A DNA stretch of 38,127 nt from NCBI GenBank assembly GCA_030429835.1, contig JAUIGC010000012.1, forward strand, positions 1 to 38,127, written 5' to 3'. Shown piece by piece: positions 1 to 38,127 of the stretch. A program made the translations under genes and the position numbers. Origin of the DNA: Bacteroidia bacterium (GTDB lineage: Bacteria > Bacteroidota > Bacteroidia > Flavobacteriales > Flavobacteriaceae). Within the stretch, counting starts at the first letter, position 1; the number at the start of each line of letters is the position of its first letter. Under the pieces are notes generated by a model. That model worked only from the letters and a program-made list of their open reading frames with translations, made no database searches and was not told the DNA's origin.

Positions 1-253
1 CTACATCCAACACTTTACCATCAAGCACCCTAACCAATTTGGCTTGGGCACTCTCCCCTCGTTGATAATGGAGTCCCCGCAAAACGCCTTTGGAGGAAAA
101 TGACTGGTTGTCCTGAACAAAATTCACGTCCAACCCTGTAAGTTCCTTAAATCGCTGTTCGTTAAAACTCTCAAAGAAATATCCTCTTTGGTCCTTGAAA
201 ACCTTCGGTTCAATTTCAAAACAATCCTTGATATTCGTTTTTACAATCTCCAT
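1..253 (-). CDS. rfbC: dTDP-4-dehydrorhamnose 3,5-epimerase (RmlC), 3' end cut by window edge
   Basis: Third enzyme of dTDP-L-rhamnose synthesis: epimerises C3 and C5 of dTDP-4-keto-6-deoxyglucose in the cytoplasm. The 84 visible codons start at ATG 253 and read MEIVKTNIKDCFEIEPKVF, then DQRGYFFESF, NFVQDNQSFSSKGVLRGLHY and LVRVLDGKVLDV. The order DxRGxFxE, then QxNxSxS and GVLRGLHxQ with the catalytic His, is the RmlC cupin signature. The gene runs off the left edge, so about the last half is missing. It lies 7 bases after rfbA in the same direction, so rfbB-rfbA-rfbC is one operon; rmlD would be expected just outside the window. Identification is firm; completeness cannot be judged. Confidence 0.95.
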   Translation of the reverse strand, partial: MEIVKTNIKDCFEIEPKVFKDQRGYFFESFNEQRFKELTGLDVNFVQDNQSFSSKGVLRGLHYQRGESAQAKLVRVLDGKVLDV

Positions 254-260
254 TTTTCTA

Positions 261-1118
261 TCATATCACGGACCATAAGGTTTTACTGTAACCACTTTTT
301 AGCAATGGCTCCGTAATTTTTTTAAATTGATTTTTAGTAATGTAACCCATTTTATAGGCGGCCGACTCTATAGAACCTATTTTCAAACCTTGCCTCTCCT
401 CAATTACCTGTACAAACTGGGAAGCTTGCATCAAGGAATTGAAGGTTCCCGTGTCCAACCAGGCCGTTCCGGTATCCAAGATACTTACTTTTAATTTACC
501 CCGTTTTAAATATTCTTTATTTACATCCGTAATTTCCAACTCGCCCCGTTTACTGGGCTTAATATTTTTCGCAATGGAAACCACCTCGTTATCGTAAAAA
601 TAAATGCCGGGAACCGCATAATTTGATTTTGGTTTTGCTGGTTTTTCCTCAATGGAGAGTACGTTTCGTTTCTCATCAAAATCAACGACCCCATAACGTT
701 CCGGATCGCTTACGTGATAGGCGTAAATGATACCACCGTCCGGGTCATTATTGGCCTGAAGCAATTTTTCAAGTCCCGTACCATAAAAGATGTTATCCCC
801 CAATATAAGTGCTACTTTGTCCTGGCCTATGAATTTCTCCCCAATGATAAAAGCTTCGGCCAAACCGTTGGGAGCTTCCTGCACCGCATATTCGAATTTA
901 CAGCCCAACTTGCTGCCATCACCCAATAGTTTTTTGAAATGAGGCAAATCATGGGGCGTACTAATGATCAGAATTTCCCAGATTCCCGCTTCCATGAGCG
1001 TTGACAATGGGTAATAAATCATCGGTTTATCATACACAGGCATCAACTGTTTACTTACGGCCAGCGTACATGGGTGCAGTCTTGTTCCAGAACCCCCTGC
1101 CAATATAATTCCTTTCAT
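261..1118 (-). CDS. rfbA: Glucose-1-phosphate thymidylyltransferase (RmlA)
   Basis: First enzyme of dTDP-L-rhamnose synthesis: dTTP plus glucose-1-phosphate gives dTDP-glucose and pyrophosphate. The 285-residue product has the usual length. It starts [16 protein letters not shown] (nucleotide-binding GGSGTRL loop, residues 8-14), followed by [21 protein letters not shown]. It also shows [10 protein letters not shown] (metal-binding Asp), [20 protein letters not shown], and [12 protein letters not shown] with [11 protein letters not shown], all typical of short-form RmlA. Start ATG 1118 lies 32 bases after the rfbB stop and 7 bases separate its stop from rfbC. No unusual residues seen. Confidence 0.97.
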
Positions 1119-1150
1119 TGGTAATGTTTTTAAATTAATGTGGCCAAGCC

Positions 1151-2179
1151 CTAGACCAAGGTTTTTTCATATTTTTCGATATACCAGGAAATGGTCTTTT
1201 CAATGCCTGTTTCAAAGTTTTCATCGGCCTTCCAACCCAACTCCTTTTCTATTTTGGTGGCATCAATGGCATACCTAAAGTCGTGCCCCGCCCTGTCCTT
1301 TACGTATGTTATCAGCGAACGATAGGGTTTATCATTGGGAGCAGGCCTAAATTGATCCAGTAGGTCACAAATACGCTGTGCGATGTATAGATTGTTACGT
1401 TCATTTCTACCTCCTATATTATACGTTTCTCCAGACCTGCCATTTTCATAAGCCAAGGCGATTCCCTTACAGTGGTCCAAAACATATAACCAATCACGGA
1501 TGTTGCTTCCATCGCCATAAATAGGAATGGGCTCTTGGTTAAACGCCTTTCGTATGATGGTAGGAATCAGTTTTTCATTGTGTTGTTTGGGTCCATAGTT
1601 ATTGGAACAGTTGGTAGTAACTACATCCATGCCATAGGTATGATGGTAACTTCGCACGATAAAATCCGATGAAGCTTTGGAAGCGCTATAGGGACTATTG
1701 GGCGCGTATGGCGTTGTTTCCATAAAAAGGCCTTCCTTGCCCAAGGTTCCATATACCTCGTCTGTGGATACATGGTGAAACCTACAATCTTTGTAAGCCT
1801 CCTTGTAAATTCCCGGTGCTACCATCCAATGCTTTTTGGCCACATCGATCAGGTTAAAGGTACCTAGGATATTGGTCTGCATGAATGCATCTGGGTTGGT
1901 AATGCTATTGTCCACATGGGACTCGGCCGCAAAATGGACTACCCCCATGAAATCATATTCTTCAAACAAGGATTCAATCAGTTCACGATTACATATATCT
2001 CCCTTCACAAAGGTATATCTGGCGTGGTTCTCCACTTCCTTCAGATTATCGGAATCCCCGGCATAGGTCAAGGCATCCAAATTTACGATGTGTATCGAAG
2101 ATCGCTCCCCAAGATAATAGGGGATAAAATTGGAGCCTATGAATCCTGCCCCACCTGTAACCAAAATTGTTTTTTTCAT
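1151..2179 (-). CDS. rfbB: dTDP-glucose 4,6-dehydratase (RmlB)
   Basis: Second step of dTDP-L-rhamnose synthesis: NAD-dependent conversion of dTDP-glucose to dTDP-4-keto-6-deoxyglucose. The 342-residue extended short-chain dehydrogenase has an N-terminal Rossmann loop TGGAGFIGS (residues 8-16), the [12 protein letters not shown] segment, the catalytic STDEVYG triad region (T139, D140, E141) and YSASK (Y164, K168). It also carries the family's [10 protein letters not shown] and YNIGG motifs. ATG 2179 is the first gene of the rhamnose operon, transcribed away from the histidine kinase at 2398. A promoter-like box lies 33-64 bases upstream. Length and motifs are ordinary for the family. Confidence 0.97.
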
Positions 2180-2211
2180 GAATATCGGTTTATCCTATAT
2201 TTTAACTTTTG

Positions 2212-2243
2212 TAAATATAATCCTACATTTAATTTTCTATCAA
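2212..2243 (-). promoter_or_regulatory. Candidate promoter for rfbBAC
   Basis: On the minus strand TATATTTA matches 7 of 8 positions of the Bacteroidota -7 box TAnnTTTG, and a TTG lies 21 bases upstream of it, close to the expected -33 spacing. It would start transcription about 25-30 bases before the rfbB ATG. Inference from motif and spacing only. Confidence 0.4.
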
Positions 2244-2368
2244 CTATTTGTTGTGAAACGCAAAAAGCCTGTGGTAGAGAACCATTTTGTATAGACTAGC
2301 TACTTTTTATGAGTTCGTAAACCAGGTTCAAGCACAACACCCTATTACAAGCATAGGATATATTTTCC

Positions 2369-2376
2369 TACTTTTG
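2369..2376 (+). promoter_or_regulatory. Candidate promoter -7 box for the receiver-histidine kinase
   Basis: TACTTTTG is a perfect match to the TAnnTTTG box of the Bacteroidota primary sigma factor. No clear TTG -33 partner is seen. Its distance (21 bases) from ATG 2398 implies a very short leader. That favours ATG 2398 over the in-frame TTG at 2287, which would lie upstream of the transcription start. Confidence 0.45.
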
Positions 2377-2397
2377 AACGCCAAAACCCTCCAAAAT

Positions 2398-3534
2398 ATG
2401 ACACCAAAACTGGAAACAGCCCAGATCAACATCACCATCATTGACGATGAATTGATGAACCTAGAAATGTTGGGCTTCATCATCAGACAGTTGGGTTTTG
2501 GCACTACGGCCATCCAGCATAGCTTAGAGGCCATGGACATTTTGGAAAAATCAGTCCCCGATCTACTTCTTTTGGACGTAAAAATGCCCAAAATGGACGG
2601 TTTTGAACTATGTTCCAAAATTAAGGAACATAAAAAATTGAAGGAAGTACCAATTATATTTATTACTGGACTGGACCAAACAGAAAACAAGATCAAAGGA
2701 TTGGAACTTGGCGGAGTGGATTATATTACCAAACCGTTCAATCCCTTGGAGCTGAAGGCGCGGGTAAAGACCCACATTGAACTTTCCTTGGCGAAACGAA
2801 AAGTTGAGGAACAGGCAAAAAAGCTCCAAGAGGATATTGCTATAAAGAACAGGATGTTTTCCATTATTGGCCACGACCTTCGCTCCCCATTAAGTGCCGC
2901 CAAGCTTAAAATGGACTTTATACAGCGCGGAATCATAGACCATACCTCCCCAAATTTTATTAACGGAACCGTTTATGAAATTTCAAGAACCATGGACGAG
3001 GCCTTGAACCTATTACAAAACCTTTTGGGGTGGGGAAGATCGGAAAGTGGGCAAATTGAAATTATCCCCGAGAAATTGGTACTGCACGATATGGTAGAAG
3101 AGACTTTTAGGCTTCTCAAGCTGCCCAGCGGACATAAAGAGATAACACTTATCAATGAAATTCCCGAGGACACCTATGCGCAGGCCGATATGAATACCAC
3201 CAAAACGGTCCTTAGAAATCTAATCTCGAATGCCATAAAATTCACGCCCAAACAGGGGACCATCAAGTTGGAAGCCGAGAAAAAAGGAAAGTCGGTCTAT
3301 ATATCGGTTACCGATAACGGTCAAGGAATCGCCAAGGAGGACATAAAAAAAATACTGAATCCCAAGGAGCATTTTAGCCAACTAGGCACCGAAAAAGAGC
3401 CCGGAACGGGATTGGGGCTTATCCTATGTCAAATCTTCATCAAAAAGAACGGAGGCAAACTCACCATTGATAGCGACCCTGGTAAAGGCAGCTCCTTTAC
3501 CTTTAACCTGCCCTTGGACCAAAACCCGGCCTAA
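2398..3534 (+). CDS. Receiver domain-histidine kinase fusion (REC-HisKA-HATPase)
   Basis: Soluble two-component protein of 378 residues from ATG 2398; an in-frame TTG at 2287 would add 37 unlikely residues. The N-terminal receiver has the acidic pair D16/D17, phospho-acceptor D60 in LLLLDVKMPKMDG, T90 and K112 in ITKPF. A short helix (about 130-150) leads to the HisKA box IIGHDLRSPLSA with phospho-His H159, then the HATPase_c N box NLISNAIKF (N274, N278), G1 DNGQG (306-310) and G2 GTGLGL (336-341). There is no membrane segment, so it must be fed by a partner or a cytoplasmic signal. It is the only clear plus-strand gene, sits between the rhamnose operon and the EPS glycosyltransferases, and is a candidate partner for the receiver proteins at the far end of the locus (inference). 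Its stop overlaps the stop of the convergent GT2 gene. Confidence 0.93.
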   Translation: MTPKLETAQINITIIDDELMNLEMLGFIIRQLGFGTTAIQHSLEAMDILEKSVPDLLLLDVKMPKMDGFELCSKIKEHKKLKEVPIIFITGLDQTENKIKGLELGGVDYITKPFNPLELKARVKTHIELSLAKRKVEEQAKKLQEDIAIKNRMFSIIGHDLRSPLSAAKLKMDFIQRGIIDHTSPNFINGTVYEISRTMDEALNLLQNLLGWGRSESGQIEIIPEKLVLHDMVEETFRLLKLPSGHKEITLINEIPEDTYAQADMNTTKTVLRNLISNAIKFTPKQGTIKLEAEKKGKSVYISVTDNGQGIAKEDIKKILNPKEHFSQLGTEKEPGTGLGLILCQIFIKKNGGKLTIDSDPGKGSSFTFNLPLDQNPA

Positions 3535-4742
3535 GCCAGGGGTTCTGCAGCCATACCGCCACGCTTGGCACGTTCCCAATTCACGGATTGACTACCTTTA
3601 AGATATCTTCCCAAACCGAGATACACCGAAAGGTTCATAATAAAGAAGTAATAGGGCACGAACAAAACCTTGACCTTGATCTGTCGGTTTTCCAAGAACC
3701 ATCCCAACAAGGCAGCGGCATAGAAAAGGACCTGTCCCCAGAATAAAAGGGAATAGATGCCCAAGGAAAATATACCTTCGTTCAACGCCAAAACCAAATT
3801 CATCGGAATTAACAATAAAAGAAACAAGGGCGTCAAGGTCCATCGCAATACCCTGTGTGAAATGTATTGAAACGATAACGTCCCGTATTTAAGAATACTC
3901 AATAAGGGCGCCAATCGCACGACGGATTGCAATCCACCAGCAGAAATTCGCACTTTCCGTTTCAATTCTTCCTTTACGTTGGCAGAAGCCTCTTCAATGG
4001 CATATGCTTCCGGGTTGTATTGAATGGTGTAGCCGGACATGGCCACACGAAGGGATATCATAAAATCATCCAACAAGGTATCCTTTTCCACTTCCTGCCA
4101 AAGTTTAGTTCTAATGGCAAAAAGCTCGCCCGCCGCTCCAACTACGGAATACAGCTCGGCATCCCATTTTTTCAATTGCGATTCGTATTTCCAATACAGG
4201 CCTTCCCCCGCCCCTGCCGCGGCATCGGTCTCTTTGGAGTAAATCCGTTTTTCCCCGGAAACACATCCAACCTTCGGATTTCTGAACAACCTTACAATTT
4301 CCTTGATGGCGTCCTTTCCCAAGGTGGTATTCCCATCGGAAAAAATTACTATGGGAGTGTCCACAAAGGCCATCCCCCGATTCATAGCAGCAATTTTCCC
4401 ATTTCGTTCCGGCTGATGCAAAACTTGCACGCCGTCATATTTTTTCAATAATTCCGGTGTACCATCATCGGAACCATCGGTCACCCAGAGTTGTTTTATC
4501 TTGTTTTGCGGATAGTTCAAGCTTTTGGAATTACTGACCTTGGCATCCAGATACTCCTTTTCATTATAGGCCGCCACGAACAAGGTCACCTCGGGCTCAT
4601 AGTCCTCGTTACCTTCGAAATTTTTGTCCATGCCCAAAAGTCGCCTTACCTTAATCATGGCGAACAGTAGGATACCATACCCCAAGTAGGAATAGAAAAT
4701 GACGAATAATGCAATCCAAAAAAGAACCTCCAATGCTAACAT
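3531..4742 (-). CDS. Membrane-embedded family 2 glycosyltransferase
   Basis: Transfers a sugar from a nucleotide donor during EPS repeat or chain assembly at the inner membrane. The 403-residue protein has an N-terminal membrane helix (about 5-30), a GT-A domain with VTDGSDDGT (D89), the DxD-type FSDGNTT (D136), LLDDF (D225/D226) and the RKVR segment (262-265) in the place of the QxxRW motif. Three or more helices follow (about 300-385). This is the architecture of processive or cellulose-synthase-like GT2 enzymes. I chose ATG 4742, 11 bases after the previous stop; the longer frame starts with GTG at 4793 inside the acetyltransferase gene and adds a non-membrane leader. It is the last gene of the glycosyltransferase run. 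Donor and linkage cannot be told from sequence. Confidence 0.88.
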   Translation of the reverse strand: MLALEVLFWIALFVIFYSYLGYGILLFAMIKVRRLLGMDKNFEGNEDYEPEVTLFVAAYNEKEYLDAKVSNSKSLNYPQNKIKQLWVTDGSDDGTPELLKKYDGVQVLHQPERNGKIAAMNRGMAFVDTPIVIFSDGNTTLGKDAIKEIVRLFRNPKVGCVSGEKRIYSKETDAAAGAGEGLYWKYESQLKKWDAELYSVVGAAGELFAIRTKLWQEVEKDTLLDDFMISLRVAMSGYTIQYNPEAYAIEEASANVKEELKRKVRISAGGLQSVVRLAPLLSILKYGTLSFQYISHRVLRWTLTPLFLLLLIPMNLVLALNEGIFSLGIYSLLFWGQVLFYAAALLGWFLENRQIKVKVLFVPYYFFIMNLSVYLGLGRYLKGSQSVNWERAKRGGMAAEPLA

Positions 4743-4753
4743 GTTTATAAACT

Positions 4754-5392
4754 TTAAATGGCTATAGATTGTTTTTTTACTACCGATTCCCACTCCCCGG
4801 TGAGATGGTTGTATTGTTTGATAACCCTTGCGGGATTGCCTACGGCGACTGAATATGGCGGAATATCCTTGGTAACAACGCTACCTGCTCCAATTTGGCA
4901 GTTTCTACCAATGGTCACCCCGGCCAATACCACTGAATTTGCCCCGATATGGGCTTCTTCCCCAATAACCGTTGGCCGAATGTCCAAAGGCTGATCGCTT
5001 GAATTTTTAGAACCATCGGCAAAACCGTGGTTGAATCCTGAAACGAAAACATGCTGCCCCAGACCAGAACCATTCCCCATGGTCACGGGCCCAATCACCA
5101 CACTCCCGATACCCACACGAACCTTATCGCCCAAAAGCACATCCCCAGAGCCATTGTTTATAGTACTGAAAGACTCTATTGTGGTAAGATTTCCCACCTC
5201 AAAACGTTTCCATGGAAATACATCAATTCGGCTATTTCTTCGTATCGTGGCACCTTTACCCTTTTTATGTATTAGCGGATTTAAAAACCATCGTACCCAT
5301 AGTCTCGGCCTAGGGTTTCGTTTTGGGGCAATAGCATTCAAGGCCATTTGCTTGAGACGTGGATTGGATTTTATTTTCTTTATTAGTCCCAT
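4754..5392 (-). CDS. Hexapeptide-repeat (left-handed beta-helix) acyltransferase, WcaF/Maa-like
   Basis: Probably O-acetylates a sugar of the polysaccharide using acetyl-CoA in the cytoplasm. The roughly 212-residue protein has a basic N-terminus (about 1-60), then imperfect hexapeptide turns from about 70: NGSGDVLLGDKVRVGIGSVV, VTMGNGSGLG, the likely catalytic His in SGFNHGF, and the hallmark VIGEEAHIGANSVVLAGVTI, then IGAGSVVTKDIPPYS and GNPARVIK. This end is typical of the maltose/galactoside acetyltransferase-like group seen in colanic-acid and capsule loci. ATG 5392 is preferred, 10 bases after the upstream stop; a GTG at 5410 overlaps that stop by 8 bases. The sugar acceptor is unknown. 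Confidence 0.88.
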   Translation of the reverse strand: MGLIKKIKSNPRLKQMALNAIAPKRNPRPRLWVRWFLNPLIHKKGKGATIRRNSRIDVFPWKRFEVGNLTTIESFSTINNGSGDVLLGDKVRVGIGSVVIGPVTMGNGSGLGQHVFVSGFNHGFADGSKNSSDQPLDIRPTVIGEEAHIGANSVVLAGVTIGRNCQIGAGSVVTKDIPPYSVAVGNPARVIKQYNHLTGEWESVVKKQSIAI

Positions 5393-5402
5393 ATATTTTG
5401 TC

Positions 5403-6608
5403 TTAGGCACTTGCCCTTTGCACTTTTAAAATGCAGTTATAAATTTCCTTGACATTGTTTTCCCAACTATGGGACAGGCCATAGGCCTTTCTTTGTTTTT
5501 GCAAGTGGGGCGTATCCTCTTTCAAGGCTCTTTCAATAAGTGCCACGTAATCCTCCGGTGTTTCCCCTAAATAGGTAAAATCCTTGAAGTATTCCATAGC
5601 CTTTGTAGCTGATGCCACGGTAGGTTTTCCCAAGGCTAGGTATTCATCTATTTTTCTCGGGTAATTTCCAATGGTAGCATCGTTTATCAACTGCGGATTT
5701 ATGGCGACATCAAAACCTTTTATATAGTTGGGTAATTGGGATGCATCCCTACTCCCTAGAAAAAAAACATTCTCCATCTGGTGCAATCCGGAATTCGCGA
5801 AGGTATCGTCCTCAGGACCAACCAGTACAATGCTCCAATCTTTCCTTGAAATGGCAATATGCTCCAAAATAGGGATACTAAGCCTGCGACTAGACAAAAA
5901 CCCAACGTACCCAATGATAGGCCCTTTAATGACCGCCAAATCTTCCGGTATGATAATTTCACGAAGCTGATCGTTGAACAAACGCGTATCGCAACCTTGA
6001 CCTACCATGAAGGAATTGGGGGTAAATTCCCTACCATACTCCGTATAGAGGGTAGAGTTGTTTACTACACAATCTGCGGCTTGTATTAATTTTGGCTCCA
6101 GACGTACACCATTTTTTCTCCAGTACGGATTTTTTGTTAAGAAATCTCGCATGTAATAAATGTAAAAATCCGGGGTTAAAAATTCCCTTATATGCTGCCC
6201 CAAGAACATGGAACTATCATTAAAAACAATGTAATTCTTGAAATTCAGCTTGGCAATTGCTTTACTGATATCCCCACAAAACCGTTTTCCATTTCTTCTA
6301 TTTAGAAAGCCAAAGAGCAGGGGCTGACTAATAAAATTGATAGATTCCGTCATAGTGATAGGATATAGGTTCCACAAATTTTCAGAAATAGGCACCAATC
6401 CCTCTTCAAGGCCTTTTTTTATCCTGAGTCGTTTCTGGATGGACTTGGATTTACGATGCCGAATACTGCTTATCCTATCCAAAGGTGGATTAACATAAAG
6501 TACCCGGTTATGTTTTGAAAATTCTATGGCTATGTTTTTGCAATTGCTACCAATTTCGATATCCCAGGCCTGTATGCCCATAACTATTATATCCCTTCTC
6601 TTGATCAT
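5403..6608 (-). CDS. Glycosyltransferase, TuaH/GT4-like
   Basis: A 401-residue GT-B fold glycosyltransferase. The N-terminal half opens RRDIIVMGIQAWDIEIGSN and has VLYVNPPLDR, YIYYMRDF and VVNNSTLYTEYGREFTP. The C-terminal half has GPIIGYVGFLSSRRLSI, VLVGPEDDTF, VFFLGSRDASQLPNYIKGFD and KIDEYLALGKPTVAS. That pattern fits glycosyltransferases resembling TuaH of teichuronic acid synthesis (family recognition, not a search result). It starts at ATG 6608 in an ATGA overlap with the stop of the preceding GT4 gene, so translation is likely coupled. It probably adds one residue to the lipid-linked repeat on the cytoplasmic face. Confidence 0.85.
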   Translation of the reverse strand: MIKRRDIIVMGIQAWDIEIGSNCKNIAIEFSKHNRVLYVNPPLDRISSIRHRKSKSIQKRLRIKKGLEEGLVPISENLWNLYPITMTESINFISQPLLFGFLNRRNGKRFCGDISKAIAKLNFKNYIVFNDSSMFLGQHIREFLTPDFYIYYMRDFLTKNPYWRKNGVRLEPKLIQAADCVVNNSTLYTEYGREFTPNSFMVGQGCDTRLFNDQLREIIIPEDLAVIKGPIIGYVGFLSSRRLSIPILEHIAISRKDWSIVLVGPEDDTFANSGLHQMENVFFLGSRDASQLPNYIKGFDVAINPQLINDATIGNYPRKIDEYLALGKPTVASATKAMEYFKDFTYLGETPEDYVALIERALKEDTPHLQKQRKAYGLSHSWENNVKEIYNCILKVQRASA

Positions 6609-7771
6609 TGCGCTATCAAATTTTGATTTTCACTATAAACTTCTTGATAGATGGCAAGGACTTCTTCCGCCATGGTACGCCACGAGAATTTGGCGGCGCG
6701 CTCAATGCCTTTTTCGGCCAAAATTGCCGCCAATTGCTTATCCTGTACCAACATTTCCATGGCTTGGGTAATTTCCCAAGGATGTGTAGGGTTTACGATT
6801 ATAGCAGCATCTTCCCCTGCAATCTCTGGCATGGAGGACGTATTGGATGTAATAACGGGCACCCCACAGGCCATACCTTCCAAGATGGGAATACCAAAAC
6901 TCTCCCGAAGCGAAGGATACAAAAAGACGGTACATTGACTAATGAGGGCCGGCAATTTGGCGTTGGGCACATAGCCTGTCAGATGGATTCTTTTGCGAAG
7001 TTCCGGTCTACCAAGGCTATCCAATATTTTCTGAAGTGCCCGCTCCTCGTAATCTAGCATCACCAAGGTATACGTATTAGGGTACTGATCGTTAAAATCC
7101 GAAAAAGCCTTGATAACACCCGGTGTATTTTTTTTGGGATCTGTATTTCCTAAAAAGAAAAAGAACTTATCCGGCAAACCATAGTCCATCTTTACTTGTC
7201 GTAGCTCAAGACCGTTGTTTATCTTTTTAAAATGGGCCCCCACACCATTATAAACGGCCCGTAACTTATCATCCTTAAATCCGAAATATTCGCCGATACG
7301 CTTTTTTTCGTAATTGGAAACCGTAATGACCTTCCTACTTTGTCTCACCACCGATGGCACAACATACCGCCGATACATATTCCCTAATTTTTGATACCAG
7401 GTTCCATCCTTTTTCAAGAGACTGATGCTTTCCAGGTAAATTATATCATGAAGGGTAGTCACAACAGGGATTTTACTGTTGATTGGCCCCGTATTGCTGG
7501 TACAATGAAGTACATCACAGCCCTCCTTGGCAGCAGCTCTTGGCAATTCTATCTGTTCCCAACCGGGATATCCAAATGCAGAGGTAAGCTCCACCACCTT
7601 AAAATTAGGTGCTTTGGGAATACAGGTATTGTCCACATCGGGCCTTACGAAAATGACATATTCGTTTTCCGAATCTATCTGCTGAAGATTTTTGATCAAT
7701 TCTAGAGCCACCATGTCCATGCCATGTTTCTTTTCTCTAAAAAGTCGTTGGCCTTCAATACCTATTTTCAT
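6605..7771 (-). CDS. Family 4 glycosyltransferase (GT-B fold)
   Basis: Retaining GT4-type enzyme of 388 residues. It has the N-terminal KIGIEGQRLFREKKHGMDM with a glycine-containing donor/acceptor loop, VVTTLHDIIYLES, KVITVSNYEKKRI and FFFLGNTDPKKN. The C-terminal nucleotide-binding signature is an EX7E motif, RESFGIPILEGMACGVPVI (E290 and E298), followed by SSMPEIAGEDAAIIVNP. Its stop overlaps the next start by four bases and it lies 6 bases after the preceding GT2 gene, so it belongs to a tight glycosyltransferase run. A role in adding a repeat-unit sugar is inferred from context; mannose or rhamnose donors are common in the family but unproven here. Confidence 0.93.
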   Translation of the reverse strand: MKIGIEGQRLFREKKHGMDMVALELIKNLQQIDSENEYVIFVRPDVDNTCIPKAPNFKVVELTSAFGYPGWEQIELPRAAAKEGCDVLHCTSNTGPINSKIPVVTTLHDIIYLESISLLKKDGTWYQKLGNMYRRYVVPSVVRQSRKVITVSNYEKKRIGEYFGFKDDKLRAVYNGVGAHFKKINNGLELRQVKMDYGLPDKFFFFLGNTDPKKNTPGVIKAFSDFNDQYPNTYTLVMLDYEERALQKILDSLGRPELRKRIHLTGYVPNAKLPALISQCTVFLYPSLRESFGIPILEGMACGVPVITSNTSSMPEIAGEDAAIIVNPTHPWEITQAMEMLVQDKQLAAILAEKGIERAAKFSWRTMAEEVLAIYQEVYSENQNLIAQ

Positions 7772-7777
7772 TTTTGC

Positions 7778-8986
7778 TTAATTACTTTTTATAGTCCCAT
7801 GCTGGGTATGGATGAATTTTTTATTGGCACCCCTTAGCTTAAAAAGCGAAAGGAACATAACGCCAAATGCCCTGGGCAATGTAAATACAGCCCTTAACGT
7901 GGCCCTATTGTAAAATTTATGGGGAATGGACAAAACAAAAGAAAGAACCGTCATCACTAAAAGTGTGTACCATACCACAGAGGGTACAAACAATGTTGAT
8001 GCAATTGAGAGTATGTCAAAAACCAAATAGAGTAAAGAAATGAGCACCACCATCCCCAATAAAAGAATACGTGGCGGGGAAACCATTTGATAAACCTTAT
8101 CGGCAAAATCGATATTGCCCCTTAAAAAAAGTTCTTTAACACCCGATGTCGCATACCTTCCAAAATAGACGAATTGTGCTGAAAGCCATCGCTTTCTTTG
8201 ATTGGAGAAGACTTCCGTTTTTTGAACTTTTTCGTCCAGAACATAGGCATCAGCCAAATATTCGATGGTATTCCTGTCCTTGAGCAACTTTAATTCCAGT
8301 TCCTTATCAAAACCACCAACGGCATTGACTTGAGACATTGTCTTTTTAAAAAAATGATAGTCAAAGGCCATACCTGACCCGATTAAGGCCGAGGAAAGTC
8401 CCATCACCCGGTGTCCTTTCCTGAAGATGTGGTTGTTCACCTCCTCGCTGATGGCGTCCAAAATAGCAAAGGCCGTGTTGGTATTTTTGGCCATACGATG
8501 CCCTTGCACAACCTTAAATCCTTTGTTGAAGGCATCGTTAATTTTAGATACAAAATCCGAAGCCATAATATTATCGGCATCTAAAACGAGGGCCACCTGA
8601 TAATCATCACCCAACTGCCGCATGGCCTTGTTTAATGCCTTGGATTTGGTGCTTTTGTCAAAAGACACTTCCAAAACGGTCAAGGGCAGTTTTCTTAGGG
8701 ATTTCAAGGTGGACTCCTCAAAGGAATCCGCGATGACAACGACCTCGAACAAATCCTTTGGATACTCCTGTCGCAAAGCCTTTTGTGCCACTTCCACGAT
8801 GACATTGTCTTCTTTGTAACCGGGAATGAGTACAGCAAACTTCCGTTCCCTGTTCATAATTCTTGCCCGTTTTGGAGTCTTAAAGACTCCGGCCAGGGCA
8901 AAGATGAACACATATAGGGCAGCAAAACCGAAATAGGCGATAAACAGAACCTCAAAAAAGTATACTATGATTTTAAGAACATCCAT
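7778..8986 (-). CDS. Membrane-associated family 2 glycosyltransferase with altered acidic motif
   Basis: GT2 enzyme of 402 residues: N-terminal helix (about 5-34), GT-A domain with VVVIADSFEEST, DxD motif LDADN (136-138), a QRKRW motif (263-267), then two to three helices (about 300-350) and a basic tail. Processive-type GT2 enzymes normally have a TED motif ahead of QxxRW. Here the equivalent region is compressed to GGFDKELELKLL (225-236), so the catalytic base is not obvious. It lies between UDP-xylose synthase (15-base gap) and the GT4 gene (6-base gap). Likely transfers a UDP-sugar at the membrane; whether fully active is uncertain because of the altered motif. Confidence 0.87.
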   Translation of the reverse strand: MDVLKIIVYFFEVLFIAYFGFAALYVFIFALAGVFKTPKRARIMNRERKFAVLIPGYKEDNVIVEVAQKALRQEYPKDLFEVVVIADSFEESTLKSLRKLPLTVLEVSFDKSTKSKALNKAMRQLGDDYQVALVLDADNIMASDFVSKINDAFNKGFKVVQGHRMAKNTNTAFAILDAISEEVNNHIFRKGHRVMGLSSALIGSGMAFDYHFFKKTMSQVNAVGGFDKELELKLLKDRNTIEYLADAYVLDEKVQKTEVFSNQRKRWLSAQFVYFGRYATSGVKELFLRGNIDFADKVYQMVSPPRILLLGMVVLISLLYLVFDILSIASTLFVPSVVWYTLLVMTVLSFVLSIPHKFYNRATLRAVFTLPRAFGVMFLSLFKLRGANKKFIHTQHGTIKSN

Positions 8987-9001
8987 ACGTGAAGGCCCAG
9001 C

Positions 9002-9970
9002 TTAGGAGTTTACCAACGCTTTGATGGATTGATCTTGTAACATGCCATCAAAATATTCGATTGTTTTTATCAAACCGGTCTTAAGGTCGACAGAAGGTTC
9101 CCAATCCTTTAATTTTTCTTTGGCCAGGGAAATATCCGGTTTGCGTTGCATTGGATCGTCCGAAGGTAAGGGCAGATGAATAATTTTTGATTTTGACCCT
9201 GTAATCTCAATGATGTTCTGGGCCAATTCCAACATAGTGAACTCACCGGGATTACCAATGTTTATAGGACCTATGAAGTCATCTCCCGTCCCCATCATTT
9301 TAATCATCCCATCAACCAAATCGCTAACATATTGAAAACTTCGGGTCTGAGTCCCCTCTCCAAATACGGTAATGTCCTTTCCTTGAAGGGCCTGCATGAT
9401 GAAGTTGGAAACAACCCTACCATCATCCGGTTCCATTCTCGGTCCATAGGTATTAAAGATGCGAATGATCTTAACCAAGACGTCATTGGAATGGTGGTAA
9501 TTGATGAACAGCGACTCCGCACATCGTTTCCCTTCATCGTAGCAGGAACGGATCCCTATTGGATTTACATGGCCCCAGTAATTTTCAGGCTGTGGATGTA
9601 TTTCCGGATCGCCATATACCTCACTGGTAGAAGCCTGTAATATTTTGGCATTGATACGTTTGGCCAAGCCCAACATATTGATAGCGCCCAATACCGAAGT
9701 TTTTATAGTCTTTATAGGATTATGCTGGTAATGGACCGGAGAAGCCGGACATGCCAAATTATAGATTTCATCCACCTCGATAAAATAGGGCAAGGTTACG
9801 TCATGCCTTATAAGCTCAAAGTATGGATTGTCCATAAGGTGCACTATTTTACTCTTTCTACCCGTAAAATAGTTGTCCATACAAACTACTTCGTTGCCTT
9901 CACCCAATAGACGTTCGCAAAGGTGTGAGCCTACAAAACCTGCACCACCGGTGACCAATATTCTTTTCAT
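9002..9970 (-). CDS. uxs: UDP-glucuronate decarboxylase (UDP-xylose synthase)
   Basis: Converts UDP-glucuronate to UDP-xylose by NAD-linked oxidation and decarboxylation. The 322-residue SDR has [15 protein letters not shown] (residues 7-21), MDNYFTGRK, the family-specific [19 protein letters not shown] (71-89), the catalytic STSEVYGDP region (T115, E117), YDEGKR (Y144, K148), [10 protein letters not shown] and [12 protein letters not shown]. These distinguish it from UDP-glucose epimerase and ArnA. It is directly downstream of ugd (28-base gap), which supplies its substrate, so the pair makes UDP-xylose from UDP-glucose. Length matches bacterial UXS enzymes; it lacks the N-terminal membrane anchor of animal versions. 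Confidence 0.95.
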
Positions 9971-9998
9971 GTCTTTATCTTTAAATTATTATGGCCGC

Positions 9999-11363
9999 TT
10001 AGATGGCCTTTTTTACCGGAATCTTGTTGGCATTTTCCACGTTGACAGCTTCCCTACCAATACTGAAATATTGAAATCCAAGCTCCCTCATTTCCTCTGG
10101 GTCGTACACGTTTCTTCCATCAAAAATGAGCTTTTGGTTCATGATCTTTTCCAAGATCCTAAAGTTGGGCATTCTAAATTCTGACCATTCGGTCACCAAA
10201 ATCAATGCATCTACCTCTATACAAGCATCGTACTCATCCTTTGCATATACGACTGTATCCGCCAAACTGTGCTTCGCCTCTTCCATGGCAACAGGATCAT
10301 AAACACGGACTTGCGCGCCCATAGCTTTCAATTGTTCTATAATCACCAAAGAAGGTGCCTCTCTCATATCATCTGTTTTTGGCTTAAATGATAAGCCCCA
10401 GATTCCAAACTGTTTGCCCCTTAGGTTTTCTCCAAAATGTATCTTGATTTTTTCGACCAATTTGGATTTTTGTCTGTAATTGACGTTTTCAACGGCTTTT
10501 AAGACCTCTAGGGAATGTCCATGTTCATCGGCTGTCCTGATCAAGGCCTGTACGTCCTTGGGGAAACAGCTACCGCCATACCCCGTGCCCGGATAAATGA
10601 ATTTATTACCAATTCTGGCATCTGAACCAATCCCTTTGCGAACCAAGTCCACATTTGCCCCTACCAGTTCGCAAAGGTTGGCAATATCGTTCATGAAACT
10701 AATTTTAGTGGCCAGCATAGAATTTGCTGCATACTTTGTCATCTCTGATGAAAATATGTCCATAAACAACAATGGGTGTCCGTTCATCAAAAATGGCTTG
10801 TACAACCTTTTCATGGTCTTTTGAGCCCTTTCAGTTTCTATTCCCACGACAATTCTGTCCGGTTTTAGGAAGTCATCCACAGCGCTACCCTCTTTTAAGA
10901 ATTCTGGATTGGAGGCCACATCAAAGGCTATATCTACTTTACGCTTGTCCAATTCCTCCTGGACCGCTTTCTTCACTTTAAAGGAAGTTCCAACTGGGAC
11001 GGTACTTTTTGTAATAATCACCTTATAATCTTCCATATGTTGGCCAATTTCCCTAGCTACACCCAAAACATACTTCAAATCAGCACTACCATCCTCATCC
11101 GGTGGGGTTCCCACAGCTATAAAAACGGCATCACTGCCCTGTATTCCCTTAGCCAAATTTGTGGTAAAAGTTATCCTTCCCTTTTCCAAGTTCCTTGCCA
11201 ATAAATTATCCAGACCTGGTTCATAAATGGGTACCTCACCATTTAAAAGCATCTGTACTTTTCTTTTATCGATATCCACACAGGTAACATCGATTCCGGT
11301 TTCTGCAAAACAGGTTCCCGTAACTAGACCTACGTACCCTGTACCAACTACTGTTATTTTCAT
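9999..11363 (-). CDS. ugd: UDP-glucose 6-dehydrogenase
   Basis: Oxidises UDP-glucose to UDP-glucuronate with two NAD in the cytoplasm. From ATG 11363 the product is 454 residues and opens MKITVVGTGYVGLVTGTCFA (Rossmann loop at 7-12). It has VGTPPDEDGSADL, STVPVGT, NPEFLKEGSAVDDFLKPDRI and the catalytic-Cys motif GTGYGGSCFPKDV (C266). The C-terminal domain shows FGIWGLSFKPKTDDMREAPS and ILVTEWSEF. The open frame extends 26 codons upstream to 11441 but those residues are not family-like. Ugd with UXS indicates glucuronate and/or xylose in the polymer. A TAnnTTTG-like box 24 bases upstream suggests its own promoter. Confidence 0.97.
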   Translation of the reverse strand: MKITVVGTGYVGLVTGTCFAETGIDVTCVDIDKRKVQMLLNGEVPIYEPGLDNLLARNLEKGRITFTTNLAKGIQGSDAVFIAVGTPPDEDGSADLKYVLGVAREIGQHMEDYKVIITKSTVPVGTSFKVKKAVQEELDKRKVDIAFDVASNPEFLKEGSAVDDFLKPDRIVVGIETERAQKTMKRLYKPFLMNGHPLLFMDIFSSEMTKYAANSMLATKISFMNDIANLCELVGANVDLVRKGIGSDARIGNKFIYPGTGYGGSCFPKDVQALIRTADEHGHSLEVLKAVENVNYRQKSKLVEKIKIHFGENLRGKQFGIWGLSFKPKTDDMREAPSLVIIEQLKAMGAQVRVYDPVAMEEAKHSLADTVVYAKDEYDACIEVDALILVTEWSEFRMPNFRILEKIMNQKLIFDGRNVYDPEEMRELGFQYFSIGREAVNVENANKIPVKKAI

Positions 11364-11386
11364 TTTATTTGAATTGATTATAATTG

Positions 11387-11394
11387 TAAATATA
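11387..11394 (-). promoter_or_regulatory. Candidate -7 box upstream of ugd
   Basis: TATATTTA on the minus strand matches 7 of 8 positions of TAnnTTTG and is the same octamer as upstream of rfbB, here again followed by C and A-rich leader. No TTG at the expected -33 spacing. The 142-base gap before ugd supports a separate promoter for the ugd-uxs-glycosyltransferase run. Confidence 0.35.
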
Positions 11395-11435
11395 TTCTTA
11401 CATTTTTTGAGGAAATAAATTATGTTGTATAACTG

Positions 11436-11448
11436 CCACAATATGTGG
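11436..11448. repeat. Short palindrome upstream of ugd
   Basis: CCACA-ATA-TGTGG is a perfect 5-bp inverted repeat with a 3-base centre. It lies 42 bases upstream of the candidate -7 box, in the gap between the GT2 gene and ugd. A palindrome of this size could bind a dimeric regulator but is also expected by chance now and then. Confidence 0.3.
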
Positions 11449-11505
11449 TGTATACTTTTTTCTTATACGTTTAAGATGTTAGGATTTTATTTGCCCCATC
11501 AAATC

Positions 11506-12405
11506 CTATTTTGTTAACTTGAAATGAGTCAAATTCCAATAAATAGCACTAGAAAATGCCTTCAAATGTTCAAATTGACCTTTTAATAGAAATGTGATAA
11601 GATTTTTGGGTATGGACACCACGGTCTGAAACAGCATGCTGAACCACAGATATTTGAAAGAAAAATTTCTTCTGGCAAAGACTATCCTATTCCTTGCAAT
11701 ATAGTATGTTTTAAGTGGACTGTTCTTACCCGTGGACAATGACTCCTTGTGAAGGATATAGGACTTTGGTTGATAATAAATGGAGTATCCCGCCCTTTTT
11801 ATCATTTCGGCCCAATCATGTTCCTCATAGTACAGGAAATACATTTCGTTCATCATGCCTACTTCTTCGATCACTTGTCTGGGCACCATCATGGCCGCTC
11901 CGTGAATGGAGGCTGTCACTCCTTCGGTATCATAACTTCCGTCATCCATTTTATGGTAACCAATACTTTTGTTCCTAATGGTCCATTTGTTCATAGATGT
12001 ATATCCCGCATATTGAATCTTGCTAGGATCCCAATGAAATTTAATTTTTGGACTGACCATGCCAATGTTAATATCCTTTTGTAGTGTTTCTACCAAGGGC
12101 TCCAAAAAATTTTGGGGAACTATGGTATCGTTGTTAATGAACAACAGATAATCTCCATTGGAAACTTTAACCCCCAAATTGTTACCTCCAGCAAATCCTA
12201 GGTTTTTATCACTCACTATCAAATTAATTTCAGGAAATGCCTTCTTTATTACCTGTGGATTGTCACTTGGCGATGCATTGTCTACTACAATCACCTCTAC
12301 ATTGTTGTAAGTAAGGTCCCTCAGTGATGTCAAAAGATCTATGGTTACCTGTGAGTCGTTATAGTTCACGGTAATAATGGATACGAGTGGTAGGTTATTG
12401 TTCAT
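11506..12405 (-). CDS. Family 2 glycosyltransferase (WbbL/rhamnosyltransferase-like)
   Basis: Soluble inverting GT2 enzyme, 299 residues from ATG 12405. It shows PLVSIITVNYNDSQVTIDLL, VEVIVVDNASPSDN, the NLGFAGGNNLG segment, the metal-binding position as LFINNDTIVP, and the later GAAMMVPRQVIEEVGMMNE and YYEEHDWAEMIKRAGYSIYY (EHDW is the usual acidic motif). That is the WbbL-type group, in which many members transfer rhamnose. It stands alone between two intergenic gaps (12406-12638 and 11364-11505). The frame runs up to 12447, but the candidate promoter box at 12445 makes ATG 12405 more likely. dTDP-rhamnose as donor is inference from family and the nearby rfb genes. Confidence 0.9.
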   Translation of the reverse strand: MNNNLPLVSIITVNYNDSQVTIDLLTSLRDLTYNNVEVIVVDNASPSDNPQVIKKAFPEINLIVSDKNLGFAGGNNLGVKVSNGDYLLFINNDTIVPQNFLEPLVETLQKDINIGMVSPKIKFHWDPSKIQYAGYTSMNKWTIRNKSIGYHKMDDGSYDTEGVTASIHGAAMMVPRQVIEEVGMMNEMYFLYYEEHDWAEMIKRAGYSIYYQPKSYILHKESLSTGKNSPLKTYYIARNRIVFARRNFSFKYLWFSMLFQTVVSIPKNLITFLLKGQFEHLKAFSSAIYWNLTHFKLTK

Positions 12406-12444
12406 GCAGAAATTAGATTTAGTACATCCCTTTCTTTGCGATTT

Positions 12445-12452
12445 CAAAAATA
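12445..12452 (-). promoter_or_regulatory. Candidate -7 box for the stand-alone GT2 gene
   Basis: TATTTTTG on the minus strand is a full match to TAnnTTTG, 39 bases before ATG 12405, without a clear TTG -33 element. The rest of the 233-base gap (12406-12638) is AT-rich and shows nothing else recognisable. Confidence 0.35.
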
Positions 12453-12638
12453 AAGGGGTTTCGTTATTTTTTTTATTGACTGTCGATGAATGGCAGTAAA
12501 CCTTATTTAATCTATCGCTTTCTTTCGATTAACCATTCTTAAAACATTTAATTTGGGGGTTAATAATTTTTTTCTATTGGCCATTCCTGTTTTTTAAGTA
12601 TTCCTTGTACTTTTTTATTTTCTACCGATCATCCTCCT

Positions 12639-13688
12639 TTATTGGGTAAAGGCCATCGCATCTGGGATTTCGCCTGTGCCAAGATTGCCCAAAATTTGAA
12701 AATGTTCCATATCAATAACTTCGATCTTACTGGCATTCGAATTGGACACAAAGGCATACCGCCCATTGGGATGCATTAAAATATTGACAGGTCTAGGGGT
12801 GTGGTACAATATTCTCTGGACCAAAGTTTTCTTACCGGGAATGTATATGGTCTTGACCAGTTCTTTTGTATTGCTTTTGTAAATAGATACGGTACCATCT
12901 CCGGCATTGGCCACTAAGCAATACTTGCCATCGATGGAAAATTTTATTTTCAGAGGCTCCTTACCTGTAGGCAAAACATCAATCACCTCAAGGGTTTTGG
13001 AATTGATTACACAAACAGAATTATCATCTTTGTTGGTGGCCCAAACTTCGGAGCCGTCTGGTCTTACGTCAATACTTTCCGTTCCAGGTTTGCATGTTAT
13101 AATCTTTTCTACCTTATTAGTTTCCAAATCAATGACGCTTACTGAACTGGAGCCCATATTGGTAACGAATACCTTAGGTTCCTTTGGATGTAGTACCGCC
13201 AGATGGCTCTTTTTTTGTTCCGTAGGAATTTCCCTTTCAATGTTTTCGGTTGTTGTATTCCATACCAATAGGGAATTGGAAACGTAGTCCACCAGGAGAA
13301 CCTTGTCCTGCTCATCAAGGCATGCCATTCCATTGGCACTGATGCCACCTTCAATATCTATTGTCTTATCAATCGTATTGGTCTTGGTGTTAAATCGCTT
13401 AACGATACTTCCATCACTATCCAGAGCACCAAAATTTGTAAAATAAATGAATCTTTGGTCTTTTGATACCAAGGCTTCATGACATTCCATAGCAATTGGG
13501 ATTTTGAACAATTCCCTTCCGTTGGTTAAATCGATTACCTGAACATCACGACTCACTTTGTTAACCACATAGAGCTTTCCATTGATTCTAATGTCATAAG
13601 ACGGTAACCTAGTTATTAATATGACCATGACCGCCAAAAAGTAAAGGGCAGCCACAAGCAACGATACATATTTGATTCGTTTTTTCAT
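12639..13688 (-). CDS. Membrane-anchored YncE-like (YVTN) beta-propeller protein, copy 2
   Basis: 349 residues: an N-terminal signal-anchor helix (about 5-27), then repeated blades of the YVTN/YncE type such as LYVVNKVSRDVQVIDL, VFVTNMGSSSVSVIDLETNK, VWATNKDDNSVCVINSKT and CLVANAGDGTVSIYKSNTKE, each about 42 residues. Propellers of this kind usually sit in the periplasm; some bind ligands or act in electron-transfer systems, but most have no known job. It lies 4 bases after a paralogue (13693-14745) that shares order and motifs, including PRPVNILMHPNGRYAFVSN near the end, so the pair is a tandem duplication. Both follow the GMC oxidoreductase genes. No catalytic residues are recognisable. Confidence 0.85.
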   Translation of the reverse strand: MKKRIKYVSLLVAALYFLAVMVILITRLPSYDIRINGKLYVVNKVSRDVQVIDLTNGRELFKIPIAMECHEALVSKDQRFIYFTNFGALDSDGSIVKRFNTKTNTIDKTIDIEGGISANGMACLDEQDKVLLVDYVSNSLLVWNTTTENIEREIPTEQKKSHLAVLHPKEPKVFVTNMGSSSVSVIDLETNKVEKIITCKPGTESIDVRPDGSEVWATNKDDNSVCVINSKTLEVIDVLPTGKEPLKIKFSIDGKYCLVANAGDGTVSIYKSNTKELVKTIYIPGKKTLVQRILYHTPRPVNILMHPNGRYAFVSNSNASKIEVIDMEHFQILGNLGTGEIPDAMAFTQ

Positions 13689-13692
13689 TCTT

Positions 13693-14745
13693 CTAATTCA
13701 AATTTGGAACCCAGGCCAAACCATCTGGTTTATCTCCTACCTCAATACCACCCGCCCAGATAAATCCATTCATGTCTATTACCTCAACACGACCTTGCGA
13801 ATAGTTACTTACAAAAGCAAACGATTCATTAGGATGTATAAGAATACCAACTGGCCTGGGCTTACCGTATATCAATCTGTCCAGAAGTCCTCCACTGCCG
13901 GGCAAACGTATTGTTTTAACAAGTCTTTTATTGGGAATACTGAAAACAGAAATCGTTCCATCGTTGGTATTCGATACCAATCCGTACTGGCCATTACGAG
14001 ATATTTTTATGCGCAAGGGAAGGCTCCCTGTGGTCAATTTGGTGATGGTTTCATAGGACTCCGTACTTATAACTGAAATAAAATCTTCCTCTATATTGGT
14101 AACCCATAGTTCAGCGCCATCAGGAGTAATGGCAATACCTTCTGTTTTTTTCCCCACTGGGATGATGTTTTCTATCCTTCCTTCTTCGGTATTTATCACA
14201 CTAACCGAACCGGAATTGATATTAGTAACATATATTAAGGGCTTTTGGGGATGTCGTGCCAACAAGTGACTAAAATCTTGCCCGGTACCCACTTGTTTTT
14301 CTACCCTACCGGTCCCCAAATTAACTATTGACAAATGGTTGCCTATATCCGTTACCACACCAACGCTATTGGCCATGGGCATGGAAATAATGCCATGGGG
14401 CCTCAAACTTTCCCCCAACGATATTGTTCTTTCTATCGAATTTTTGGCCGTATTGATTACCGTAACGCTATTGCCCGCTTTTTCTGGTGAGCCATAATCC
14501 GTAATAACCAAACTTCCAGAACTTTCCACATAGGTAGCCTCATGGGGCTCCAATTCCATCGACACTGTTTTTATAGTCCTTCCCTTACTTAGGTCAAAAA
14601 TGGTCACACTCTTATCTCCCTTGTTTACAGTGTACAATGTGCCTTCCGCATGTATACCATAGGAAGGTTGCATAAATTCATAGACACCCCATATAATCAG
14701 TATAAAGAAGCAAATAAAAAGTAACGTTCGTTTAAAAACCATCAT
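13693..14745 (-). CDS. Membrane-anchored YncE-like (YVTN) beta-propeller protein, copy 1
   Basis: 350 residues from ATG 14745, which forms an ATGATG with the stop TGA of the GMC gene, so translation is probably coupled. An alternative ATG is the very next codon, and the open frame extends further to 14784. An N-terminal helix (LLFICFFILIIWGVYEFM) anchors a periplasmic propeller with blades LYTVNKGDKSVTIFDL, VTDIGNHLSIVNLGTGR, IYVTNINSGSVSVINTEEGR, LWVTNIEEDFISVISTES and GLVSNTNDGTISVFSIPNKR. It ends with PRPVGILIHPNESFAFVSNY, matching copy 2. Close linkage to the oxidoreductase suggests a shared periplasmic process, perhaps scaffold or electron route (inference only). Confidence 0.85.
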   Translation of the reverse strand: MMVFKRTLLFICFFILIIWGVYEFMQPSYGIHAEGTLYTVNKGDKSVTIFDLSKGRTIKTVSMELEPHEATYVESSGSLVITDYGSPEKAGNSVTVINTAKNSIERTISLGESLRPHGIISMPMANSVGVVTDIGNHLSIVNLGTGRVEKQVGTGQDFSHLLARHPQKPLIYVTNINSGSVSVINTEEGRIENIIPVGKKTEGIAITPDGAELWVTNIEEDFISVISTESYETITKLTTGSLPLRIKISRNGQYGLVSNTNDGTISVFSIPNKRLVKTIRLPGSGGLLDRLIYGKPRPVGILIHPNESFAFVSNYSQGRVEVIDMNGFIWAGGIEVGDKPDGLAWVPNLN

Positions 14746-16427
14746 AACAGATCTGATCTTAATTGGTTCAAGGCATAATGGCAAGCCCTGGCGGTCAAAG
14801 CCATATAGGTCAATGACGGGTTCTGGCAGGCAGAGGATGTCATACAGCTACCATCCGTTATGAAAACGTTCCTCACATCGTGCATTTGATTGTATTTGTT
14901 CAAGACGGAAGTTTTGGGATCACGGCCCATTCGCACTGTTCCCATTTCATGGACCGCAGACCCCGGTGGGGGACTTGTCCTATAACTTCCCACGTTCTCA
15001 AACCCAGCCTTCCTGAGCATTTCCTCACTGGTCTTGGTCATATGTTCCATCATGGCAATTTCATTGGAACCATATTCAAAATGGACCTTTACCAAGGGTA
15101 GGCCCCACTGATCGCGGTTTTGATAATCCAAGGAAATCCTGTTCTCATAATTTGGCAATACTTCACCCCTACCGCCCAATGAAATTTTCCATTTGCCCGG
15201 GGTTTCCAGTTGCTCTTTAAGGGTGATGCCAAAACCCTCTGTTTTCTTTGTCTCCCAATTCTCCCTTGATCCCTTACCTTGTATTCCATATCCCCTGATA
15301 AAATCCGTGCTTTTTGTTTTATCGTCTAAATTCTGAAACCGGGGAATATATATGGTTCCAGGAGACCGGCCTACATAATACTTGTCCAATAACCCATTGT
15401 AAGTACCATAGGTACCTTCATTTACAACATGATCCATTAGATTATGACCGATTTGTAGACTGGAATTGCCCAAACCGTTGGGAAATGAATCTGAAACGGA
15501 ATTCAATAAGATGGATGCCGTGGCAATGGCCGATGCGTTTAGAAAAATAATTTTGGCATAATAGGTTATCTCCTCCTTGGTTATGGCATCAATAATTTTA
15601 ACCCCTTGCGCTTTTTTTGAGGCCTCGTCATACACAACTTCCTTAACAATGGCGTTTTCCCTGAGGGTGAGATTTCCGCTATTAAAAGCATCCACAAGGG
15701 TTGTGGAATTACTGCTAAAGTATCCGGAAAACGGACATCCCCTACTACAAAGATTACGATACATACAAGGCCCCCTACCTTTTTTGGGTTGGGTCAGGTT
15801 CGCCACCCTTCCGTTGATAAGCATGCGGTCCTTGTAATTTTTGCCAATGCTTTCCTCTAAATGCTTTTCAATGGCATTCATGGGGATAGGTGGTAAAAAA
15901 ACACCATCGGGTAAATGGGCCAGAGAATTCACAGCCCCACTAATGCCAACATATTCCTCCACATAATCATACCATTCCTTTATATCCTTATATCTAATGG
16001 GCCAATCTACACCATGACCGTCTTTTCTATTGGCCTCAAAATCCAAATCCGATAATCTGTAACTCTGCCGCCCCCATGTCAAGGAACGCCCGCCCACTTG
16101 GTACCCCCTTATCCACTTAAAAGGTTTTTCCTGAATGTAGGGGTGTTCACTATCCTTTACATAAAAGTGTTTGTCAGTGGCATTGCAATGGCTACTTTGA
16201 ATAGGCCTTTCCTTCAATTCCTCCTGGGTCAAGTGCGTTCCATGCTCAAACTCCCATGGGTGTTTAGCCGCGGTTGTATAGTCCTTAATATGTTCCACGT
16301 TTCGGCCTCGTTCCAAAACAAGTGTTTTAAGCCCCCCTTCCGTGAGCTCTTTTGCCGCCCAACCGCCACTGATTCCAGAGCCAACCACAATGGCATCAAA
16401 ATGATATATATTTTCTTGTCCTTCCAT
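14742..16427 (-). CDS. GMC family FAD-dependent oxidoreductase, gluconate/fructose dehydrogenase-like
   Basis: 561-residue flavoprotein likely oxidising a sugar or sugar alcohol. It has FAD dinucleotide fold DAIVVGSGISGGWAAKEL (loop 16-22), the FAD-covering segment GYQVGGRSLTWGRQSYRLSD, and the C-terminal active-site pair H493 in VHEMGTVRMG and N537 in NPSLT, with FAD-contacting ITDGS before it. Cysteines C221, C227 and C231 (in CMYRNLCSRGCPF) resemble the clustered Cys of membrane-bound fructose/gluconate dehydrogenase large subunits; an iron-sulfur role is inference. No signal peptide is visible; export would rely on the Tat-like partner encoded 6 bases upstream. No cytochrome c subunit gene lies nearby, so the electron acceptor is unknown. 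Substrate cannot be read from sequence. Confidence 0.92.
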   Translation of the reverse strand: MEGQENIYHFDAIVVGSGISGGWAAKELTEGGLKTLVLERGRNVEHIKDYTTAAKHPWEFEHGTHLTQEELKERPIQSSHCNATDKHFYVKDSEHPYIQEKPFKWIRGYQVGGRSLTWGRQSYRLSDLDFEANRKDGHGVDWPIRYKDIKEWYDYVEEYVGISGAVNSLAHLPDGVFLPPIPMNAIEKHLEESIGKNYKDRMLINGRVANLTQPKKGRGPCMYRNLCSRGCPFSGYFSSNSTTLVDAFNSGNLTLRENAIVKEVVYDEASKKAQGVKIIDAITKEEITYYAKIIFLNASAIATASILLNSVSDSFPNGLGNSSLQIGHNLMDHVVNEGTYGTYNGLLDKYYVGRSPGTIYIPRFQNLDDKTKSTDFIRGYGIQGKGSRENWETKKTEGFGITLKEQLETPGKWKISLGGRGEVLPNYENRISLDYQNRDQWGLPLVKVHFEYGSNEIAMMEHMTKTSEEMLRKAGFENVGSYRTSPPPGSAVHEMGTVRMGRDPKTSVLNKYNQMHDVRNVFITDGSCMTSSACQNPSLTYMALTARACHYALNQLRSDLL

Positions 16428-16433
16428 AGTATT

Positions 16434-17006
16434 TTATCTGGTTGCCCAAGCCTTTTGGGTTGGCTGTATATTAATTTCCGCTTGATAGACGGTAGGGATT
16501 GGTTGATACGCCAATAGTTCCGTAGCTCCTAGTTTAGAAGTGCAGTAGCCCTCAATCGTTAATGACCTTAGTATGGTGAAAAATGATCTTCCCCTTAATT
16601 TGACCTCTATTTTGTTTATGAAATCGTTGGCCGAATAACTACCGTCCAAATCTTTTAGTATCTCATTTTTTTCCTCCATGGTACAGCCTTCGAAATTGGC
16701 ACCGTACATATTGTTGCAAGAATCCTGTACCTCATAAAGCCCATGCAAGAAATTGACATACTCTTTATTGGGGGCACAAAACTCCATATAACCCAATATA
16801 TAGTCCTGCACATGGGCTTCCTTGGCACCAGGGGTATCGGTAGGAGGAATAATGATATCGATCATTTCCGTAATCAAGCTTAAATGCTGCCTAAGTTGCC
16901 CTCTTTGAACCTTTGGGTTACCAAAAAAAAACTTCTTTGTGGTAAAAGCGGCAATCCCCATACCAGTGACCGCCAAAATACCTACCATTGCTTTTCTTCT
17001 GTTCAT
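16434..17006 (-). CDS. Gluconate 2-dehydrogenase subunit 3-like protein
   Basis: 190-residue small subunit of the type that pairs with GMC oxidoreductases. It starts MNRRKAMVGILAVTGMGIAA, a twin-arginine-like signal with a hydrophobic stretch (8-20). Then comes the family core LSLITEMIDIIIPPTDTPGA, VQDYILGYMEFCAP and SFFTILRSLTIEGYCTS, followed by AYQPIPTV. In known complexes this subunit helps fold and export the FAD subunit through Tat, which fits the 6-base spacing to the GMC gene. It is the first gene of the redox block and is preceded by a 167-base gap that may hold a promoter, though no clear TAnnTTTG box was found there. Confidence 0.92.
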   Translation of the reverse strand: MNRRKAMVGILAVTGMGIAAFTTKKFFFGNPKVQRGQLRQHLSLITEMIDIIIPPTDTPGAKEAHVQDYILGYMEFCAPNKEYVNFLHGLYEVQDSCNNMYGANFEGCTMEEKNEILKDLDGSYSANDFINKIEVKLRGRSFFTILRSLTIEGYCTSKLGATELLAYQPIPTVYQAEINIQPTQKAWATR

Positions 17007-17173
17007 GATCTATTCAACTTTTCTTTCATAATAATTGTTCCCAGAGAAAATTCCATTTTGGGAAATTGCCTTTGCCATGATAATTCCAAGGAACTTGCTA
17101 TCGGTATACTTTTACTTGAATGATTACATGGTCAAGTGTTAAATACTTGTTCATTATCAATACATTAAAATCT

Positions 17174-18226
17174 TCATATAAGCCATTTCCTGATTTTGTT
17201 ATAAAAAATGACCTCCAACAAGTATGAGAAAAGCAGCATCAAAATAACATACAAGGTGTTTTCGAGTATTTTGTTATTCAAGAAGCTTAGGTAACTAGCT
17301 TCTATCACCAAATAATGATGTGATATATATATGACGTATGAAAAGGGTGCAATATGCTTAAAGACACCAAAAAACGTATTGAATCCCAACCAATTAAAAC
17401 GGTTCCAAAATACGGCACCCACCATTACGATGATAGCGAACAAGAAGTGTCTCAATTCCACAAAAGGATATGCTACAAGCGGATAACTATACACTTTGGT
17501 ATATCCAAAGTTCAAATACAAATTAATGCCTAAAATAAGTGTGATCAATAGCAATATATAACCATATGGCACGATTGATTTAAGGGTAATTGCATTGCCT
17601 TTTAAATAAAAATCAGCAAAAGTGACACCTATCCACCAAATTGCGAAATACATCAGAAGGCGATTAATGAAAAAGGGATATATCAAATAGGAGAGCGCCG
17701 CTACAACCACCAAAACAGTAACGTAAGTATTTAGCTTTTCAGATTTTATGTTCTTTGCCAAAACAAAGAATAGCATGTAAAACCACCACTCATAGGACAG
17801 GGACCATAAAACACCATTCCCCATATAAGCAGCAGCGATTACATTGGGTTTTTGCGATATAACATCTTGAAACATAAATATATTGGCCAGTAGATTTGGC
17901 CAATCGGGATTTGCCAATGCACCTTCCGAATAACATTTTATCAGATATCCCATCAAAAAAATAAAAAACAAGGGGACATAAAGCCTTATAAAACGTCGTT
18001 TGAAATAATATGCGAACGACCTGTCCTTAGACTTTTCCCAGCTGTATTTAATTACAAATCCGCTTAGGACAAAAAATACGATTACGGCCTCCGGTCCAAA
18101 CCTAAATAGGAGACCAACATTAACGCCAAAAAGCAAAATCTTTTGAGGCAATAAGTGAAAGAGGACAACATATAAAGCTGCAAAACCTCTTATAGCCTCC
18201 AGTTTTTCCAATTTATTTTTTTTCAT
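17174..18226 (-). CDS. Acyltransferase family 3 membrane protein (OafA/ExoZ type)
   Basis: 350-residue polytopic membrane protein with about ten hydrophobic segments. It opens KLEAIRGFAALYVVLFHLLP (catalytic His region typical of AT3), then VIVFFVLSGFVIKYSW and the conserved RRFIRLYVPLFFIFLMGYLI. The family moves acyl groups, usually acetyl or succinyl, from cytoplasmic acyl-CoA to sugars on the periplasmic face. It directly follows the polymerase gene (26-base gap), so it likely decorates the repeat unit or polymer. Together with the hexapeptide acetyltransferase the locus has two acylation routes. Acyl group and target sugar are unknown. Confidence 0.93.
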   Translation of the reverse strand: MKKNKLEKLEAIRGFAALYVVLFHLLPQKILLFGVNVGLLFRFGPEAVIVFFVLSGFVIKYSWEKSKDRSFAYYFKRRFIRLYVPLFFIFLMGYLIKCYSEGALANPDWPNLLANIFMFQDVISQKPNVIAAAYMGNGVLWSLSYEWWFYMLFFVLAKNIKSEKLNTYVTVLVVVAALSYLIYPFFINRLLMYFAIWWIGVTFADFYLKGNAITLKSIVPYGYILLLITLILGINLYLNFGYTKVYSYPLVAYPFVELRHFLFAIIVMVGAVFWNRFNWLGFNTFFGVFKHIAPFSYVIYISHHYLVIEASYLSFLNNKILENTLYVILMLLFSYLLEVIFYNKIRKWLI

Positions 18227-18252
18227 GATTTTTATTCAGTAATGATTTCACT

Positions 18253-19704
18253 TCAAGTGATTTGATGGTCAATGTATTTAGGTTCGCTTTCTTCAATGGG
18301 CGTTTCAAAAATTTTAGGGTTTGAAATCAAGGCCATTGAAGAATATATCAATAAGGCCGTAGGCAGGCCACCCAAAACCGCATTACCATAGGATGCTGCC
18401 ATAACCCCAAGCATTCCACAAATAAGAGCGCTCATCTTCAATTTTGTTATTGGATCCCTAATTCTAAACATGACCTTAAAGGATGCCATGCCCACTACAT
18501 AAAATAAAATGCAAAGATGCATGGTCAAGCCAACCACGCCCATTTCCGCCCAAATCATCACGTACCAACTATCTGTAGCAACGTGTGATAGAAATGCGTT
18601 GGGCAAAAATCGTTGCGCTTTGTCACCTGCATGGCCAATGCCTCCTCCAAATGGTCTGGTAGCCATATAGGCACTTAGAATTCTTTGATTGGCCAACCGT
18701 ACCTGTAGTGATGCATCATTTGGATCAAAGCCAGTACGCATTCTTCGAATTTGAGGATTACCATTAGCAATCGTTGTATATTTAAAAAACACAAAGAGCA
18801 TTGCGACGAACAAAAGACCGGCACTAAGTACTTTAATGTTCTTCCTTAATACGAAAAAGGCCATAAAACCAACAAAGGGAACCGCGATAGAACCTCTAGT
18901 CCCAGATATTAACATGCCATAAATACCCAGTATACCAACCGTAAGAAAAAAGAATTTTGGAAGCCCTTTTTTGGCCATGGAATAAATGATAAAAACCACA
19001 CCGGCGTATCCCTGGTTCCCTCCAAATTGACCTGCATCACTAAAGAAAGAAAATACCCTTAGCTTGCCGAACAATACATGGGTAACCGCACCTCCCCTAT
19101 CCAACCATGCCTGTTCGGCAAAATCTACCCCAAAAACCATTTGCCCAATACCCTTAAGTGTACCAAGTATTGAGAGAATGCCCCAAACGTAAAGGAAGGT
19201 GTCCAGTCGTTTATTGGTATTGATCAGCATAAAAGTGAGGACGACAAAAAAGAAGAAATAGAAACCTATTCCCCTACCCGCAATCCAGGGTTCTATCATT
19301 CTTGCCTCTGGATTTACCAGTTGAAATATGAAATATAATAACCAGATCCCTGCCAGAAAGGTAACGTCCTTTTTCGCCGGGGACCAATCCACCCTTTCCC
19401 TAAATCTCTTAAAGATCAAGGCCAAAAAGGTTAAAACCATTAATCCATCTATACCAAATCCTAACGGTAATCCTTGAACGTAGCGACCAATTCCAAGGAT
19501 AATAAAGTTTAACCCTATGGTGGTGTAAAAACCTAGTACAGGATTCTTGAAAACCGCATAGATGAAAATACTGCCCAAAAAAATCGCCAGCAAGATACCT
19601 ACACCTGCCAACTCCATTTTGGCAAGCATCAAGGCCATTAACGCCGTAATCCCGAATAATGACAAAACCACCATTGGTTTGGCCAAACTAGCCGAACCGG
19701 ACAT
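18253..19704 (-). CDS. O-antigen ligase/polymerase-like membrane protein (Wzy candidate)
   Basis: About 483 residues with roughly twelve hydrophobic segments, the O-antigen ligase/Wzy_C type. The large periplasmic loop includes DSWYVMIWAEMGVVGLTMHL and upstream GGGIGHAGDKAQRFLPNAFL, resembling the Wzy_C pattern where an Arg and a His/Asp region are needed for polymerisation. Context with a flippase and co-polymerase makes it the likely polymerase of lipid-linked repeats. Start is uncertain: ATG 19704 (used here) or TTG 19743, which forms TTGA with the wzx stop and would couple translation, adding 13 residues. Ligase versus polymerase cannot be separated from sequence alone. Confidence 0.88.
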   Translation of the reverse strand: MSGSASLAKPMVVLSLFGITALMALMLAKMELAGVGILLAIFLGSIFIYAVFKNPVLGFYTTIGLNFIILGIGRYVQGLPLGFGIDGLMVLTFLALIFKRFRERVDWSPAKKDVTFLAGIWLLYFIFQLVNPEARMIEPWIAGRGIGFYFFFFVVLTFMLINTNKRLDTFLYVWGILSILGTLKGIGQMVFGVDFAEQAWLDRGGAVTHVLFGKLRVFSFFSDAGQFGGNQGYAGVVFIIYSMAKKGLPKFFFLTVGILGIYGMLISGTRGSIAVPFVGFMAFFVLRKNIKVLSAGLLFVAMLFVFFKYTTIANGNPQIRRMRTGFDPNDASLQVRLANQRILSAYMATRPFGGGIGHAGDKAQRFLPNAFLSHVATDSWYVMIWAEMGVVGLTMHLCILFYVVGMASFKVMFRIRDPITKLKMSALICGMLGVMAASYGNAVLGGLPTALLIYSSMALISNPKIFETPIEESEPKYIDHQIT

Positions 19705-19739
19705 TTTTTCAAAAGGATTTATATGACTCAAATTAGTTT

Positions 19740-21119
19740 TCAATTTGCTTTTTCGTTCGCGAGCAACAATCGTTTGTTACTTGCTTTATTTAATAGGTTC
19801 ATATAGAAATCCCATCCCCTGTAAAAAATTTTACCATAGGACAAATTCAATTCTTTGTTTAGGAAATACATTCCCATCCAAATACCTATTATGGTAAATA
19901 GGATTGAGCCAACAGCAACTAGAATCAAGGACTTAAAAATAAAAATGGCAACGAAATCCCCAATCACATTGGCCGCTACCATGATGAATACCTTGAGGGC
20001 GTTTATGTTAGGTCTATTGATACTATCCAAACACACCCCTGTCATTCTATCTATGGGAAGTAACAACCCATACACAGAAAATACTCGGACCATGGCCACC
20101 ACATTGAACCCTGTTTCCGGATCCACCTTTAAATACTGCTCACCAGAAAGCATCAAGACCAAATAATCCGCAAAGACAAACGTGAACAAACTCATCCCTA
20201 TAAAAAGGTAGGTGAGCGCTCCGGAATAGGTATAAAACAAATTCCTTACTTCGTTAACCTTTCCCTGAACACTGGCCTTGGACATCTTTGGAAATGCAGT
20301 AGCGACAAAACTTCTCAAAGGAATTTGTTGCAATTCTGTAAGCTTTAGAGGAATGCTAAAAAGGGCTACGGCAGCACTTCCCATTGGGCTCAAACTTATA
20401 ATCAAAGTATCCGCACTTCTTAAAAGATTGGTCCCTATCAATGTAAAGGTGGTATATTTTCCAAAATCCAGTAAGGTCCTATTGGTCTTGGAAGTTGCCT
20501 GTCTTATATATTTGGCGCCATCCCAGCCCAAAAACAAGCTAATCAAAGATGTAATGGCATTCGCTATGAGTAACCCAATAACCAATTGTGTCAATGTCAT
20601 TTCCCTAACGAAAAAATGAAGGACGATTACCAGAAAAAAGATACCGCTTTTAAATGCTTTGATGGCTAAAATTTGACCGTACTTCCTATCCGCTTGTAAA
20701 ACCACTAAAGCATTGTTCCAAGGCAAATTTAAAAAGGCCAACCAGGGATACCATTTGAAAAAGAGGTAATATCCAGACGTACTAATGGAATCATAAAATA
20801 CCACGAGGCAAAACAGTAGAATAAGTGCTATTAGGATCGTGGCGCAAAGGCCTATTAAGGTATTTGACCCTATAAGTTTTTTCCTTTCATGAGTATCCGC
20901 ACCGGATAAAAATCGTATCAAAGCCGTATTGGTAATGCCAAACCGAAACATCTCTACAAAGGATCCCCCAGTCACAAACAAAACCCATTGACCAAAAACA
21001 TCCAAGGACAAACTCCGGGCCAGTAGACCAAAACCTGCAATACCTAATACAGCAATGACAAGGTTTCCCGTCAATGACAGAAAATTATCTTCCTTAACTA
21101 TTTTTTTGAGGATTTTCAT
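19740..21119 (-). CDS. Oligosaccharide flippase (Wzx-like, MATE/PST family)
   Basis: 459-residue membrane protein with about 12 to 14 helices, starting MKILKKIVKEDNFLSLTGN. It has the typical N-terminal GLLARSLSLDVFGQWVLFVT of polysaccharide flippases, then FGKYTTFTLIGTNLLRSADT (the usual second-half opening) and ALFSIPLKLTELQQIPLRSF. It would move undecaprenyl-linked repeat units across the inner membrane. ATG 21119 is chosen; the open frame goes 39 codons further into the wzz-like gene with no membrane character. It lies 10 bases after that gene. Confidence 0.92.
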   Translation of the reverse strand: MKILKKIVKEDNFLSLTGNLVIAVLGIAGFGLLARSLSLDVFGQWVLFVTGGSFVEMFRFGITNTALIRFLSGADTHERKKLIGSNTLIGLCATILIALILLFCLVVFYDSISTSGYYLFFKWYPWLAFLNLPWNNALVVLQADRKYGQILAIKAFKSGIFFLVIVLHFFVREMTLTQLVIGLLIANAITSLISLFLGWDGAKYIRQATSKTNRTLLDFGKYTTFTLIGTNLLRSADTLIISLSPMGSAAVALFSIPLKLTELQQIPLRSFVATAFPKMSKASVQGKVNEVRNLFYTYSGALTYLFIGMSLFTFVFADYLVLMLSGEQYLKVDPETGFNVVAMVRVFSVYGLLLPIDRMTGVCLDSINRPNINALKVFIMVAANVIGDFVAIFIFKSLILVAVGSILFTIIGIWMGMYFLNKELNLSYGKIFYRGWDFYMNLLNKASNKRLLLANEKAN

Positions 21120-21129
21120 GGACTGCCTG

Positions 21130-23508
21130 TTATATCTGGTTTTTTGACAAAAACTGAAACTTAAAAAACGCCTTGAGTTTTTTCCTAAACCTGCTTCGTG
21201 ATTTTGGCAGATCTCCCAAAATGGATTCAACCTCATTCAACTCAACACCATTTACTATCAATTTGATTTTTGAACCACAGGTAGTCCTTAAATTGGCCAT
21301 TGCAGATTCATCTGCATCTGACCAAATTCTATTGGACCGACAAACAAGAATGTCAATATCACCTCGAGCGAATAACTCTGGAGGGTAGTTGTTATAAATG
21401 ATTGCAGGAATTTCAATGATTACAAAATCTAGAGGGTCATCAAACTTTGGATCTTCCTTACCAATAATATCCAAGTAACTTTTTGCATTGTAATAATTAT
21501 GGTCCAACTCATAGATTTGGTATTCGGAAGCTGAAAGATATTTGCTGGCGTCTGACAAAAATGGACTGTCAAAGTCTATACGGGTATCCGGATAGCCCAA
21601 AATCCTGTTAATAAATGAAAATCCTTGACTTTGTTTAATCGATTCCTTTTTCTTTCTGTAATTGAGCAGCAATACTTTTTTGCCTTCACGTTTCAATGTC
21701 CTTGCAATATTACCTGCCACTATCGATTTTCCTTCTAGTTTTTGCGTACTGAATACAATAATGGTTTTTGGTTTCTTATCAGAATCCTGTTCGCCTAAAT
21801 ATTGCTGAATATTTTGCGTCACAATTTCGGTTAAACGCTTTTGAACAAATTGTAAATCGACCCCTCTGGGATCCAAGATTATCTTTGGAATCATTCCAAT
21901 GGATGAAAAGCCGGTTTTTTTGATCGCTTTAGCGGAATTTCTTAATGTATCATCAAAATACTCCATGATAAAAATGGCTCCTAATGTTAGGATACCACCT
22001 AAAAAAGCGGCCGCAATTATAAGAACGGTGCGTTTAGTTGGATTCGGAGACAAAGGATAAAAGGGCGGGTCTATTGTCTTTAATTCTGAGGCCAATTCGC
22101 TATCCTGTAATTTTAACTTGGCCAAACTCAACCCATGGAGAATCTCCAAATATCCCTGTTCAGCTACATTGATTTCACGCTCAAGCCTTTTCATATTGGC
22201 ACCTGCAGGGGCATATTTTTCATAGATTTCTTGAAACTCTTTCTTCTGATCATCAATTACTCCAATTTTTGCCTTTAGTTTTTCCGTCTCCACGGAACTG
22301 GACATCCAATCAGGCAGAACTTTGGAAATTTGAAGACCGTCTATTGTATTTTGATAAGAATAAAGTTCATTGACCCCCGTTTCTATGGAATCCCTCAATG
22401 CAGCTGCCTGTACTTGCAACTCCGCTATTTTGACGGCATCCGTTTGGTTATTGGTAGACTCTACTTGTGCCTGAGCCAAGCCTAATTGATAATTCAAGTT
22501 CCCTAAGGCCTCTTTCTTCTTAAGTAGTTTATCGCTTTTTATTTGAATAACCTCTTGCAATTGTAATTTATCTTCCAAGCGTTTTGTTCCTGCCTGAATT
22601 CCGGCCAATTCAGCCTTTTTGGCCTTAAAATCAACCTCCAGCTCCTCTTTAACTACGGCTACCGCTTTACTCTGCTCATAATAGTTTATGATATTGGAGC
22701 TTTTATTGAACTCAAGTAGTTTGTTTTCTGCCAAATCCAAACTTTCCTTTGCCTTCTCCAATTCATTCTCAAAATACTTGACCACAGAGCCCGATCTATT
22801 TTCTTTGATTACTTTGTAATTTTTGATACATACTTGGCTATAAATGGAAAGCGTTTGCTGGCAAATGCCCGGATCGTTAACGGTATAACTTAATTTTATA
22901 AGATCACTACTATTTATTCGTTGGGCGGTTATGCCGGATAGTGCTTTAAGGGAGTAGTGCTTGTTTTCCCCATAATTGACTAGCTCATAAATAAAATTAT
23001 CAGTGCTGCTTCGCATCAAAGTCAATAAGTTCTGGACCGTCCTTTCATAATCATGAGAATCTATTTCTGGCGGAAGTAAGTCATAAAGAACCGTTTCCTC
23101 ATTTTTATTTATTGAATTACCATCCCCTTTTTCTACGTATTGGTATAAATCATCAGGAATAGAAAGTTTAAATTCATCGTAAAGTTCCTTTGAAATATAC
23201 TTGGAATCTGCTTCGGGCAACATTAAATGCATTGCTAGTAACCTTACTGCTACCTCCTCCTGAGTCTCCCTTGATTTTATGATATTAATTAAATTATCAA
23301 ACGCCGTACCTGTGGCTTGTGTGCTAAACTTTTTATCCATTTCAATGGATGAGCCCGTAGCAAGACCTGTATATAGAATAGTTTGTGAGGTATATTCATA
23401 CGAAGGTTTCATGGTAAGCAGTATAACCATGGTGCCCAGCACTATAGGGACTAATAATAGTAGTGCCAAATGCCTTACGACAAGCCTTATGAAATCAATT
23501 AGCGTCAT
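21130..23508 (-). CDS. Wzz/Wzc-like polysaccharide co-polymerase with degenerate tyrosine-kinase domain
   Basis: 792-residue chain-length/export protein. It has inner-membrane helix 1 (about 14-33), a long periplasmic region rich in coiled coil (about 240-470), PPFYPLSPNPTKRTVLIIAA leading into helix 2 (about 493-516), then a cytoplasmic ATPase-like domain. Its Walker A is STQKLEGKS (587-595, K594 kept). The Walker A' Asp is replaced (LLLNYRKK, N616) and the Walker B Asp by Glu (VIIEIPA, E699). No tyrosine-rich tail exists: the last residues are basic and Phe-rich. So the Wzz part seems intact but BY-kinase activity is doubtful. It overlaps the TolC-like gene by 14 bases. Likely controls polymer length and links Wzy to export. 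Confidence 0.92.
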   Translation of the reverse strand: MTLIDFIRLVVRHLALLLLVPIVLGTMVILLTMKPSYEYTSQTILYTGLATGSSIEMDKKFSTQATGTAFDNLINIIKSRETQEEVAVRLLAMHLMLPEADSKYISKELYDEFKLSIPDDLYQYVEKGDGNSINKNEETVLYDLLPPEIDSHDYERTVQNLLTLMRSSTDNFIYELVNYGENKHYSLKALSGITAQRINSSDLIKLSYTVNDPGICQQTLSIYSQVCIKNYKVIKENRSGSVVKYFENELEKAKESLDLAENKLLEFNKSSNIINYYEQSKAVAVVKEELEVDFKAKKAELAGIQAGTKRLEDKLQLQEVIQIKSDKLLKKKEALGNLNYQLGLAQAQVESTNNQTDAVKIAELQVQAAALRDSIETGVNELYSYQNTIDGLQISKVLPDWMSSSVETEKLKAKIGVIDDQKKEFQEIYEKYAPAGANMKRLEREINVAEQGYLEILHGLSLAKLKLQDSELASELKTIDPPFYPLSPNPTKRTVLIIAAAFLGGILTLGAIFIMEYFDDTLRNSAKAIKKTGFSSIGMIPKIILDPRGVDLQFVQKRLTEIVTQNIQQYLGEQDSDKKPKTIIVFSTQKLEGKSIVAGNIARTLKREGKKVLLLNYRKKKESIKQSQGFSFINRILGYPDTRIDFDSPFLSDASKYLSASEYQIYELDHNYYNAKSYLDIIGKEDPKFDDPLDFVIIEIPAIIYNNYPPELFARGDIDILVCRSNRIWSDADESAMANLRTTCGSKIKLIVNGVELNEVESILGDLPKSRSRFRKKLKAFFKFQFLSKNQI

Positions 23509-24262
23509 TTTCTTTTTCTGTGCTATTTAAATCAAATACAAACCCTGCCATTTCTTCCAACAATTTTTTAGTTGTAATAAAATCGGACAAGGCCGTTTCA
23601 TAAGATTCCTCCAAAGTAGTGGTCATATTGTTCATTCTTACATATTCTGAAATTGGCACAAGGCCATTTCTAAATTCCTTTTCGACCATTTGCATATTCA
23701 CCCGGCCATCACCTAAACTTTTGGACCTTAATTGCAGTAATTTTTGTTTTAGCAATAAGTCCTGGTAAAGGGTTATCACCATTTTTCGTATTTGTTCATT
23801 TTCAAATTCAACCATATCCTTGGCCGCTTCTACTTCTGATTGTGCCAACTTGATTTGATTCTTCCTGTTAATAGCATCAAACAATGGAAGTTTCAAATAG
23901 ATTCCAAAACTATAATTGAATTGTTTGGCAGTTGTAAAAGCAGCTGTATTGGAAACACCATCCTCACTAGTTGCAAAATTGTTTAGATTACCATATCTAG
24001 AATCAGCTTGAATCCCTAAGCTTTTGGACCAATAGATACGTTCAGTTGACAAGAGCGCTTCCTTAACCAGAATATTATTTTTTCTGAATTTTATCATCGC
24101 ACTCCGCTTTATAACCGAGTCTATGATTACATCGAGAGGTGGAAAAGTTAGTTTATTTGTATTTACCACATTATTAATGGTGTCATTAATCTGGGCGTTC
24201 AAACTGTTTGATGAAAGAACAACTGCAAACGCAACTAGAAGTATTTTACAAAGCCTATACAT
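23495..24262 (-). CDS. Short TolC-family outer membrane protein (single repeat)
   Basis: 255 residues with a signal peptide (MYRLCKILLVAFAVVLSSNS, cleaved after LNA about residue 23). One TolC-type repeat follows: LKLPLFDAINRKNQIKLAQS (124-142) and then VEKEFRNGLVPISEYVRM (193-210), with long helices around them. Normal TolC proteins are about 420-500 residues with two such repeats; this one has one. It ends naturally at a stop within the wzz-like gene and does not look broken. Placed between the STAS gene and the co-polymerase, it may form the outer-membrane conduit in place of Wza, or a periplasmic adaptor; a higher-order ring would be needed (inference). Confidence 0.8.
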   Translation of the reverse strand: MYRLCKILLVAFAVVLSSNSLNAQINDTINNVVNTNKLTFPPLDVIIDSVIKRSAMIKFRKNNILVKEALLSTERIYWSKSLGIQADSRYGNLNNFATSEDGVSNTAAFTTAKQFNYSFGIYLKLPLFDAINRKNQIKLAQSEVEAAKDMVEFENEQIRKMVITLYQDLLLKQKLLQLRSKSLGDGRVNMQMVEKEFRNGLVPISEYVRMNNMTTTLEESYETALSDFITTKKLLEEMAGFVFDLNSTEKENDAN

Positions 24263-24281
24263 TTTTAATAATAACTTCTTT

Positions 24282-24584
24282 TTATATCCTATCCGAACTA
24301 AGGATGTATTGCGTTTTGGTCGCGTGCATTACTTCTGAAATTCTGGGATTATGTCTTCCAATTATGTGTATCACCTTATTGTCATTAGCTACCTCCTTAT
24401 AAAACCGCTCAAAAAAATGTGCGGCGGAAGAATCCATTTCCGTTACCTTTTCGATACTTACAAAAAGTGTTTCCGTTTTCTCCAGGATAGCTTGGAAGTA
24501 GGTTCTTAAAATGCCCAAATTTTGGGATGTTACGCGACCGCTTATTTCAAAAAGTCCGCTTTTATCCTCTATTCGCAATGCCAT
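24282..24584 (-). CDS. STAS-domain protein (anti-sigma antagonist-like)
   Basis: 100-residue single-domain protein. The order of strands and helices and the loop TEMDSSAAHFFERF (DSS at 51-53) match the STAS motif, in which the Ser after Asp is the phosphorylated residue in SpoIIAA-like proteins (S52 here). Such proteins act by partner switching. No serine kinase of the RsbW/SpoIIAB type and no PP2C phosphatase gene is present in the window, so its partner must lie elsewhere or be a different protein. It sits between the sugar transferase and the export genes, 19 bases before the TolC-like gene, suggesting direct control of the EPS machine. Confidence 0.8.
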   Translation of the reverse strand: MALRIEDKSGLFEISGRVTSQNLGILRTYFQAILEKTETLFVSIEKVTEMDSSAAHFFERFYKEVANDNKVIHIIGRHNPRISEVMHATKTQYILSSDRI

Positions 24585-24659
24585 AGTGCATTAATTTTGA
24601 TTAATTCTGTTTGACTTCGATTTTTACCGTAGGGAGGTAAGTAATTGATCAGTAATTTG

Positions 24660-25889
24660 TTACACGTTTTCCTTTTGGAATACTGCTCTGAACGTTCTAA
24701 ATATGATCCACATATCGTATAGAAAAGCCCTTTTACTGTTGGCATATTCCACGTACTTTACATCGAGTTGTTTTCTCTCCTCAGGGGACATTTTGGAAGT
24801 TCTTCCCCGGGCCTCTACTTGCCATAGGCCGGTAATACCCGCCGGTCCATTGAAACGCTCGGTCCATTCGTCCGTAGTCAACATTTCCGCTTCATATAGG
24901 GGCAAAGGCCTATTACCTACGATAGACATATCGCCCTTGAGCACATTGATCAATTGGGGAAGTTCATCGATACTTAATTTCCTGATAATCTTACCTACTT
25001 TGGTGATTCTGGGATCGTTATCGAATTTTACAAAGGCACTTTCGGTTTCCTTTCTTTTCTTTTCGTTAAAGGCTAGCTCCTCTATTTCAGTATCATCGCC
25101 ATAAAGCTTGATTCCATTGGAAAGGGTGATTTCCTCCAGATAGGCATCTTCGTCCTTTGCTTCCTCCTTTACATATTGGTTTAGGTGCTGGAATTCCTTC
25201 AAGCGCTTATCGGCATCAGGATACATAGACCTCAATTTTAGGAAATTGAAAATTCGATACCCTGTTCCCACCCGTTTTGAAATGTAGTATACCTTTCCTT
25301 TGGATTCCAATCGTATGGCCAAAATGACCACAATAAGAAAAGGTGCCGCCATCAAGAGCACGGTACCGGCCAAGAAGATATCAAAACTACGTTTCCAAAA
25401 TCCAGTTTTATATCTTTTGGATGTTGTTGAATTGGTAGAAATCTTGTGTTGCAATAAATTGGCCTTCAATTCCTTTAAAAAGGAAACCCTTTCCAGAATT
25501 TGGTCCAGTCCTACGGGATAGACAAAAAAATCATCAAACCCATGTTCTATGGCCAATTGCTTCTCCTTTTTGCCAAGTTCATTTCCCAAAAGAATAAAGG
25601 GAATTTTCTGTTCCTGATCAAAGGTTTCCGTTACGTATTCCTTAAAGGAAACCATACCGTCGTCATATAATCCAAAATCACAGAGGATGGCGTCAACGGC
25701 AAAATTGGGTAGCGTCCACTTTTTATCCTTATAATGGCCCTGTCCATGTATCCACTTAATGGCCTTTTCAATGGTATCCACCATATGGATGGAAGTTCCA
25801 TTTTCCTTTTTATGGATTTCATGCATCAAAACCTCATAACTTCCTATACAGAGTAAAACCGTAGTTTTTTCCGTTGTCACTTTCATCAT
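24660..25889 (-). CDS. Receiver-like domain fused to bacterial sugar transferase (initiating phosphoglycosyltransferase)
   Basis: 409 residues. Residues 10-140 look like a response-regulator receiver fold: ILCDFGLYDDG with D71 at the phospho-acceptor place. The acidic pair of strand 1 is absent (VLLCIGS), and the conserved Lys is Tyr (VYP, Y124), so it is degenerate. Residues 160-409 are a WcaJ/PglC-type transferase: membrane hairpin about 172-192, FNFLKLRSM, KLSIDELPQLINVLKGDMSI with catalytic D308/E309, VGNRPLP and GITGLWQVEARGR. An acidic stretch (about 230-288) is inserted between two conserved blocks. It should load the first sugar-phosphate on undecaprenyl phosphate. Start ATG 25889 overlaps the receiver gene's stop (ATGA), so both are co-translated. 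Confidence 0.92.
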   Translation of the reverse strand: MMKVTTEKTTVLLCIGSYEVLMHEIHKKENGTSIHMVDTIEKAIKWIHGQGHYKDKKWTLPNFAVDAILCDFGLYDDGMVSFKEYVTETFDQEQKIPFILLGNELGKKEKQLAIEHGFDDFFVYPVGLDQILERVSFLKELKANLLQHKISTNSTTSKRYKTGFWKRSFDIFLAGTVLLMAAPFLIVVILAIRLESKGKVYYISKRVGTGYRIFNFLKLRSMYPDADKRLKEFQHLNQYVKEEAKDEDAYLEEITLSNGIKLYGDDTEIEELAFNEKKRKETESAFVKFDNDPRITKVGKIIRKLSIDELPQLINVLKGDMSIVGNRPLPLYEAEMLTTDEWTERFNGPAGITGLWQVEARGRTSKMSPEERKQLDVKYVEYANSKRAFLYDMWIIFRTFRAVFQKENV

Positions 25890-26251
25890 TGTTGAATTAT
25901 AAGTTTATCGACCCTTATCAACAATTCTTCTGGATTGAATGGTTTTACCATATAATCCTGTGCGCCCAACTTGAGACATTTTATACGATCGGCACTACTT
26001 TCACGGCAACTGAGTACAATTATGGGAATATCCGAAAACAGGCCAGAGCCCTTTACTTTTTCAATGAACTCATAACCGTCCATCTCGGGCATTTCCAAAT
26101 CGGTTATTATAAGATCGGGCAAATTTCCTTTTTGCAACCAAGCAAGGGCAGTTAACCCATTATCTTTAGTAGTAACCTTGTAGGACTGTCCAAGGAATTG
26201 TGCTACAAGCTCGCTTAAAGACTGCTTGTCGTCTATGACTAAAATTTCCAT
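25886..26251 (-). CDS. Stand-alone response regulator receiver protein
   Basis: 121-residue single receiver domain with no output: strand-1 acidic pair D7/D8 (ILVIDDKQS), phospho-acceptor D51 (IITDLEMPEMDG), S81 and K103 (MVKPFNPEEL). All residues for phosphorylation are present. ATG 26251 is preferred to GTG 26260. It is the first gene of the EPS operon and overlaps the receiver-fused sugar transferase by four bases, which suggests the two are made in fixed ratio and may bind each other. The cognate kinase could be the REC-kinase at 2398-3534, whose own receiver ends are similar (MPKMDG/KPFNP), or any unlinked kinase. Confidence 0.92.
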   Translation of the reverse strand: MEILVIDDKQSLSELVAQFLGQSYKVTTKDNGLTALAWLQKGNLPDLIITDLEMPEMDGYEFIEKVKGSGLFSDIPIIVLSCRESSADRIKCLKLGAQDYMVKPFNPEELLIRVDKLIIQQ

Positions 26252-26282
26252 ACCATTCACATTTGTAGGTTTAAGTAATAAC

Positions 26283-26290
26283 GAAATGTA
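26283..26290 (-). promoter_or_regulatory. Weak candidate -7 box for the EPS operon
   Basis: TACATTTC on the minus strand matches 7 of 8 positions of TAnnTTTG, 32 bases upstream of ATG 26251. No TTG at the expected -33 distance. Position is right for the head of the EPS operon, but the match is not decisive. Confidence 0.25.
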
Positions 26291-26313
26291 AGATTTATAT
26301 TACTTTTATATTC

Positions 26314-26330
26314 AGGTTTGTTGTCAACCT
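26314..26330. repeat. Inverted repeat upstream of the EPS operon promoter candidate
   Basis: AGGTT-TGTTGTC-AACCT, 5-bp arms with a 7-base centre that itself holds GTTG/CAAC symmetry. It sits just upstream of the weak -7 box, about where an activator or repressor could bind. Short enough to be chance. Confidence 0.25.
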
Positions 26331-26436
26331 CTTGTATAGCGTTGTAATCATCGTCAAATTAGTTGACAGTATTTTCTTACTTTTTGAACCTATTCAAATT
26401 CCACTTCCAAGAATTTCAACTTTAAAGGATAGAGTA

Positions 26437-26459
26437 AAAGCCAACATAATGTTGGCTTT
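26437..26459. terminator. Perfect 11-bp-arm hairpin, likely terminator of the small gene
   Basis: AAAGCCAACAT and ATGTTGGCTTT are exact reverse complements around a single central A. On the minus strand the stem ends in TTT and is followed by TACT, giving a short U-rich tail. It is 37 bases downstream of the stop of the 45-codon ORF, and could also stop plus-strand transcription. Confidence 0.6.
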
Positions 26460-26496
26460 CACAGATTTGGGGGATACTACCTATAATGGTATTATT

Positions 26497-26634
26497 TTAA
26501 GGAGCTATTGGAGTTCTGGTACTAAGAATAATTTCCTTTCCATTTACAATCACATCACAGATCTGGTAAATTCTATTGGATTTGGACACCTCTAAATAGC
26601 CTAAGGATTTTTTGGGTTTAATGACTTTATTCAT
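26497..26634 (-). CDS. Small hypothetical protein, 45 residues
   Basis: ORF from ATG 26634 encodes a basic small protein beginning MNKVIKPKKSLGYLEV, then RIYQICDVIVNGKEIIL and ending STRTPIAP. No family is recognised and there is no signal or membrane helix. Codons look ordinary for the genome. Support for being real comes from its surroundings: a perfect TAnnTTTG box 25 bases upstream and a strong hairpin 37 bases downstream, making a transcript of about 215 bases. It could instead be a small RNA whose ORF is incidental. The open frame extends upstream to 26691, but ATG 26634 fits the promoter. Confidence 0.5.
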   Translation of the reverse strand: MNKVIKPKKSLGYLEVSKSNRIYQICDVIVNGKEIILSTRTPIAP

Positions 26635-26658
26635 CGTAGTTTTAATTTGATTTGAAAA

Positions 26659-26666
26659 CAAATGTA
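26659..26666 (-). promoter_or_regulatory. Candidate -7 box of the small transcription unit
   Basis: TACATTTG on the minus strand is a full match to TAnnTTTG. Expected transcription start is about 26652, leaving a leader of roughly 18 bases to ATG 26634. A TTG lies 11 bases upstream, too close for the usual -33 element, so the match rests on the -7 box alone. Confidence 0.45.
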
Positions 26667-26749
26667 GTGCCTGTCTCCAAGTACTGGACACGGTTAAAGA
26701 CGAACGTCCTTTGTACTATCGGTGAATTGAAAAAAAGTGTGGATAAATC

Positions 26750-26781
26750 AAAAATTCCTAAGTGAATATCTTTAAGGAATT
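26750..26781 (-). terminator. Likely terminator of the MutS-like gene
   Basis: On the minus strand AATTCCT and AGGAATT form a 7-bp stem with a 15-base loop, followed directly by a run of T (TTTTTGATTT). It starts 58 bases after the stop of the gene at 26840-28609, the right place for a Rho-independent terminator. The 588-base gap 26252-26839 otherwise contains only the small unit described separately. Confidence 0.5.
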
Positions 26782-26839
26782 CCAAGGACCCGAACTGATT
26801 ATGATAAAAACATCGATTACTCAAAAAGTAGATATCCTA

Positions 26840-28609
26840 CTATATGATGTCCATTTTTCGTAATAAAAAAGATGCGTTCATGTTTTGGCAAATACCTTTC
26901 TTAAAGGTATAATCAAAATGAAGTTCATCATCAATGATTTCGGCATCAAAGTAATAGTTCTTTACCTGTGGCAATGCTTGGGACACCTCACAAAGGCTTA
27001 AATCGTGGGTGGCTATGATACCAGTCGATTTTGAGCTTACCAAACGTTCCACGAATTTTCTCGAGCCCTTGGCCTTATCGGTACTGTTGGTGCCTTTTAG
27101 AATTTCGTCCAATACAATAAAGTAATTATCTCTTTGTATTTCGTCTACGATAAACTTCAACCGTTGCAATTCGGAGAAGAAATAAGACTCGTCATCAGTT
27201 AAGGAATCCGTAGTGCGCATACTGGTTATTAACTTTATGGGATTGTATTCCATGGACTTGGCACAAACCGGTAAACCAATATTAGCCATCACAATCTGTA
27301 GGGAAACCGTCCTTAGAAATGTACTTTTCCCTGCCATATTGGCCCCCGTAATGATAAAGAAATCTTCCTTATCTATCTTATAATCATTCAACACACTTTT
27401 TTCAGGTGCCAACAAGGGGTGACCTGCCCCTTCTGAATGGATAGTCACATTATTTTCCTTTAGGATAGGGAAGTTATATTCTGGATGATTAAACACAAAG
27501 TTCCCAAGGCTGTTTTGAGCATCAAAAAAAGCTATCACATCAAACCAGTTCTTAACGGATGTGCCATGAATAGCTAACCATTTTTCAATCTTGTAACAGG
27601 TGTATAGTCCCCGAAGAAACAGACCGTTTCCAAAAATGAGAAATAATATATTATTGTTTTGGTCCAAGTCTCCCAATAGTTTAGAGAATTCCTTTAGGAC
27701 CAAAGAAGTTTTTTTCCCCTCACTAAGTATTTCCGATTTTTTATCCTTGAATACCTTTGAGGTAAATTCTTTCGATTCGATTAAACCGAGTAACTGATTG
27801 TATTGTTCAAAGATGGATTGCAACTTGCCCGTACCCGCTATCAAGGTCATTACCTTTTTTGTAAACAGACCAGTGATGAAAAGTCCAAACAGCATCCAGT
27901 AAAGAAGCATGGATGCACTTATAAAGTCACCAAAAAACAGACCGAAAAACATAAGGCTTAGCCCTGAAAACACCCAAGGTATTACTCCCATAACTTTGGG
28001 AACAAAAGGTCTGTAATTATCGATCCAACGAACTACGGCATTTGTGGTGGTTTCCGTTTTTGCCAAGGAAGCCGTTGCCGAGAAATTCTGCCGCCATTGG
28101 GGCATATTCCCCAATTCCCGAAGGCCTTCCTGCTTACCCCTTATGTTTTCAATTGAATTTTCCTTTAAGATAGAGGCCAAAAGTGCACTGCCTTCGGGCA
28201 GGAAAGTTCTATTGATATATTGATAAAAAGACCCAATACCAAAAAGATCTATATCCTGACTATAAAAATGGTCACTGTCCTTAAATTCATCTCCTGTTGG
28301 GAGGTGTTTAAACTTTCGATGAAGCACTTGAATCTCTACCTCATTTAGGGCTATCAATTTCTTCAATTTGTCCCGTTTATATTGTAAATCCGCATGTCTG
28401 GAGACTAGAAAAAGAAAAATGGCAATAACCGCAACGACCAACCCAACAACTATTCTTGTATTTTCAAAAAACATGTATACCCCGAAGGCAGCCAGAAAAA
28501 AAATGACCAAGCGAGTCATACTGGAAGTAAGCAATTGAGATTTTACCCTGACCAATGCCTCCTTGTGTTCTTTTATTTCTGTTTGGTAAAAGGCAAATGG
28601 CTTTGGCAT
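26840..28609 (-). CDS. Membrane-anchored MutS-family ATPase
   Basis: 589 residues. The C-terminal third is a MutS-type ATPase: Walker A TGANMAGKSTFL (about 421-432), the conserved SMRTTDSLTDDESYFFSEL, Walker B FIVLDEILKGTNS (about 498-510) and IIATHDLSL (H535). The N-terminal mismatch-recognition domain of MutS1 is absent. In its place are hydrophobic pairs at about 31-70 and 205-250 which look like four transmembrane helices, with the remnant core/lever region between (FEQYNQLL, LLGDLDQNNN). Such short MutS relatives are common in Bacteroidota and their function is unknown; a role in mismatch repair should not be assumed. Single-gene unit with its own terminator. Confidence 0.9.
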   Translation of the reverse strand: MPKPFAFYQTEIKEHKEALVRVKSQLLTSSMTRLVIFFLAAFGVYMFFENTRIVVGLVVAVIAIFLFLVSRHADLQYKRDKLKKLIALNEVEIQVLHRKFKHLPTGDEFKDSDHFYSQDIDLFGIGSFYQYINRTFLPEGSALLASILKENSIENIRGKQEGLRELGNMPQWRQNFSATASLAKTETTTNAVVRWIDNYRPFVPKVMGVIPWVFSGLSLMFFGLFFGDFISASMLLYWMLFGLFITGLFTKKVMTLIAGTGKLQSIFEQYNQLLGLIESKEFTSKVFKDKKSEILSEGKKTSLVLKEFSKLLGDLDQNNNILFLIFGNGLFLRGLYTCYKIEKWLAIHGTSVKNWFDVIAFFDAQNSLGNFVFNHPEYNFPILKENNVTIHSEGAGHPLLAPEKSVLNDYKIDKEDFFIITGANMAGKSTFLRTVSLQIVMANIGLPVCAKSMEYNPIKLITSMRTTDSLTDDESYFFSELQRLKFIVDEIQRDNYFIVLDEILKGTNSTDKAKGSRKFVERLVSSKSTGIIATHDLSLCEVSQALPQVKNYYFDAEIIDDELHFDYTFKKGICQNMNASFLLRKMDII

Positions 28610-28737
28610 ATGAAGATTTATAAAGTAAAACTACCGGAATCTTTTTTTGAAAGCCGTAAAGATAATCAGTCCTTTTAAACCATTTCGACATTAGGATAGT
28701 TTTAAATTAAGGCTCTTTGGCTTTATCCATTCCGGAT

Positions 28738-29235
28738 TTACCTAGGGGCATTTAAATTTTCGAATACATTTCCCTCGTAGGTGGTATAGTTTATTTTTAA
28801 CAAGTTGACCGACCGAAGTTCCTTTTTCAAATCCTCGATGATTCCCATTTTCACCCCAACATCAGCTTTAATGGATACCGTGGCCACCTTTCTAAGATGT
28901 TCGGGCATTCGGGACAAAATCTGTAAGGCATAATCTCCTATATCCTTGATAGCTACAAAACGATTGTCCATTTGAATTCTAGCCTCGTTTCCCATAACCG
29001 CGTTATGCGTACTATTGGCCTTTCCCACAAAAATTTCAATAATTCGATCCTGCTTATCCATCTTCTCCGTTTCCGTAGCCTTTGGAAGCGTATTTTCCAC
29101 CATTAAATTTTGATTTTTAATGGTCGTTACCGTCATAAAAAAGAAAAGCAGGATGAATACAATATCAGGTAATGATGCGGTTGATATTGCTGGCAAATTT
29201 CTATTGACCGACTTGAAGTTGTTGAATTTTATCAT
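28738..29235 (-). CDS. exbD: ExbD/TolR-family biopolymer transport protein, second of a pair
   Basis: 165-residue inner-membrane protein with one N-terminal helix (about 24-40: DIVFILLFFFMTVTTI) preceded by the conserved SLPD with channel Asp D24, then a periplasmic domain ending KINYTTYEGNVFENLN. ExbD uses the proton gradient with ExbB to energise TonB or related systems. It lies 3 bases after another exbD and is more diverged in its periplasmic part. No exbB/tolQ gene is adjacent in this window. The 128-base gap after it (28610-28737) shows no clear terminator. Confidence 0.9.
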   Translation of the reverse strand: MIKFNNFKSVNRNLPAISTASLPDIVFILLFFFMTVTTIKNQNLMVENTLPKATETEKMDKQDRIIEIFVGKANSTHNAVMGNEARIQMDNRFVAIKDIGDYALQILSRMPEHLRKVATVSIKADVGVKMGIIEDLKKELRSVNLLKINYTTYEGNVFENLNAPR

Positions 29236-29238
29236 AAT

Positions 29239-29838
29239 CTAATTTTTTACAGTTTCTGGTTCCAATATTTTTTGGGGATACATTTCCCTAATCACCTCAA
29301 TATGTTCCTTTAAGAGCTGTTTTCTTTCTTCGTTTGTTTCCTCTTTGTAATATTCCAATTCCATTTCCTCCAATGGTACTCCGAACAACCGTAGACTTTC
29401 CCTATCCCTTAAATGGTTATAGGCCCCAAGTATTTCATTTTGAACCGACACGTAGACCGGATAGCTAGTATTTCTCTGCGTTTTTATAGAAATTATGGCC
29501 TTACCCGGATGTTCGGAAAGTTCATCCGTACCAATACCCCGACAATAATCACAATTCGACCCTCCATTATCAATGAATTCAGTCACGCCCTTCCTAAGAA
29601 CTTCAAAGTGTATGATCTCTCCATTTGCCATTATTTCATCAGCATTATTTATACTGATTTCAAAAAGATTTCTTTCCTTGATATCGGCAATGGTGTCTTC
29701 GTTTTTTTGAGGCAGCATACGGTTTAGACCAGAATCGGTTTCTATAGAAGCTGTTACCAAAAAAAATATCAACAATAAAAAAGCAATATCTGCCATGGAA
29801 CCGGCATTTACCTCCTGAACTGTTCTGTGTGTTGCCAT
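29239..29838 (-). CDS. exbD: ExbD/TolR-family biopolymer transport protein, first of a pair
   Basis: 199-residue protein with the classical ExbD start: VNAGSMADIAFLLLIFFLVT (10-29) with channel Asp D17, then SIETDSGLNRMLPQ and a periplasmic domain. It carries an extra segment with a Cys pair (NCDYC, C95 and C98) before KAIISIKTQRNTSYPVYVSV, where standard ExbD has none. Flavobacteria often encode two ExbD proteins in tandem, usually after an exbB and sometimes a tonB; here the upstream neighbour is an MmcQ-like gene, so ExbB must be encoded elsewhere. Its ATG overlaps the 3' arm of a hairpin. Confidence 0.92.
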   Translation of the reverse strand: MATHRTVQEVNAGSMADIAFLLLIFFLVTASIETDSGLNRMLPQKNEDTIADIKERNLFEISINNADEIMANGEIIHFEVLRKGVTEFIDNGGSNCDYCRGIGTDELSEHPGKAIISIKTQRNTSYPVYVSVQNEILGAYNHLRDRESLRLFGVPLEEMELEYYKEETNEERKQLLKEHIEVIREMYPQKILEPETVKN

Positions 29839-29876
29839 TGATAGTGAATTTGAGCTTTTAGCTATTACACTATCAA
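29838..29876 (-). promoter_or_regulatory. Hairpin touching the exbD start codon
   Basis: TTGATAGTG and CACTATCAA are exact 9-bp arms around 21 bases, and the downstream arm ends on the first base of the exbD ATG on the minus strand. A smaller AGCT-AAA-AGCT stem sits in the loop. If transcribed it would occupy the ribosome-binding region and could limit translation. No terminator-like T run follows. The rest of the 142-base gap to 29980 shows only a weak TAAGTTTC box. Confidence 0.4.
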
Positions 29877-29980
29877 TTACTTAAAATAATTGCTGAAAAG
29901 AAACTTAGAATGAGTGAAGGCCACCTTTGGGTGAGTAAATGGTCTATAATTCAATATATCATCAGTCAGGAAATAAAATG

Positions 29981-30337
29981 TTATAGACCGTCATATTCTT
30001 CTCTTAACTTTTTGGTGAACTTGGCCACTATTAAATCGTAAGAATGATCTATCAGTTCCAAAACCAGTTCTGGTGGCAGGCTTTCTATAAACAGGGTATT
30101 CCAATGAATCTTGCTCATGTGGTAACCGGGAACAATGATACCATCATATTCCTCCCTAAGCTCAATTCCCCGGTCGGGATCACATTTTAAATTAACCTGG
30201 GAAGGTGTTCGCTCAAGACCTGACAAGGCAAACATTTTCCCCATCACCTTAAAGACCAAGGTTTTTTCATCAAACGGAAAATCCTCGGTCACTCCTTTTT
30301 TAGATAGGCAATAATCCCTAAAAACCTCAATGTTCAT
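29981..30337 (-). CDS. MmcQ/YjbR family protein
   Basis: 118 residues of the CyaY-like YjbR/MmcQ fold: MNIEVFRDYCLSKKGVTEDF, PFDEKTLVFKVMGKMFAL, VNLKCDPDRGIELREEYDGI, GYHMSKIHWNTLFIE and LIDHSYDLIVAKFTKKL. The family is described as putative DNA-binding but its cellular role is not settled. It is the last gene of a compact run that starts upstream at the TPR gene (gap 8 bases to the Dabb gene). Length is standard for the family. Confidence 0.9.
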   Translation of the reverse strand: MNIEVFRDYCLSKKGVTEDFPFDEKTLVFKVMGKMFALSGLERTPSQVNLKCDPDRGIELREEYDGIIVPGYHMSKIHWNTLFIESLPPELVLELIDHSYDLIVAKFTKKLREEYDGL

Positions 30338-30345
30338 TTTAAAGT

Positions 30346-30738
30346 TTAAATACCCTGGGAGTCATAAACGATTACCTTGGTCCATAAATGTGCAGATTCC
30401 TCAATGAACAATTTATGTGAAGCCTCATCCTGATAGGCCTGTTGTGCCTCAGCAGACTCAAAAGAAACCATTAAGGAGAATGTAAATGAACCATCGACCA
30501 CGTCCCTACTGGCCTTCGGTGGAGTGCCAATGAATTTAGTCTTCGCATACCCCGAGTTGTCCAAAAATTTGGTAAGTGATTTTACAAAAGCTGTTCTGTC
30601 TGCTTCACTATCAGGGTTTTCCAACCAAAAAAATACGGTGTGGTTAAAAGTTGGGTCAAATTCTTTCATATCTTCTTTTGTTTGGCCATAGGCCGTTAAT
30701 GAGAGGGTCAAAAATAATAAAGTTGCGATTGTTTTCAT
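30346..30738 (-). CDS. Secreted Dabb-domain (stress-responsive alpha/beta barrel) protein
   Basis: 130 residues: a signal peptide (MKTIATLLFLTLSLTAYGQ, cleavage about 18), then a Dabb fold with FNHTVFFWLENPDSEADRTA, FVKSLTKFL, DGSFTFSLMVSFESAEAQQA and ASHKLFIEESAHLWTKVIVY. The His in FNHTVFFW and the C-terminal FIEES pattern are typical. Dabb proteins form dimeric ferredoxin-like barrels; periplasmic versions are common in Bacteroidota but function is unknown. It lies 9 bases after the DUF4230 gene. Confidence 0.88.
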   Translation of the reverse strand: MKTIATLLFLTLSLTAYGQTKEDMKEFDPTFNHTVFFWLENPDSEADRTAFVKSLTKFLDNSGYAKTKFIGTPPKASRDVVDGSFTFSLMVSFESAEAQQAYQDEASHKLFIEESAHLWTKVIVYDSQGI

Positions 30739-30747
30739 TTTGCTGTC

Positions 30748-31371
30748 CTATTTTTCCAATAATTTCTTTTGTTCTTCAGTAATCCTAAGCGCAGAGTAAT
30801 CCAATTTCCAGCCAATGGTCTCCACGATTTTTTCAATCAACAAAACAGATTGTAATGCTTCCTTTCTTGCCGTGTCCATAAGCCCGCTTTCAGGTATTTT
30901 TTCCCGAATGTGTTTCTTGGCCTCAACATTTAAACTGGTTAAATCATCTGGCGTAAAAAGGTTAAAAAGTCCATTTTTGATATCATAAAATTCCAGTTCC
31001 GGTTCCACCGAAAGTATCTCCGGTTCAGGGAAGTTGGATAAGATTATTTTTTTCTTGCTTTCATCGGCATGCATTAAAATCTTACTGAGATCATATCCTA
31101 TATGGGCTTTGGCCTTAATAACAATCAAGGCCCGTTTTTTACTGATGAGCAAACTCATAAAGCGCTCCCTGGAATTCTCATATTTGTAGACTTCGGCAAA
31201 ATCACCCTCAACCGAGATCAATTTACAGACACTCTTGATCTTTTCCATCAGAACCGTGGATTGATGGGTGGTAATCTCCTTGCTTTGTTTTCTCCTAAAA
31301 AGGGAAAATAGCCAGTACATGCTTATTCCTCCCAAAATCAATCCCAAAAAAACATCCAGAATATTATCCAT
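30748..31371 (-). CDS. DUF4230 membrane-anchored protein
   Basis: 207 residues. An N-terminal helix (about 5-24, LDVFLGLILGGISMYWLFSL) is followed by a soluble domain matching DUF4230 in general layout: KLISVEGDFAEVYKYENS, KRALIVIKAKAHIGYDLSKI, KIILSNFPEPEILSVEPELE and the YDIKNGLFNLFTPDDLTSLN segment, then a helical tail. Function is unknown. It overlaps the DUF4260 gene by 8 bases, suggesting coupled translation. Recognition is from pattern memory, so the family name is likely but not certain. Confidence 0.82.
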   Translation of the reverse strand: MDNILDVFLGLILGGISMYWLFSLFRRKQSKEITTHQSTVLMEKIKSVCKLISVEGDFAEVYKYENSRERFMSLLISKKRALIVIKAKAHIGYDLSKILMHADESKKKIILSNFPEPEILSVEPELEFYDIKNGLFNLFTPDDLTSLNVEAKKHIREKIPESGLMDTARKEALQSVLLIEKIVETIGWKLDYSALRITEEQKKLLEK

Positions 31372-31723
31372 TGGTTTTTCCTATTTCTCCTAAATGTGTG
31401 TACTTAAAACCTTTATCATATTTGAGTCCGTATCCAAAAATCCTATCCATGGAGGAATGGGTAAATAGGATAACACCCACCATTTCAATAATTGGGAAAG
31501 ATAAGTACATCCCAAAAAAATAGAAAAGAATGGCAATGCCTTTATGGTGAAACAAATTATAGCCCGCAGCTCCAACCCGATTGTTGATCAGATAACCCAA
31601 CATACCCACATCTGGAGTTAAAATCAACACAAAAAACAGCCACCATGGATATCCCAACAGACCGTACATAAAAATCCCAAGTACAAACATGGCCAACTCC
31701 TCTAATTTCAGCAGTTTTTTCAT
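31364..31723 (-). CDS. DUF4260 membrane protein
   Basis: 119 residues with about three to four hydrophobic helices: LAMFVLGIFMYGLLGYPWWL, FVLILTPDVGMLGYLIN and AILFYFFGMYLSFPIIEMVG. It ends with a polar DRIFGYGLKYDKGFKYTHLG, the signature end of DUF4260 proteins. Function is unknown. The start ATG 31723 follows the cyclase-family stop by 2 bases and it overlaps the next gene, so it is inside a tight operon. Confidence 0.85.
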   Translation of the reverse strand: MKKLLKLEELAMFVLGIFMYGLLGYPWWLFFVLILTPDVGMLGYLINNRVGAAGYNLFHHKGIAILFYFFGMYLSFPIIEMVGVILFTHSSMDRIFGYGLKYDKGFKYTHLGEIGKTNG

Positions 31724-31725
31724 AT

Positions 31726-32478
31726 TTAAAAATCCTTTATTTTGTACAGAACGGGTCTACTGGGACTGGCATCGTTTACAAAGGGCGCCATTTGAATATT
31801 TAAAAAATAGACTCCATCCTCTACCTCATTGGGAACAAAAATAAACTCGGTGATCGTAGCTTCCTTCCTAAGGTCACCCTTGAAATTCCAAAAAGCCTTA
31901 TGGGCACTTAAGGCACCCCCATCCCTTTCCTTATCCAATGAAGGTAAATCCACGAGTACGTGATCAATGCCCATGAGTACTAGAAATTCAGCTGCATCCT
32001 CCATCAAATAAGGAGGATTGCTATTGGAATACTGTTTTGAAAACTTTTCCTTGGTGTTGGGCAAGGTTCTGATGACAAGGGCATCCAAATTCGTAGATTT
32101 TATGGCGTTTTTCAACTGCTGACGAGATATTACAAAATCCTCCCCTAGCTTTCCCGGGGCAATGGTAACTACCTCTGCCAAAAAGAAATATCTATTTAAG
32201 GCATCATTGACCGAATGGAATTTAGTGGTAATATGCCCAATACATTCGGTATGGGTTCCATGGGCATGCGGATTGAACCAGATATCGTTAAAATTGGTGG
32301 ATGCGCCGGCCTTAACGCTTCCTGTAAAGCCATGCTCCGTGTGGGGCTCAATTCTCGGGGGATTTACATACCAAGCATTTACATTTGAAATATCACCCGT
32401 CATAGGAATGGATATATCCAACGGTTGCGATAAATCTATTTTAAATTCCCGCTTTTTATATTTTATGATTGTTTTCAA
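31726..32478 (-). CDS. Cyclase-family metal hydrolase (kynurenine formamidase-like)
   Basis: 250 residues of the cyclase/KynB superfamily, which hydrolyses formamide or cyclic substrates with a bound metal. Key features are the N-terminal PLDISIPMTGDISNVNAWYV, the metal-binding NPHAHGTHTECIGHIT (an H-x-G-T-H-x-E-x-x-x-H variant of the usual HxGTHxDxPxH) and a later LVLMGIDHVLVDLPSLDKER with GGALSAHKAFWN. Start is TTG 32478; an in-frame stop lies just upstream and no ATG is available near. The Glu in place of Asp marks the bacterial subset but not the substrate. Confidence 0.87.
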   Translation of the reverse strand: MKTIIKYKKREFKIDLSQPLDISIPMTGDISNVNAWYVNPPRIEPHTEHGFTGSVKAGASTNFNDIWFNPHAHGTHTECIGHITTKFHSVNDALNRYFFLAEVVTIAPGKLGEDFVISRQQLKNAIKSTNLDALVIRTLPNTKEKFSKQYSNSNPPYLMEDAAEFLVLMGIDHVLVDLPSLDKERDGGALSAHKAFWNFKGDLRKEATITEFIFVPNEVEDGVYFLNIQMAPFVNDASPSRPVLYKIKDF

Positions 32479-32502
32479 CCTTAGTTTATATGAAGCAATT
32501 AA

Positions 32503-33693
32503 CTAGGACAAGTTAATCATAAACAAATCAGCAGCAATTCCATCGGCCAAAAACTTGCCTTTTTGGGTTGTGATAAGAATGTCTCCATCTAGATTTAATA
32601 GTCCTTGATCTCTAAATTTTTTGGATTGTAAAAGCAGATATTCTTCATATTTTCCACCAAATTCCTTTTGAATCCGATTTAGGGATACACCCCATATGGT
32701 TCTGAGACCTGTCATGATATATTCATTGTATTTATCCCTGATGGTCAATAGTTCTGTTTCCATGGGAAGTTCATCATTCTCAATGGCCTTTATATATTTT
32801 GGATTATTGTTGATGTTCCACCCACGACGCTGACCATCAAAGGAATGTGCCGAAGGCCCAATCCCCATATATTTTTTCTGCTGCCAATAGGCCGAATTAT
32901 TTTTGGAGAAATAGCCAGATTTTCCAAAGTTGGAAATTTCATAGCAATCAAACCCGGCCGCCAAAAGCATCTGGTACAGAACCTGAAAATGTTCCTGGGT
33001 CTCCTCATCGGTTGCCGGCACGATCAATTCTTTTTCAACAAATCTGGCCAAAGCAGTTTTGGGCTCTACGGTGAGGGCATAACTGGAGATATGGGGCACA
33101 TTAAAACTGAGTGCTTTTTCAATGTTTTTTTTCCATCGCGCCACACTCATATTGGGCATTCCATAAATAAGGTCTATAGAAATATTATCAAAATGTCTAG
33201 AAGCCAATTGCAGGCATTTCTCAGCTTGTTCCACGTTGTGGGCACGGTTCATCAACTTCAGGTCTTCTTCAAAAAAAGATTGGATTCCTATGCTCAAGCG
33301 GTTGATGGGACCCTGGGACAACTCTAAAATCTTGGTATCGGACAAATCATCGGGATTGGCCTCGAGGGTTATCTCAGGATTACCGGAGACATTATAACTT
33401 TCATAAACCGCATGGATGATGGCTTCAATTTCTTTTGGGTCTAGGACGGACGGGGTACCTCCTCCAAAATAAATGGTTTCCACTATTTCGCCCTTAAATT
33501 CCGATTTTCTGAGTTCAAGCTCCTTTATGAGGGCACACACCATGGTTTCCTTTTTTCCCATAGAAGTAGAAAAATGGAAATCGCAATAGTGACAGGCCTG
33601 TTTGCAGAAAGGGATGTGAATATAAATGCCAGCCCCCTCCTCCCCCGAAGGGGGTACTTTTTCCAAACCGATTGAATCTTTAGCCTTGTCCAA
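32503..33693 (-). CDS. hemW: Radical SAM protein HemW (heme chaperone family), repeat-altered N-terminus
   Basis: About 396 residues. The radical SAM motif is CKQACHYC (C30, C34, C37) in IYIHIPFCKQACHYCDFHFS, followed by YFGGGTPS, LEANPDDL and RLSIGIQSF, all typical of the HemN/HemW group. A KNNSAYWQQKKYMGIGPSAH segment corresponds to the HNxxYW region, with Asn in the first position. Short length and the single HemN-like C-terminal domain favour HemW (heme trafficking) over true HemN. HemW normally begins close to the IYIHIPF strand; here residues 11-21 (EKVPPSGEEGA) are encoded by a GC-rich palindromic repeat, and the only start codons are TTG 33693 or TTG 33666. Expression level may be affected. 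Confidence 0.9.
   Translation of the reverse strand: MDKAKDSIGLEKVPPSGEEGAGIYIHIPFCKQACHYCDFHFSTSMGKKETMVCALIKELELRKSEFKGEIVETIYFGGGTPSVLDPKEIEAIIHAVYESYNVSGNPEITLEANPDDLSDTKILELSQGPINRLSIGIQSFFEEDLKLMNRAHNVEQAEKCLQLASRHFDNISIDLIYGMPNMSVARWKKNIEKALSFNVPHISSYALTVEPKTALARFVEKELIVPATDEETQEHFQVLYQMLLAAGFDCYEISNFGKSGYFSKNNSAYWQQKKYMGIGPSAHSFDGQRRGWNINNNPKYIKAIENDELPMETELLTIRDKYNEYIMTGLRTIWGVSLNRIQKEFGGKYEEYLLLQSKKFRDQGLLNLDGDILITTQKGKFLADGIAADLFMINLS
33631..33657 (-). repeat. GC-rich palindromic repeat, copy in the 5' end of hemW
   Basis: Minus strand: ACCCCCTTCGGGGGAGGAGG followed by GGGCT. It has a CCCCC..GGGGG hairpin and a further GGGGG block, in otherwise AT-rich sequence. It is the same pattern as the copy at 33744-33770 but in the opposite orientation. 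It is translated as VPPSGEEGA near the HemW start. Confidence 0.6.
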
Positions 33694-33701
33694 TTTATGG
33701 T

Positions 33702-34304
33702 TTAGTTTTTCTTTTTCCGCAAATTCACCTGCAAAGAGTTTTTAACTCCCCCTCTGGGGGCTGGGGGACTATTTTGTTTCACAAAAGCCTCCCATCCAGA
33801 ATAAGATTTACCGACCTCTACCCTGCCCTCATTATAAAAATGACACACAGCAGCGGCCAGTCCATCCGTACTGTCCAGATTTTTAGGTAGCGATTTTAGG
33901 GACAAGACACTTTGCAGCATTTTTGCTACTTGTTCCTTACTAGCATTTCCATTGCCCGTAATGGCCATTTTTATCTTTTTGGGCAGGTATTCCGTAATGG
34001 GTATTTGTCTGGACAGACCTGCCGCCATGGCCACTCCCTGAGCCCTTCCCAATTTTAGCATGGATTGCACATTTTTACCAAAAAAAGGGGCCTCAATGGC
34101 AATTTCATCTGGGTGATAGGTATCGATGAGTTCTATGGTTCGGTCAAAAATCAGTTTTAGTTTGGTATACGGATCATCGTATTTTTTTAGTTGCAATTCG
34201 TTCATTTGTATGAACTCCATTTTTTTGCCAACAACCTTAATCAGTCCAAAACCCATTATGGTAGTACCGGGATCTATACCTAAAATAATTTTCTCTATTG
34301 CCAA
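33702..34304 (-). CDS. ruvC: Holliday junction resolvase RuvC with repeat-encoded C-terminal tail
   Basis: 200 residues; resolves four-way junctions after RuvAB branch migration. Catalytic acids are visible: D11 in [10 protein letters not shown]71 in [10 protein letters not shown], and D144 and D147 in [30 protein letters not shown] is also conserved. Family members end near GWEAFVKQN-like sequence; here the tail from about residue 178 ([14 protein letters not shown]) is supplied by a GC-rich repeat, giving a longer than usual protein. Start is TTG 34304, since an in-frame stop lies two codons upstream. The junction to hemW is 8 bases. Confidence 0.95.
33744..33770 (+). repeat. GC-rich palindromic repeat, copy in the 3' end of ruvC
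   Basis: Plus strand: ACTCCCCCTCTGGGGGCTGG followed by GGGACT. CCCCC-TCT-GGGGG is a hairpin at 33748-33760. It is the same element as at 33631-33657 in inverted orientation, 86 bases apart, so the two could pair with each other. It encodes SPPAPRGGV in the RuvC tail. Confidence 0.6.
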
Positions 34305-34307
34305 TGC

Positions 34308-34784
34308 CTATTTGGTATTTAATTGAACCGGAATCTTAAATTTTGTTTTTACCGGGATACCCCTTTTTAATGCCGGGGCGATGGGAGGAATATTTTTCAA
34401 GCTTTGGGTGATAATGCCGTCGAACTCGGGCATTTGCCTTAGGATTGATGCATCCTTAACTATATCCACAACATTGATTTTACCTTCCGCATCAATTACA
34501 AAGATAACATCTACAATAGCGTTCTTATCGGAATCTACCGTAAATTCGAACTCGTTCAAGGTAGTTTCGAAGTGACGTGTTATTTTCTGCTCAAAGCACT
34601 GCTTTTGTACCTGCTTGGTAGCCGTTTCATCACAATCCAGAAAAAGTGGATAGGAGTCGATGGAATTCCAGTCCATTTCCCTCAACTCCGCATTGATCAT
34701 TTCCTGGGTTCTTTTTTCCTTGGATTCAAAGAAATTACAAGAAACCAACATCAGAAAAACAAAAAAGACCAAAATGCGCTGCAT
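34308..34784 (-). CDS. Lipoprotein with TonB-like C-terminal domain
   Basis: 158 residues. The N-terminus is a lipoprotein signal (MQRILVFFVFLMLVSCNFFE, lipobox LVSC, lipidated Cys16). The rest resembles the small TonB/TonB-C fold used in Bacteroidota energy-transducer-like proteins: NAIVDVIFVIDAEGKINVVD, then LKNIPPIAPALKRGIPVKTK and FKIPVQLN. It lacks the transmembrane anchor and proline-rich linker of a true TonB, so a direct role in energising receptors is unlikely. It starts 41 bases after the TPR gene. Its role is unknown. Confidence 0.78.
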   Translation of the reverse strand: MQRILVFFVFLMLVSCNFFESKEKRTQEMINAELREMDWNSIDSYPLFLDCDETATKQVQKQCFEQKITRHFETTLNEFEFTVDSDKNAIVDVIFVIDAEGKINVVDIVKDASILRQMPEFDGIITQSLKNIPPIAPALKRGIPVKTKFKIPVQLNTK

Positions 34785-34825
34785 GACACCAAATCTATGG
34801 TGGAAATTACAATTTTTTGGGCAGT

Positions 34826-35974
34826 CTAGTTCTGGGAAAAGTGTATTTCTGTTTTAAGTTCAGAAATGCGTTTGGATACGATTTCGTGAAAATAAGGATG
34901 GGGGTCCCTATATTTATTTAAGAAGCTTTGGTAACAATCCAGGCTTTCCTTTGGGTTTTTATCCAATCCATCCTTCATTGCACAAATCTGATAAAAATAT
35001 CTAGGTTCATCTGGTTGTTCTTCATGGGCCAACGTATAGTAAACGAGCGTTTCACTCAATTTATCCTTCTGACGGGCAATACCCGCCAAGGTCTCATACT
35101 CACTGGCCAAATTTGGTTTCTTTACCTCAATTGATTTTTTAACATAAAACTGTGCGGAATCCAAGGCCCGATCTTTTAGGTAAACGTGACCCAGTTCATA
35201 GTAGAGTTCAGGATTATTATCTTCCATCCCAATGGCCTTTTTATACATAGCCTTTGCCTTTTCAAATTCCCAGGCCTTAAAGTAGGCATAACCCAATTTT
35301 TGATAAACAAACGGTTTGGTTTCACCCAAATCCAACAATTTTTCAAAATAAGGAATAGCGTCCCTAAAATTATCATTGTTGAAATAGGCCAGCCCCTTAA
35401 AGTTCAATAAAGAGACATCATTAGGATAAAAGTTGAGTCCCTTGTTCGTAAAATATAGTACCGAATCCTTTTCTCGCTTAATTAGATAATACTTTGACAG
35501 TTGAAACAAGCTTCTTAAATGCGTGCTGTCAACCGCTACAGCGTTTTTATATGAGGGAATTGCTAGGTCAAGGTCTTCAAATTCCCTGATAGATTCCCCC
35601 AAATAGAAATGATATTCCGGGTTCTTGGGACTTTTTTGGACTAATTTAAAAAAGAGTTCCTTGGCTAAAGGATATTGCTTCGTTTTAAGGTACAACTTCC
35701 CCAGTTCAAACTGGGGAATTTCCATTGCTGGATTTATATTCACCAACGACTCATACTGAGCCACGGCCTTTTCAAAATTCCCTATGGCATTGTACGCCCT
35801 CGCAATCTGAAGGGAAGATTTTACCGTACCTGCTTTGGAATATGTATTAATGGCTTGGATGTAGTTGCCAGTGGTATAAAGACTGTCTGCCTTCTGGGAC
35901 AAAGACATCTGCGCAGAGATATTAAAGGAAACTAGGATTAAAAGAATAATCCAAAAATATTTATTCTTGCCCAA
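34826..35974 (-). CDS. Secreted tetratricopeptide-repeat protein
   Basis: 382 residues: signal peptide (YFWIILLILVSFNISAQ, about 5-22), then about eight to ten TPR units of 34 residues, e.g. AQYESLVNINPAMEIPQFEL, LFFKLVQKSPKNPEYHFYLG, NKGLNFYPNDVSLLNFKGLA and YKKAIGMEDNNPELYYELGH. Likely a periplasmic or envelope scaffold; no catalytic site. Start is TTG 35974, supported by the signal peptide beginning right after it; no ATG lies upstream in frame. It leads the operon that includes ruvC and hemW. Confidence 0.88.
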   Translation of the reverse strand: MGKNKYFWIILLILVSFNISAQMSLSQKADSLYTTGNYIQAINTYSKAGTVKSSLQIARAYNAIGNFEKAVAQYESLVNINPAMEIPQFELGKLYLKTKQYPLAKELFFKLVQKSPKNPEYHFYLGESIREFEDLDLAIPSYKNAVAVDSTHLRSLFQLSKYYLIKREKDSVLYFTNKGLNFYPNDVSLLNFKGLAYFNNDNFRDAIPYFEKLLDLGETKPFVYQKLGYAYFKAWEFEKAKAMYKKAIGMEDNNPELYYELGHVYLKDRALDSAQFYVKKSIEVKKPNLASEYETLAGIARQKDKLSETLVYYTLAHEEQPDEPRYFYQICAMKDGLDKNPKESLDCYQSFLNKYRDPHPYFHEIVSKRISELKTEIHFSQN

Positions 35975-36028
35975 ACTTAAAACAATTGATTTATTCTTGA
36001 TGGCTATAAAATAGTAAACCCATTTTTT

Positions 36029-37876
36029 CTATCTGGACACGAGCATTCTCTTCTCAGGTAAGCCTTCATATTGAAATTTCAATATTTTGCCTTCGGAGAC
36101 CTTTACGGAAAATTGACCCTCAAAATCCGAAATAACCGCATTATTGGTTCCTTCTACCTCTATATTTACTCCGGGCACCCCCATGGATTCACTGTCCATT
36201 ACCTTACCTTTAAAAATGCTATTCCCATTTTCAACCGTTAATCCACCACTTACTTGTAAATAGTCCTTTACGGAATTGTCATTGGAGCTTTGTTCATTAT
36301 CGTCCTGCAACTTGAAGTTTATAGGGATGGAATAGGCAACCGCTACAGCTTCACCTTCATGCTTTCCGGGGACCATCACGGGCAAACGATTCAAGATGCG
36401 CTCAACTTCATCCTCCAAAAGCTTATCAGGACCTCTTAATTTGATATTTTCAATATTCCCATTATCAGAAATTAAAAACAAGGCGCTTACCCTACCTTGA
36501 ATACCATTTTCTTGTGCCTCTTCAGGATATCTAAAATTTTTGCTGATATGTTTAATGATTTTATCATTGAAACAGGCGCGTTTATCGCTGGCATTTTCAC
36601 AACCTGGAAAAACGGGAACTTCTTGAACCGAACCAAAGGAAAAAGTATTTTCTCCTAAGAGTATGTTTTGAGAAACATAGGACTCATTTAAATTTTCTAA
36701 ATAATAATTATACTCATCTGTTGAAGGCAAAGGCATTTTTTCCACCCTCTCCAATACCTTCTCAGAAGCGCTCTCTCCCATTGAGGGATAAGAAACAGTT
36801 AAAAGCTCGTTTAAATATTGCTTGTATAGAATTTTGTATTCAAAAAAGTCCCGTTTAGACAACTTTTCCAAAGATTTATAACGTTTCGGCAAATCTTCCG
36901 ACAAATAAACATTGGAAATTGAACCCTGTTTTTCTATCTTTTGATTAATCTCCTCGTTTAACTCCTGAATGAGTTTTCTATCGTTTAAGGATATATTTTC
37001 AGTGGCTTTATCCTTTTCATTTATTCCTTTCTCACAAGAGGTATAAAACAACATTCCTAAAACAAGCGGTACCAACACCAAATACTTTAATTGCCAAACT
37101 CTTTTTGATCTTGATTTTTGTAACATGACTATTCGTTTTTTGATTAATGATGATTTAAAAAATGGATTTACGAAGGAGATATGCTGCACCTCAAACATTT
37201 GGGACAACAAAATCTCATAATGTCTACTTTTTTCTTTTTTGGTAACTTGGGAGTCTGCGATAAACTCGTGTAGTTCCGTAATTCTTTGCTGGTAGACATA
37301 GACCATGGGGTTGAACCAGGAAACAATGCGCATCACCTCAAAAAACATCAGGTCCAAGGAATGCCACTGTCTAATGTGTACCAATTCATGGGAAACCACG
37401 CTATCATATTCCCGTCCCACTATTTTTTCGCCCAAAAAAATGGACCTGAAAAAGGAGAAGGCGATATAGCTTTTGGGTATTAAAATCTGGGTGAAGTCTT
37501 TAAAATAACTGACCTTCCCTACAGAACGCAACTTGTACAAACGCCATAGTTTAACACCAAACCATATTGCGGCCAAAAGTGCCCCAGCACAAAAAATACC
37601 CTCTTGCCAAGAAATCGAAAAATGACCACCGTCCTTAGGAGTAAGGGCCACTTCAGGTTGAGCCATGTTCCAAAGAAATTCCGAGTATCCGGAAAAAACC
37701 TGGGTATCGGTTTTAAAGGCCTCTATTTTTATCCAAGGAAGAATGAGCGACAACACATGGGTGCCCAATAAATAAAACCTGTTCCATTGAAAGAAGGTCT
37801 CGCGTTTTAGGAAAAAATCGTAAATGACGAGGAATACCAATTGAAAGGCGATACACTCTAGAATATACTGTATCAT
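36029..37876 (-). CDS. M56 (BlaR1-type) membrane metallopeptidase with TonB-like and carboxypeptidase-regulatory-like domains
   Basis: 615 residues. N-terminal membrane helices (about 1-20, 35-50, 90-112), then a cytoplasmic zinc-peptidase motif HELVH at 163-167 with E180 downstream (SLDLMFFEVMRIVSWFNPMV). A helix at about 263-282 crosses to the periplasm, where a TonB-C-like domain (EVPVFPGCEN, YPEEAQENGIQGRVSALFLI, about 410-515) and a CarboxypepD-regulatory-like beta domain (IFKGKVMDSESMGVPGVNIE to the end) lie. It is the BlaR1/MecR1 relative common in Bacteroidota, where antibiotic sensing is not proven. The ATG overlaps the BlaI-like stop by four bases, so protease and repressor are coupled. 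Confidence 0.9.
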   Translation of the reverse strand: MIQYILECIAFQLVFLVIYDFFLKRETFFQWNRFYLLGTHVLSLILPWIKIEAFKTDTQVFSGYSEFLWNMAQPEVALTPKDGGHFSISWQEGIFCAGALLAAIWFGVKLWRLYKLRSVGKVSYFKDFTQILIPKSYIAFSFFRSIFLGEKIVGREYDSVVSHELVHIRQWHSLDLMFFEVMRIVSWFNPMVYVYQQRITELHEFIADSQVTKKEKSRHYEILLSQMFEVQHISFVNPFFKSSLIKKRIVMLQKSRSKRVWQLKYLVLVPLVLGMLFYTSCEKGINEKDKATENISLNDRKLIQELNEEINQKIEKQGSISNVYLSEDLPKRYKSLEKLSKRDFFEYKILYKQYLNELLTVSYPSMGESASEKVLERVEKMPLPSTDEYNYYLENLNESYVSQNILLGENTFSFGSVQEVPVFPGCENASDKRACFNDKIIKHISKNFRYPEEAQENGIQGRVSALFLISDNGNIENIKLRGPDKLLEDEVERILNRLPVMVPGKHEGEAVAVAYSIPINFKLQDDNEQSSNDNSVKDYLQVSGGLTVENGNSIFKGKVMDSESMGVPGVNIEVEGTNNAVISDFEGQFSVKVSEGKILKFQYEGLPEKRMLVSR

Positions 37877-38127
37877 TTTTTATCCTTTTTTATTTCGTTT
37901 AGGATGGACTCCAATTCAGAAAGGCTCATATCGTTTTTCTTCATAAAGAAAGAGACCATACTTTTAAAAGAGCCTTGAAAATATCCTTCGACCAGTTTGT
38001 TGATGCTTTGGTTGCTGTAGTCCGATTTCTTTACTATAGGGAAATACAGGTAACCTTTCCCCTCTTTCTCATGGTCTACAAAACCCTTGCTTTCCAAAAT
38101 CCTGATTATGGTGGACACCGTGTTATA
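37873..38127 (-). CDS. BlaI/MecI/CopY-family repressor, 5' end cut by window edge
   Basis: The visible 84 residues start within the winged-helix DNA-binding domain: YNTVSTIIRILESKGFVDHE (recognition helix), then KGYLYFPIVKKSDYSNQSIN and the dimerisation tail LVEGYFQGSFKSMVSFFMKK, ending ESILNEIKKDKK. This is the standard BlaI-type layout, so about the first 40 residues are outside the window. Paired with the M56 protease it forms a signal-controlled repressor-cleavage switch. Its operator and targets are not visible here. Confidence 0.9.
   Translation of the reverse strand, partial: YNTVSTIIRILESKGFVDHEKEGKGYLYFPIVKKSDYSNQSINKLVEGYFQGSFKSMVSFFMKKNDMSLSELESILNEIKKDKK

Follow-up and report, generated by a model that had tools for sequence, protein, structure and literature searches.

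A degenerate receiver on an initiating phosphoglycosyl transferase and the stand-alone receiver encoded beside it in Bacteroidota

The post-transcriptional decision on spending the shared lipid carrier for slime is poorly understood. The stretch of DNA analysed here (the window; 38,127 nt of contig JAUIGC010000012.1, assembly GCA_030429835.1, from a member of the Flavobacteriaceae) encodes an initiating sugar transferase whose catalytic core is preceded by a degenerate receiver (REC) domain. The mechanisms of pseudo-receivers were called a mystery in a 2025 review (PMC12632262). Members of many families in one phylum seem to link two-component signalling to the first enzyme via a dead receiver, and the 66 natural receiver/pseudo-receiver pairs described below, with their readable enzyme output, form a set on which pseudo-receiver mechanism can be studied.

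Fold of the fused protein and its family

The gene at 24660..25889 on the minus strand encodes a 409-aa monotopic phosphoglycosyl transferase (PGT) with an N-terminal pseudo-receiver (pREC), hereafter pREC-PGT, assigned from PF02397, the REC profile and the models. Its C-terminal part matches PF02397 (Bac_transf) with an E-value of 1e-52 and 178.7 bits against a cut-off of 27, while TIGR03025 reaches 218.9 bits, below its cut-off of 295.55. At the N-terminus, the same single-sequence Pfam scan returned Response_reg at E 0.19 and 12.4 bits, under the 30.2 cut-off, so that only profiles and models reveal the fused receiver. A 26-member family profile matched the receivers of PleD (1.5e-9) and 2zay (2.7e-8) in the PDB, and the AlphaFold2 model of residues 1–161, built from 48 rows (pLDDT 87.1, pTM 0.80), adopts a receiver fold, with strands at 10–15, 32–37, 67–71, 98–102 and 120–123, helices at 19–27, 40–50, 77–89, 107–115 and 128–154, and a hairpin at 52–59. 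This model superposes on the solved receivers 8tef (Z 13.7, rmsd 2.3 Å over 116 residues) and 2zay (Z 13.6, 2.5 Å, 119 residues). The receiver is also present in the full-length model (pLDDT 77.9, pTM 0.53; Z 12.9 to 2zay, 2.6 Å, 120 residues), where the α5/linker helix spans residues 128–147 instead of 128–154. Structure prediction and fold search confirm, at the level of models, the receiver fold that a preliminary description of this DNA had placed at residues 10–140; we delimit the domain to residues 8–147 (25449..25868, minus strand) from the REC profile, the models and the residue alignment.

In place of the transmembrane (TM) bundle and DUF at the N-terminus of large monotopic PGTs, residues 1–161 thus model as a receiver. 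The Bac_transf catalytic domain (24675..25394, minus strand; PF02397, model and alignment) resembles PglC (8e37; residues 161–406 of the full-length model, Z 21.9, 2.0 Å, 178 residues) and WbaP (8t53; residues 160–405, Z 20.2, 1.6 Å, 156 residues). P183, D308-E309 and R327-P328 are unvaried in the 26-row family alignment; we take D308-E309 to be the catalytic Asp-Glu pair and P183 the helix-breaking proline. The domain carries a lid insertion, seen in the family alignment, that falls between residue ~223 and residue 285. In 27/67 fusions and 4/16 PGTs without an N-terminal domain, the lid insertion (found, for example, in the L005 and L011 proteins) holds a four-cysteine CxxC...C...CE motif resembling a metal site; the window PGT has the insertion and lacks the cysteines.

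A single-genome oddity was one reading of the fusion, and it was rejected, as the family recurs across sampled genomes. Such a fusion is carried by 38 of the 295 sampled genomes of the class, the window's own included (40 matched at E ≤ 1e-20, two of which, G095 and G127, have no N-terminal domain), and, in a second, overlapping sample of the phylum, by 33 of 395 genomes (45 matched at the stricter E ≤ 1e-60, 12 of them with the short type only). Named carriers include Allomuricauda, Flavobacterium, Prevotella, Sediminibacterium, Dyadobacter, Desertivirga, Mucilaginibacter, Pedobacter, Hymenobacter, Rufibacter, Dawidia and a Saprospiraceae MAG. We counted as a fusion any ORF with >90 residues ahead of the PGT match; of the resulting 71, the pREC profile recognizes 68 at E < 1e-3, and the other three (L200, L202 and L206) are classed by N-terminal length alone. 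The 71 genes comprise that of the window, 17 from named loci and 53 from sampled genomes; a large PGT without an upstream REC (L037:3848-5254) was dropped from the rows, and omission of four fusions >90% identical to others left a non-redundant set of 67.

The preliminary description had noted that in the window D71 is kept at the phospho-Asp position, that the acidic pair is gone (G16/S17) and that the strand-5 Lys is Tyr (Y124). All these residue calls are right, and G102 occupies the Thr/Ser position. The loss is shared: none of the 67 fused domains keeps all five phosphorylation residues, although in L175 two of the five positions are gaps because the chosen start codon is late. That these are pseudo-receivers as a family property, as had been proposed for the window protein, is well supported by the alignments.

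The receiver gene upstream

Directly upstream of the pREC-PGT gene, and overlapping it by 4 nt (ATGA), lies a gene for a stand-alone single-domain REC (25886..26260, minus strand; PF00072, 5.3e-28) of 124 aa from GTG or 121 aa from an ATG at 26251. This REC keeps D10, D11, D54, S84 and K106. Partners of this kind, as a set, contrast sharply with the fused domains, since 58 of 66 retain all five phosphorylation residues and eight have lost at least one.

The arrangement is nearly constant. Of 71 fusions, 70 are immediately preceded by a same-strand gene for a stand-alone REC; the count is 66 of 67 once near-copies are removed, and 52 of the 53 whose partner stayed outside the building of the REC profile, which drew on the window and 17 named partners. 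A neighbouring REC was defined as a same-strand ORF under 200 aa, with a gap of -150 to 260 nt and E < 1e-5; the median gap is 9 nt, with 52/66 within 30 nt and 18 overlapping. Only L175 departs from this, with a histidine kinase in the place of the REC immediately upstream. In its genome (G598), a search for the missing REC gave no close orthologue (the best of 29 matches has 38% identity), and one REC is encoded some 5 kb off, in a frame of 143 aa.

Ordinary PGTs show no such neighbour. An upstream REC was found at 0/29 PGTs of the class (30 loci, one of which has no PGT ORF above threshold), at 0/62 PGTs of L052–L113, nearly all from other phyla, and at 0/28 non-fused PGTs of 20 fusion-bearing genomes, where both fusions in the same list had it (2/2). 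These controls are the best-scoring PGT matches, mostly large (450–495 aa), and two loci are common to both Bacteroidia controls. The same REC also precedes 4 of 16 PGTs without an N-terminal domain in the fetched loci, a set of short PGTs some of which are unrelated paralogues or are truncated where a contig stops, and among the tree rows several more PGTs without a fused domain have RECs at a distance of some kb; the REC may therefore act without a fused partner as well. In the four cases (L186, L188 and L192, from one genus, and L187), the stand-alone REC is directly upstream, with a hybrid kinase and an HPt nearby.

A separate REC-PGT fusion was seen in a Deltaproteobacteria MAG (L100:9512-10588), whose receiver scores 54.7 bits, over the Pfam cut-off. 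By eye it retains the acidic pair, the Asp, a Thr and a Lys, and therefore may be phosphorylated directly.

Docking between the two receivers, and its rivals

The near-constant presence of a working REC ahead of a dead-REC enzyme suggests docking of one on the other, switching slime on or off. In the mechanism that we consider probable from the sequence comparisons, a sensor kinase or phosphorelay would phosphorylate the stand-alone REC, which would then pair via its α4-β5-α5 face with the fused pseudo-receiver; the latter, judging by its conservation, would have kept the docking face while lacking the ordinary phosphorylation residues. Docking would shift the long α5/linker helix and thereby alter how the membrane-bound PGT works or assembles, which would bring the first sugar-phosphate transfer to undecaprenyl phosphate, the first committed EPS step, under direct control. 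By analogy, it is natural to infer that the pREC gates EPS initiation. Activation appears more likely than inhibition, because of the analogy with the Myxococcus xanthus pair EpsW-EpsZ.

The most conserved positions of the fused domain fall on its presumed docking face. R134 and D120 are conserved best and F137 third; the first is R in 53 and K in 9 of the 67 fused domains, and the second D in 53 and E in 10. An acid and a base occupy both positions in 61/67 fused domains, compared with 39/66 partners and 20/62 other RECs (taken from the fusion loci and controls, with the PhoB and CheY reference rows uncounted). Both D120/R134 of the pREC and D102/R116 of the window REC align with D101/R115 of PhoB, which we take to form the central intermolecular salt bridge of the α4-β5-α5 dimer (D97-R111 in ArcA). 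For PhoB, two charged residues at the centre of the interface are described as absolutely conserved and crucial, without their numbers being given (PMC2586830). R134/D120 may thus match the receiver-dimer salt bridge, or they could instead stabilize the fold or touch the PGT.

The same conservation would suit homodimers equally, and an alternative is that the pREC is a constitutive dimerization module that pairs two PGT chains through α4-β5-α5, with the REC having another output, or breaking or strengthening the homodimer. Fifteen solved pseudo-receivers are dimeric without phosphorylation (PMC12632262), and dimers are the active form of large PGTs; monomers, on the other hand, are the described state of small PGTs (both PMC12802240). 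On its own, this alternative accounts neither for the REC neighbour of 70/71 fusions nor for the correlation between REC and pREC divergence, and we regard it as unlikely.

That correlation is seen in partial Mantel tests on the 66 pairs (999 permutations), where REC and pREC distances correlate given the catalytic domain (r 0.57, p 0.001), compared with r 0.08 (p 0.13) for REC and catalytic domain given the pREC. Although the pREC and the catalytic domain form one chain, the divergence of the REC follows the pREC more. Rank and BLOSUM versions, as well as the 52 pairs that remain without L194–L208, agree (0.42–0.47 versus -0.03 to 0.03), and when the catalytic domain is represented by its most variable columns, similar in entropy, the contrast narrows to 0.40–0.42 for REC-pREC (p 0.002) against 0.14–0.22 for REC-catalytic (p 0.002–0.016). 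Correlated divergence of this kind can reflect contact, or shared rate changes. A test for covariation specific to the interface was negative: the α4-β5-α5 block gave a mean Z of 0 (p 0.50), and only the top-20 statistic stood out (p 0.02).

In the REC tree, the idea that the pREC arose recently by tandem duplication of its partner found no support: 42 of 43 pRECs group together (support 85/99), the one outside, L168, having a long branch, and the partners need four label changes. The tree has many weak forks, and it omits 24 of the 67 pRECs, which match the profile less well.

The Mantel results also bear on a further explanation, in which the phosphorylated REC acts straight on the catalytic domain and the fused pREC serves as a spacer, or as a small-molecule sensor in place of the DUF. 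The four PGTs that have the upstream REC and no fused domain would fit such direct action, as would the published model in which EpsW touches both the DUF and the catalytic domain of EpsZ (PMC12802240), and the WbaP DUF maybe binds UMP (PMC10942596). Nevertheless, REC divergence follows the pREC above the catalytic domain, and the best-conserved pair in the pREC, R134/D120, aligns with a docking face, and we hold this explanation to be rather improbable. Finally, it is most improbable that the fused receiver takes up phosphate on D71 through some atypical route, or that Glu in place of Asp makes it a permanent ‘on’ mimic, since, even though the phospho position is D in 16/67 and E in 26/67 fused domains, it is neither in 25/67, and D, Lys and at least one acidic-pair residue occur together in 0/67 (D with Lys in one, D with one acidic residue in two).

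Docking of the phosphorylated REC on the dead one remains our preferred reading. The earlier proposal that the fused domain senses a partner gains strong genomic support from the upstream REC, set against the class and same-genome controls, and from the correlated divergence.

Signals, gene surroundings and known systems

What might phosphorylate the REC? Kinases were found within 5 kb, on either strand and side, of 13/67 fusions, and HPt-like domains near 9/67; both were found at each of the four short PGTs that a REC precedes (4/4 each), giving totals of 17/71 and 13/71, all of these counts being lower bounds because phmmer was run with few queries. In the window, the opposite strand at the distal end of the EPS cluster encodes a protein with a receiver followed by a HATPase_c kinase domain (2287-3534, plus strand), a candidate kinase for the REC.

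Elsewhere, genes of putative nitric oxide sensing run up to the module. FIST proteins of the NosP kind are known as nitric oxide sensors. In Allomuricauda (L034), one same-strand run contains H-NOX (1980-2522), kinase, FIST, kinase, HPt-like and REC-LytTR genes and continues with STAS, glycosyltransferase, REC and pREC-PGT; L177 has the same order from FIST through STAS. The occurrence of these gene kinds up to the module suggests a nitric oxide input. The window's genome carries H-NOX, kinase, FIST, kinase, HPt-like and REC-LytTR genes on another contig, C168 (L245, G000:C168:1-9000), at 2957-8945, where the H-NOX matches PF07700 (4.7e-24) and the first kinase (804 aa) was assigned by reading its sequence. 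The stand-alone HPt-like proteins of L245 and L034 share 45% identity; that of L034 scores under the Pfam cut-off, and those of L035 and L245 have no match. In vibrios, NosP and H-NOX control kinases and the HPt protein LuxU (PMC6769237). It is a conjecture that the H-NOX/FIST operon of the window's genome feeds the window REC. Only tentatively, then, do we picture a Bacteroidota phosphorelay that would end in a phosphorylated REC pairing with a dead receiver on the EPS enzyme that commits undecaprenyl phosphate, with nitric oxide among its inputs in the window's relatives.

In the polysaccharide cluster around the module, the genes at 18253..24584 and 3531..12447 are read from the minus strand. 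Downstream of the PGT gene lies one for a 100-aa STAS-domain protein (24282..24584; PF01740, 9.9e-07), which, as a side observation, may be a second type of switch in the PGT operon; a STAS gene is near the module in 3/71 loci, and in L034 and L177 it is upstream. It is followed by a half-length outer-membrane efflux (OEP/TolC-type) protein of 255 aa (23495..24262; PF02321, 4.2e-14). Among the 17 named fusion loci, seven (L034–L036, L038, L039, L044 and L050) likewise have a half-length OEP after the PGT, with a Wzc-type gene next in 6/7. The cluster continues with a chain-length/co-polymerase protein of Wzz/Wzc type, with a C-terminal P-loop part (21130..23508; best NCBIfam match TIGR03007, 6.5e-14, under cut-off), a probable Wzx-like flippase (19740..21236; assigned from its place and hydrophobicity, with no Pfam match at E ≤ 1) and a Wzy_C polymerase/ligase (18253..19743; PF04932, 5.6e-10). 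At 12639-17006 are a GMC oxidoreductase, a gluconate-dehydrogenase subunit 3-like protein and beta-propeller/lactonase-like proteins, and the rest (3531..12447) encodes glycosyltransferases, a hexapeptide transferase, a UDP-glucose/GDP-mannose dehydrogenase and an epimerase. On the other side, in the interval between a MutS-like gene and the REC gene, a terminator-like hairpin with a 13-pair stem, seen directly (26434..26462, minus strand), is a possible upstream border of the transcription unit, although one such hairpin against 2.1 expected in shuffles is not in excess.

Among the closest known systems is EpsW-EpsZ. In M. xanthus, phosphorylated EpsW is found near EpsZ in vivo, and EpsW stimulates EpsZ in a heterologous host (PMC12802240); DifE phosphorylates EpsW, and a relay has been argued for (PMC4671073). 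Both systems pair the PGT that initiates a Wzx/Wzy-type EPS pathway with a stand-alone single-domain regulator that is, or in the window would be, phosphorylated on Asp, and in both, control acts or would act at the first step; the window REC, a single-domain receiver with intact phosphorylation residues tied to a PGT gene, is of the EpsW type in this respect. EpsZ differs in being a large PGT with a TM bundle and DUF and no receiver. In the window, the partner is not a large monotopic PGT with a DUF lacking the beta-hairpin, since a receiver replaces both TM bundle and DUF; a pseudo-receiver precedes the catalytic core on one chain, and the REC and PGT genes are adjacent and overlapping. L186, L187, L188 and L192 show an arrangement like that of EpsW-EpsZ, with a stand-alone REC and a PGT without a pseudo-receiver. 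PglC shares the catalytic fold and has no regulatory domain, and WbaP, again of the same catalytic fold, has the TM bundle and DUF rather than a receiver.

Receiver fusions to small monotopic PGTs, with both on one chain as here, were noted earlier by O'Toole, Imperiali and Allen (PNAS 2021), as summarized in PMC12802240. As to whether the fusion is a common, already characterized family, which the preliminary description had raised, it is common in Bacteroidota and fusions are in print, but no functional study of the pREC-PGT family was among the matches listed in the open-licence literature, and the part of a Flavobacterium psychrophilum biofilm paper available (PMC5350093) held nothing useful on it. 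Receiver/pseudo-receiver heterodimers have been proposed in general (PMC12632262), with the WhiI-BldM heterodimer and the CmrT proposal resembling our case in that a degenerate receiver would pair with another receiver. Those are transcription regulators, whereas in the present family the receivers would act on a membrane enzyme and their genes form a near-obligate pair; the text of that review contains no words beginning with transferase, glycosyl, Bacteroid or polysaccharide. Thus, while EpsW-EpsZ regulation and receiver-PGT fusions are already known, what appears to be new, and is in part supported by the present comparisons, is the near-obligate pairing of a gene for an intact receiver with that for an initiating enzyme which bears a dead one.
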